Assembly: GCA_902728285.1 (NCBI GenBank)
Contig: CACVBU010000600.1
Location: 2,121,101 to 2,185,100, forward strand
DNA from: Clytia hemisphaerica
Taxonomy: Eukaryota > Cnidaria > Hydrozoa > Leptothecata > Clytiidae
Direction: 5' to 3'
Length of the DNA stretch: 64,000 bases
The position numbers and the translations under genes were made by a program. Positions 1 through 64,000 of the stretch are shown one piece after another. The notes beneath the pieces are model-generated. The model searched no databases and was not told where the DNA came from. It saw only the letters and a program-made list of their open reading frames with translations. Numbering within the stretch: position 1 is the first letter of the stretch; each line of letters begins with the position of its first letter.

Positions 1-457
1 TCTATAAGGCTGGAACACCGGATTCTTCCAGTCGTTTATACAAACTAAATCCCGTTTTATTATTAGTAGTATTGGTATTATTAGTATTACACGCATTATA
101 AACGACTCCAGTCTAGCAAAAAAGGAAAAACAAATTTTCATTTTTATCGTCAAATCATGTAGAAACCGTCCGATTTGAATGGCGAGCCGTCTTTTCTGGA
201 CTTTCATTTAATGACCTAATCAATGTTTTTACAATAGAATTTTCAATAGAAGTGATCGTTGAACTTTGAGCAATCAGGAAAGCTGTTTTTCCATCTCTTT
301 ACATTCCTCTGGTCCACCTAAGCAAAATCATATTACCATATACTACCGGGCCACTTAATCGCGCCATCCAGTCTATAAAAAAAGAAGTCGACCCCAGGCT
401 AATGCGTTTGTGGTTAATCTAACAAAATTTGATTGACCAGCAGCCGAGGTACCTTAA

Positions 458-646
458 AGGCCTGTTTCCATCGATCGCGCGAGCGTGCACGCTAGGCCAA
501 AATTCTTAAAATAGATTTGGCCGCACACTCCGCGCGGTCAATGTTTGATTTCCATCAAAAACATACACTGAAAAACAATCTGTATTGTACAAGAAAATTC
601 GGACGTCAATAGGTTATTTTAGGAAATATTTCCCTAGCGTGCAGGC
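458..646. mobile_element. Truncated MITE with AGGCCTGTTT terminal repeat
   Basis: This copy begins with AGGCCTGTTTCC followed by the GC-rich block ATCGATCGCGCGAGCGTG. It matches the MITE at 8185-8536 in inverted orientation but has lost internal sequence. Its right end stops at the TTAA used by the neighbouring element, so that insertion interrupted it. Confidence 0.7.
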
Positions 647-1412
647 TTAACCCTATTATTATCGGGGGTGTTTTCCACCAGGCTGGCACTCTTTTGCTAA
701 TAGCTCACTGAAAAAAAATTTTAACACTCTGAAAGTTTTTGAATTTTAATATAATCCTATTAGTAGCATGTATACCAAATTTTACAATTATACACCGACC
801 AGATCAGGTTTTATGACTTTTTTGTGCAGGCATATCATAAAATCCAGCTAAAACCCTGTAAAATCTCAAAATCTTAAATTTAGCATAACTTTTGATATGG
901 GCATCCAAATGACTTCAAATTTTGACAGGTTTTAGGTATCAATAATAAATTTTAAAAAATATTTTGAAAATTTTCAAAAACTGCTGACGTCATCAAAAAT
1001 GACGTCATTGTTTTTTCAAAAAACTTACTCATTTTCTGCATGGATTTTTAACGTCAATTTTATTAGTATGCTAAAAACCAGCAAACATGTTAAAGATATT
1101 TTTTTTGGCTTTTAGAAATTCAAAACAGAATTGAAAAATCTCCATTCGTTCAACTTTAATTACTATTTTATTGAATAGTACTTTTTCATTGGTCAGCGAT
1201 AATTGTGAAATTTTGTGATGACGTCATCACCTTTATGATGACGTCATCAACCCAAATTTTTTTCTATGAACTCCTTTTATGGTAGAGAACATTTTTGCCA
1301 AATTTCAAGTCCATATCTTTTCTAGATCAAAAGTTATGCAAGGCTGGTGGAAAACACCCCCCCCCCCCTTGAGAATACAAAACTCGAAAAAGCCTGATAA
1401 TAATAGGGTTAA
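647..1412. mobile_element. TTAA-flanked DNA transposon (MITE)
   Basis: The termini are inverted repeats, CCCTATTATTATCGGGGG at the left and TGATAATAATAGGG at the right. Both sides are bounded by TTAA (647-650 and 1409-1412), the target duplication expected of piggyBac- or Kolobok-type transposases. A second arm (GTGTTTTCCACCAGGCTGG against its complement near 1342) continues the inverted repeat. No transposase frame is present. The interior carries several TGACGTCA palindromes. It sits in the right end of the MITE at 458, so it is the younger insertion. Confidence 0.75.
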
Positions 1413-2938
1413 AGGAAGAAAATTTGGCGGATTTGGCGGATTTAGCCAAAGTCCGTCGAATTAAGTTCCTGCCAAAATTTATTTTTTCCTCCATCCGCTA
1501 AATTTATTTAATTTGACGCATTCCCCAAATTGGTGGTATTTTAGGCTTTAAAACAGCTTTTTTTGCTTATTTGATAACGATTTTGGCCAAAAATAAACCT
1601 GCAACTGCCAAATTAAATTCCCGGATTTGGTGTAACTTAATTTTTTTCTCAGCAGAATTTCTCAGAAGAAAACGTGATAATGACGTCATTATTTATGACG
1701 TCATAATTTTATAAAGTTGAATATCTCATGAACTTCGTTAGAAGTTCATGAATATCTCATCTCAAGAACTAATACTGGAAACTTTATGAAATTTGGACCA
1801 AAAGGAGGAGAATTTTTTTTTTAAGTTTGAAAATTAGCTGATGTCATCATTTTATCGCAAAAATTCGAATTCTTACAATTTTTGTTGACGTCATTAATTT
1901 TGGGAAATACTTTGAATTTTTTTTTTAACATCTCAATGTACTTTATCACTGGTACAAATTTCATAAAGTTTTGACTTATATTTCTCGAGATACACGTTTT
2001 TTATTTTTTAAGAAACTAGTTTTACCAAGCAGCCTCAATGTTTCTTAAGAAATCGGCCTTTTGAGCCTTAAATGTTTCTTACATGTTTCTAAACTTTTTG
2101 ACATAATCAGCCTTATAAAAGGCTGGATTGGGAGGTTCTTAAAAAAAACGAATTAAAGAATGTTTTTTTCTCATTCTCAGCCTCAGCATGTTTCTTAGTT
2201 TTTAGACATTCTGAGCCTCATGTTTCTTAAAAGTGTGTTTCTTAAAATAAAAACAAACGTGTATTCAACTTTTTGTACTTATGACGTCATCAATCATGAC
2301 GTCATAATCAGGTTTTCTTAAGATATCTCTAATTATACCGAGAAAAAATTTAAGTTACACCAAATACGATATTCTATATCCAAATACGCTTCCAAAAATG
2401 TATAGTTTGTTATGGTTTAGGGACTGGAACTGGGGGCGAAAATTTAATGCAATAATTGCTATAATAATGCAATAATTATTCTTCGACATGCATTAAGTTA
2501 CCCGAGAGGTCTGAAAATCAAATATCTGATGTGATGCTACCAACGGATTCAATGTGAAAAGTAGATAAAGAAAATTATTTGTTAAGTTTTGATCATCTGG
2601 TGCCGAGAAATGGCATTTTAAGGCGAAAAATCGACGTTTTGGGCGTTTTGCGATGACGTCAGCATTATTCTAGGAGCATTTTCAGAAAAAATCATTCCCA
2701 CGGCTGGATAGTCCTAAGTTTGTTATCCAAAAATGGTATGGTTTATTATGTTTTACAGCAATTGGTGTATAAGAGGACAGTCGATTCGAAAAGTTTTCAA
2801 ACATTTTTGTGATGACGTCAATTTTCAGTACAAACCCCTGAAAAAGTTTTAAAGAATAAAATTCAAGTGTTTTATCTGAAAGAATAGAGAAATTTGACGA
2901 CAAAATATTGTTTTTAAATGCTTAAATTTCGTAAACTT

Positions 2939-3212
2939 TGGCTTGGTGACTAAAATTATTGCCGACTAAAAATTTAGGCCGACTAAAAACTGGAGCCAAA
3001 TTAAAAGTTTGTAATTAAGCTTTCCTTATTTTCCAGTATTTTAAGCTTTCTCCTATTTTCCATCTGCTTGTAAATTTAGAAATGGCCCAAATTTTTAGTC
3101 AGTCTTAATTATTAGTCGGCCCTTAGTGACTAAATTTTGACGAGGTGACTAAAATTAAGGCCGACTAAAATTAAGGCCGACTAAGTTTTGGCCGATAAGG
3201 TATTCTAATTTG
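2939..3212. repeat. Inverted/tandem GTGACTAAAATT-GCCGACTAAA repeat
   Basis: The blocks GTGACTAAAATT and GGCCGACTAAA recur several times, and inverted versions (AATTTTTAGTC, TTAGTCGGC) lie at 3090-3125. The right edge reads CCGATAAGGT, matching termini of the MITEs at 45452 and 57563. It is probably a degenerate MITE. No coding frame was seen between here and 4098. Confidence 0.5.
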
Positions 3213-4097
3213 TTTAAAAATGATGTTTATGGTATTATCCTATAGAGGATTGAATCCTGTAAAAACAATAAGCTTTTGGATTGAAATTTGCAATTTCTAT
3301 TTACCTTTCGAATTTGGGATACTTTAAATGGATCCAAAATCTTTAATACTGAACAAAAAATATTTATACTAAATTTAACACTAACATAATTATTCAAAAA
3401 ATTCATTAGATACAAGGTTTCCTAGTTTCATTAGGAGAACAATCCAGGAAAAATGCCAAACTAGCTAATTTTAGTATAAGAAAATGTCACAATTCCGCAA
3501 ATGATTGCATTTTTAATATTTGACGAGACTGTCTTTTCTTAAAAAATATCTTTGACTGAGCTAGTTAATAGTTTTAATGTTTTTCCTGTAAAGAAATATA
3601 AAAATCAATATCATAAAAAATTCTACTCGAAAATTGTTCGAATATTATATCGTATAAGGAGTTAACCTCGGAATTAATTTAACTGAAGTTTAAAACCGCT
3701 TTTAATATAAATAATCACTCCAAAAGTTATTTTCCGCGATCAGCTACCTCAAAAAATAATTTTCTTTGAGAAAAAAGATGAATCACCGACCAAGACACGC
3801 ACACAAGACACACTTATAAAAATGCGAAACTCTGCCACATGGCAGAAACTTAGAACACACCAAGAACAACAATTTTATAAATGGCCTAGAAAATAGTGAT
3901 TTCAACCCCCTCCTCAAGGCTTAAAAAACCAATAAATTATCATGAAACCCTTTTAAAAAAAGAAACAAAAAATGAAGAAAAAAACGAGATAGTCCTAAAA
4001 TTAGCGTGTACTGTTTGGTGAATTTTTAGCTTGTTTTTTAGAGGGACCGCCGCCATCACCAGCTCTCACAAGCAGTACATACAGTACATCCCTACTC

Positions 4098-4103
4098 TTT
4101 ATT
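4098..4103 (-). promoter_or_regulatory. Poly(A) signal AATAAA of the VTI1B-like gene
   Basis: A canonical AATAAA on the minus strand lies about 60 bases beyond the stop codon of the VTI1B-like gene. This is the expected place for 3'-end formation and implies a short 3' UTR. Confidence 0.6.
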
Positions 4104-4163
4104 ATCTGCCTGATTCAGTCAATCAATGAATTACCGAGCATAACATTTAGCCACTGGACAGAA

Positions 4164-7100
4164 TTACTTTTTGAAGTACTTGATGTAAACAACGGCACCC
4201 AAAATGATGACTTCTAAAACAATGATGACAATGAGTAACAGCTTGTTTGTAATCATCCTATAAGAAGAAAAAAATATAATGTATCAGACACTGAGCTTTA
4301 CTATCATAAAATCAGAGTCCATCATAGAATAGGACACCCCAGTCTCGCACCCCTGTCTTGCAACCCTAGTAAAACATTTTCCCACAAAAATTACTGGATA
4401 GAAAGAAATCATATTGTTCCAAGTTAAAAATATCCAGTGGGGATGGTTTTGGAGTGCAATTTCGAATGGGCTGAAATTGTATCTTTCCCACCGGGGACGA
4501 AATTTTCGCCAAATTTTCCAGTGGGGGTTCTAGTGGGGCTATGACTGTTATAGGGGTCTGTTATAGGCTAGGCTTTCCAGCCTTATTTAGGTGCTTTGAA
4601 AGAGGCAGGAACAATTTGGGGATCAAATTGCTCGGGCTTATATGGTTTAAAGGTTTTGTTTTTACATACGTGTTTTCGTTTCATATCAGACACATGTTTC
4701 ATATCAGGACAGTGTCTGCCTATTGTTATATTGTGCTGATATAAGCAAAAATAAGATGTTTTTCTTTTTCTCTTTCTGACCAATCTTGCTCCACATCCGT
4801 GTCAATTCAATATCAAAAAGCTTGTAAATTAGAATTGACGAGTAAGTATACGACATCAGTCGTATCTAAAAACAAAACCTTTAAGGGCTATTTCAATAAA
4901 AAACTCCCTTTTAGCAAATTTTAAAGTTACATTCTTAGATTTTAAACGTTTGTCAAAGTAATGTTTTTCAAAAGGCTGATCAGAGTAAGCGAGTAGTGAT
5001 TATTTGTTTCAGTCTTGAACTAGAAGCTTTGCAGAAGATAATTTTAGAGGATACCAAAAAAATAATTAGATGTCTCTAAAAGGACCATCGACACGTAGTA
5101 GTACTTGTCCTACCTTACTCCAATGGACTGAATTATCCTTCGACTTTTTGTCAAGTCCGAATCAGTTTGTTTAACCTTAAAACAAATGAAAAATAAAATT
5201 AATAGCATTTTAGAAGATTCTCACAAAATCTGCTCCCTCTAGCTGGACTCGTTTAAAACTCCTGGCGGTATGATCTGGTGGTCCTTTTGCGGGAGGTTAA
5301 GAACCTTTAGTGTTGTACTATTTGTTCGTGTTACCTATACTATACCGGGTGCACCAAAAAAAAGTATACAGGTTTGTCGAGATATTGTGAGCTTCAGGAT
5401 TTAAATTTTTTGTCCATTCTTTTTTTATTGTATAGAGGATGCTCTAACTTGAATTTTGAGCTATTATACATAAAATTTGAAAAAGTAGTTCGAAAGTTAT
5501 TTCCAAAATACTGACTTTTTTTCAATGTCTAAATTTTAAAAAATCATTAAAAACAGCAATCACGCTATAAATAAGACAAAAATGACAAAAACATAATTTC
5601 ATTGTTTTTTTGGTTCTTTTTTCTCTTATCTTATATCTTGCCAACAGTTTGTCCATCTTATCTGCATGTCATAAACATTTCCAACACCAGAAAACTCAAT
5701 GCAAACCCAAGTTCTTTGAGAAACAAGTCGAGGAATAATTATCTATTTTTTCAAAAAATTTCTCACATAGCACACACACATAAAATCAAAACCTCTCTTG
5801 GAGATTTCCAAAAAAAATCTTCAGCTTTTCCGAAAATGTTATCCCAGATGGGAATATCTTGTTTTACCATATTCTTAAATTTGTAACAAGTTTTGATGAA
5901 CACAGTTGCATTTTTTGGTATTTTTATGTGTAAAGAAGGTAAGTGTCAAGAGAAAAGTTTGCTCGCTGTTTTTGATGATTTTTTTGAAATTTCGACATTA
6001 AAAAAAGTCAGTTTTTTTTAAATAATTTTCGAATTACTTTTTCAAACCTAATGTATGATAGCTCAAAATTCAAGTTAGAGCATCCTCTATGTGATAAAAA
6101 AAGAATGAACAAAAAATTTAAATCCTGAAGCTCACAATATCTCGACAAAGTTGTATACTTTTTTTTGGTGCACCCGGTATATAAAAAAAATAAGAATGAA
6201 ATAAAATGAGCTCTTTTCTTGATGCAACTTAATTATACTCTTATGTGCTTAATTGTAGGGGGAGGGGTGGGTGGAATAAGCAGGGGGTCAGTACTCCAAA
6301 TAAAAATCAACAAATTGGGGGGGGGGGTTCATAAATAAGTGCTATTGACCTGGTTTTGCTAAAAATTCCTAGGAAAATGAAGGTTTTTGGCCAATTTTGG
6401 CACTTCGTATCATAAAGGTCATAAAATGGGGGGTCATTATCAAATGATATGGGCATGATTTTCCGAAAATTGCAATATATGACCCCCTACAATTAAACAC
6501 ACAAGAGTACCTGGGGTTAAAACATGTACTTCTAAAACACCTGAAATGAATAGGAATAACGAGTATCAAGTAATTTAGGCGTACAAACTTCCACGAACAG
6601 AAACTTTCGCGAATTGCTCTTTCAAAAATCTTCACAGACATCTACTTTCGCGAAAAGTGCTAAAATTCGCGAAAATTGGGAAAGTTTCTGCTCGCGAAAA
6701 TGTGTACGCCTCAAGTAATGTCGTACCTTGTCCCGCACTCTGATTAGTGATTCCTTTTGATCATCCAAGTCTGCCAATATCTGCACACCATATTCGTCTG
6801 AAAAATAAACGAGAAGACTTTATTTCTTTGCACATAAACATTAAATTTGGAGATGACCATTTTTCAACATAAAAGCATAGCATTTGCCATTTTTCATTTG
6901 ATAGCTAGCGATTCGATGAAGATGAGACTTGAAGTACTATCGTAATCAAATTTTGTGTTTTTCTTGCACATATTTTGAAGCTCTGGTCTGGATCATCAAG
7001 CCCGCTTTGATGGAATCATCTACCACTTATTGAGTAGAATAGATCATAGATATCAAAGCATATTCAATAGTATGAAAATTCAGCTGAAAATTACGTCTAA

Positions 7101-10100
7101 GATTTTAAGATTTAGACTAGATTTAGTAAAACCTAAGTACTAACCTAAGTACGTACTAAATTTTAATTTGAAATATAAGAACAAAGATTTATCAGAACAA
7201 ACCTGTTTCAGCAGCTATCCTTTGCGATCGTGCAACACTATCGCTTGTCCGGTTCATAATGTCCAAACCTTCTTGCATCATACCACGCTGCTGTGATTCC
7301 TAAAGTAAAATAAAGGAGGGGTTTCAAAAAGAAATTGTTTCATTAAAAATCCCTTGAAAAAGTCTGTCGTGCTATATAAAAAGATCCATTTTGAGTTAAA
7401 TAATAGAGGTTTTTAACTTGACAGACAAAATCCACCAAAAATTCTAACGAGAGGGAAGATATAGTTTGAGAGACTGAAAAAAATTCCCTACAGTGGAGTC
7501 TCCATAACTGAAAACCCGCAACCCGCACGGGGAACGCAGATTTTGTATGATGATGTTTGAATTAAGGAAATTTCGAGTCGTGGATTAAGGTTTATAAGGC
7601 ATTCTTAGCTGAAGGGCAGAGAACATATTTTCGAATAGTCAAGGACACAGTCATTCGAGTTACAGAGGCGTTAATACTGTATTTCAATCATAGCATGGCG
7701 TTCTAAATCTAGAAGGAATCATAGAAGGTTTCAGTTGACCCCGCATGTCTTATACTTTGACAACAAGTGAGAAGTTTCAGCAAAAGAAAGATAGGTACTC
7801 AAATATTCGACTTACAAAATTAGAGGTAGCTGAAGTGCCACCATAGCCAAGAAGATCATCTCTACTACCGCTGCTGCTTGACTGGACTGATGTTGATTTA
7901 GCCGTGATCTAGAATTATATGAAAATATTGGAAAGCGATGGTATCATGCAAAAGTTTCTAATGTAATTTGAGGCTTTCTATGAACAGTAACTGACAGTAA
8001 GGGCCGAAATATTTTGGATATTAAAAACCTTCCTCTTCTGATTAATTGGGCTAACTTTTGGCCAACAGATCAAATTTTCCAGGAAGGCTATGCCTGGGAA
8101 ACAGATGTTTAAAAAAAGGACCTCGCTGGATGCTTTCGCAGAGATGACGTATTTTTTCCAGCCTGAGAGACTTGTTATGCTTTAAGGCCTGTTTCCATCG
8201 ATCGCGCGAGCGTGCACGCTAGGGCAAAATTTCCTAAAATAGCCTATTGACGTCACGAATTAAATTTTCTTGTACACAAAAAGTGTACGCTCTTGTGGTC
8301 TTTTCTACGCTGAAAATTTTCAACTTTTTTGAGCGTACAGGAGCGCACATCTCAATTGATAATTTTTCAACCAATCAAGAAAGAGAAAACTGCTGAGTAA
8401 ACAAAAAAATGTAAAGATACAGATTGTGTATGTTTTTGATGGAAATCAAACATTGATTGCGCGGAGTGTGCGGCCAAATCTATTTTAATAATTTTGGCCT
8501 AGCGTGCACGCTCGCGCGATCGATGAAAACAGGCCTTTAGGCATACAATCTTTCGCGAGCAGAAACTTTCGCAAATTTCGTGAATTTTGGCCTTTTTCGC
8601 GAAAATAAATGTCTTTGAAAATTCTTAACAGGGCAATTCGCGAAAGTTTATGCTCGCGAAAATTCTCAAAAAAATTGGAAATCTTTAAAACCTCGAAATC
8701 ATAATACATAAACATCAAATTTTCAGCATATTATGATCTTTTAATGCAATTTTTTAAAGTCAAAGAGCAACCGTCTTTAGTGGATTTAAGGGATATTTTT
8801 CACTTTTAAGGCAATTTTCATTCGAAAATTATCATTTTTATCCAACGATTCGCGAAAGTTTATGCTCACGAAAAATGTTTTTCCCTCAAATTCGCGAAAG
8901 TAAATGTCGCAAATTTCGCGATTTTTCGCAAAAGTTTGTACGCCTAAAGTAGTTTTTAAAATCAATCGAGGCAATATCTTTGCACTATTTTACTATTTTT
9001 ATCCTTTCCATGCTTAGAAAACAAGAAATTTTGGAAAATACCGGGTGACCCACGAAAAAGCTCAGACGTTTCCCGACGTCTTTAGGCCGAACAAATGTCC
9101 CAAAGTGCTTGGAGTTTTGGTATTTAGAAAGTAGATATCTTAACTTAAAATTCGAGCTACACGCTTTTTTTTTTATAAGAATGGTGTTTTTTCATTTCAT
9201 CATGTATATTCTTAACTTGTTGGTGAAAATCATCCAAAAATATTCTTACGGCATTCTTAGGTTAAGATCGAAATTGGCAATCTACAGGTTAAAATGCATT
9301 AAAAATGGCATTCTTAAGTTCAGTTACTAAATTCCATGATGGTGATATCTTACCATATTCTTAATTTTTTGGCCATTTTCATCATGGACATTCTTATAAA
9401 TTGTATTCTTATAAAAAAAAAGCGTGTATCACTTTTTAAATTTGACCAACTTGTTCTCTGCTTATGAGCTTTTAAAGTCAAAATTCACTTTACGGAAAGT
9501 GTAAAAAACACGTAAAAAAGGGGTATCAAATTGGGTATTTTTAGACGTTTTTGATATACAGTTTTTGAAAAAAATCTTAGTCTAGTCTTGTTTTAAACAA
9601 AAATTACTTTCAAATGTGTTTTTATTAATTATTAATGTCATAAAACTCGTTAAATAAGTCAATTTGTAAGTGATTTTCTAATTGATTGCATGAATTTAAT
9701 ACCTCTTTTTTACGTGTTTTTTACACTTTTCGAAAAGTGAATTTTGACTTTAAAAGCTCATAAGTAGAAACAAGTTGGTCAAATTTAAAAAGTGATGGCT
9801 CAAATTTTAAGTTAGGATATCTACTTTCTAAATATCAAAACTCCAAGCACTTTGGGACATTTGTTCGGCCTCAAGACGTCGGGAAACGTCTGAACTTTTT
9901 CGTGGGTCACCCGGTACTGTTAAAAACTAATCCTACTTGAATGTTTGAAATTTTCCTAATTCTGCTGTATTAGCCTCCTTTTTATTTAACCCCCCGCTTA
10001 TTAAGTTTTGAGATTTTTTCCAACCTCTCCTCTCCCGCTTATTCGAAAGTAACCATGATAAAAATTTGGTCTCCCTTTTTTAAACAATTAAAGGTACTTT

Positions 10101-11254
10101 CCTTCCACTACTGTTAAAAGAGAAATATAGCTTACAAGTTCTCGCTTCAGCTTCTCAAGATCGCTTTTATGACCTCTTGTCTGTGAAAGTAGAGAGGTTC
10201 TGTAAGCACCAGGGGCTGACTGGGCTTCTTCGAACATTTGTGTGAGCTATGAAAAATAAGTAAATTATAATATAAATATAAGACAAAACTTAAATTTGAT
10301 TTACAGACAATGAAAAAGATGCAATCAACCATCCTTTCACATCAGTAAATAATCACCAATTTTGATTGCTAGACTTTGGTCTAACAATTTTAAAAAAGTC
10401 CATCGGCAGAAATTAGTGTTTTATAAAAGTAATGATACTAATAAATAATACCTGAGCTTCAGCATCTTCCAAGAGTCTATCAGCATTCCTCAATTCTCTT
10501 TTTCTGATTTCTGAAAATAAAAATTAGAAAATCTGAGTAAGTAACAGGTTTCTTGCTACTAAACATTCTTTATAAAGATTATTGAATAAAATTCCTGAGC
10601 AACTTTATAAAAATAAGGAATAACAACAAGAAATTTATACTTTTCATTGATAATTTTTTTTCATGATATAGTAGAGGGCATTTTGTAAAATCGCATGACT
10701 GTTTTGTTAGAAGCACTTGTTATGCATTTTTGGAAAGCTAAGGGGTAGGGGAATCGAAATTACTATGTTTCCAATTTTTTTTCGGACACTTTGGTGTGAT
10801 TTTCGGACAAATATGACGGTCTCAGGCAAAAATCATAGGGTTAAAAATAAATGAAAATTTTAGCTCGAGAAAACGGAGACCTGTTGTATATTTTTGGAAA
10901 GCTCTCAAAAAATTAAGATTAGAGATATATTGCAAGTATAGGTGATTTCTGTACCTAACTCGAGATATTAACCCTTGAAAACCGTGTTTTTCAGCCAGAA
11001 ACAGCTATTTTGTCCAGTTTTTGCGCTTTTTGAAGCTACCCAGCCCTAAAAATAATAGACAAAATACAACTGTCCAATTTCATTTCGTCACCCAGTGACA
11101 TGGAAAGAAAGTTTTCAGATCCGTTATAACGTATAATGATATTTTTTCACTTACCACCAGTCAATTTAGGTAATTTGTTTTTTACTACACTCTTCAATTG
11201 ATCATAGTAAGTGCGGAATTCATCCAAGCAATTTTCATACTCTTCAGAAGACAT
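4164..11254 (-). CDS. VTI1B: VTI1B-like Qb-SNARE, eight coding exons, complete
   Basis: Vesicle SNARE of the Vti1 family, which acts in fusion of late endosomes, lysosomes and trans-Golgi vesicles. Coding exons in order are 11254-11155, 10510-10452, 10246-10136, 7908-7816, 7299-7203, 6797-6727, 5175-5114 and 4257-4164. All introns are GT-AG and the phases join, giving 228 residues, close to the roughly 232 of animal VTI1B. The start MSSEEYEN opens the N-terminal Habc-like helical region (about 1-90). The Qb SNARE motif spans about 135-197 and keeps the zero-layer glutamine at Q167 in DLDDQKES. The C-terminal anchor follows MITNKLLL (residues 199-206), and TNKLLL is identical to vertebrate VTI1B; the protein ends KYFKK. 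Exon 7 is only 62 bp. The introns hold MITEs at 5341, 6575, 8185, 8537 and 9039 and a dispersed repeat at 10671. A TTTCAG just before the ATG suggests an upstream 5'-UTR exon. The family call rests on recognition of the translated exons and was not checked by a search. Confidence 0.93.
5341..6181. mobile_element. Long-TIR DNA element, CCGGGTGCACC ends, TA target
   Basis: Inverted repeats of roughly 180 bp start CCGGGTGCACCAAAAAAA on the left and end with the complement on the right, flanked by TATA on both sides. TA targets and a CCGGGTG start suggest a Tc1/mariner-like origin. No transposase frame is seen, so it is non-autonomous. It lies between VTI1B exons 6 and 7. Confidence 0.8.
6567..6719. 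mobile_element. Small hAT-like MITE beside a splice donor
   Basis: The 137-bp body (6575-6711) has imperfect inverted ends, TTAGGCGTACAAAC at the left and TGTACGCCT at the right, and is rich in TTCGCGAA. It is flanked by perfect 8-bp duplications CAAGTAAT (6567-6574 and 6712-6719), as expected of hAT elements. It starts a few bases inside the intron after VTI1B exon 6, whose last base is 6727. Confidence 0.75.
8185..8536. mobile_element. MITE with AGGCCTGTTT ends and TTA duplications
   Basis: A complete copy of the family at 458. The inverted ends AGGCCTGTTTCCATCGAT and its near complement are flanked by TTA (8182-8184 and 8537-8539). A 3-bp TTA target fits PIF/Harbinger elements. The subterminal GCGCGAGCGTGCACGC is strikingly GC-rich for this region. 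Confidence 0.75.
8537..8947. mobile_element. TTCGCGAA-rich inverted-repeat element
   Basis: The ends read TTAGGCATACAATCTTTCGC and GCAAAAGTTTGTACGCCTAA as inverted copies. Further inverted blocks AATTCGCGAAAGTTTATG lie inside. It is related in sequence to the small hAT-like MITE at 6575 and lies head-to-tail against the MITE ending at 8536. Confidence 0.65.
9039..9916. mobile_element. Long-TIR DNA element, CCGGGTGACCC ends, TA target
   Basis: The left end reads CCGGGTGACCCACGAAAAAG and the right end carries its complement, with TA on each side. The arms run far inward: the block AAGTGCTTGGAGTTTTG at 9106 reappears inverted near 9840. The end sequence resembles the element at 5341. No transposase is visible; the 73-codon frame at 9109 lies across the arm and is not considered a gene. 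Confidence 0.8.
10671..11036. repeat. Dispersed repeat copy in VTI1B intron 1
   Basis: This stretch, from GCATTTTGTAAAATCGCATG to GCGCTTTTTGAAGCT, is nearly identical to 53521-53866 and matches a shortened copy at 57717-57910, all on the same strand. No terminal inverted repeats or coding frame are obvious, so its class is unknown. Confidence 0.75.
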
Positions 11255-11568
11255 AATGCCTGAAATAGTTTATCGGTTTTCTATTGATTTCATTGCATTT
11301 TCACTGAAAATGAAATTTTAGTTATCATTTTATTTGCAGTTCATATGAGAAAGCAGTCAAGGTAAAGGCTGCCTGCGTACAGCCCTAGGGTATGTTTTTC
11401 AAGATAACAAAAGTGCACTGTCAAAATGAGCAAGTGAGCTCTAAGGGTGTAAATAAATGAGAAAATATATATTTCTATGCAATAAAAATAATGTTTTTGT
11501 GTGAAAAATTAAGAAACGTAACAAAAAAAAACAACAAGAATCTGCAAAAACAGCAATTTCATTTTGGG

Positions 11569-12041
11569 TTTTAGCCTCGTTTAGGCGAAAAACTCGTCCC
11601 CAGGCCCCAAAAATCAAAATTTTGAAAAAATGAAAAAAATACCCCCAGGGAATTGCCTAAGGATCAAGTGTGCAAAATTTCAGCCAAATCGGACCATTTT
11701 TTAAGTCTCCAGCCTGCCCCAAAGTTTTAGCCTCGTTTTGGTGAAAAACTCGTACCCAGGCCCCAAAAATCAAAATTTTGAAAAAATGAAAAAAACATCC
11801 CCAGGGATTTGCCCAAGGATCAAGTGTGCAAAATTTCAGCCAAATCGGACCATTTTTGAAGTCTCCAGCCTGCCCCAAAGTTTTAGCCTCGTTTTGGTGA
11901 AAAACTCGTACCCAGGCCCCAAAAATCAAAATTTTGAAAAAATGAAAAAAACATCCCCAGGGATTTGCCCAAGGATCAAGTGTGCAAAATTTCAACCCGA
12001 TAGGACCATTTTTGAAGTCTCCAGCCTGCCCCAAAGTTTTG
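11569..12041. repeat. 157-bp tandem repeat, three copies
   Basis: Three direct copies begin at TTTTAGCCTCGTTTT near 11569, 11724 and 11881. Each contains CCCCAAAAATCAAAATTTTG and ends with CTCCAGCCTGCCCCAAAG. The open frames of 133 and 156 codons here arise because the unit lacks stops, and they resemble no protein family. Confidence 0.85.
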
Positions 12042-12076
12042 GTGACAGACACACTCATGTGTGTCTGTCACCAAAA
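12037..12076. repeat. Perfect 40-bp inverted repeat ending the tandem array
   Basis: Two 18-base arms, TTTTGGTGACAGACACAC and its exact complement, surround a TCAT loop. It begins where the last 157-bp unit ends, so the array may be part of a larger fold-back element. Confidence 0.85.
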
Positions 12077-12409
12077 GCTCAACTGAAGTTGAGAAAAGAA
12101 GAACTTAAAATCTTAAATATTTTCATTTTGAAGAATTGGTGCAAAAAAGTAAAGCTGATCATTTTTTATTGTTTTAATCGAAATAGGGGATTTGGGAATT
12201 TTTTTTAGTTTTTCGCACAAACCCCTGTAACACTATAGATGAGCACCCCGTCAGATGGTTGGCAAACAATATCATCCACCAGGATGCATCCTCTCTTGTT
12301 CCCCCCTATTTTCTACTTTCCTATCTTCTATCCTGATTTTCTGACTTTCTCAAGTGTTTCTAACTGTTTTCTAAGTATTTTTCTTAAAATTTGCCCGTAC
12401 TGGTGAAAT

Positions 12410-12505
12410 AGGTCTCTGCCCCCGGCTCAAACCACCAAATGCAAGCAACCTTGGTTTACAAACCCAATGCCCAACTGCTTGCACCAACGAGACTCGACAG
12501 AACTC
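12410..12505 (-). mobile_element. tRNA-Thr-like SINE head (fragment)
   Basis: Read on the minus strand, the segment has an A-box-like TGGTGCAAGCAGTTGG, an anticodon-like hairpin GGGTTTGTAAACC with TGT in the loop, and a B-box-like GGTTTGAGCC. These are parts of a tRNA-Thr fold, but the acceptor and T stems are imperfect, so it is a degenerate tRNA-derived SINE rather than a working tRNA gene. Diverged direct copies of about 45 bp flank it at about 12206 and 12573. Confidence 0.45.
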
Positions 12506-12839
12506 TGTCATTCACAAATACTTAAAGCGTGTAATTTACAGACCTTAATTAAGAAAGCTCCCAACCCTACCTTAGTTTTTTGCACAAATCCCTGTAACTA
12601 TGGGCGAGCACCCTGTTGCTAAGATGGAAAATGAAACCACTCAAATGAAAGTAAAATCAGCCCGTACTGGAAATCCCGTAATCTTGATTTACGAATTTAA
12701 GTCTATACTGACATTTGCCCCATTTGTCCGGGGAATTGGCAAGGTTTGGGTCGTCATTAGACCAACTTACAGTATCAATTTCAATTGAAGTTAACAGTAA
12801 ATTTCGTTGATCTTTGACTTTTTTCTTTTGTTCAATCAA

Positions 12840-13576
12840 TAGACCTTTTTTCAAAGAGGCAACATAGCTTCAGCCAGGTTTTTAGGTCCCCCCAACAAAG
12901 TAAGGTCCCCCCAATAATTTACCTCCCCCAAAAAAATTGCCTTGTGCTAGGTCCCCTTAAACACTTGGGGAAAAAACAAAAAAATTGTTCTCTCGCCCCT
13001 TGTAGAGAAGTCAATAAAAAATATTTGCGAGTACAGTACTGATAAATGAAAACTCAATTTTACTTGTATTAGTATTCATGTTTACAAATCTTTTGCTTTT
13101 TATATTTGATTTAATAGTAAGATAAGAGATCTTTTGAAATTAGCTACACAGCCCCCAGAGTCTCAGTCAGATAATCTAGGTCCCCCCAACAATCTAGGTC
13201 CGCCCATATATTTTGGTAATTTTTAGCCCCCCCCCCAAAAAAAAAAATAAGGGGGGGCTGATGCTATGGCAACCCTGTTGAATAATATGTAGTCCAGCCA
13301 TACAAACAATGATACAGCAAAGCATAATTACTGTTTCATGCATATTGTAATAATCATGCATGGGTGTATCATTGTTTTTCTGCTGGACTACATAATAGAC
13401 CTTTTCTTAAAGAGGACGTCCTGTTGAATAATTATGTACTCCAGCCATAAAAACAATGATAGAGCCATGCATAATTACTGTATCATGCATATTGTAATAA
13501 TTATGCATGGTTTTATCATTGTTTTTCTGCTGGACTACATTTTATTCAACAGGGTGGCCTCTTTGAAAAAAGGTCT
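12840..13576. mobile_element. Inverted-repeat element containing two tandem hairpins
   Basis: The outer ends are AGACCTTTTTTCAAAGAGGC and its complement at 13557-13576. Inside are two copies of a hairpin of about 125 bp (13276-13394 and 13422-13552), each running from TGTTGAATAAT...GTAGTCCAGC to the complement GCTGGACTACAT, with ATGCATGA-type loops. A partial outer end (AGACCTTTTCTTAAAGAGG) between them suggests the inner unit duplicated. Confidence 0.7.
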
Positions 13577-14099
13577 AAGATACAATGTGTTGCTCTAAAT
13601 ATTGCGCACAGTCAGACAGTCACAAACAGCAGAACAGACAGTGAGCTGGTGCAAGTTGCTAGTAGACTGGATGGACTCAAAAGGTAACGAATTGCAGACC
13701 TTTTTGTTGTCACAGAGAGCGCATTGAGAGAATAATACAAGTGTTGGTCTCGGCAAAGAAAATGGGGTAATCCAGAAAGCCAGACAAATAATAAAGTAAC
13801 CTGGATATCCAAGCTCAAAATTGTAAAAGATACTAAGTTTCAGTAACATCTAAAAATTCCCATGTTTTGATCTTCCCATTTCTTCTCTACCATTATTATT
13901 ATTTTTATTTGGATGCGTGGTCACACCCAAGGGAGATAATTAGGTATTCAATTGTTATTTGCTTCGAAAAAGAAAAATCAGGGAGATTTGCAAAGCAGCG
14001 TACGCGCCTTGCTGATCACCCACGCGGTCCATACAAATACTTAAAGGCAAACACTTCAAGTTAGAAGCAGCCAACAAGCCCATTTCCCCAAAATATCTG

Positions 14100-14400
14100 T
14101 TTCCCTTTTCCAGGAGAGATCGCTTTTTTTTAAATGGGGAAACAGGTTCGAATTTCTAGGAAAGACCTTTTCCTAAAGCTATCTGTTTCCCTGCTCCAGC
14201 TGATGACGTCATCAGAGAGAAACAGATCAATATTTCTAGGAGATGACATAATAAATTGGGAAACTACTACTATCTGTTTCCAAAATAATTGATATTGCAT
14301 TGGAAACAGATTGAACTTTCTGGGGGAAAACAGATATCATCTAACAAGATGACTATAATGTCAAGATGCCAATTAATGTGATCAATAAAGTGTGAGTTGT
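14100..14400. repeat. Inverted repeats of TATCTGTTTCCC with a TGATGACGTCATCA core
   Basis: TATCTGTTTCCC and its complement GGGAAACAGAT recur in both orientations. At 14200-14215 there is a perfect 16-bp palindrome, CTGATGACGTCATCAG, containing a CRE core. A fold-back MITE is likely. No gene was identified in the 1 kb downstream. Confidence 0.55.
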
Positions 14401-15425
14401 AAAAACAATTACCTCTATTATTCTGAATCTGTTGTTCGTGTTTAAAACGTTAACAATTTTGTAATAAAAAATTTTGTTTTGTATAAAAGAAGTAATTATT
14501 GTTATTTGGTTCAATTGGTCCAGTGTATCAAATCTCTCAGTTTAGTTTATTAGTTGACACTTTGATATCTTCATTGCATCACAGCGAAAGGTTTGTTTTT
14601 ATTTTAGTTTGTATCTTTGAAAGACCCCATCGGATTTAGGCAGGGCTGTCGGATTTAGGACCACTTACGGTATATATTCCTTATAAGCTTGGGAGAACAT
14701 ATCAAAATTTTAATTCTGAAAATTGTGAAAACAGATCAAAATTTTCTCAGATTTTCTAGGGAAGATACTTTGAGATTAAAAATTTAGGTTTTGAGGAGAA
14801 ACAGATTTTCATTTCTACGAATAAGATTTTTGAAAATTTTGGCCAACAGATCAAATTTTCCAATGTTTAACAAAAGGACCTTGCTCTGGATGCTTTCGTC
14901 AAGTCGGCTCGCATAATTTCTTATACGCGCGCCACACCATTCAGATCTCTGATTTGCTTGGACCAACCAATCAGAATATCTGCATAATCATCCTCATATG
15001 AGAATGCAGACGATCTAGGTAAACCAGACCGTAAACATAAGAAATATCAAAATCAAGAAAAAAGATTAAGGGCTGGATATCCAGGCTAATAATAAATGTC
15101 TTGTCCCAGCTGGTGTCATACTAATCTAAGGCGTAGATCACAAATAAGTTGTGTTCGCGTCGCCCGACCAACTCACTTATTATCTAAAAAATCAGACACT
15201 TTTCAGTCGGAAAGTCGGAAATCTATCGGATTTTTTACCAATATTTTTCAAAGCATTTTGTACATTCATCGTTAGTCGCCGATTTGATCATCCAGTGTTA
15301 GTTCAAAGAAGCTTTCCGTCCATAATCTTTCAAAGATTGTTTGCGTTAAAAAGCGCTATGCGACTGTTTTTTGCAACCGTGATATGTAACAAAGATCATA
15401 ATGCAGCTAGTGCGCTTGATAATTC

Positions 15426-15922
15426 CCAGACGATCTCAATCGAACGGAATCGACGATAGAACCAGTCGAACAAAATCGAACGCAATTGACCGATTGAAAT
15501 TCGATTGTCGAACACAATCGAATCTCAATCGAATATTACTGCAATTTTCAGATTCGATTGATATTCGAAATTGCGTTTGATTGATGTTCGATTGTGTTCG
15601 ATTGCGTTCGATTGTCGATTCATTGACCCCCGGATTGTTCATCGCATAATTTCTACGGGAAATCGAAAGTAATTTCATTTGGCTTGTGATGTTTGAGAGC
15701 TTGGATGTTGGGAAGCTGCAAGAATAAAGCCAGGCAATCTCAATCGAACAGAATCAAAGATCGAACCAGTCGAACAACAATCGAACCAATCGAATATTAC
15801 CCAGAATTTTGACGTTCGATTGAGATTTGATTGCGTTTGACAATCGAATTTCAATCGGTCGATTGCGTTCGATTTGGTTCGACTGGTTCGATTGTCGATT
15901 CCGTTCGATTGAGATCGCCTGG
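15426..15922. mobile_element. CCAGACG-family element, copy A, with inner hairpin
   Basis: The left end is CCAGACGATCTCAATCG and the right end GAGATCGCCTGG. The sequence is dominated by AATCGA/TCGATT words in both orientations. An inner unit at 15730-15922 has its own CCAGGCAATCTC...GAGATCGCCTGG ends. It is about 90% alike to copy B at 18005. The frames across it come from the TCGATTG repetition and are not genes. Confidence 0.75.
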
Positions 15923-16088
15923 TATATAATTCTTGCTGCGCGAACAAACCTATGTTCAGGGCGCATTTTTCCAATAATTCTAGTGCTGACCGACTGCCTA
16001 GGTTCAGAGCGCACTTTTCCGACGATTTTAATCCCGACCGACCGACTCACTTTTTGGGGCTGGAAATGACGCGAACACAACTTATAAT

Positions 16089-17257
16089 CCAGACGTCCGC
16101 GCTCGATAGGATCGATCATCGGAACGGCTCGATGACGGATCGTTATGTGATCGATGGATTACTTAATCGACTCATACTCGATTTACCATCGATAACAAAT
16201 CGATTAACGATCGATGACGAATCGATTAACAATCGATGACGAATCGATTAACAATCGATGACGAATCAATATACTCGATAGGATGGACAGGCCAAAATTT
16301 TCCCCTCAATTTTTAGAAACCAAACTAATTTCATTTGAAAGTCCTTACCTTTGTGAGAAAAATGAGGGGTCATTTATTAGAATTGGTTAAGTATTCCCAA
16401 AGTTATTCCATTTTCAAAACACAAAAAAATCACCTTTTCAAAGAATCGCCTCCTTACACCACGCCAGCAAGAAATAATTTTCGGACCAAAATCGCGCCAA
16501 AAATGGCGGATGAAATCTAGTCTTCCGTGTGGCGGGGTGTGGGGAGTTTTGCCGGTACGGTCTGAAAATCGGCCCGATGACTGTTGTTAAACTTTAGCTT
16601 ATCGCTAATGAGCTGGAAATGATAGCTGAAAACAAATTTCACCACTAGAAAGCTGAAATCCTCAGCTTTCAGATGGTGTATGCTGCTTACATGAAAAAAT
16701 CCGCAATCTTGTTGAAAAATTGCAATTCCTTCTATTTTTTCAAAATTCCGGTTTTCAAATAAAGCAGCATGTGGTAGATTGTAGCCTAATCTTACCCTCT
16801 GGGTTTACTTAAAAAACCGCGATTGAAAAGATGAACCAGCTCAATCACAGCCATTTGTTTCAATGTGGGACGAGAATTTTCCGGTGCCGTGGTCAGCGCT
16901 AAATCGCGTTTTCACCTTGACGTCGAAAAACATGAATATCTTTGGAAAGAAAATAGATACCTGGATGCAGTTTTTTTTACTTGTTTCCCTGATAATTCCT
17001 GATTGATTTATAAAAAAAGAATGAACAGATTTGGATGATTCAAAGGTAAGTTCTAATGCATTGAAGTTCATTTTTGTAAATTCTTCCTCATTCCGGGCAA
17101 AAAATCCCGACGAGTGCAACGAAGGATCGATACTCAAGACTTTTTAAATGGCTGAATCTTCCATCGATCTCCTATCCGGTTAAATAATCCATCGATCACA
17201 TATCAATCCGCCATCGAGCCGTTTCGATGATCGATCCTATCGAGCGCGGACGTCTGG
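16089..17257. mobile_element. CCAGACGTCC-ended element with TATAAT duplication
   Basis: The ends are CCAGACGTCCGCGCTCGATA and its complement at 17238-17257, with subterminal TCGATC-rich arms. Perfect 6-bp duplications TATAAT flank it (16083-16088 and 17258-17263). Its 1.17 kb includes frames of 61 codons (16335, plus) and 98 codons (16841-17137, minus) without recognisable domains. A short cargo exon cannot be excluded. Confidence 0.8.
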
Positions 17258-17882
17258 TATAATGAATAATGTGATTGACGCCTCCTATAAAATGTCATAC
17301 TCATAGGTAAATAAATAGTCGTCAGAACCTTTAGGCATATTTTTGCGAAGCGAATTTATGAGCGAAGCAGTTTTGCTATATTGTGCACGTACCTTTAACT
17401 TCTATCCCAAGCGAAAATTTGCTATAAAATTTGCTATATAAATCACATCTTAAAACCGATGATTTTATCAAAATGACATTGAATGGTTTGTCTTGAAGCC
17501 ACGAAAACTTTCTCGGTTTGGTAGCTAGGACTGCAAAAAATGCTGTTTTAAAATGGTGTACCCTAACAGTGAACAGCACAATTACCGGAAGCCGAAACAC
17601 GGGCTTAGAATCTGAAGTTGATCAAATTGCCGCGCGGGCGGCACGCATCTAAGCAATCTAAGCAGTGGTTCTTCGGTTTTAAATGTTTATTTTGCTGTTA
17701 AATGGAAAAAAATTAGTTTGAACGTTCACAGAAAGGATCTTCATCATCCCTTGAATTCTAACAGCAAAAGTATCAAGTATCAAATAAGGTCAATCAATGA
17801 GAGGTTTTTGCAAGTCGCGCGGGAGGGCGGGAGGAGTGCTCTTTTAGTGAACGAAACTTACCAAGTGGATATTCTATGATAA

Positions 17883-17982
17883 ACCAAATCTCCTATCCGG
17901 ATCGATAAGTAATCCATCGATCACATATCGATCCGTCATCGAGCCGTGCCGATGATCGATCCTATCGAGCGCGGGGGTCTGG
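17883..17982. mobile_element. Partial CCAGACG-family end inserted in unit 1
   Basis: A 100-bp remnant related to the right end of the 16089 element, ending CTATCGAGCGCGGGGGTCTGG. It is flanked by GATAA on both sides, and the uninterrupted site GATAAAGAAGTACAG is kept in unit 2. The left end appears lost. Confidence 0.65.
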
Positions 17983-18004
17983 GATAAAAGAAGTACAGAG
18001 GTAA

Positions 18005-18499
18005 CCAGACGATCTCAATCGAACGGAATCGACGATCGAACCAGTCGAACCAAATCGAACGCAATCGACCGATTGAAATTCAATTGTCGAACGCAATCGA
18101 ATCTCAATCGAATATTACCGCGATTTTCAGATTCAATTGATATTCGATTGCGTTCGATTGATGTTCGAATGCGTTCGATTGCATTCGATCGTCGATTCAT
18201 TGACCCCCGGATTGTTCATCGCATAATTTCTACGGGAAATCGAAAGTAATTTCATTCGGCTTGTCATGTTTGAGAGCTTGGATGTTGGGAAGCTGCAAGA
18301 CTAAATCCAGACGATCTCAATCGAACGGAATCGACGATCGAACCAGTCGAGCAACAATCGAACCAATCGAATATTACCCAGAATTTTGACGTTCGATTGA
18401 GATTCGATTGCATTCGACAATCGAATTTCAATCGGTCGATTGCGTTCGATTTGGTTCGATTGGTTCGATCGTCGATTCCGTTCGATTGAGATCGTCTGG
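18005..18499. mobile_element. CCAGACG-family element, copy B, with AGGTAA duplication
   Basis: The ends are CCAGACGATCTC and GAGATCGTCTGG, with perfect 6-bp duplications AGGTAA at 17999-18004 and 18500-18505. Unit 2 carries the empty site as one AGGTAA in CAGAGGTAATCAAATTTG. An inner hairpin unit (18307-18499) has the same end sequence. No transposase is encoded. Confidence 0.88.
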
Positions 18500-18907
18500 A
18501 GGTAATCAAATTTGTCGAATTTGTCAAGAAATATAAATCAAAACTGCCCAATAAGCCATCTTTGTACATTTTTGTTTTTGTTTTATTTTTATGTTTTGAT
18601 GATTTTGACAGACGATTCGTGATTCGAATAAAAATGTTCGATCGTTCGACTAATATCGTTCGATTTTATTAAGGCACCATTTACACTAGAATAACTAGAA
18701 GGAAAAAAAAGAGCGATGCGCGGCGGGTGTTGTGCCGCCGTGGATTATATGGTGTGTTTGAGCCATTAAGGCTCTTACGAGCCTGTCTGTATAGCGGCTT
18801 TATTAGAGGGATTTTTAGAGTGTCTCTTATTTTTGCTAGCAACTTGCGAATTGAGGGGGAGTCTGGATCGCTTCGCAACCCTTATACAATACGGCTAGTT
18901 CATAATT

Positions 18908-19905
18908 GCGAAGCGAATTTATGAGCGAAGCAGTTTTGCTATATTGTGCAGGTACCTTTAACTTCTATCCCAAGCGAAAATTTGCTATAAAATTTGCTAT
19001 ATAAATCACATCTTCAAACCGATGATTTTATCAAAATGACCTTGAATGGTTTGGCTTGAAGCCACGTAAACTTTCTCGGTTTGGTAGCTAGGACTGCGAA
19101 AAATGCCGTTTTAAAATGGTGTACCCTAGCAGTGAGCAGCAACAAAATTACCGGAAGCCGAAACACGGAATCTGAAGTTGATCAAATTGCCGCGCGGGCG
19201 GCACGCATCTAAGCAATCTAAGCAGTGGTTCTTCGGTTTTTATTTTGCTGTTAAATGGAAAAAAAATAGTTTGAACGGTGACAGAAAAGGATCTTCATCA
19301 TCCCTTGACTTTTAACAGCAAGTATCAAGTATCAAATAAGGTCAATCAATGAGAGGTTTTTGCAAGTCGAGCGGGCGGGAGGAGTGCTCTTTTTAGTGAA
19401 CGAAACTTACCTTGCAAAACCAAGTGGATATTCTTCTATGATAAAGAAGTACAGAGGTAATCAAATTTGTCGAATTTGTCAAGAAATAAATCAAAACTGC
19501 CGAAGAACCAACAAGCCATCTTTGTACATTTTTGTTTTTGTTTTATTTTTATGTTTTGTGATGATTTCGACAGACGATCGATTCGTGATTCGAATAAAAA
19601 TGTTCGATCGTTCGATTTTATTAAGGCACCATTTACACTAGAGAGGAATAACTAGAAGGAAAACAAAAGAGCTATGCGCGGGCGGGCGGCGGCGGGTGTT
19701 ATGTCGCCGTGGATTATGTGGTGTGTTTGGGGCATCAAGGCTCTTACAACCAACTCAATGCTTACGACCCTGTCTCTTATAGCGTCTTTATTAATTAGAG
19801 GGATTTTTAGAGTGTCTCTTATTTTGCTGCTAGCATGCAACTTGCGAATTGAGGTGGAGTCTGGATCGCTTCGCAACCCTTATACAATACGGCTAGTTTC
19901 ATCAA
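18908..19905. repeat. Segmental tandem duplication, unit 2 (empty site)
   Basis: Second copy of the unit at 17345, lacking both transposon insertions. It preserves the pre-insertion sequence and shows that the duplication and insertions happened in this lineage. The short frames inside do not match a known protein. Confidence 0.85.
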
Positions 19906-19909
19906 TATT

Positions 19910-21440
19910 CCCTGATTAGGAACTTGATAGCTATCCCCAATAGGATTCAAAAAATCATAAACTTTTGACTAAAAGTTTACCTGTTTACCTGGACTGGACC
20001 ATGGACTAATTTTCTTGTGAAGTTTCATCAATCACCACTGCAAAGCTAGCATCTTTAAATATAAAGATTACGTAATGCAATAAATTCCGCCACAGAAAAT
20101 AACAACAACGATGGCGGATTTGACGGCCGCCCACGCTTAAGATCTAAAGTTTAGCGGTGGTCGATTAGATTGGCTCGGGGATTGGCCTGGGGGGGGGGGG
20201 GTTATGATTTGGCCTACGTAATGTGCCGCACTTAAGGGTCGGGTTTTTCTGCATCCCAAAATGCACTGTAAGGGTGTGTTTCTGTGAGATTGCAATGCAA
20301 ATGCAAGGGTCGAATTTTAAAACAAATTCAAAATAATTGTTAAAAAGAAAGAATTTTACTTCTCGTTTGTTTAAAAAAATTTCTATTGTCTGATAATTAC
20401 AGCTGACAAGAATAATTTTCTCAGTTTTTCTTTGAAACAGCAAATTTCCCAAGCTTTTTCTCTTCAAACGCAGATTTACAGCTGAGAAATATAGTGCACT
20501 AAAGGGTTGGGTAAATCAAGAGAAAATGCACTGAAAGGGTACCTTTTCAGCCATATTGAACTGCACTGTAAGGGTACGATTTTGAAAGGCAGATTTTGCG
20601 CAGGACATACCGTCGTTTCAAAATCGAGTGCCCCCCCTGGGGGATTGGCTGCTTCTGACTATGCTAAGGAGTAATCTGGGGGTATTGCGTCTGGGGGTAA
20701 AGCATACTCGAAAAACGCGACAATTACACGAAATACAAAATCTACCGTAGGAATTTGGTGGATCCAGCCAACGCAGCATTATTGCACCCTGAGAGATATT
20801 GAAAATGAAAATAACCCCAAAATTGGTGATGATTTAAATAACTCAACCTTCATGTACTTTTAGCTGATTTAATCAATGAAACATGACAAAAAAACCTTTA
20901 GTAAAGAAAAGCATATCATATATGGAGCATGGATAGATAGAGCATATGTACCATAAAGAGTTCCCATAATAGAATGTGTCAGCTCAATTTCATTAGCCAC
21001 ATTCTACGAATGGATAAGAACGAGCTAATCAACACCTACGCACTGTATCTTCCGTCACATGACGATCTCCTTTGTCGACTAAATTTTAAAATTAATTGAC
21101 CCAACTGGTGTTCTAACGGCAAACGGCATATAATTCGAGGAGCTGATCATTACGAAAACAGATGGACCATGGAGGAAACTTGCAGTTCCTACTCCTTAGC
21201 CGAACGATGATGTTGTGTGCAAAAATCAGGATCTGAAATTATTTATTTCTTGAGCAATTTGCTTTTATGTTAGCATTGGTAGTTTTCACAATTTACGAAA
21301 CGGCCGTCATTCTGATTTTTCTCGGGATGCAGACATGACGGTATGATTTCATTAAAATACCCGAAGCAAAAAGAGTGAACGCAAAAGAAAACGTCTCTTT
21401 AAATTTTTTTAAGTCTCCTCTTTTTTATTACCCCTCGGTA
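19910..21440. other. Intergenic stretch, no gene seen
   Basis: At 20200-20640 there are diverged copies of a GCACTGTAAGGGT-bearing repeat and a G-run (20191-20201). A 30-codon open stretch at 21011 begins MDKNELINTY but has no recognisable domain. Nothing else is supported. Confidence 0.5.
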
Positions 21441-21472
21441 CATCTACTTTGAGATAAGTCAAAATCCTACCC

Positions 21473-21625
21473 TGAAAAGCACATGTCAAAATCATATATT
21501 GACGCTGTGCCGACGAATCGAGATTCCATTCATCGCGCAATCAACGAAGACAAAAGTAACCATGACGACCATCATAAAGTCTGTCTTATTATTTCGATTC
21601 AATTAAAAGTGACAGTTCGTACTAA
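21473..21625 (+). pseudogene. Fragment of the cysteine-rich gene found at 35.7-36.2 kb
   Basis: The segment around GACGCTGTGCCGACGAATCG closely matches the minus-strand frame at 35685-36194 and continues into its 3' flank (GTCTGTCTTATTATTTCG). About 90 bp present in the other copy are missing here, removing the end of the frame. It is a truncated, internally deleted duplicate. Confidence 0.65.
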
Positions 21626-22057
21626 TTTTCTCCTTTGTGTTACGAGTGATTAATCGTTAATTGCACGACAAAACATACGATTCCGAGGTAATCGTCAGTA
21701 AATAATCATTAGTAAATCATAGTTTTTTTGTAAACATTCGAAAACCTCCTTTTTTTCTTTTGTTTAAAAAGAAAACATTGCAGTGTAATTTTTCTTTGTT
21801 TTCAATTAAAAGAAGCTATTGTAACGTAACATTTCTTTGTTCTTTTTTATATTGAAGAAAAAAAATGTCTTTGTTTTTTATTATATAGTAAAAAAAAATC
21901 TCTGACACAGGACTTGGGAGAGAAAAGAATAAGGGGACAAAAGTGTCCCCCCGCCGAAGAGTGCAAAAAGTGGTAATAGTGCAATTAACGATTAATCGCA
22001 CTCCTCTAAACCAATCAGATTCGAGTAATTTTGCACGGCTGACGATTACGATAGAAA

Positions 22058-22165
22058 TCTCTTAGGAATTCCTCGAGGGAATTCTATTGTAATACCCCCG
22101 AAACAATCCCACAATGCATCGATGTTTTAGAAAAATCAAAACCTTCGATAAGGTCTATTATGCAA
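22058..22165 (+). repeat. Copy of the LINE 3' flank seen at 61.3-61.4 kb
   Basis: The run from ATCTCTTAGGAATTCCTCG through CAATCCCACAATGCATCG to AGAAAAATCAAAACC matches the minus strand just beyond the end of the LINE frames at 61457. It is probably a 5'-truncated insertion of that element's 3' region, or a short repeat shared by both sites. Confidence 0.6.
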
Positions 22166-23389
22166 AATTCTGAGACAGAAAGCCGCTTCAGATACCCATC
22201 TAAGACGAAAGAGCTTTTAACAAACTTTTAACATTTTGAAAAAGGAAACTGGAAAAGAGATAAGGATACATACAAAGCATTGAGGACACTTTTGGAAAGT
22301 CTCGGCGTGTTGGTAACAAAACAAAGCGTGTGTATTTTGAGACAATGCTGTGTTGATGAGGTTAGCAAAGTTATGACAACACTAGGTCGTGACCTTCTTA
22401 TGCAGCTTTTAAATGGAAGAGAAACAGGTGCCTTCAGTGGATAAAATTTTGTGTGGATTGATAAATTTGAAACAGATAAATGTGACATGAATCTTTGGGA
22501 TTAATTTTTCTGAAAAGTAGTCTTTGCAAAAATTTTGAAATATTGGTCAAACCCCCTTGGAAAATGAAAGAAATTGGTTAATTAATCTCCATACAGACTT
22601 TCCAGGTAACTTTTTAAGAAGGCTGAATTGCGAAATTTTTTCCACGCAAAAATGAAACCACATGAGGTTACCAGAGGTCAGGAATCATGGAGTTGTGTTT
22701 TGACTTGATTTCAGGCCAAAAACCATACCTTTCATTAACCCAATAAATACTGGAACAAAATCATTCTTGAAATGTCAAAATAGCATCATAGTAGGCAAGG
22801 TTTATCTCAAAATATGCTTGGTCATATGTACAGTATTATCGTTTTTCGCGAAAGAGGTTTTCTACTAAGACCTAGGAAACTTTTTAGAGCTCAAAAATTG
22901 ATTTATAAGGCAAAATCCCTTGACGAAATTTAAAAATCATCAAAATCTGAAACCAGTTACTTTAATGAGATAAATTTTCGTGACGATTAAATTTCGCAGA
23001 TTTTGCGGATTTTGGTGTCATCCGCGAAATTAAAGCCCATGGAAATTTTTAAGGTCTAATCCGCGAAATCTTTTGAGCAAAACTCAAGTGATCTCAAATA
23101 ACTACTTTTAGAATGTCAACTTTTATCAAATAAGCGCTAATTATGCGTATTTCAACATCTAGCATGTACAATTTGGCAGTATAAAGTGCAAGTGCAAAAT
23201 CATAAATTTTGTCTCATGATGCCATCCGCGAAATTAAGTCCCTTTCTCCAGATAGGTCGAGAAATCTCAACCTACTATTTATCGAGCTATGTTTTGCAAA
23301 TTTGATCCTTAAAAAGCTTGTAAACGCTCGATGTGTTTCGGAACTCACATCGTGAGCTCACTTGTCTGCATGAATAACGATGATTCTAT

Positions 23390-23605
23390 GGCCCCCTTGG
23401 TGGATCCATCCATTTTGCTCAAATGAGCAATCTCCCTTGGTGGATCCATCCATTTTGCTCAAATGAGCAATCTCCCTCGGTGGAACCATCAATATTTTGT
23501 TCGGATGTCTGCATGAATAACGATGATTCTATGGTCCCCTTGGTGGATCCATCCATTTTGCTCAAATAAGCAATCTCCCTTGGTGGAACCATCAATATTT
23601 TGTTC
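23390..23605. repeat. Tandem CCTTGGTGGATCCATCCATT minisatellite
   Basis: Modules of CCTTGGTGGATCCATCCATT, TTGCTCAAATGAGCAATCTC and GGTGGAACCATCAATATTTTG recur four to five times. The last module ends about 25 bp before the acceptor of the first visible RSL1D1 exon, so it lies in an intron. Confidence 0.75.
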
Positions 23606-23630
23606 AAACCACTTTCACTTTCGTTTTCAG

Positions 23631-26600
23631 GTCATCAGTTTGACGAAGTTACGTAAAGAGTACAAAACGTACACATTAAAACGACAGTTGATCTCTTCAT
23701 ATAATATCTTCTTATGTGAAGAAAAGATTTACCATCTGGTCTGTAAATCTCTCGGAAAAGAATGCTACAAACACAAGAAGTATGATGTCTACTTTTCCCT
23801 TTTCAATGTTTTCTATAGAGCGTACAAATTTCTTTCAGGATTTGTTCCTGGGTCTTCCATGGCACAAAGCATTGTGTTTATTTTCAAAGTGGTAGATCCA
23901 AGCTAGCGGTTTTCATAGAAAAGGCTTATACACGCAGCCGAGGGAGGCTCCCCCGAGCGGGTAGGGGTGCTGAGGTAAAGCAGGCTACGAGTGTACGTGC
24001 AAGCTGTAAGGACACCTTTTTAGACCTTTGTTTCGTTCGACGAGCGAGTGTATAAAATATTCTTATTAGAAAGCCAAATCAGATAGACCAACGTGCGGGA
24101 TGTTTCTGAAGGGAAGTGAGTTGGTCTAATGTAATTTTTCGAATTATCAAGTGCAATTTTATTCATCGAAGAATATTTTATTCATTGAAACATCTGATAA
24201 CTGTTCATCAAATAATAAATAATTAATAAACAAATGAAGAAAGTATGCGCGCTGGCGCTGTGACCAACTCACTTCAGTCCAGAAACATCCCGCACGTTGG
24301 TCTATCTGATCTGGCTTTCTGAATATTGACATTAAAAAACAGCCATACTCTACAGTAGCATTCATTTCTTTTTGGAATGACCAAAGTTGTCTTCTTTTTT
24401 TCTTGGACAGGGAGCCTGAACCAGTTATGTAGTCATTCATTTTTGGAATGACCAAAATTGTCTTCTTTTTTTCTTGGACAGGGAGCCTGTACAAGTTATG
24501 TAGTCATTTCTTTTTGGAATGACCAAAATTGTCTTCTTTTTTCTTGAACAGGGAGCCTGTACCAGTTATGTAGTCATTTCTTTTTGGAATGACCAAAATT
24601 GTCTTCTTTTTTTCTTGGACAGGGAGCCTGTACCAGTCATGTAGTCATTCATTTTTGGAATGACCAAAATTGTCTTCTTTTTTTCTTGGACAGGGAGCCT
24701 GTACCAGTTATGTAGTCATTTCTTTTTGGAATGACCAAAATTGTCTTCTTTTTTTCTTGAACAGGGAGCCTGCACCAGTTATGTAGTCATTTCTTTTTGG
24801 AATGACCAAAATTGTCTTCTTTTTTTCTTGGACAGGGAGCCTGTACCGGTTATGTAGTCATTCATTTTTGGAATGACCAAAATTGTCTTCTTTTTTTCTT
24901 GGACAGGGAGCCTGTACCAGTTATGTAGTCATTTCTTTTTGGAATGACCAAAATTGTCTTCTTTTTTCTTGAACAGGGAGCCTGTACCAGTTATGTAGTC
25001 ATTTCTTTTTGGAATGACCAAAATTGTCTTCTTTTTTTCTTGAACAGGGAGCCTGTACCAGTTATGTAGTCATTTCATTTTGGAATGACCAAAATTGTCT
25101 TCTTTTTTTCTTGGACAGGGAGCCTGTACCAGTTATGTAGTCATTTCTTTTTGGAATGACCAAAATTGTCTTCTTTTTTCTTGAAAAGGGAGCCTGTACC
25201 AGTTATGTAGTCATTTCTTTTTGGAATGACCAAAATTGTCTTCTTTTTTCTTGGACAGGGAGCCTGTACCAGTTATGTAGTCATTTCTTTTTGGAATGAC
25301 CAAAATTGTCTTCTTTTTTTCTTGGACAGGGAGCCTGTACCAGTTACGTTGTCATTTCTTTTTGGAATGACCAAAATTGTCTTCTTTTTTTCTTGGACAG
25401 GGAGCCTGTACCAGTTATGTAGTCATTTCTTTTTGGAATGACCAAAATTGTCTTCTTTTTTTCTTGAACAGGGAGCCTGTACCAGTTATGTAGTCATTTC
25501 TTTTTGGAATGACCAAAATTGTCTTCTTTTTTCTTGGACAGGGAGCCTGTACCAGTTATGTAGTCATTTCTTTTTGGAATGACCAAAATTGTCTTCTTTT
25601 TTTCTTGGACAGGGAGCCTGTACCAGTTACGTTGTCATTTCATTTTGGAATGACCAAAATTGTCTTCTTTTTTTCTTAGACAGGGAGCCTGTACCAGTTA
25701 TGTAGTCATTTCTTTTTGGAATGACCAAAATTGTCTTCTTTTTTTCTTGGACAGGGAGCCTGTACCAGTTATGTAGTCATTTCTTTTTGGAATGACCAAA
25801 ATTGTCTTCTTTTTTTCTTGAACAGGGAGCCTGTACCAGTTATGTAGTCATTTCTTTTTGGAATGACCAAAATTGTCTTCTTTTTTTCTTGGACAGCGAG
25901 GCTGTACCAGTTATGTAGTCATTTCTTTTTGGAATGACCAAAATTGTCTTCTTTTTTTCTTGGACAGGGAGCCTGTACCAGTTATGTAGTCATTTCTTTT
26001 TGGAATGACCAAAATTGTCTTCTTTTTTCTTGAACAGGGAGCCTGTACCAGTTATGTAGTCATTTCTTTTTGGAATGACCAAAGAGTTGTCTTCTTTTTC
26101 TTGGACAGGGAGCCTGTACCAGTTACGTTGTCATTTCATTTTGGAATGACCAAAATTGCCTTCTTTTTTTCTTGGACAGGGAGCCTGTACCAGTTATGTA
26201 GTCATTTCTTTTTGGAATGACCAAAATTGTCTTCTTTTTTCTTGAACAGGGAGCCTGTACCAGTTATGTAGTCATTTCTTTTTGGAATGACCAAAATTGT
26301 CTTCTTTTTTTCTTGGACAGGGAGCCTGTACCAGTTACGTTGTCATTTCATTTTGGAATGACCAAAATTGCCTTCTTTTTTTCTTGAACAGGGAGCCTGT
26401 ACCAGTTATGTAGTCATTTCTTTTTGGAATGACCAAAATTGTCTTCTTTTTTCTTGAACAGGGAGCCTGTACCAGTCAGGACGGTAAACAAAGATCTGAA
26501 GAAGGAGATCGAGAAATGTCTTTCGAGCACCATGCTTAGAGTTGGACATGGACCAAGCAGGTACGTTGTAATGACACATTTTTAACGTTACTCTTGAAAT

Positions 26601-29461
26601 AATAATACCTCGTTGAAAAGATCATATCCGAAAATAAACTTTTGGATTGGTGGATAATTCAAGTCAGTGGTATATACGGGGTGTCCCGAAAAAAAGTATC
26701 GAGTCGTACCACTTCTATAGAAAGAAAGTTATCGTGTCTGTTTCACTAAATTTGCAATGTTTATCAAAGTTTCTCTTTGTGTCAAATTAATCTTTTATGA
26801 ATAACTTTTATAAAAAACAATTCTCAATAAATTTAAACGTCATGAAAATTGTAAAGAAAGTTAATTAATGGAGTCTGCTAAATCGCGTGCCACGCGTGCC
26901 TTCGTGCCTTGGCGTGCCTTCGTGCCTTGGCGTGCCAGCGTGCCAACGTGCCTTGGCGTGCCATCCAAATTTGGCGTGCCAACGTGCCTGCGTGCCTTCG
27001 TGCATTGGCGTGCCAGCGTGCCCACGTGCTTTGGCGTGCCAACGTGCCTTGGCGTGCCATCCAAATTTGGCGTTCTATTAAAATTTCGGCGTGCCATCCG
27101 AATTTTTGCGTGCCATCCGAATCTCGGCGTGCTTGTGCTATCCGAATTTTTACCGAAATTTGGGTAAAACTTTGGGGAGAAGATGACATAACTTGGACCC
27201 CCCCCATTATGGACCCCATTGTGGACCCCACTATGGACCCCCTCAAAATTAGCGGGGAAGCATTTTCAAGGTTATTTTATGTAATAACACTTAAATTATG
27301 TAAATAAAATGGCATTATCGCAAAATATGATGTGTATACACCAATTTACAACAAGATGTTTTCTCATGCTCAGTAGGATGCTGGCGGTGCAAATGGATAT
27401 AGATTGTCATGCAATGAAAACATTAAATGCTCCAAGAGAGCTGTTTTAGAGATATGAAAATAGTAGTACTTTTATTATTATTTTCATTTTTATAAGAACA
27501 TTTACATAAATTTAAAAGTTTTGAAGGAGATACACGTGTTTCTTCCACGCAAAAGGCAGTAGTCTACATGTCATTTTCTTGACAAAGTGACACTTTTTGA
27601 CAAAATTATTGACATGGCAATTATTTGGGATACCTGCAAGCTTTATTACACCAAATATTTCAATTGTACCGAATGAGATGCCTTTGATTTATATAGATAA
27701 ATATTGGGGTAAAGTAATTTTCAGAAGCCTAACAATTAATGTTTAAGGGCAAAATATAAACTCTGGAAATTTAAAAAAGTACGCCAAAATTTGGATGGCA
27801 CGCCGGAATAAGGATGGCACGCCGGAATAAGGATGGCACGCCAAAATTTGGACGGCGCGCCGGATTTTGGATGGCACGTTGGCACGCCGAAGCACGAAGG
27901 CACGCATGGCACGCTGGCACGTTGGCACGCTTAAAAACCGATGGCACGCGTGGCACGCGATTTAGCAGACTCTGATTAATGACTGTTGTAAAAACAATTA
28001 TTGTGGCAATAAAATTCAAATTTCTTACATTTTGTTAAACACACGCAACAACCTTCTACTCAGAATCATGTTCGAACTCGATACTTTTTTTCGGGACACC
28101 CTGTAGTAGACTACCCGTGCACAACAGATAGTGTGTAGTGATTATATAATCGCTTTCGCCTTTTCACACGCGTGATTTTTTTGCAAATTACCACGCGTGT
28201 GATGTGCACGTGAATCATAAACTTCACAATCACGAAATTTTAACACGCTTCAACACGCGTGTGATTTGGACAAGCTGGAGTTTTTACAAGCTCTTATTTC
28301 ATTTGGTTGGTCGTTAAGATGTAATAAAAGAATCTTATTACTTTTTCTAAAGAACGCGTCATCTCTATCACTTTAAATGACCAATTAGTGAAGTATCTTG
28401 TGAAAACTCCAGCTCACCCCTTGTGATTTGGTTTTTCTTTTGGTGTAAAAGATCTGAGAAGTGTGATCTGGTGTGACCACGTGTTATCATAGAAAGTGAC
28501 GTCATTGGCTACCATGGCAACCAATATAAAAGTTTGAAAGTTTGGAAAAAATTTACACCAATCGAAAGACCACGAAAAACTAAAATGGTGATAATAATGA
28601 CGTCAATTTTAAAAAGTGCTTGAAATTTGAGGCCTGTTTTTTGCGGCACAACAGTCTTCACTGATAACTGTCAATACTTTATCAGAATCTTTTTTTTAGC
28701 ATGTTTTATGATCTGAGTATACAATTCAAAAGTTTACTTTTAATTACCTCAAGCGGGGAACTAATTTTTGCTTTTTAAACAATCTTTAATATTTTTGTTT
28801 TCGTTTTTGTTTCAGTTCCATTTTGGTGGGTCAATTGAATGAGCACAAGGAAAAACAAATGGTTGAAAATTTGTTGCATGCCATGCGAATCGTCGGTCAG
28901 AAGGTCCCAGGCAAGTGGAACAACATCAAATCTATGTATCTCAAAACATCGACTTCAGTTGCTCTTCCTTTGTACCAAGCGTCACCCGTTGCAACCCACG
29001 ATCTTAGTGACGTCAAAGTCGACGTCGAAGAGAAGCAACGCAAGCGTAAACGTAAAGCGACGCCGTCCATCAAAAATACCAACCTCGATGAAGTTAAGAG
29101 CGATGATGAAGGACAAAATGAGGACCAGAATGATAAAACGGAAGACGTTGTATTGGACGGTGAGAAGGAAAAAGAAGTCACTACATTGGCAAATGAAGAC
29201 ATCGAAGAAACTAATCCTGCTGTCGAGGAACAGAAGACAGTTGTTGCCAAAAACGAAAAACATCTGAGATCTTCCAAAGTCAAGAAAGCGAAAGTCGAAG
29301 AAGAAAAAGAAGTAGGAAAACTCGTCAAAAAGAGAAAGGTGAAGAAAGTTACTACACTATCAGAAGAAGAAGAAATCGAGAGTGTTCCGAAAACAAAAAA
29401 GACACCCAAGAAAACACTACCTGCCAAAAAGACTGGCCCAAGGAAAGTCAAATCTAAGTAG
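23631..29461 (+). CDS. RSL1D1: RSL1D1-like ribosomal L1 domain protein, last three exons
   Basis: Nucleolar protein of the RSL1D1/Utp30 family, which carries a ribosomal-L1-like fold and acts in ribosome biogenesis. Visible exons are 23631-23779, 26462-26560 and 28816-29461, joined by GT-AG introns with compatible phases (297 residues). Exon 1 starts VISLTKLRKEYK, like the family's IISLxxLKKEY block, and runs to the ECYKHKK strand. Exon 2 gives EPVPV...LKKEIEKC. Exon 3 gives ILVGQLNEHK...PGKWNNIKSMYLKTS and ALPLY, the C-terminal part of the L1 fold. About 150 residues of lysine/glutamate-rich tail follow, with acidic SDDE and basic KKRK patches, typical of nucleolar proteins. The N-terminal half was not found upstream in this window; those exons may be split, diverged or farther away. 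The intron after exon 1 holds the splice-acceptor array, and the last intron holds a large inverted-repeat element. Confidence 0.88.
24068..24320. mobile_element. MITE with about 60-bp inverted ends
   Basis: The left arm AGAAAGCCAAATCAGATAGA...GACCAACGTGCGGGATG is matched by its complement at 24262-24320, around an AT-rich centre. It lies in the RSL1D1 intron just upstream of the tandem array. Confidence 0.8.
24357..26461 (+). repeat. About 30 tandem copies of an RSL1D1 3' splice site
   Basis: A 70-72 bp unit is repeated about 30 times. Each copy has GGAATGACCAAAATTG, a pyrimidine tract (TCTTCTTTTTTTCTTG), the acceptor (G/A)ACAG, then GGAGCCTGTACCAGT and TATGTAGTCATTTC. The final copy is the real acceptor of the exon at 26462: that exon also starts GGAGCCTGTACCAGT but continues CAGGACGG. 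The unit therefore arose by duplication of the intron end plus the first 15 exon bases. In most copies the reading frame entered at a decoy acceptor meets TAG seven codons in. Some copies read GTTACGTTG and lack that stop. Confidence 0.95.
26675..28105. mobile_element. TA-flanked inverted-repeat element with GCGTGCC arms
   Basis: The outer ends are CGGGGTGTCCCGAAAAAAAG and its near complement before 28105, with TA on both sides, which resembles Tc1/mariner MITEs. The inner arms at about 26870-27135 and 27780-27975 are inverted minisatellites of CGTGCCTTGGCGTGCCAACG type, bounded by GAGTCTGCTAAATCGCGTG and its complement. It occupies the last RSL1D1 intron. The long frames here come from the minisatellite. 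Confidence 0.8.
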
Positions 29462-29572
29462 ACACTATATTAAGAATAGCAGTGGACGATATTTTTATTA
29501 TGTAGCCTGATATAGCATATGATCGTACTTTTTCAGCCTCAGACTTTCCTTCTAATACAATAAGAGAGCAAT

Positions 29573-29873
29573 CCATTGAGTTTCAAGCCCGAAGGGCTAG
29601 AGGCGAGACTCCTGGATGGGAAATGAAACCACTTATTTCCTATCCAGAACGCCCGCGCGTAGTTTTTACACAAACGCCGGATTGAAACTAAAATCCATCG
29701 TTAAATTTCAAAAATGTAGTCCTCCAAAACAAAGGAACCGCTAAATGCAATCCGTCGTCATGATTACGGAGCGTTCTATGCGCGTTTTGGATGGGAAATA
29801 AGAAGCTTCAATTTCTCTTGCCTTGGAAAGGTTAAAGTTTTGCCTCTAGCCCTTGGGGCTTGAAACTCAATGG
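29573..29873. mobile_element. MITE just downstream of RSL1D1
   Basis: The inverted ends CCATTGAGTTTCAAGCCC and its complement continue as GGGCTAGAGGC against GCCTCTAGCCC. It starts 112 bp after the RSL1D1 stop and may lie in the 3' UTR. The unit also has internal inverted GGATGGGAAAT blocks. Confidence 0.8.
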
Positions 29874-30424
29874 AGAAACCCTAAATTTGCAATTTTTCTA
29901 CAGTGTAATAATAGGCTTATTTCACTTTTTGTAGAAGATGAGATTTTATCAAAAATTTTATCATATTTATGGGATCTGTATTTTTTAAAAATGAAGAAGT
30001 AGTTCTATTGTCTCGTCATAGTAATATGGTTTGAATGTTTACTTTCTTGCTATACTGTTTATGGGTGTTCTCACACCCGAGGAGAGGGCACTCAATGTAA
30101 ACGAACGAACTTAAGCGCGGCCCTTTGTCAGGCTTCCCAAGGTGAAAATCCCAAAAAAGTCCAACATTTTAGAAAATCAGACTATTTTTTGCTTCGAAAT
30201 GGACAAATATCTTCAAAAAAATGCACCGTAAGGATAGACTTTTTGCTTAGATTTGGTTGAATATTCTCTACATCATAAAGGTCCGATTTTCATGGCCCAA
30301 TTTTTGGGTTTCGGTGAACATTACAAAGCTGCAATCTGATTGGCTGTTAGAAAACCAATAAAATTCTAACCCAAAGACCAATTAGGAATAATTCAGGATA
30401 GAAGTAATAGCTCTCAAGGCTTTA

Positions 30425-30975
30425 CACTCCTTTCCTTTCAGTTTTACGAGTGCCCCCACACACACACCCACACACCCTATACACAGACACCCCCACACAC
30501 AGTGTGTTCAGATCTCGTGCTCGCCGTGCTAAGCGTGCTCGTTGAAATAGTTAAAATTTTACACCCCTTTCCTTTCAGTTTTACGAGTGCCCCCACACAC
30601 ACACCCACATACCCTATACACAGACACCCTATACACAGACACCCCCACACACAGTGTGGTCAGATCTCGTGCTCGCCGTGCTAAGCGTGCTCGTTGAATT
30701 AATTAAAATTTTACACCCCTTTCCTTTCAGTTTTACAAGTGCCCCCACACACACACCCACATACCCTATAGACAGACACCCCCACACACAGTGTGTTCAG
30801 ATTTCGTGCTCGCCGTGCTAAGCGTGCTCGTTGAATTAATTAAAATTTTACACCCCTTTCCTTTCAGTTTTACGAGTGCCCCCACACACACACCCACATA
30901 CCCTATACACAGACACCCTATACACAGACACCCCCACACACAGTGTGTTCAGATCTCGTGCTTGCCTTACTAAGC
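30425..30975. repeat. About 145-bp minisatellite with CACACACC blocks, four copies
   Basis: Each unit has TTTCCTTTCAGTTTTACGAG, a CCCCCACACACACACCC block, CCCTATACACAGACACC and CGTGCTCGCCGTGCTAAGCG. Copies vary by an extra 14-bp CCTATACACAGACA block. A related minisatellite on the opposite strand lies at 36470-37830. The two 60-codon frames are repeats of each other and not genes. Confidence 0.85.
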
Positions 30976-30999
30976 GTGCTCGATTTTGAAAAGTCTACA

Positions 31000-33070
31000 A
31001 CATTTTGTCCGTGATTGTATGTATCTTATGATTGTAAAGGGCTACGTGCATCAAGTTTTGACCAGTGATAGATAATGGATATTTAAATTTGAGTTTTATC
31101 GTTTTGATCCAGTTAATTTTAATATATATTACTAGACGTCGTCGCAAACGCCGGTTAACGGTTTTGCTTGTACATCAAAAGCCTTTAAAATACTGTAATG
31201 TTGGTTAATTCCTGACATTGTTTTGGCTTAACATGCCGAATACAATAATAAAAATTATACTTCTAAACTTTCTACATTAGTCAAAAATTTGTGTCCGTAA
31301 GCCTCGATGATATGTCTTTTTAAGATAACGGAAGTCTGTGTTCAATGAAATGCCATAGTGTCCCTGTCAAAATTATCGAGGGTACCCGTCGTTGCAGACG
31401 TCCAAAGGTGTCTGAGGTGGTGGGAGGGTTGCTTCTAGGAAAGAAAAAGCCTTAGTTGTGAAGGAGAGGCTCGCGCTTTGCGATTGAGCACTGAAGGTTT
31501 GCCCGTTTGTTGGCTTAACATGCGGACAGATTAAGAGCGGCGCATATGCAATGCTACCAACATTGAAACCTTTTTAAATAATGTTAGACGAAGTTTAATC
31601 ATCAAACAACAATGTTGGATTTTGTTGCGTGTGTTGATATAAAATAGTTCGAAATCATACAAATCCGTCGTGACAGTCTTGAAACCGAATAGCGCGAGAC
31701 TTTTTGTATCGAAGGAGGGTAGGTTTTCCAGCCGCGGCGTTCAAATTTTAGAAACCTTAATATGTTATTGGGTTAGCGTTAAAAAATTTTTTCATAAACT
31801 CAATTAGTATAGAAGATTCTACGGACCATATAGACATTTTCAATTTCAGTTGAGCTAGAATCTGACGATGTTTTCTGTCCGAAAACTTTAGGGCAGACTC
31901 CAGGCTGGACACTTAAAAAATAGTTGTCAGATTTGGCTGAAATTTGGCACACTTTTTCATTGAGTCAATATCATGGGGTGCTTTTTTTCAATGCACGATG
32001 GAGTTCGATTATTCGATTGGTTCGACATGTTCGATTGATCGGGTCTGGCTTAATGTCATGTCTCTTTAATTGTAAGATTCCTATCATTTTATTGGTGCAT
32101 TTACTAACTACACATAAAAGAAATAAAAACCTTCGTAAATACTCTAACAAACACAAAAAACATGACAGAAATACAAACAACCAGCTGACAGCATGCTGAA
32201 AACTGCCATTTCTTTAAAAACGAGCGATGTTTAAAAATGCTTGGTTACGTCTACCTGGACTTGCGGACTGACAAAACGTTAGATTTTATCTTACCTTAGC
32301 GAGTGAGTCCATCTTTAGACTATTCTAGAATGGTATGTTCTAGAAGTTTCCAAAGCACTTTCGTTTTCTAATTTTTGTTCATCATGTTCCGCCACCGCCA
32401 CCATGAAAGCCTATCGTAATACTTTCGCTATGCGAAATTAATCTTGTTTTGATCCAGTCACCTGATTTACTTCTATTTTACAGGGCAGTATCTATTAGAG
32501 GATTTCGTTTTATGCTTGATAACAAAATTAATTTTTTTCTCTCTCTATTTCATTTAGACTAGTCGACAAGTTAACAAACAATTCCAATACTGTATCGCAG
32601 ACATACCTATGATGAAGGGAGTGAAAATCAAGCGTTTTTAAGTCATTTAGATTTATGAAGTACTCGAAAGACTAAAGGTCGTATAAGTGATTCAAAGGAA
32701 GCCAGATTTAACTGTATGAAACGTAAACAAACCAAAGACACGAACCTAGCAGAAAGAAAACTTAATTTGGCAAGTAATATCCATAGAGGAAGATGTATGG
32801 TACATAAGGTCATAAATTGGCTTTGGTAACAAAATGTTGAATGGAAAGGTTCCCCCCAATCTCAACAAAATCCAAGCGGAAATGTTTCAATTTCCCAATT
32901 TCTCTTTTTAACAAGGTACTTTACTAATATTATCTTTTGAGCCCCCTCAAACCCGCCGCTGATAGTAGTACCTCTTAAATAACTGAAACCTTTTCATTTG
33001 CATTTGCATTTGCGTTTTCCCGAGTTTTCCCCTTTTTACGCGATATCGTTAGGGGGGATGTTAGGAATAA
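31000..33070. other. Intergenic stretch, no gene seen
   Basis: No coherent coding exon or complete element was recognised. A TTCGATTGGTTCGACATGTTCGA patch at 32010 recalls the TCGATT-rich elements of 15-18 kb. Confidence 0.45.
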
Positions 33071-33075
33071 TTTTT

Positions 33076-33614
33076 TAAGCCCATTTGTCAAAAGTTGCCT
33101 TTAGGTATAAAAAGAAGAAAAAATCATGTAAAAATCCTGCGGCACTTTTTTCAAGGTTGCCACGGGTTGGGTGCCACTGCCACTCCGCCAGCAAAATCGA
33201 AATTTCAAAAATTTTCAAAACATAGTGAATTGACCCCTCATTTGAAAGGTATTTTCATGCTGATTAAGAAAGTCATGTTTGTAATGTAAAAACACTCTGA
33301 CAAGAAGTAACTTAAGAAGAACGGTCGAAAAATTGCGTTTTTAGCAAAATCCTCAAAATTTCGTCAACTTTGTGAAATTACTTTTTGTGACAGTGTTACT
33401 CAACCTCATCATATTGATCTTCTTAATCAGCATGAAAATACCTTTCAAATGAGGGGTCACTTCACTATGTTTTGAAATTTTTTGAAATTTCGATTTTGCT
33501 GGCGAAGTGGCGGTGGCACCCTGCCCGTGGCAACCTTGAAAAAAGAGCCACCATGTTTTAACATGATTTTTTCTTCTTTTTATACCCAAAGGCATCTTTT
33601 GACAAATGGGCTAA
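33076..33614. mobile_element. Fold-back element with about 200-bp arms
   Basis: The left arm (33076 to about 33270) and right arm (about 33425-33614) are inverted copies around a loop of about 150 bp. The ends read TTAAGCCCATTTGTCAAAAG and its complement, and the arms share GACCCCTCATTTGAAAGG. The frames on the two strands, which both begin MPLGIKRRKN, are the same arm read twice and are not genes. Confidence 0.85.
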
Positions 33615-33882
33615 AGGGCTACATACACTACACAATATATTGCCCGGCAATATATTGGCAATATATTGACGATATATTGCTGAGTGCCAGCAATATATTG
33701 ATAAGGTGTCCGCAATATATTGCCAGCTCGATTTGCAATATTCCAACAATAAAGGGGGATTGTTTACAGAAAGAAAATTCCTTTTTATAATAGAGTACCT
33801 GTTGTTTACTTCGTACATTACGGTCCGAAAACGATATTGTTGAATATTGTTCGTCAATATATTGTGTAGTCTAAGTAGCCCT
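33615..33882. mobile_element. Harbinger-like MITE built of CAATATATTG palindromes
   Basis: The ends AGGGCTACATACACTAC and GTGTAGTCTAAGTAGCCCT form inverted repeats flanked by TAA (33612-33614 and 33883-33885), the 3-bp target of PIF/Harbinger elements. Six perfect CAATATATTG decamers and several variants lie inside. It directly abuts the fold-back element. Confidence 0.75.
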
Positions 33883-35014
33883 TAAGAGTTTATGTCATTT
33901 CTGCAAAATAACATCTCCCCCTAATATCGTGTGAGTTTGCAGACTCACGAAATTGTGAAGATCCCTGTGATTGATTTTAGGCTGATACGTGAAGTAAAAT
34001 CTGCACGAAATATTTGAAACACTACATGTTTTTTTTTTAGAAGCAAGTGTCTGCCCCTACATCAGGCTCGCATTATGCTAGCATTCTATTGTTCTCAAAC
34101 AATAGAACCATTGTTTAAGTACCAAAAACTGAGCCTGCATATGCTTATAAACGTTATGCTTATAAAAGAAAAAACATGTAATTCGTGAAAATAAATCCAG
34201 AAAAATTATATCAATTCATTTTGGCTCGCGAAAATTAACCCGATCAAAGTATACAATTTGCTGCGGACAGTTGTAGGTTTGTTCAGATCAGGTTAAGTTT
34301 TAAGTTGATAACTCACAATGGTTGGGCAAAATTTTTCATCTTTGTACAGTGGCAGTGAATCAGTCATAATTCCTTACATTTAGTGATTTATGTGTATGTT
34401 CTCTTTAGTGATTTTTGTTCTTTTGGTTGACTTCAACACTTTATGACCACCAACAATCTGTTATCTGCTATTTGTAACGAAAGTCATGGTATAACTTATG
34501 ATCTTGCAGTTGCTACATTGGTGTAAGGTCAGAAGGTTGCCAATTAATAGTTGACATTGAATGAAACTTTGTTGAGGTTGGGACGTACTGTTATCAAAGT
34601 GACACAGATTTCGAGAATTGAAACCAAAATATGATACCTTCTTTCTATGGAAACACACCAACCAAATTTTCCAGACTTTAGATAATAAGCAGGCTATAGC
34701 CTAGCTAGCTTCAACTAGCTACAAGTTTAAAACACATCACAGTCATTTTTCTCTGTTTGTTCAGGTTTGTTTGTAGTTTTTTTTTCGCAAGTTTTGGATG
34801 ATTTTGTTGTGATACTAGTGCGCACGCGCGTCTGTCAGAGGAAAACCCATTGTATTCCCGCCAAAGTTATAGAACTATTATCGGGACTTACAGTGAGGTT
34901 CAAGAAGTTCGATACTGTACCTACCCACAAATTTAAACCTGCGAAGTTTGAGAAAATTGAAAAAAAGCTAAGCAAAGAATGCTATTTCCTATAAAAAACA
35001 GTGAAAAATTACTT

Positions 35015-35300
35015 ACAGTTTTTGTGCGACCTTTCTTCTTCCTGCAGTCGTTGGCCATGCACCTAATTTGGTTTTTTCCGGTATCTTTTATGGCAGCAAC
35101 CTTCACGTGAACATAATTCATTTCTGCCGTAGTGCTGGTGAAAGCTTTCACTGCGTAGCTCTTTAGCAACGGCAGGATATTTAAAGTCAGACTTGTTTAG
35201 AAGAGACTGCATTTCAACGATATCACTTTGTTTTTTCAGGTCTGGAGTAAATTTTGTGATATCACAGAGCTGAAATTCCGTCACTGAATACATTGGCTGC
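35015..35300 (-). pseudogene. Possible exon with CMANDCRKKK, unclear frame
   Basis: On the minus strand two overlapping frames are open. One ends with CMANDCRKKKGRTKT directly before a strong donor, GTAAGTAAT (35014 downward). The other starts MQPMYSVTEF and contains CSREGCC. It may belong with the cysteine-rich frame at 35685-36237, but no joining scheme could be proven. No family recognised. Confidence 0.3.
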
Positions 35301-35684
35301 ACACTGGGGTGCTTCGAATGTTTGCATTCAAAGCTAACTTTTGATACCCTGAGTATCAGAGGTTAAGTTTTCAAAGAAAATAGTAACCTCTGAAGACAAA
35401 TAATAGAAATCTTATCGCGCATGTGTCAATCTAATCACTGTAGAAAAAAATCAAAGATGAAGAGCAAATATTACCATATTAATGTCTAGCAGACTGTATC
35501 AGTATGCAGTTTACTATTTACGAATTCCCCAGAAACCTCCAAGTGTAGTTGAAATGAGTTTATTTCGAAAGAAATCTTTTACATGATCCCCAAATGTATA
35601 ACAGTAATTACTAAACTTTTAATTATGGAAATGTCACTTTAATTGAATCGAAATAATAGACAGACTTTATGTTATGATTCTCTA

Positions 35685-36237
35685 TCACTGACTCTTTTTA
35701 CAAAGCATTGATGACTTTTTGTAAGTTGTGTTTTCAACGACGGGAATAAAAATACCGACTATGACGCTCATCCAAGATCTTGGATGGTCGTCATGGTTAC
35801 TTTTGTCTTCGCTGATTGCGCGATGAATAGAATCTCGATTCGTCGGCACAGCGTAAATATATGATTTTGAGCTGTGCTTTTCACAGTAAACTTTTGATGC
35901 TTCAGAAGCGGACCTCAAATCGCGACAGTCATTGTTGTAGCAAACTAAATCGGAATTTGTTGCGAACAAGAACTTCCTGTCTCCGTTATTGTTCATTTTA
36001 ATAGATTTTAGACACCCTCTGTCATCGTTGTAAACAACAACGGAGACTGGAAGAACTTTTTTATCGTCCAATTTCAGGTTGTTACGATTGTCACTGTCGC
36101 AAACAAAAGACCCACCGAGTTCTCTTCCGCAGTCGCAAACTTTCGGCTTTTTTCCGATTGTGGTATCCCTGCCCACAACTCTGACAGGATCCATAGCCCC
36201 TCTTGCTACCAGTCTTTTGAATATAATTCGATGCCAT
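35685..36237 (-). pseudogene. Cysteine-rich protein gene, frameshifted
   Basis: A minus-strand frame from 36194 encodes 169 residues with cysteine pairs (CDCGRELGGSFVC, LVCYNNDC, YCEKH), suggesting zinc binding. A better start lies upstream at 36237 in another frame. It begins MASNYIQK, follows a TTTCAG, and contains GSCQSCGQGYHNRKK, which looks like the missing first half of the same C-x2-C...C-x-C module. The two frames meet at a run of six A (minus strand, 36148-36153), so a single-base shift there separates them. It is either a pseudogene or a sequencing slip in a homopolymer. A truncated duplicate lies at 21473-21625. The family was not recognised; a transposon-borne gene is possible. 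Confidence 0.5.
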
Positions 36238-36469
36238 GTTCAGCTGAAACTACCCAACGCGACCTCTAGTTAAAATTACAACTTCTAAGTTACTTCAACT
36301 TCAAGAATTCAATGACCAGAACCAATTCTGCCCGGTCTGGGATTTGTGAACGTTTTCCTTTCTGACTGCTTTGCCTTACCAGTTGCCGGACCGCCCAAGG
36401 GTTTCCTTCGTCTGGTCTTGGAAATTGAAAACAAAAGGCCCACGTTTTTTTGTTTCGAAATTCACGGAC

Positions 36470-37830
36470 ACGCTGAGCACGGCAAGCACAGACTTTGAGG
36501 GTATATGACTAAACATCGTTTGATGAGCACGCTGAGCACGGCAAACACGGGATATGAAGGCACTGTGTGTTTGGGGGGGGGGGTTGTATGTGCCAAGTGT
36601 GTGTGAAGGGTGTATATGAGTAGGGTATAAAGGGTGTATATGAGTAGGGTGTAAAGTAAAGGTAGGGTGTAAGAATTTTCTTCGACATTTCAGTCACGCT
36701 GAGCACGGCAAGCACGGACTTCAAGGGGTATATGACTAAACATATTGTGTCGGACACGCTGAGCATGGCAAGCACGGACTGCGAGGGTGTATTACTAAAC
36801 ATCGTTTGATGAGCACGCTTAGTACGGCAAACACCCGATATGAAGACACTGTGTGTGGGGGGGGGGTGTATATGAGTAGGGTGTAAAGGGTGTGTATGAG
36901 TAGGGTGTAAAGTAAAGGTAGGGTGTAAGAATTTTCTTCGACAATTCAGACACGCTGCAATAAGGGTCATAATATATTGGCACTTTTGGCTAATTTACAA
37001 TTTTTCGAAAATTGAAGTTCGAGCGAGAATGTCAATTTTTAGGCCTTCAACTTGATTTCATCAAGTATTTCGATCTGGGAGGGATTTATGGGTTTCTAGG
37101 CTATATTTCAAGCCCTACTAGACCATTTTTGAACTTTTGGATCCTCAGACCCTAAGGTCCTAAGTCTTAAGTCTAGCGTTAAAACTCAGAGTTAAAACTC
37201 TACCCTTCGAACCTACTTTAGAGCACTTACAAATCGATTGTGGTTTCAAAACACCCCGGTGAATTTCCCTTTTGTGCCAAATATTTTGTCCCTGATTGTG
37301 AGCACGGCAAGCACGGACTTCAAGGGTATATGACTAAACATATTGTGTCGGACACGCTGAGCACGGCAAGCACGGACTGCGAGGGTGTATTACTAAACAT
37401 CGTTTGATGAGCACGCTGAGCACGGCAAACACGGGATATGAAGACACTGTGTGTGTGGGGGGTGTATGTGCCAAGTGTGTGTGAAGGGTGTATATGAGTA
37501 GGGTGTAAAGTAAAGGTAGGGTGTAAGAATTTTCTTCGACAATTCAGACACGCTGAGCACGGAAAGCACGGACTTCAAGGGTATATGACTAAACATATTG
37601 TGTCGGACACGCTGAGCACGACAAGCACGGACTGCGAGGGTGTATTACTAAACATCGTTTGATGAGCACGCTGAGCACTGCAAACACGGGATATGAAGAC
37701 ACTGTGTGTGGGGGGGGGGGTGTATGTGCCAAGTGTGTGTGAAGGGTGTATATGAGTAGGGTATAAAGGGTGTATATGAGTAGGGTGTAAAGTAAAGGTA
37801 TGGTGTAAGAATTTTCCCTGTACAGCGTGC
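36470..37830. repeat. Compound minisatellite, GCTGAGCACGGCAAGCACGG modules
   Basis: Modules GCTGAGCACGGCAAGCACGG, GGGTATATGACTAAACAT, GTGTGTGGGGGGG and GGGTGTAAAGTAAAGGTAGG recur in about six blocks. A unique stretch lies at 36960-37290. Read on the minus strand it is the same type of repeat as 30425-30975. The 67-153 codon frames come from the repeat. Confidence 0.85.
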
Positions 37831-37959
37831 CTCTAAATCAAAAGAATCTTTTTTATGTCTTTTGTAGTAGTATTTCATTTGTCGTTTTGCCAGATAATTT
37901 AAAGGTTGCTCAAACTAATGATACCCTTTGGATAGGAGTTATGTCCAGTACTATGACAT

Positions 37960-38230
37960 ATTACAGCTGGCAGCCAGCGGCAGTATCCCACACAAGTTAT
38001 CTCCATAATGTGATCTCAGACTTAGTTTTAAAACGCAATTTTATAAATGGTTATGTTAATATAACGTTAATAACGAAGTTGAAAGTCGTTCTCGGTAAAA
38101 TTCTCGGAAAAATGACAAATTCTCGATAAACACTCACAAAGATGAATTATGGCAGCACACCATCCCACCTATTATCTCTATAATATGATCTCAGACTTAG
38201 TTTTAAAAACAAAATTATATCAATAAACAC
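37960..38230. repeat. Diverged duplicate ATGATCTCAGACTTAGTTTT
   Basis: A segment around 37985-38050 and another at 38160-38225 share TATCTCxATAATxTGATCTC and AGACTTAGTTTTAAAA. They are diverged direct copies. The 100-codon frame at 37827 overlaps the first and has no recognisable domain. Confidence 0.5.
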
Positions 38231-38609
38231 CTCCTTAAGACAACTTACAGATGGAAACTCCGTGAAAAAACGACCGAAATATAACGCACGTTTCTGATCA
38301 GAATCCCAGCGCGCTATCCGTTGAGCCAATCTGGCATATCAAATCACAAAATTTGGAAATACTTATAGAATGACAAAAAAGACGGGGGTAATGTTATTAT
38401 AATATGGGCAAAATTGCCCCTTTTTTAACCTGACTGAAATTCGAGCCGTTACTAGCAACCCTGCGGGGCCCAAGGCGCCGAGTATGCACCCGGCACAGTG
38501 ACAAGCCGTTACTAGCAACCATTACCTAAGCAATTCCATACAACAAAACCCCCGGAAGATTTAAAATGTCGGAATGATCACTATACAAGAGTTTTTTCCG
38601 TTTTGCTCG

Positions 38610-41600
38610 TGCAGCGAGCAGCAAATTTCATGAAAAAAAGATCGAAATATAACACACGTGGCCTGGCTATTTTGGCACGTGGTGCTATGGGGTATATAGG
38701 CATATAGTGCTATGGGGTATATAGGTATATAGGTATATGTACCCACGAAATCCGTGCTAACGGCAGATTTCGTCCAACGGTTTTGCTCGTGCAGCCAGCA
38801 GCAAATTTCGTGAAAAAAAGAACGAATTATAAAACACGTGGCCTGGCTATTTTGGCACGTGGTGCTATGGGGTATATAGGTATATAGCTATATGTACCCC
38901 ACGAAATCCGTGCCAACGGCAGACTTCGTCCAACGGTTTTGCTCGTGCAGCCAGCAGCAAATTTCGTGAAAAAAAGAACGAAATATAACACACGTGTCCT
39001 GGCTATTTTGGCACGTGGTGCTATGGGGTATATAGGTATATAGGTATATGTACCCACGAAATCCGTGCCAACGGCAGATTTCGTCCAACGGTTTTGCTCG
39101 TGCAGCCAGCAGCAAATTTCGTGAAAAAAAGAACGAATTATAACACACGTGGCCTGGCTATTTTGGCACGTGGTGCTATGGGGTATATAAGTATATAGGT
39201 ATATGTACCCCACGAAATCCGTGCCAACGGCAGACTTCGTCCAACGGTTTTGCTCGTGCAGCCAGCAGCAAATTTCGTGAAAAAAAGAACGAAATATAAC
39301 ACACGTGTCCTGGCTATTTTGGCACGAGGTGCTATGGGGTATATAGGTATATAGATATATGTACCCCACGAAATCCGTGCCAACGGCAGATTTCGTCCAA
39401 CGGTTTTGCTCGTGCAGCCAGCAGCAAATTTCGTGAAAAAAAAGAACGAAATATAACACACGTGGCCTGGCTATTTTGGCACGTGGTGCTATGGGGTATA
39501 TAGGTATATAGCTATATGTACCCCACGAAATCCGTGCCAACGGCAGACTTCGTCCAACGGTTTTGCTCGTGCAGCCAGCAGCAAATTTCGTGAAAAAAAG
39601 AATGAAATATAACAGACGTGTCCTGGCTATTTTGGCACGTGGTGCTATGGGGTATATAGGTATATAGGTATATGTACCCCACGAAATCCGTGCCAACGGC
39701 AGACTTCGTCCAACGGTTTTGCTCGTGCAGCCAGCAGCAAATTTCGTGAAAAAAGAACGAAATATAACAGACGTGTCCTGGCTATTTTGGCACGTGGTGC
39801 TATGGGGTATATAGGTATATAGGTATATGTACCCCACGAAATCCGTGCCAACGGCAGACTTCGTCCAACGGTTTTGCTCGTGCAGCCAGCAGCAAATTTC
39901 GTGAAAAAAAGAACGAATTATAACACACGTGGCCTGGCTATTTTGGCACGTGGTGCTATGGGGTATATAGGTATATAGGTATATGTACCCAACGAAATCT
40001 GTGCCAATGGCAGACTTCGTCCAACGGTTTTGCTCGTGCAGCCAGCAGCAAATTTCGTGAAAAAAAGAACGAAATATAACACACATGTCCTGGCTATTTT
40101 GGCACGAGGTGCTATGGGGTATATAGGTATATAGCTATATGTACCCCACGAAATCCGTGCCAACGGCAGATTTCGTCCAACAGTTTTGCTCGTGCAGCCA
40201 GCAGCAAATTTCGTGAAAAAAAAGAACGAAATATAACACACCTGTCCTGGCTATTTTAGCACGTGGTGCTATGGGGTATATAGGTATATAGGTATATGTA
40301 CCCCACGAAATCCGTGCCAACGGCAGACTTCGTCCACGGTTTTGCTCGTGCAGCCAGCAGCAAATTTCGTGGGAAAAAAAGAACGAAATATAACACACGT
40401 GTCCTGGCTATTTTGGCACGTGGTGCTATGGGGTATATAGGTATATGTACCCCACGAAATCCGTGCCAACGGCAGACTTCGTCCAACGGTTTTGCTCGTG
40501 CAGCCAGCAGCAAATTTCGTGAAAAAAAGAACGAAATATAACACACCTGTCCTGGCTATTTTAGCACGTGGTGCTATGGGGTATATAGGTATATAGGTAT
40601 ATGTACCCCACGAAATCCGTGCCAACGGCAGACTTCGTCCAACGGTTTTGCTCGTGCAGCCAGCAGCAAATTTCGTGAAAAAAAGAACGAAATATAACAC
40701 ACGTGTCCTGGCTATTTTGGCACGTGGTGCTATGGGTATATAGGTATATAGGTATATGTACCCCACGAAATCCGTGCCAACGGCAGACTTCGTCCAACGG
40801 TTTTGCTCGTGCAGCCAGCAGCAAATTTCGTGAAAAAAAGAACGAATTATAACACACGTGGCCTGGCTATTTTGGCACGTGGTGCTATGGGGTATATAGG
40901 TATATAGCTATATGTACCCCACGAAATCCGTGCCAACGGCAGACTTCGTCCAACGGTTTGGCTCGTGCAGCCAGCAGCAAATTTCGTGAAAAAAAGAATG
41001 AAATATAACAGACGTGTCCTGGCTATTTTGGCACGTGGTGCTATGGGGTATATAGGTATATAGGTATATGTACCCCACGAAATCCGTGCCAACGGCAGAC
41101 TTCGTCCAACGGTTTTGCTCGTGCAGCCAGCAGCAAATTTCGTGAAAAAAGAACGAAATATAACACACGTGTCCTGGCTATTTTGGCACGTGGTGCTATG
41201 GGGTATATAGGTATATAGGTATATGTACCCAACGAAATCCGTGCCAACGGCAGACTTCGTCCAACGGTTTTGCTCGTGCAGCCAGCAGCAAATTTCGTGA
41301 AAAAAAAAGAACGAAATATAACACACGTGTCCTGGCTATTTTAGCACGTGGTGCTATGGGGTATATAGGTATATAGGTATATGTACCCCACGAAATCCGT
41401 GCCAACGGCAGACTTCGTCCAACGGTTTTGCTCGTGCAGCCAGCAGCAAATTTCGTGAAAAAAAGAACGAATTATAACACACGTGTCCTGGCTATTTTGG
41501 CACGTGGTGCTATGGGGTATATAGGTATATAGGTATATGTACCCCACGAAATCCGTGCCAACGGCAGACTTCGTCCAACGGTTTTGCTCGTGCAGCCAGC

Positions 41601-41925
41601 AGCAAATTTCGTGAAAAAAAGAACGAATTATAACACACGTGGCCTGGCTATTTTGGCACGTGGTGCTATGGGGTATATAGGTATATAGGTATATGTACCC
41701 CACGAAATCCGTGCCAACGGCAGACTTCGTCCAACGGTTTTGCTCGTGCAGCCAGCAGCAAATTTCGTGAAAAAAGAACGAATTATAACACACGTGTCCT
41801 GGCTATTTTAGCACGTGGTGCTATGGGGTATATAGGTATATAGGTATATGTACCCCACGAAATCCGTGCCAACGGCAGACTTCGTCCAACGGTTTTGCTC
41901 GTGCAGCCAGCAGCAAATTTCGTGG
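38610..41925. repeat. 155-bp satellite, about 21 tandem copies
   Basis: Units of 155-157 bp contain CTGGCTATTTTGGCACGTGG, GGTATATAGGTATATATGT-type runs, CCACGAAATCCGTGCCAACG, TTCGTCCAACGGTTTTGCTC and GTGCAGCCAGCAGCAAATTT. Copies are about 95% alike and the first has an extra 25-bp block. Two of three minus-strand frames lack stops, giving apparent frames of up to 419 codons. Their sequence is only the repeat translated, sliding between frames when a unit is 155 or 157 bp. Confidence 0.95.
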
Positions 41926-41929
41926 GAAA

Positions 41930-44195
41930 AAATGAAAAAGATTTTACATTCAAATTCGAGCATTGATTTTTAAACAAAAGGCTCATTGTTTTTTGTAATT
42001 TATTATCCGAAGTTTTGACATAAATTATATATTTGTTTCTTACCTCAAGCATAATTAACATTTTTTTCGAAACAATTAAACTATTTGTTACCTAGGTAAC
42101 AATAAAAATAGAAGTCAATTACACTTGTTTGCTTCGATTTGCTCCTATCATCTTGACACCTTTCTGAAGATTGCTAACTTTTTTGACGTCACTCAGTAAT
42201 TATCATGTTTGTCGAGTTGACTTGGAACACGTGGTGAGCAGCAGCTGAGCTAGCCAGTACCTTCCCACAAACCAATTTTTTTCTTTGTTTTATGGTCAGT
42301 TAAGTCGCGATAAAAAAGCGGTTTCCGTCTGACAGGCTACAGCTGAGCAGGATACAAAAAATTTAGACGGGTTGTGAACATTCCCAAAAATTTGGCTCTA
42401 TAATGATTTAACTTTTTCGTTCTTACTGTCCGTAAATTCACCTATCCGGTCAAGATTTTAAGTTATTGATATGTGTCTTAACGATCGATTACCTGGAAAT
42501 GTTTTTTTCATTTTCAATTGAATTTAAAATGACGACGTTTTAAGTTTCAGCCGTTGAAAATTTTATTTCATTCATTATTATATTATTGGTGTAATAATTG
42601 GGAAATTAGAACGGGGACTTCAAAGAATATTTTTTTACGCTGTCATCTTGTTAAATTTCAATTGTTATAATTGATCATTCTTTTAATGCATTGCCGAAAA
42701 TAATTGTCGATCGGCCCTGTTTTTAAAGGATAAATGTGACAATATAAACACGGGTGAAAGAAGGACCGTAATGTTGTACGACTCAAATTCTTAACAATAA
42801 AATTCGGATGAGGACCCATAGCATAATCTGTTATAAAGGATCTCAATACTAATTTTTTTTGTAACATAGTATTTACATTGATAAAAAAGATAATACAACT
42901 TAATTTTGCTACTATTGATGATAAAGTAAATATTCTCTAAACTAAAAATATTCACAGGAGTAAGAACCTAACTCCTTGTGAATAAAACCCATCTGACCGG
43001 CATCTATATTTTAACCGCTGATAGGATTCGGTTAAAAATTGGGAAGCTGTCATTAAATATACCCAAAAAAAGATCTTCACGATTTTCACCACGTGCAGAA
43101 AAACAAATCTATTTATCTAATTTTCGTCAGCGGTAGCAAGAAAAAACCCAATCAACCGACCCCTTTTTAACAAATTTAAAAGCACATCAAAATATCATGT
43201 ATGAATGTAGTATACTGTACACGTTGTTTTTTTACAAGAACAAAGTATATAAGTACAGGAGTCTTGGGAAACTCTAAAGCATGTAAATCCTTAGTAAATA
43301 ACATAATAAAAATACTCATAAATGCCAAAAATAAGAATATTTTTTAGGCTCAAATGCATAGGCTCTTATTTAGTTCTTATAAAAACGTGTAAAAATCTTA
43401 AAAGAAACAAAAGAATTAAAACACACAAATATCATACATAGCAAAAGCAAAAAATCACATCCATCCGAAATCACAAATTTTTTATCAATCAATTAAGTGA
43501 TGTATTAATTGTGTAATGTATTCGATTTGAGTAATTAATTATTGAAAAGCCAATTAATTTAATTAATTAATTCATCCACTAATTAATGAAAAGCCCGAAA
43601 AATTAATTTCTTTGTTAAGTCTGTTAAGTAAAATCAAACTAAATATGGCAGCATGACATGAATGTAGGACCAGCACACTCCTCATTAGAAATACTACCAT
43701 CACAGTCTAGCGTTTTATTCGTTTATTACCGTTCATATATAAATATTTTGTTTCGTAAATATCGAAGTAGAACCATTGATCGCGATGAAAAAATTCGTTT
43801 TTGAATAACCAGTCAAGTTGGTAAATTCGTTTTTTCCAACGTGGATTTTTTACATGTGATGACAGAAACCACGCCAAATATAACATTGGTGGGCATCCAT
43901 TTCCTGGAAATAAAGCAAATAAATATTATTCAATTGAATTGAATTGCATTTTAATTGATTTAAGAGTTAGCCTATACATAGTAGACTAAGCAGTAGCGAA
44001 AAATAAAATCGACGTCGACATTACTTCACGTCGAAAAATCGTCAAAATGGAACTATCACCAAGGAGCAATACAAAACTATTGGTTTTTGGTGAGGTAATC
44101 AAAAAACCATAAAAACTCGCGAGAAACTATTTCAGTGGCGGGGGTCTGAAATTTACACCGGGGGAGTGTTTAATACTATGTAAGGAAGTATGTTT
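41930..44195. other. AT-rich stretch, no firm gene
   Basis: It contains an extremely AT-rich part around 43480-43600 made of TTAATTAATT words. A minus-strand open stretch of 64 codons without an early start (43909-43716) follows a TTTATTTCCAG acceptor-like site, but its frame does not join the candidate exon at 44311. Confidence 0.4.
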
Positions 44196-44198
44196 TAC

Positions 44199-44311
44199 CT
44201 GAAAAAAAACAGATACAAAATCAAAAGTATCACAATCGCCATAAAGACTCGAAAAGAATTTTCTTCGAATAAACTTCGGCCAAAGTGCAATTTTGAAAAA
44301 ACAGTCGCCAT
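44199..44311 (-). CDS. Possible first exon of a membrane protein
   Basis: From the ATG at 44311 the minus strand encodes MATVFSKLHFGRSLF followed by a strongly hydrophobic run, VFMAIVILLILYLFFF, then a donor AG|GTAAAA. This would be an N-terminal membrane anchor of type II topology. No downstream exon with matching phase was secured. A second frame at the same place is also open from 44348. It faces the candidate exon at 44641 head to head. Confidence 0.3.
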
Positions 44312-44640
44312 CAAATTCTTTCAACATGTTTGATCTTTTTCTTTTCACTTCACTCTCAATTTACAACAGAAATCTTTTTTCACGACAATTACCATAAAAG
44401 GCATGAAAAGATTCGAGATTTCTCTTTCGTTTTCGGCTTTTTGTCGTATGTCGTTTGATTGACGTTTGTTTTAACACTTTTATTTTCGTTAGTTATAATT
44501 TTTGATTGACGGCTTCATATTATGGAGATAAAAGGAAGAGAGATGTTTACGAACTGTGCAGCTGGCTGCCAGAGGATAAATGTCATAGTACTGGACATGA
44601 ATGTTGGATAGATAAACAAAAAGAAACAAGTTGCAAAATA

Positions 44641-44716
44641 ATGAGCAAAAATGTTAAATTATTAACTCTCTGTTTAGTTTTTTTTTCCAAAATTTCGTCC
44701 CCTCTCAGAACTTCAG
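44641..44716 (+). CDS. Possible first exon encoding a signal peptide
   Basis: The ATG at 44641 opens MSKNVKLLTLCLVFFSK, a basic start and a hydrophobic core like a signal peptide, followed by a strong donor, TCAG|GTAAGT at 44717. The frame is also open upstream to an ATG at 44506. No second exon was recognised. If real, it encodes a secreted or membrane protein starting about 330 bp from the divergent minus-strand candidate. Confidence 0.35.
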
Positions 44717-45451
44717 GTAAGTGTGTTGGCGTATATTGTTTGGATTATGTTTGGATATGTATGTTTGCCAAACTACGTCAACCAGAAGCGGTTGTCATCC
44801 TTTTTTTTCTCTTTCTTTACTTTCTGTTTTGAGAGGAAAGAAAAGCATTTCATAAAAGCAACATCCTCGTGCACGTACTTTCAGATGCTTCAATTTTCAA
44901 TTACATGGTATACTACGCAAACCTAAGTGTAGTGCAAATATGTCACAAATTAGTTTTGTATTCACGGAAAAACAAGGATATTTCTTTACTAGTGAAATTT
45001 TTTGAAGGGTATTAAATAGTTTTGAGTCATTCATCTTTCAATTCATATTGCTAACTAAAATCTTTTAATGAGATTTGAGGTAGTCAGAATTTGGCTTTGA
45101 TTAATCTGGTAATTTATGTCATGAAGGAGCCCAAACTTCACAATCATAAAAAAGTGGACATTTACGTTCACACACGTTTTTTCAATTCACGCATTCACTT
45201 TATTTTTTATTTTCACGCATTCACGCAACCAAAAAAGCCCATTCACACATTCACACAAACATTATTGGTAAAATAGGATGAAAAATCTCATCCTATTTAA
45301 TTCTCAAAAATCTTTTGGCGCATTGTTAAGAATTCGTAAAAGTCATCATGCATAAAGTAACTCCCTTGTCGAGATGCGTGATAAACCAAACCAAATACAA
45401 GCACAGAAATGTTCTCTGAAGATCAACTAATTGATTACTAGTAAGTAAGTA

Positions 45452-45806
45452 CTTATCGGCCCTTTTTACGCCACCCCTTATTGGCGTTATTTTTAGGCTA
45501 TTGGCGTAATAAGGGCCGGCATTAAAAGGGCCGGTGTAAAAAGGGCCAAAATTTAGCAAATATTAATTAAAGTGGTGTTAATTTTTGACCATTTTTTGCT
45601 ATTTAGAGGATTTTAGGCTTAGGTTCAACAGTTTTCTACTGAAAAGTGATATTTTAATGTAAATTGAATGGGAATAAAAAAGCTTAAAAAGCTACTCCAA
45701 CAAATTTTGGCGTTATTTACAGCCCTAATTGGTGTAAACCCAAAATCACGTCGGCGTAAAAGGGACTGGCGTTAAATTAGGGGTGGCGTAAAAAGAGCCG
45801 ATAAGG
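45452..45806. mobile_element. MITE with CTTATCGGCCC ends
   Basis: The left end CTTATCGGCCCTTTTTACGC is mirrored by GGCGTAAAAAGAGCCGATAAG on the right. GGCGTAA and AAGGGCC words recur inside. It shares the CTTATCGG tip with the MITE at 57563. Confidence 0.75.
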
Positions 45807-45814
45807 TAAGTAAG

Positions 45815-46010
45815 TTTCGAGCACAGTCGATTGCGACCCGAAGCTCCCTTTTCGTATAGCTGTCTACCCGAAGGTAGAGGAGGGCGCTACTCCTTTCCCT
45901 GGATTTCTCCACTTATTCTTGATCCGTCTCTTAATTGCTGAGCATCAAGCAGAGGCCTCAAGTACCATTTTGGGAATCTTTAGTATGAGCCGGCTGGAGA
46001 TCGAAACTTT
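45815..46010. repeat. Degenerate dispersed repeat of SINE type
   Basis: The text GGTAGAGGAGGGCGCTACTC, CCCTGGATTTCTCC, GCATCAAGCAGAGGC and ATGAGCCGGCTGGAGATCG resembles a non-coding repeat common in marine invertebrate genomes. This match is from memory and only approximate. A B-box-like GTTTCGATCTCC lies on the minus strand near the right end. Confidence 0.4.
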
Positions 46011-46037
46011 CTGTTTTTCGCTAAGTCTTTGGTCTTT

Positions 46038-46200
46038 CCGGACTAAAGAGACCCAATTTTCCGTCCTCCAACAGAAATTTGGCAAAATTCCACAATTCCA
46101 TCCAGATTTTAGTCAAATTCAACCATTCCAGACGAAAAAAGTCGATTCCACTCCCCCGCCAACCGTCAACCTCCTCTTGACACAGACTGACCCCCTCCTT
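46038..46200. repeat. Diverged relative of the MITE at 46856
   Basis: The stretch TCCGTCCTCCAACAG...CGATTCCACTCCCCCGCC parallels 47080-47190 of the TTCCGCAATTCCG-rich element. It is an old partial copy. The 113-codon frame covering it is not regarded as a gene. Confidence 0.5.
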
Positions 46201-46855
46201 AGACCATCCTACAATGAAATTCGAGCCTCAATCAAAAAGAGAAAGGAATTTTATACGTGATATAACCGTATGTTTGCATAATTGTAATTTTCAAATGCAC
46301 CACTGCAATGACTTTATGCAAAAACGAATATACGAAATTATGCAACTTTTCTGTTTTTGTTCCATCCAATACGTCACTTTTTCTATTGTTTAATATGATC
46401 GTCTCATGACAGATTTCAGAAAGAGCAGCATTCATTTATTATTTGTTGTTGTGCTTTCGATGACAAAGTTTGAGAGAGAAATATTGACAAGCCTGTACTA
46501 GAGGGTATGTTTGTACGTGTGTGGATTTGAGGGTATTCAATTTTTGACGATATTTTTTTGTCAAAAATTGAATTTCGATTTTAACTGTACTGTCAAAACA
46601 AACTGGGAAATCAGGCAAAATATTCTTTGGGAAATTAAGAGCACATGGACTGCTGTAACTAACTTTTTATGTTTATTTTAGTGGAAAATGGTTTGTTTTA
46701 TTTGTTGGAAATGTTATGTATTGCTTGTTTGTAGTTTAGTCAGTGTTTGAGGTAAGTTTCTGCCTCCTTATTCTTTAGTATGACGGTAAATTAAGGGTGA
46801 GGACTGGAGGCTTGTCGGCCGTCATCGACCATCACCGCAACCCAAGTTAAAGCTG

Positions 46856-47208
46856 ATGAGGGGGGGGGTTTCAGGGGGTACCCGATTCCGCAATTCCGCC
46901 AATTTTTTCTCCAATTTCCGTCAAACCGTCTTAAATTGAACCAAAATTCCGTCACCGAAAATTCCTTTGAAATTCAATATTTTTGCCGAAAATTCCGCAA
47001 ATTTGGAATATCTTTTACCAATTCCGAAATTCCGCAAATTTTTTTGCTAAATTCCGTTTTTCCGCACTAAAATTGTCTAATTTTCCGTCTCCGTCAGAGA
47101 ACCCAATTTCCGCAATTCCGTCTAAATTTTCGCCAAATTCCGCCACTCCGTCCGAAAAAAGGGCCGATTCCGCTCCTCCGCCAAACGTGAAACCCCCCCT
47201 TATGATAA
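46856..47208. mobile_element. AATTCCGCC-rich element with GGGGGGTTTCA ends
   Basis: The ends AGGGGGGGGGTTTCA and TGAAACCCCCCCTT are inverted. The body repeats AATTCCG(T/C) words many times, so long frames such as that from 46983 arise by composition. Confidence 0.6.
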
Positions 47209-47209
47209 G

Positions 47210-48865
47210 GCTGCAAAGAGTTGCAAAGTGTATATGTATACTATGTTATTTCTATTGCTTTCATGTTATGTTAGTTGATGATAGGAAAGTCATTTTTAGT
47301 GATATTTCCCATAAAAATTACCTCAAGGGGCCTCTGTCTTACGCGTCTCTGATTTACGTGGAAATTTTCTCGAAAACCAAGGTTTTTTTTAAAAATGAAT
47401 TCTGCCTTCTCTAGTAAAGGAATGATTGTGTTATTTTGGCTAGCAGTTGTGTAGTTTGGAAACAATAAGCCAGAAAATTATAGTAGGTATCGTAAATGTT
47501 CCCCTATATTTTTTTTTAACCTGAACTTAAAATTTTGGAAAAATATGACAAATTACATTTTGAAATTTTTTCAACTCTAAGGAAGTTTCGCCCCCAGCAC
47601 GCCTTGTCTTTTTAGCCGAAATGACAGTTTTAAGCTTTCCGTCATAACTTTTGATCTACTAAACCGATTCACAAAAGTAAGCCCATTCTGGCTGGAAAGC
47701 CCAACTATCCTGCTTTCCAAAAATATTAAAATAAAGGATTTTCCTAAATCAATGGTGAAACAGTAGTCTTCTGCCTAAGGCTAAGGGTTTAAAATTTCTA
47801 TTTGTCATATTTTTAAAAATTTTAAGTTTAGCTTAAAAAAAGTGATTGATTGGCGTAATAAAATTTATAATAGGTGGCTATGAATGTCATAAAAACGTGT
47901 TTAAAAACAAAAGTTTGAATACTGAGGCTATTAAAATATAGTTGGGCTAACCTCTTTCTTTATTATCAGTCTGTTCCTCTAAAGGATCCTGCATTGTAAT
48001 ACGCATGCGTAATTTGTCGTTCTTTTAGACCACATGTAGTTAATTCCCGTGATAAACGAATGGGAATGAATCGCTTGGGGAGGGTCCTGAACTTCATGCT
48101 TTTTCTCTTCTGGTAAAAATTGAAAATGTATTACGCCGCTTTCGAATGAAATCCTGACTTAAGGTATGTGTTCACCTTCCTTGACACATTCTCTTTAATT
48201 GATCATATCTTTAGAACAACAAATTTTTATATATCAAAAGTATATAATTTCTGAAAGCCAATAATATTCTCTTACTAATGGTAAATGTTTCAGCTGAATT
48301 TAAAAAACTTGGTAGGATATAATTAAAATCTTAAGAATTTTAACCTTACCTACTTCAAAGAAGCTAAAGTCACCCATAGATTTTGAATTTTGAAAAATAA
48401 TTTCGATACTATGTTCCCAATAGATTGAACTAAAAAAGTGTCTTGGGATTTTTTTTGGAATTGACTTTAACTTTTTAAATCCTAAATTCTGTAAAAATAT
48501 CGATAAAAAGTAAATTTAAATGTGATTTTTCAGTTATCTGTAAATTGAGGAAAAACAACTCGGTTAGAAATAAAATCCTAAGACACTTTTTAAGTTTGAT
48601 CTTTTGGGAATCTCATAAAAAAAAGAATGAAGTCGATATCTAAATGCTATGGGTGACTTAAACTTCGTTAAAAGTAGTATGGTGTGGTAAAATTTCGTTT
48701 TTTTCTACATCAATTTGAAATTTTTAACGAGATGATTGCTGCTTATTTGAGATCAATGTTCTTAAAATTACTGAATTTTTTGAAGAGATAATTTTTTGCT
48801 CTCGCAGTCTTGAATATGAAAGAATATTTCAAGAGCATGAAATTTTGGTTTCTAAACGTGTTTTT
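47210..48865. other. Intergenic stretch, no gene seen
   Basis: At 48340-48680 there are inverted blocks around CTAAAGTCACCCATAGATTT and CTATGGGTGACTTAAAC, suggesting a fold-back element of about 330 bp. Nothing else was recognised. Confidence 0.45.
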
Positions 48866-48869
48866 TTAT

Positions 48870-50362
48870 AAGAAGCTTAAAGCGGGCCACAATAACCCCA
48901 GTCTTCAAAGAAGGCGATCCAACGAGTGTTAAAAACTACAGACCTATTAGCATACTTCCTACACTATCCAAAGTATTTGAAAAAATCATTGCCCAACAGT
49001 TAAATCCTTTTCTAGAAAACTGCTTCTCAGAGTTACTGTGTGGCTTCAGAAAAGGGCACAGTACACAGCATGCTATATTGCGATTATTACATCTCTGGCA
49101 AAGGGCACTTGACGATTCAAATATTGTGGGTACTGTACTCATGGATTTATCTAAAGCTTTTGATTGTCTACCCCCTGATTTACTTATCGCAAAGCTAGCA
49201 GCATATGGTGTAAACCATAATAGTCTATTATTTTTATATGATTATTTGACAAATCGCCAACATAGAGTTAAAATTGGAAATAGTTTAAGTAGTTTTTTAT
49301 CTATTAGTATGGGTGTTCCTCAGGGATCCATTTTAGGCCCAGTTCTTTTTAACATATTTTTAAACGATCTTTTACTCTCTACCCGCGAGGTTGAACTTTG
49401 TAACTTTGCCGATGACAACACCCTCTCTGCAATCGCACAAACCCTTGCTGAAGTTATTTTGAAACTTAATATCGAGATTCAAGATGTTTTACACTGGTTT
49501 AAGATCAATGGGCTTGTTGCTAACCCTGGCAAGGCAAGTTTCAAGTTATGTTTCTCGGTAGATTCGAACCTATATATATTTTTACTATAGGTAATATCAA
49601 AGTCAAAGTCAAAAATCAGGTTAAACTATTAGGTATATTTATTGATGACAAACTACGCTTTAGCTCTCACGTTGAATTGAAATGCCAAAATGCGGGAAAC
49701 AAAATCAGCGCACTTAGAGACGCATCCGCCCCTTTCTTTCTCTGAAAACGGCGAAGGCTTTATGCCACGCCTATATATTCTCAAACTTTAACTATTGTCC
49801 ACTAATCTGGATGAATTTTGTAAAACACAACAATAAGCAAATTCAGAAAATTCAACGTAGAGCATTGGCTGTAGTTCATCAAGATCATGACTCTAGTTTA
49901 TCTCAATTATTAACTATATCTAAAGCAGCATCTTTTCACATCAAATTCATTCTTAAAATCCTTGAAGAAATCTATAAAACTTTGAAAAAACAAAATCCCT
50001 TATTTCTAGCAAAACTTTTTACCATTAAAACTTCTGGCTTCAATCTAAGAAGAGGAGAACAGCTTATGCTACCTCCAGCAAACACTGTCAAGTTCGGTTT
50101 GCAATCTTTGAGTTTTGTCGGCTCTTTAATCTGGGATCGTCTCCCGAAGGATGTGAAAAGCTCTGCAACATTTAATATTTTTAAGGGAAAGCTAAAAATG
50201 CTTCCAGATAATTTTTGTACTTGTCCATTATGTAAATTGTGGTAAATAGCTATTTTTATGAAAGTTGGAATTTATTAGTAAACGGTCATGGCTGTAACTA
50301 TTTAGGACACTAGGTCCTATCGTTGTTACCAACTGAAAATAAATTGATAATAATAATAAGAA
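48870..50362 (+). mobile_element. 5'-truncated LINE with decayed reverse transcriptase
   Basis: The coding part starts inside the reverse transcriptase at ATITPVFKEGD and NYRPISILPTLSK. It then shows the A-motif LMDLSKAFDCL, the B-motif GVPQGSILGPVLFN and the C-motif FADDNTL, followed by LLGIFIDDKLRF and the C-terminal LIWDRLPKDVKSS. This layout is typical of jockey/CR1/L2-type LINEs. Frameshifts lie near 49532 (a GGCAAGGCAAG duplication) and near 49740, with a stop after APFFL, so it is inactive. The endonuclease region is missing. The 3' end carries a TGATAATAATAATAA tail (about 50342-50362), a microsatellite tail usual for this LINE group. Target duplications were not resolved. Confidence 0.9.
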
Positions 50363-50483
50363 ACAAACGACTAATTTTAATAGATCATCACTATTTGTGT
50401 TCTGAATCATTGTTTAATGGTCACGCTAATGTAGATATAAATTCTCTTTGACTAGATATTGTGTAATTTACAGAATGATCTTA

Positions 50484-50580
50484 TACCGGGTGCTGGTACA
50501 CACTTTTTTTCAAACATCCGGAAAAGTTTCAGGTTTTTGAGACACGCCATAACTTACCTGAGAAAGCAGGCTGAGAGATG
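50484..50580. repeat. Solo end of a CCGGGTG-type element
   Basis: ATACCGGGTGCTGGTACACAC starts like the TA-flanked elements at 5341 and 9039, but no inverted partner was found within the next 1.5 kb. Confidence 0.4.
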
Positions 50581-51387
50581 CTTAGGTACAGGGCTTGGCA
50601 ATGCTGAAAAATACTTATAATAAACGTATACTTTATATTTTATCGATTGTCAATTGTGGAATTACCTATTCGTCGAATTTGTTTTTTAGTTGTTTTTTTT
50701 CATTTTTCATTTTTGTTAATTTAGTTTTGTTGCGGTTGATTTGCCACTTTGTACTTGTCGCGTTGAGTTGGTGATATGATTCCTTTTTTGGTTTGAATAT
50801 TATGACTTTTAGCTTAACATGCGTTGTTTCTGAATTTTAATTAGCTTTTTAAGATATATTCCATTCAAAACTTTTAAAAAATCCCAAATATTTGAAGAAT
50901 TCCAGCCAAAAACAGTTAAAATCGAGAAAAAATATTTTTTCTAGGCTCAGGGTAATGCTTAGATTTTTGTCATACCTAGATATGCTAATAAGTGCAATGC
51001 GTATAAAAAACTTTTGACTGTAATTCTACGTTATTTAGGAAAATCGCCAGTCCAAACTCTAAAGGCTTTTATTTCCGGATGTAGAAGGAGTTAGAAGCTC
51101 GTTCATAGTATAGTCCGCGTTTTGTTTCATCTATTGTTTCGAACTTGCGGCAGCTTAAGGGGGGGATAGGTTAAGGGAATTAAAGCAGTCAGGCCAGCTG
51201 CGGGTGTCTCACTTTGGAATTTTTTTTTTGCTTGACCATGAAGCACAATCCAATTCCTACGAGTTGATCAAAAATGAAGATTTCTTACTCAAACTGGGCA
51301 TTTCAAGGGCGCTTTGCCCTCCTCCATACCATCCCGGGCAAAAGGTTGTAGACTTTTAGAAAATGCATGAAAATTTTAGTTACAGTA

Positions 51388-51622
51388 ATAGCACACCGCT
51401 ATGCAAACGTCATAATTATTACTTTTAGCATTTGACCGAAATTCAATCCCACAATCCTTTTCATCTTGATTCGTAATGCGTGCAAGTTATCACTTTTGTA
51501 TTGTCAATAAGTGGAATTGACTTGCAAGAGCAATTAATGCAAAGGATGATGGGATTAAAACTCAGACAAACAGTAATTTTGATGTTTATTTTTAGAATCT
51601 CTGCGGTATGCTATTAAAACTT
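51388..51622. mobile_element. MITE with AATAGCACACCGC ends
   Basis: The left arm AGTAATAGCACACCGC...AATCCCACAATCCTTT and right arm AAAGGATGATGGGATT...GCGGTATGCTATTA are inverted copies about 235 bp apart end to end. Confidence 0.65.
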
Positions 51623-51811
51623 TAAAGTGGCTGTAATTGAATCGCATCAAAAAGCAAAGAGAAAAAATTTAATCCCCTCCTTTTTCTAAAAAATAACGCT
51701 TTTTCGAAAGAGAATTTTTAGAAATTTCTTCATGACTCTTGAACTCGTGAAACAGATTTAAACTATGATAGCTTAAAATTTAAGTTAGCATTTCCCCTTT
51801 CCAAAAGTGAT

Positions 51812-52522
51812 ACAGCATGAAGGTAATAAAGATACAGATGGAGAGAAAACGTCTCAGTAATGACCTAAGTGGTCGTTGAAATCTTTTATAAATCTATTAA
51901 AAGCGGTTTTTCTTTGATGTACCATCATTGGAAGCAAAAAACATCAATTTATAACTTTATAAGAACAGAAAGAGGCTGGTCCGTTGATTTTGAAAAACTT
52001 AATTTTGCGAGAAAATCTTAGTTAAAATGCGATTCGAAATAGTTTCAACTGATTTGAGGATAAAAGAATATATTAATTTCATAAGGATATATTTTTCTGG
52101 GCTGGCATTTTGTGAACATTGAGAGTCGCATCACATCATTGAAAGTTTCTTATCTTAAAATCTTCATGTCTAAGTGGGCGGCGGTTTTCATACTCTGACA
52201 AAATGATTGATAGAAGGTTCCTAATCGTAACACGTAATTCTTTTTTAAATCTATCGATGGCTTTATGGGCAGCTTCCCCTAAAAGTTCCGAGTATTGTGC
52301 TTATTATGCGAAGTTTTTTTCAATTTTTTATGACAAGGCTATTATATTTCAATATACTTGTTAAAAATGTAATGTCTTTTCCTTCATCTTAAATATTTCC
52401 AAGAGTATACCATAATCATCTTATTCCCAAAGCAACCAAACAGCTGTTTGCTTCCGATGATGAATCAGAACAGAACAAAAGACATTGACTCTCCATCTAT
52501 CTTTATTACCTTCATGGATACA
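51812..52522. mobile_element. MITE with CATGAAGGTAATAAAGAT ends
   Basis: CATGAAGGTAATAAAGATAC...GGAGAG on the left is mirrored by CTCTCC...TATCTTTATTACCTTCATG on the right. Matching inner blocks (CATCATTGGAAGCAAA against TTTGCTTCCGATGATG) extend the arms. There is no transposase frame. Confidence 0.7.
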
Positions 52523-53520
52523 GTAAGTCTAGCATTGTAAATTCATTCAGTAGCGGCCTGGCCTAATTTTCTTGGTGGTGCAAACTATGAAATTGGCGCC
52601 CCTGTTTTTTGTCCTTATTTGCGCCCTCCATCATTAACTATTAAGTGAAAATATTAAACTGTAAGAGCAGTGACTGGTTGAAAGTAACGCCCGGAAACTT
52701 TGAGTTAAAAGAACTTTTATTTATATGAAAGTGGTGGTAATGATAACTTGATATCTGTTTCCTCGTTATAATTCGAAATGTCATACTCATAGTTTTCTGA
52801 ACAAGGAAAATTTTTCGATTTTCAACTTTTAAAATGTCTAAAAATGCCCCAATTTATTAGCACCAAAAATAAAGCTCCTCAAATAAAAAACATGAGCTGT
52901 TGATACTTGAAATGGAAGTTTTATACCTAGTAAGTCGATTTGATCAATATTTTTATTTTCTAAAACTTTATCAGAAAAATTCATACCTGATAATCTTTAA
53001 ACTTTTGCGCCACTGGTCTTACTTTACTGTCCATTAAAGATTAATGGCTGAAAGAGGCCCCAAAAATTAGAAAGTTGGCAGGGAATAAGAGTTATTTGTA
53101 AATTATAGCGCCGCAGGCAAGACATTTTTGTATAAAAAAGGTCAAACAGCTTAAAAGATCTTCTAAAAAGGAGAAAGTTAGTTAGCATAAGACCACAAAA
53201 AACCACAGCTAGCATTTTTCTCATTTTGGGGGGTGAACATCCTCTTTAGCCCCTGGTGGATACACAACACTTCTCTTGCTTTGACTTTTCGCGATTCCAT
53301 GTTGATAGTATTTTTGAAAAAATTCAAGTTTTCTCACAATCTCGACCCAAAAAAAAACGTTTCCTGCCGGCTAATGGTCTTCAAAAGTTATGGTAATTTT
53401 ACCTGAGTTCGAATTTTCGTTTGATTAAAAAAACAACATGTATTGTGAAAATGGCTGAAATTGAATCCAAATTTGTTAGAAAAGATGAAAGTAGGGGGAA
53501 TTTTGTTCGATTTTTTGGAA

Positions 53521-53866
53521 TCACTTGACTGTTTTGTTAGAAGCACTTGTTATACATTTTTGGAAAGCTAAGGGGTAGGGGAATCGAAATTACTATGTTT
53601 CCAATTTTTTTCGGACACTTTGGTGTGATTTTCGGACAAATATGACGGCTTCAGGCAAAAATCATAGGGTTAAAAATTAATGAAAATTTTAGCTCGAGAA
53701 AACGGAGACCTGTTGTATATTTTTGGTAAGCTCTCAAAAAATTAGGATTAGAGATATATTGCAAGTATAGGTGATTTTTGTACCTAACTCGAGATATTAA
53801 CCCTTGAAAACAGTGTTTTTCAGCCAGAAACAGCTATTTTGTCCAGTTTTTACGCTTTTTGAAGCT
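53521..53866. repeat. Dispersed repeat, second copy
   Basis: Nearly identical to 10671-11036 over about 345 bp with few mismatches, including CGGAGACCTGTTGTATATTT and CAGCCAGAAACAGCTATTTT. The high identity points to recent movement or gene conversion. Confidence 0.8.
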
Positions 53867-54262
53867 CAAAATGATTTTCCAAAACAAACTTTTAATGATT
53901 TTTTTTTTGCATTGTATTAAAGAAAGAAAAAACAAACTTAAAATTTCGCTTATTATAGCTTTTTTATAATTGGTACAGTGGTTCTCAGGTTTTAAACTTG
54001 TAAAGTCACTTTTGAACAAGTCGAAAAAACACGTCAACAAAGGGGGGGGGTATAAACATCACAAAACACCCCACTTATACCGTGGGGAAACAAACAAAAA
54101 CCGACATTGTCCGCACATACCCAACACCCATTTTGCCTAATCCCCCCGAATTACTGTAGTTAGCTAATAGCGTAGAAAGTTTTCATGTACCTATGAAATA
54201 GACTAATAATGTTTCTTATATCTAATTTAGTATAAACGAAATATTTAAAGTTAAAAATCAAA

Positions 54263-56949
54263 ATGGGTAATTCAACCTCAAAAGTTGTTGTTGACAATTG
54301 CAATTATTTGATTGCCACTCTAAGTATTGACATTCATGTAAAAGAAGCATTACTGGAAAGTTGCCGTGATACAACGTTTGTTAAAGTTTCTTTGCCTGCT
54401 GATGGTGTCGACCTGTTCAATTTTTTCAATGATCCTCAGAGGAAAAAGAAGCTAGACTTTTTGTTGAAACAAAAGTCTATTTATCAAGATCAATACGATT
54501 TACTCTTACCACAAAATTGTTTAGCGGACTCTAAAAATTGGGACGTGACTATCATAACTCGTGTTGCTGGGGAATTTCTTTTTCTACCAAATTCTTCCAA
54601 AGCAATTATCAAGGATGCTCAGAAGTCTAGAAACGGTATCAAACACGGCAACCCGGAAGAGTTTAAACAGCAACAGACATTTGATGACACGATGGACGAT
54701 ATTGAAAACCTGCTGATCAAACTAAACTATGTTAAAATGAATGATTTTCATAACTTAAGAAACAAGACTGTAGAAATTGATTTGAAAACTTTGACGAACT
54801 ACCACCAGACGCTGATGACAAACATGCAAAATCACCTCATAAATGAACAAACTAAAGCGAGTAAAGACATTTTGAAACAAGTTATCGATTATATCAACGT
54901 CAAAAGAGGTGAATATATTCTATTTTCTTCTATATCTCTACTTTCTCTTGATTATACAGGGAAACTTACACAGTTTTCGCAGATTTCACTATTTTATTTG
55001 AATTTTTCGCGGTTGGTCAAATTTTGTAATATTTTGAAAGTGATATCAGAAAAGTTTTTGTTGAATTTCCATTCGATGATCTTTTGAAACCGTAAAATTG
55101 TTAGTAAGGGAAAGTAAAATAAACATCTACTTAAATAGATCAAAAGCATTTTTTTTCAATTTTTCAATTTTTAAAGCATTTTCTTAAATTTTTAGCGGGA
55201 ATTAATTTTTCAGTTTTGAGCTCGAAAACGTTTTCGCGAGTTTAAAAAGCGAACATTAGTTTCTGCGAGAATTAGTTCTCTTTTAAGGTATATCCTTTAT
55301 TTATAGGATATAAGGTATATCGTCTCTTTATTTCAGATTTTTAGCTCTACCATGTTCTTAGAAGACATCCCTAATATCATCGGGACTTATATCAAAATTT
55401 CTTGAATTTTGTTTCCTAGAAGATCTGAATATCAAGAACATTTCATATGGAAAGATATTACAAATTAGTAAAGACCCTTTACTTTCTTAATTTAGAACCC
55501 AGCCAAACCGTCCACCCAAGCAAGATTCTCAGGTAGGTTTAACCTTATGTTGTTTAAAAGCTCAAATTGGTAAATTTTCGCCTGAAAATGAAAAGGATTC
55601 TTTTCAACTAAGATTATCTGACATTTTTCAAAGCTAGAGTTTTTCAAGCCACTGTGTTCTGTTCATACTATGACTTGTTAGTAACAGTAAGAAAATCTGA
55701 AGAAAAAATATAGAATACATTTTATGATAAAGCCCGGGGGGCACTCCATTACTAAACGACGACATGTGTCGCCAAAAAAATGGCTTTAAAAATCGAACAC
55801 TAAAAGTGCAGCCCTTGAGAAGTGCAAAGGTATTAAAGTGTATTTTACCGAACGTTTCTGACCCATACAGTGTAGTTTTATTTCATACCTTGTTGTGCTG
55901 CAGCCACCTAAAAATGAGCATGAAATGTTAACACAATGTTAAAAAACAATCTAAATGGTTGCGAGTCAAGATACAACAAATTTTTACAGTCAGATCTGCA
56001 ATTTGCCGGTCCCCAAACACACCTTGTAGTGAATTCTATCAAAGGTACTCTCTTATACAGTGCATTTTGAGGGTGTCGAGGATAACTAGGATAAAGCTTA
56101 GTTCTTTCTGGTTCTTTGAGTACTATAAATATCAGCTATCTTATTTCAAATTCACATTATAGGAAGTCAGAAAATTATTAAAACAAAGAATCCTTTAGAA
56201 AAGAAAGTTGAAAGAAAAATAAACTCTTTACTTCCTTATAAAATTATTAAATTCTGGGGGTACTACCCTTGCATAGCGACGGAGGTGTGCCGCTCAAAAT
56301 TGAAAAATGGACACTACGTGGGACTAGTTTTTTGAAAAAAAGTTTCCTCGAAAATTTTCATAACCTTATATTTTGGTATTTTTGCGACCCTACCTGGGAT
56401 TAATGGAGATGAAAAGGTGGCTGGGTTTTTCGTATGGGTAAAAGTAGAATTTTTGTTATTCGATTTGTAAGGGTGAAAATCGCTTATATTGGTTAAGGTC
56501 AGTATCAGTTAGGATAAGAGTTGACGCTCAAGATTCAAAATAGGGTTGCGAGTAGCATTGGTAGAAAAATGTAAGGCCCAAGGCTCAAGGCCCTAATAAG
56601 GGCATCCTTAGGGTTGTACCAACCTTGTTATGTTAATACTCATAGGTCTGTAAAATAAACATTGCAAGTAAATTTGCGAATTCGAATTTGGCATCGTGGT
56701 TTGGTGTAGGCGTACGGAGCTTTTAAACCAAGAGTACGTTTCACGAGTATGTTAGAAGCCCACCCGCAACTTAACTATGGCAAATTACAGAATATCAAAA
56801 CTGAATTATGAAAATGAAAAGAGTCCAACTTAAAAACATCTTAAAGTTTCAGATCAAAGACAGAAAAATGCAAGATCTACTCTTACTCGTAAGAAGAAGC
56901 CACAACCGGGCGAAGGAAAACTTTTATGGAAAAGAAGCTATCAAAAATT
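54263..56949 (+). CDS. HEPN (DZIP3-type) protein with myristoylation signal, 5' part
   Basis: The ATG at 54263 opens MGNSTSK, a good N-myristoylation signal (Gly2, Ser6, Lys7), so the product is probably membrane-attached. Residues about 60-155 match the DZIP3-like HEPN pattern: LPQNCLADSKNWDVTIITR, then KSRNGIKHGNPEEF, with the R-x4-H HEPN motif at R123-H128. About 60 helical residues follow. Exon 1 most likely ends at 54908 (AGAG|GTGAAT, phase 1); beyond it the frame reads into intron up to 55087. A candidate next exon is 56853-56949, which follows TTTCAG, is phase-compatible, is rich in K/R and P, and ends at GTAAGAAA. A 37-bp alternative lies at about 55497-55533. The 3' end was not found. 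In invertebrates this domain often occurs in immune-signalling architectures with TIR, NACHT or death-fold domains. That role is inference here. Confidence 0.7.
55735..55880. repeat. CCCGGGGGGCACTCC repeat fragment
   Basis: The start CCCGGGGGGCACTCCATTAC and the sequence after it resemble a fragment repeated in diverged form at 56258-56420 (CTGGGGGTACTACCCTTGC). Repeats starting this way are common in cnidarian genomes (recalled, not searched). It lies inside the putative intron of the HEPN gene. Confidence 0.4.
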
Positions 56950-57562
56950 GTAAGAAAAGTCTATTGTAAAAAGGGAATAGAGATGTGAAAATTATCAGCC
57001 CTGAAACCATAAAAAATGAAAAAAATACAGCAAAAAAATTTACCAGGTGTCCTGCCAATTTAAAGATGTATCACAAGACATTAAAGAAAAAGAATTATCC
57101 ACTGACATTACTGTACCCGTCTAATATTTTAGCCTAGCCTATAGTCTGTAAAAAGCCAAAACAAAAACTTAATCTCTCCAAAGTTCTCCAAACCAGCAAA
57201 ATAATATAATAACTGCAGGGTTTATTATTTATAGAATAATATACCAACCAGGTTCAACTAGAGGGGGGTCTCATGCCCAAGTCAGGTTTTGAATGGCCAA
57301 TGCTTGGGAAAAATGTTACAAAATTTTGCGACTTTAAATGAGCTTTGAAAGTGTAACAAATAGACCTTTTCACTTTTCCATCAGCCATGTATAATGAATT
57401 ATATGTAAAAATACAGGAACGAAAAAGATGATGGAGTTTCTTAATTCAAAAGAAATATTTACAAAAAAAAAGCCTTTTAGAAATTTGCTCTTAAAGACAT
57501 AGCATATGCTGTTAAATTTTTTCGTCAGAAAGTCGAAATGTTTGCAAACTGGTGAAGGCTTA

Positions 57563-57722
57563 ATACCTTATCGGGGAAAACTTTCTCGTGGAAAGTGACG
57601 AAATTTTGGACAAGTGACGAATATTTTCCCCGACGAAATTTTTCCCCGACGAAATTTTTCCCCGGCCTTAATGCGTTTACCAACTACCAGAAAGTGAAGA
57701 AGTTTTCCCCGATAAGGTAGTA
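57563..57722. mobile_element. Small MITE with ACCTTATCGGGGAAAAC ends
   Basis: ACCTTATCGGGGAAAACTTT on the left and GAAGTTTTCCCCGATAAGGT on the right are inverted. The inside repeats GACGAAATTTTTCCCC twice. It shares its CTTATCGG tip with the element at 45452. Confidence 0.75.
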
Positions 57723-57910
57723 GATGGCATTTTGTAAAATCTATTGTTTTGGTCAAAGCACTTGTTATACATTTTTGGAATGCTAAGAGGTAGGGGAATC
57801 AAAATTAAGATTGAAGATATATTGTAAGTATATGTGATTTCTGTACAAAACTCGAGATACTAACCCTTGAAAACAGTGTTTGTCCAGTTTTTGCGCTTTT
57901 TGAAGCTCAA
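57717..57910. repeat. Dispersed repeat, third (internally deleted) copy
   Basis: Matches the outer parts of 10671-11036 from GATGGCATTTTGTAAAATC to GCGCTTTTTGAAGCTC but lacks about 150 bp of the middle, and is more diverged. Confidence 0.7.
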
Positions 57911-60090
57911 TATCTCGAGCTAGGTACTGAAATCACCTTTTTTTCTTCTTTTACATTATTGAGTTATTTTTCCTCCCTTTACATTTTCAAGTTATTTTTT
58001 CGTTATGTTAGTGAGTTATGTCCGACCGGTCCCGATGAAAATGAATATTTGTATCATCGGACGTCAAAAGCTGTAAACAAAGTCTGAGAATCGAACACCC
58101 GAAAAGAAAATGCTATTTTAGAAGAACAATCCGGCCAATGTAAAAAACATTCTTAGCGTTTTTACCCTCTTCTGCATTAGAATTAGAGCATTTTTCGTCA
58201 TATAGTCCCGCTGCTGAGGTCGAAAATCGGTTCATTTCGTGACACATCTCTTAGAAGTAACTTTTTTTTGTGGAAACTCACGAATTACTAAGTCCTGATA
58301 TCATATGAATGTTAAACCAAAAGTTTAAAAAAGAAAAATCATTTAAAATTACAAATTACACAAAATATTTAGCATTTCAGCTTAGGTGTACAGCACCTGA
58401 CCCCGAGAATGTAGTAAACCCCGAGAATGTAGGTTTCTCATTTTTTAGTATGGTAGCCCTAACGATAGTTCAACTTCATAAAAAGTTGTTTCAGAGCAAA
58501 ATGTTACATATTACTGATTATTTCTAGACCTAAAGTTTTAACTTGAATTGATTTTTTCAGGCGAAAATCTGAATCGAAGCTGATTGGATACTACTCGAAT
58601 TGAGACATTTTTAAGATAAATCCTCTCTAAATCGAAATCTATTGGAATTAAGTTATGATGATACGGTAATTTCTTATTCCTTATGAACTAAGGAAATGTG
58701 GAAAATAGTCCATTTCAATATTTATTGTTCTAAGCTAGATATTTTAACGAAAATGTTTGACCTACCTTTTGGGGTTAGTTGACCTACAATTTGGGAGCCT
58801 TCATAACCCGACATAAAAAGTCTGTCAAATTATATAAAACTTTTTTGTTGTACTTTTATAACATGAAAGTATTACCTGAGAGATGATTAATGTTGGCATT
58901 TTAAGCTTTTACGACGTGTCCCAGACCCGCTGGGACCCCAGCGCAATCAGAAAATTTGCCTAAGTTTGGAACAATAGAATTTCTATCCCCATTGGGAATT
59001 TAGTAGAAATTTTCGACCCGATGTGGGAAAAGTTCCACCGGGGCTGTGAGGCAGGGGTGTTGTTACATTATTCACATATTTTAACACAGAATCTTCAACC
59101 TACAAAATAAAAACAACTTTCTTGTCTCTTATTTTCGTCCTTTCTTTTACTTTCCTCATTTGTAGCACGATAAAATTAATATCTTTGTTAATTTTTTTGT
59201 AAGTTAGTTTTTTTGCTAAAGTATAAATTTCAATTAGAGAATAATAATTTCCGATGAATACTGAAATTCTGCTCTCAACAACCGAATCTTTTCACCTACA
59301 TTCTGGGGGTTAGAAAGCGAAAAAATCCAATTTTCAGAATAACCAAAGCTCTTTAGAATATTTTTTTGGCGTAAAATATTTCTAAAATTTTCTGTTATAA
59401 TTAATTCAATCGAAAAAATATCAACATTTTACTATTACTAGATTTAAAGCCATAAAACCAAACCTACATTCCGGGGGTTATAACGAAAATGAGAGTCAAC
59501 TTCAAGGACCAAAAAAATCTATCAAAAGTAATGAAACTAACCCCTGAAAAAGGATTTTGGGAGTTCAAAATTTCGTTTAAACTATTCAATATTTTTTTAA
59601 ATGCAAATCTACATCTCTCAGGTCTGATTTAAATTTCACCTACATTCTCGGGGTCAGGTGCTGTATGGTGTATGCTTAGTGAAATCATGAAGCAATATTC
59701 AGATTGCTCAACTGATTCCAAGCTGCAAAAGTAACTCGAAAATGTAAAGGAAGGAAAAATAACTCGAGAACGTAAAAGAAGAAAAAACAATCGAGTTTAA
59801 AACACGAAATAACTCGAAACTTTAAAGGAACGAAAAAAAAAACTCGGGAAACTACAGAAACGTAAATAACTCGAAAATTTAAAGGAAGGAAAAAAAAATG
59901 AGTTAAAATTAAGAAATAACTCGAAAATTTAAAGGAAGGAAAAAAACTGAGTTACGAGATTTAGAATGATTTCATAGAAGGCACAAAATGACGTCAAAAT
60001 TTCCGAAAAATGACGTCATAACTCGGTTTTTTTCGTAACTCGGTTTTTTAACTCGAGAAAAATAACTCGGGATTTCCGAGCCTCGTTAAA
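57905..60090. repeat. Large inverted repeat of AATAACTCGA words, nested
   Basis: Left arm words (TTTTACATTATTGAGTTATT, CCCTTTACATTTTCAAGTTA) reappear inverted from 59726 as a degenerate tandem of about 30-bp units such as AATAACTCGAAAATTTAAAG. The TA-flanked element at 58391 has inserted between the arms. Confidence 0.6.
58389..59665. mobile_element. TA-flanked element with CAGCACCTGACCCCGAG ends
   Basis: The left end CAGCACCTGACCCCGAGAAT and its exact complement at 59644-59663 are flanked by TA, a Tc1/mariner-type target. Internal CTACATTCTGGGGGTT-like blocks echo the ends at 59299 and 59463. The 1.27-kb body has no transposase frame. Confidence 0.8.
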
Positions 60091-60412
60091 GCCAGAATAA
60101 CAATACTTTTATCGAGGTCTCAATCACTGCTTCAAAAAATGCTGAGCTTGAAAAAAAAAACAAAGAAGTTGTTCAACCAATCATCAAAACAACAAAAAGC
60201 GCGCGTTAGGTCATTTAAGGGCTCTGGACATACCCAATTTTTCGATTTTACACCAACTTTAATGGCAATTTCTGCATTTTAAGAAGATTAATGTATCACT
60301 TTTTTTATATGTCCTGTTAAACCTACCTTTTCTGAATTTTAAAATCGAAAGATTGAAATGAAAAAATTAAATGAAGAAGAAAACGAAGAGTTTTTCGAAG
60401 GAGAGTATTTCA

Positions 60413-60839
60413 CCTTTCAAAGCCTTAGATAGATATAGATAGATATGCCCCTCCGATGCATCGGAATGGGTCCTACCCACGATGGAGTAGCCTGCAGATG
60501 CGAGCAACCCTGCAGATGCGAGCTGCCGAGCCATGGTGTATACCACGACACTCGAACTACACGGGAGTACGGATGTACCCGCAGGTGTAGAACCTCCTAA
60601 GTGTCTCAGCACACCACAATGTCTGGAATATCTACCCATACTCTTGTATCAGAGTTATGGTACCCAATTCCCCTCACATGGCATGGGTTGACCCGGGCGA
60701 AGGAGCATTCACTTGCCAAGTGAATCGTAGTGCCACGGTGGGTATCGAACTCGAGACTCCCGGACAGAATTCAAGCTCGATAACCACTATACCACTACGC
60801 CTACGCCTACGCACTACGCCTACGCCTTTCAAAGCCTTA
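60413..60839 (-). mobile_element. tRNA-derived SINE with perfect 15-bp duplications
   Basis: The body 60428-60824 is flanked by identical CCTTTCAAAGCCTTA (60413-60427 and 60825-60839). On the minus strand its head reads GTAGTGGTATAGTGGTTATC, an A-box and D-arm as in tRNA-Gly/Glu/Asp, followed by GAGTTCGATACCC, a B-box. The 3' end finishes in a (TATC)n tail (GATAGATATAGATAGATA on the plus strand). These are the hallmarks of a recent SINE moved by a LINE. The head also carries a short GCCTACGCCTAC repeat. Confidence 0.88.
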
Positions 60840-61299
60840 ATCTCGGTAAATATCAAACATTCTGGAATTTTTTTTGGCTCAGGTGATGTATCTATTTAGT
60901 ATCTAAAAATACAATTTCGGAAAATTTTTTTGGAAGTATCTTTCCTTTAAAATCTCCAAAAAACCTTATTTTTGGCAATTTTCTCCACTAAATTTCCATA
61001 CAAAACCATCTATAACTTGGGATGTAGCTAAATAGAAAATTTTTCCGAAAAAATCTAAATAAAGAAATTATTTGTCAATAACTTAAAAAAAGTTTGAAAC
61101 AATAAAGTGATTTCCCAAGGAGATTAGGCTTTTTTTGTGAAAAGTATTTGAATAGCGTCGTTATGACGTTTTATCAAGGTCCATTCCACACTTATTCCTT
61201 AATTACTCATGATGTAATTACTTAAATTCATTTTTTCAAAAGCAGTTTGCTCTTAAACATGTCAAAGAAGCGAAAAAGGTTTTATCTTTAAATTCTGAA

Positions 61300-64000
61300 A
61301 TTGATTTTTCACTGTGATCAGTGATTTCAGTTTTTGAAATAGATCTTATCGGAGTTTTTGATTTTTCTAAAAAAGCGATGCATTGTGGGATTGTTTCGGG
61401 AGTATTACAATAGAATTCTCTCGAGGAATTCCTAAGAGATTAAATTAAATTCTCATTCATGAGGGAGTGATTTTTGTGAAAGATTGGCCAAGATAGTTTT
61501 GTTGCTGTCGTTTGACGTATTGAAGGATGTCTTCAGTCTTACAGATGCGCAAGACATCTTCACTTGCTGACATGACGAAGTGGAAAGTTTGTAATTTTTT
61601 TTCATCGATTCTTCTTTCAAAGCCGTCTCTCACCATCCTACGAAGCATATTAATGTTGGTGGATCAGATTCGCTGTTGTTGTTGTTGTTGAGTGATATTC
61701 CACGTTTGACAGGAATATGTCAACCGACTGTGCACCTTTGTATTTAGGAGATATACCCTATATCTTTCGATTGTGCAGTTTTTTACTCATTTGGTTATAC
61801 TTGTTTTGAGCAACAGCTATTCTTAAGTCAATTTCTGCATCTCCTGTTGAAGGTTGATTGAAGTGTATATCGTCTCCAAGATATCTGAACACTTCACCAT
61901 TTTCGATGACTTGATCATTTTTAAGCGTGACGATAGATTGAGGATACTCATCTTGGTTTTGAGACTTGAAATTTATTATCATCGTTTTGGTTTTCTTGGC
62001 GTTTATTTGGAGGTGAAAACGAACAGATTTTTCATTGAGGATTTTCAGTATTTTTTCTAAGTTTGAAATTCTTTCGAATGCAAGTTCTAAGTCGTCAGCG
62101 TAACCAGCCCAGTCAACAGTGTGTTCACCGTAATAGCTTTTGGCTCTTTCATCTCTGGTTGTAGCAGTGGCACGAATTATGTACTTCAGTTTAAGAAATT
62201 TAACATTCTTCTCTTCACAGATTTGCATAAACACACGTATGACATAATCCAGTTGTATAGTGATGGGGATTCTGGTCCCCCTTGTCGAACGCCAAGTAGA
62301 AGCTCGAAAACATCATCTGGAGTTTGTGCCAATACTGTTGTTTTTTTATGATACAATAATTCTAGTAATTTTATTAGGGAAGGCGCGACTTGCTCGGGAA
62401 ATCTCTGGTAGATGGATTCAAAGAGGCCAATTTCGCAAAACGTGGTCCAACGTGGAGCTGAAGTTATTTTGTCATATATATGCCGTCTGCTGTTCCTCTA
62501 TTTTGTCTAAATCCTTGCTGCTGGTCGAACAGTTGTTCGTCATAACAGTCTTTAAGTCTAGTCAAGATTATTATCACCATTATCTTACAAAGACTTGATC
62601 CTACTTTTAAACCTCTGTACGATGTCGGGTCTTTTGCAATTCCTTTAGCTGCTCCTTTCCATAAGGCAATAAGCTTTGAATGACCCCGTGATGATGGTAT
62701 AGATTTCGTCGTCCATATTTGAAACAGTAGCGATTCAAGCTCTGATAGTAGCGCGTTTGATGCGAATGCATACTTGAAGAATTTTGCAGGAAGATCGTTT
62801 TGAGGATTTACCATTGTTTAAAGATTTGAGGGTAGATACAATTTCGTTCTTTTTTGGAGTGTCAAAATTGATGAACTCGCGGGTAATTTGTTGCAATAGA
62901 GCAATATAATTTGGTATATTAATAAGTTCAATGGGTTTCATTTTATTATTTACGTTGCCAGTGAAATGTTTTTCAAAATATGTTTTCAATGTCTCTGGGT
63001 CACACGCAAATTTTTGTCCAATAGATTTAAATGTTGAACCGTCGGACTTAATGGTTTTGAAGAGCTCTTCAACTTGTAGTTTTGTTGCAAACTCGTTTAT
63101 TTCGTCAGCTCATTCTTGCATCGTGAGATTTCTCAATTGCCTTACATGTTTTTTAATTCTCTTTAAGAGCTTTTTGTATGTCTCTCCATTTCGTGTCGTA
63201 TCGGATCGGTTACAGAGCAAAGAAATCAGTTCTTCATCATCGTTTTTCCAGAGTTTTTTTTTCGCTTGTTAATTTTTAATTTTGGAGGAAGTTCCTCGTT
63301 TGTAGCTTTCTCGATAGTTTTTAAAAGATTCTGTGAAAACACATTTATGTCTTCATCGAACGGACGATTCGTTTCAAGCTTTCGATTCAGATTTTCAACA
63401 AATGTCCTTCGAACTGTACGTAATAGTAGAGACTTGACATCGCGTTTCGGTTCGTTTGGGGTTTTGTTGTATCTTCTTCGAGCAATTCTGGTCGTGGGAG
63501 TACACATGGTTGCTTTGGGAAGTCGGTGGTCTGCGTCAATATCAATACCTCGGTAAACTATACAGTTTGTCATATAATTTTGGACGTAAGTTTCAGTAAG
63601 AATGTAATCAAGGACCTTGCGGGTTTTTCTGTAATTGCTGTACCATGTATAACGATGTATCATACGGTGCTTGAAGAAAGTGATCGAAATACAGAGTACA
63701 TGAATACGACAAAATGCTTTTAATCGGTTTCCATTGTCATTACAAAGTGGAACAGTGATAATTTTCTTTCCGTCGAAGAAGCATCTTTTGTTCGAAATGG
63801 TAGTTGTAGCGTTGAAGTTTCCGACGACAATAAGCTTATGTTTCTTTTGGGTTTTTACGATTGCTTTGTTTAGATTTGAGTATAACACGAGTATTTGTTG
63901 ATGGGTTTCGTCTGCTTCTGTTGGTGCGTAGCCGTTTACAAGTCGTATATTGAACCCGTTAACCTTTAGATAGATTGCCATTACGCGGAGGTCTGAGAAG
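61300..64000 (-). mobile_element. Decayed LINE: endonuclease plus reverse transcriptase
   Basis: Running right to left, frames at 63981-63226 encode an APE-like endonuclease (NGYAPTEADETHQQ, VGNFNATTT, YTWYSNYRKTRKVLDYIL, DADHRL). The catalytic GDFN motif reads GNFN. Next come reverse transcriptase pieces: DPTSYRGLKVGSSLCKI and QQGFRQNRGTADGIY (62814-62464), a degraded A-motif near 62420, GVRQGGPESPSLYN (about 62290), and WAGYADDLELAFE with the YADD core (62234-61758). A C-terminal piece, EDILQYVKRQQQNYLG, follows (61648-61457). The parts lie in several frames, so the copy is inactive. The layout resembles RTE-like LINEs. The 5' end lies outside the window. Confidence 0.9.

Follow-up and report, generated by a model that had tools for sequence, protein, structure and literature searches.

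The locus raises the question of what a gene, and the cell that splices it, can make of an exon whose start has been preceded, within the intron, by dozens of near-identical copies of its own 3' splice site. The analyzed window (64,000 nucleotides, C419:2121101-2185100) contains three exons, A, B, and C (Table 1), that splice to one open frame ending at the normal stop. The translated exons, in a query with one surplus residue at the second exon junction, match the Pfam family Ribosomal_L1 (E 3.8e-30) and, at the top of 14 PDB sequences, the "Ribosomal L1 domain-containing protein 1" 8fkp_SL (E 6.6e-26), which we take to be the human protein. These matches agree with the preliminary description, made from the letters of the window, in assigning the gene to RSL1D1.

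Table 1. Features of the RSL1D1 locus, in window coordinates unless a contig is given.
Feature	Position	Strand	Basis
Segment common to the window and C737:4388-13975, haplotype-specific gaps inside	22328..30307	+	blastn, colinear blocks
RSL1D1 exon A, 5' of array; donor GTATGA at 23780	23631..23779	+	open frame VISLTKLRKEYKTY..., RSL1D1 alignment
Inverted-repeat (foldback/MITE-like) element directly 5' of array, approximate ends	24064..24320	.	sequence reading, blastn
70/71-bp tandem array, 30 copies	24362..26476	+	TRF, anchor count
29 decoy acceptors (exonic parts starting at 24411, 24482, 24552 ... 26392)	24411..26406	+	in-silico splicing, acceptor scores
RSL1D1 exon B (real), 99 nt, opening with the 15 exonic bases of copy 30; donor GTACGT at 26561	26462..26560	+	alignment, frame
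RSL1D1 exon C, last coding, with stop codon	28816..29461	+	ORF, alignment, frame
Two N-terminal RSL1D1 exons	C737:3084-3238 and 3940-4051		in frame with remaining exons

The intron between exons A and B ends in a tandem array, for which TRF gives a period of 71, 29.9 copies, 95% matches, and a score of 3855. Anchoring on GGAATGACC yields 30 head-to-tail copies, with neighbouring acceptors spaced by 71 bp (21 cases) or 70 bp (8 cases). The roughly 30 tandem copies of a 3' splice site in an RSL1D1 intron, announced in the preliminary description, are borne out by both counts; so is its reading of the unit as a pyrimidine tract, the AG, and the first 15 coding bases, with the last copy as the true exon start at 26462, from which the frame is open. 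The span given there, 24357..26461, starts a few bases early, and the repeated sequence stops at 26476, within exon B (TRF, 24362-26476).

The unit runs from TGAC through the pyrimidine tract and the AG to the first 15 coding bases of the exon, and is made up of an intronic part of 48–49 bases that includes the AG, an exonic part of 15 bases, and a joint of 7. The TGAC, approximately 30 bases 5' of the exonic part, is a putative branch-point-like motif. The exonic part, GGAGCCTGTACCAGT, shows few changes among copies; its translation, EPVPV, is aligned with VPVSV of the RSL1D1 PDB sequence. The T run of the pyrimidine tract is mostly seven bases long (21 copies); 8 copies have six T and 1 copy has five. 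The intronic part ends in GGACAG in 18 copies and in GAACAG in 10, and two others deviate. Of the joints, 24 read TATGTAG and 4 read TACGTTG; copy 30 has CAGGACG, the true continuation of the exon, in this place.

The copies differ by about 2% from the consensus, with 41 substitutions over the 30 units of the window array. In the 30-copy fit, substitutions per site are lowest in the pyrimidine tract (0.004) and highest in the last six intronic bases (0.072), where a single G/A position accounts for 11 of the 13 changes; the 5' part has 0.014, the 15 exonic bases 0.013, and the joint 0.043. The tract, with its 2 substitutions, nevertheless holds all 10 deleted bases. The acceptor AG is intact in 30/30 copies, although 41 substitutions over 30 units predict only about one change of the AG. 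The decoy splice signals look neither clearly decayed nor clearly protected. Tandem turnover is suggested by the few distinct 64-mers (16 among 30 copies) together with a trimeric higher-order pattern, the mean variant match being 0.70 at lag 3 vs. 0.50–0.61 at the seven other lags between 1 and 8.

In-silico splicing joined exon A to every acceptor in turn, 30 in all, and the frame was read through to a stop. An early in-frame stop is met from 29/29 decoys, and the normal end is reached from copy 30 alone. The TAG seven codons on, previously expected for most decoys, is found for 25 of the 29; the remaining ones stop at codon 22 (copies 18 and 28) or codon 37 (copies 14 and 25). As these stops presumably descend for the most part from a single ancestral joint, the 29 would amount to approximately one event, not 29.

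The decoys strongly resemble the real site. The last window copy equals inner copies 3, 9, 24, and 27, and these four match the real acceptor exactly from −48 to +15 (48 intronic and 15 exonic bases). With an approximate human weight table, the acceptor score is 8.5 in 28/30 copies including the real one (27/29 decoys), 6.7 in copy 22, and 3.9 in copy 12; in copy 19 a further AG lies four bases 5' of the acceptor, at 25680 (CTTAGACAG), with the intron's top acceptor score of 11.7. The donor scores, equally approximate, are 3.7 for exon A at 23780 and 9.3 for exon B at 26561, while the scan of the window array yielded no good donor (at most 1.2), and micro-exons within the window units were rejected on that ground. 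Folding showed no clear signal for the hairpin TTTTGG-AATGA-CCAAAA (a 21-mer chosen by eye; z −2.24), for one unit (z −1.15) or two units (z −1.66), or for three acceptor contexts (z −0.65, 0.90, and 0.11), and hairpins as functional elements of the array were therefore rejected.

The array occurs on a second contig. In searches over the 417-Mb assembly (951 contigs), all matches to the unit, among the 101 listed, are on C419, which holds the window, and C737. Besides the common segment of Table 1, further colinear blocks of C737 are seen at window positions 44604-47966 and 50438-52081 (93–98% identity), with long haplotype-specific stretches in between. Block 44604-46005 is full-length on C419 and C737 only, among 40 scored of 4447 candidates, with pieces occurring elsewhere; block 50438-51377/52081 could be a dispersed repeat. 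Given the colinear blocks and the restriction of block 44604-46005 to C419 and C737 among scored candidates, the two contigs are best read, on sequence comparison, as two haplotypes of one locus. The idea that C737 is a dispersed partial duplication and not an allele, suspected from the lone shared block 22328-30307, was dropped on the further colinear blocks. Structural divergence between the haplotypes is strong at window positions 30307-44604: these 14 kb have no colinear matches with the 33 kb of C737 13975-47062, and past C737 13975 there are also off-diagonal matches, 67–89% identical except for one of 93% over 196 bases (position 73623, outside the window).

The array-bearing intron measures 2,682 bp in the window vs. 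5,764 bp on C737. On C737, 72 anchors occur, one of them outside the array, which leaves 71 anchored copies, and the best fit gives 72 (19 + 53), counts made on noisy sequence; the alleles differ approximately 2.4-fold in copy number (30 vs. about 71). As C737 carries the same array at 71–72 copies, we take the array to be real and polymorphic in length. Window and C737 differ in the spelling of the last, functional acceptor. The first copy deviates in both haplotypes (AAAGTTG), and the C737 copy following an insertion deviates likewise. This insertion, of approximately 265 bp (about 7684-7950), splits the C737 array and starts with (TAA)n; by eye, C737:7684-7950 resembles a truncated copy of a retroelement that carries a microsatellite tail. 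Substitutions per kb are 19.7 and 18.2 in the two parts of the C737 array and 19.4 in the window array, whereas deletion events per kb are 31 and 44 vs. 4.3 in the window, i.e., seven to ten times more. Because deletions are far more frequent at an equal substitution rate, most odd unit lengths of C737 are probably unpolished long-read errors.

Two aspects were not foreseen in the preliminary description: the class of array is already known, and the window haplotype, as assembled, is without the N-terminal exons, so that the complete RSL1D1 coding sequence is absent at this locus. A human probe detected no N-terminal exons in the window or in 40 kb upstream on C419, and a motif search of the window recognized none. 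DNA searches of the assembly place them on C737 only (one search with a single candidate, which was scored; two others in which 40 candidates were scored, out of 1829 and 798). Dispersed-repeat matches end at C737:4387, directly adjoining the homology break at 4388, and the window haplotype is either truncated or else misjoined near 22328. With the N-terminal exons missing as assembled, production of RSL1D1 by the window haplotype is putative. Substitutions between the window and C737 amount to 0.7–1.6% in the three coding exons (99–643 aligned bases) vs. 1.5–5.6% in seven non-coding pieces; together with the open frames, this makes it probable that constraint acted on the exons of the window until recently.

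Arrays of this kind are known as mirages, on which Canestro and others reportedly published the founding paper in 2002. In the available portions of the sources, mirages are minisatellite-like duplications of intron–exon boundaries, described in amphioxus Adh3, BflGb6, and BflGb9 (PMC3087553) and in amphioxus TnC, and PGBD5 is likened to them (PMC3902484). Their tandem unit spans the boundary and repeats the splice site together with some of the exon, as does the RSL1D1 unit, copy 30 being the real junction. The units measure 10–72 bp in Adh3 and 150–160 bp in globins (PMC3087553), and the 70/71 bp found here are likewise of minisatellite size. Haplotypes differ in both systems: BflGb6 has 6 and 3 copies (PMC3087553), and the RSL1D1 array 30 (C419) vs. 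71–72 (C737). Amphioxus mirages are further described as homogenized in the inner copies, with edge copies left out, and as unstable in length in both soma and germline. The RSL1D1 array differs from them in its host, a hydrozoan cnidarian, its gene, and its combination of a 70/71-bp unit with 30 and about 71 copies and about 2% substitutions. Two other systems are related more weakly, again as far as the available text of the sources goes. In the potato RdRp gene, a single tandem duplication across an intron–exon boundary made a new spliced intron; it likewise comprises an intron end and exon start, with a putative branch site, pyrimidine tract, and acceptor (PMC4974935), whereas the RSL1D1 array has dozens of copies, and its window units are without a good donor. 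In human segmental duplications, variable internal tandem repeats change exon/intron structure and vary in copy number; they average four 30-bp units and, unlike the RSL1D1 array, are not defined there by a repeated acceptor (PMC2812944). We judge the RSL1D1 array to be a large mirage-type member in another phylum. Its phylum and gene appear to be new, as do array sizes of 30 and about 71 copies; within the literature searched, no such array was found in a cnidarian, which is weak evidence of novelty.

The explanation that we consider probable is that the array is a hypervariable mirage minisatellite, mostly passive, with the real acceptor mainly used. A segment of approximately 70 bp across the intron end and exon start of RSL1D1 would have been tandemly duplicated, and then expanded and homogenized, presumably through slippage in replication or unequal exchange, until the two haplotypes had 30 and about 71 copies. 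Splicing would settle mainly on the last copy, and occasional decoy use would yield early-stop mRNA destined for nonsense-mediated decay. Passivity is favoured by the signs of turnover, by decoy signals that are neither clearly decayed nor clearly protected, by the presumed non-independence of the stops, and by amphioxus mirages, which reportedly leave normal splicing intact; the real acceptor would be preferred, since only the last copy starts a 99-nt exon with a strong donor and the exon's own sequence. However, the four decoys identical to the real acceptor are nearer to the donor and transcribed first, so that some misuse is to be expected; the exons starting from the last decoys (169, 240, and 311 nt) are still of ordinary length; and the lowest substitution rate, that of the pyrimidine tract, could hint at constraint, although the numbers are small (2) and the 10 deleted bases are located there. 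Not exclusive of a passive mirage is a reading in which the window copy is a non-functional, 5'-truncated RSL1D1 allele, the array a hitch-hiking relict, and the C737 allele the working one. The N-terminal exons, seen on C737 only among scored candidates and neither in the window nor in the 40 kb upstream, point that way; the low coding divergence and open frames of the window do not, and a misjoin of C419 near 22328 would look alike, the repeat matches of C737 ending exactly at the break. We regard such a truncation as quite possible, if short of probable.

The remaining readings are less plausible. The decoys could be length-tunable poison acceptors, competing kinetically with the real site, with early-stop transcripts degraded and the array length setting the RSL1D1 dose. 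Such a role would fit the in-frame stop from every decoy, the approximate acceptor score shared with the real site by 27/29, and the copy-number difference between the alleles; against this, the stops would go back largely to one ancestral joint, the decoy signals are without clear excess conservation, and published mirages, in the available portions of the reports, do not disturb normal splicing (PMC3087553, PMC3902484), so that we consider regulation of this type unlikely. Distinctly more doubtful is a living dial and nursery, where copy number sets the RSL1D1 yield of the allele via poison acceptors, and micro-exons or new introns are born. Births of this kind would be possible, as a single-base change would give the units a usable donor: the loss of one T would convert CCA/GTTATG to CCA/GTATGT, with an approximate donor score of 4.1 vs. 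3.7 for the donor at 23780. The sequence CAGTATGT is read at four places in the C737 array and at none in the window array; these four sites may be sequencing errors. An assembly artefact, i.e., a single real copy inflated by misassembly, was named in the preliminary description as fatal to its claim. The deletion excess of C737 at similar substitution rates is a mark of unpolished long reads and lends it some substance, but such noise alters the spelling of copies, not the existence of the array, and the two contigs each have an array of their own, longer on C737 and different in variants and last copy; misassembly of this kind is very unlikely indeed and was rejected.

If the cell ignores 29 to about 70 near-identical acceptors, the choice of site cannot depend on the local acceptor sequence alone, and the allele pair would then be a natural experiment on exon definition vs. 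first-come kinetics. The passive mirage reading would extend mirage minisatellites from cephalochordates to a cnidarian, suggesting that the repetition of splice junctions is widespread, with a possible part in intron gain.

The host is most likely a hydrozoan, given the mitochondrial tryptophan tRNA between cox2 and atp6. A COX1 search of the assembly has a single match, on a contig of 14,551 bp, with the transcription order (TGA = tryptophan; names from translations) cox2, tRNA(tca), atp6, cox3, nad2, nad5, nad6, nad3, nad4L, nad1, nad4, cob, cox1; the tRNA with anticodon tca, labelled SeC by the program, is taken as tryptophan under the same code. Non-aplanulatan Hydroidolina are reported to have a tryptophan tRNA in this place, between cox2 and the atp genes (PMC4655093).

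Near the array, the inverted-repeat element is flipped between the haplotypes, window 24064-24242 matching C737:6206-6380 in reverse (blastn). A dispersed element at 21625-22049 has dozens of copies, mostly 91–99% identical (40 of 3144 candidates scored). Another tandem array, at 30421-30982, has a unit with the acceptor-like TTTCCTTTCAG and is not tied to an exon. A 156-bp tandem array (20.7 copies, 96% matches) occupies 38707-41932, and a second array of period 156, different in sequence, 11568-12040. Finally, a stop-to-stop open frame of 283 aa at 54236-55087, containing MGNSTSK..., may resemble HEPN-domain proteins of the DZIP3 type.
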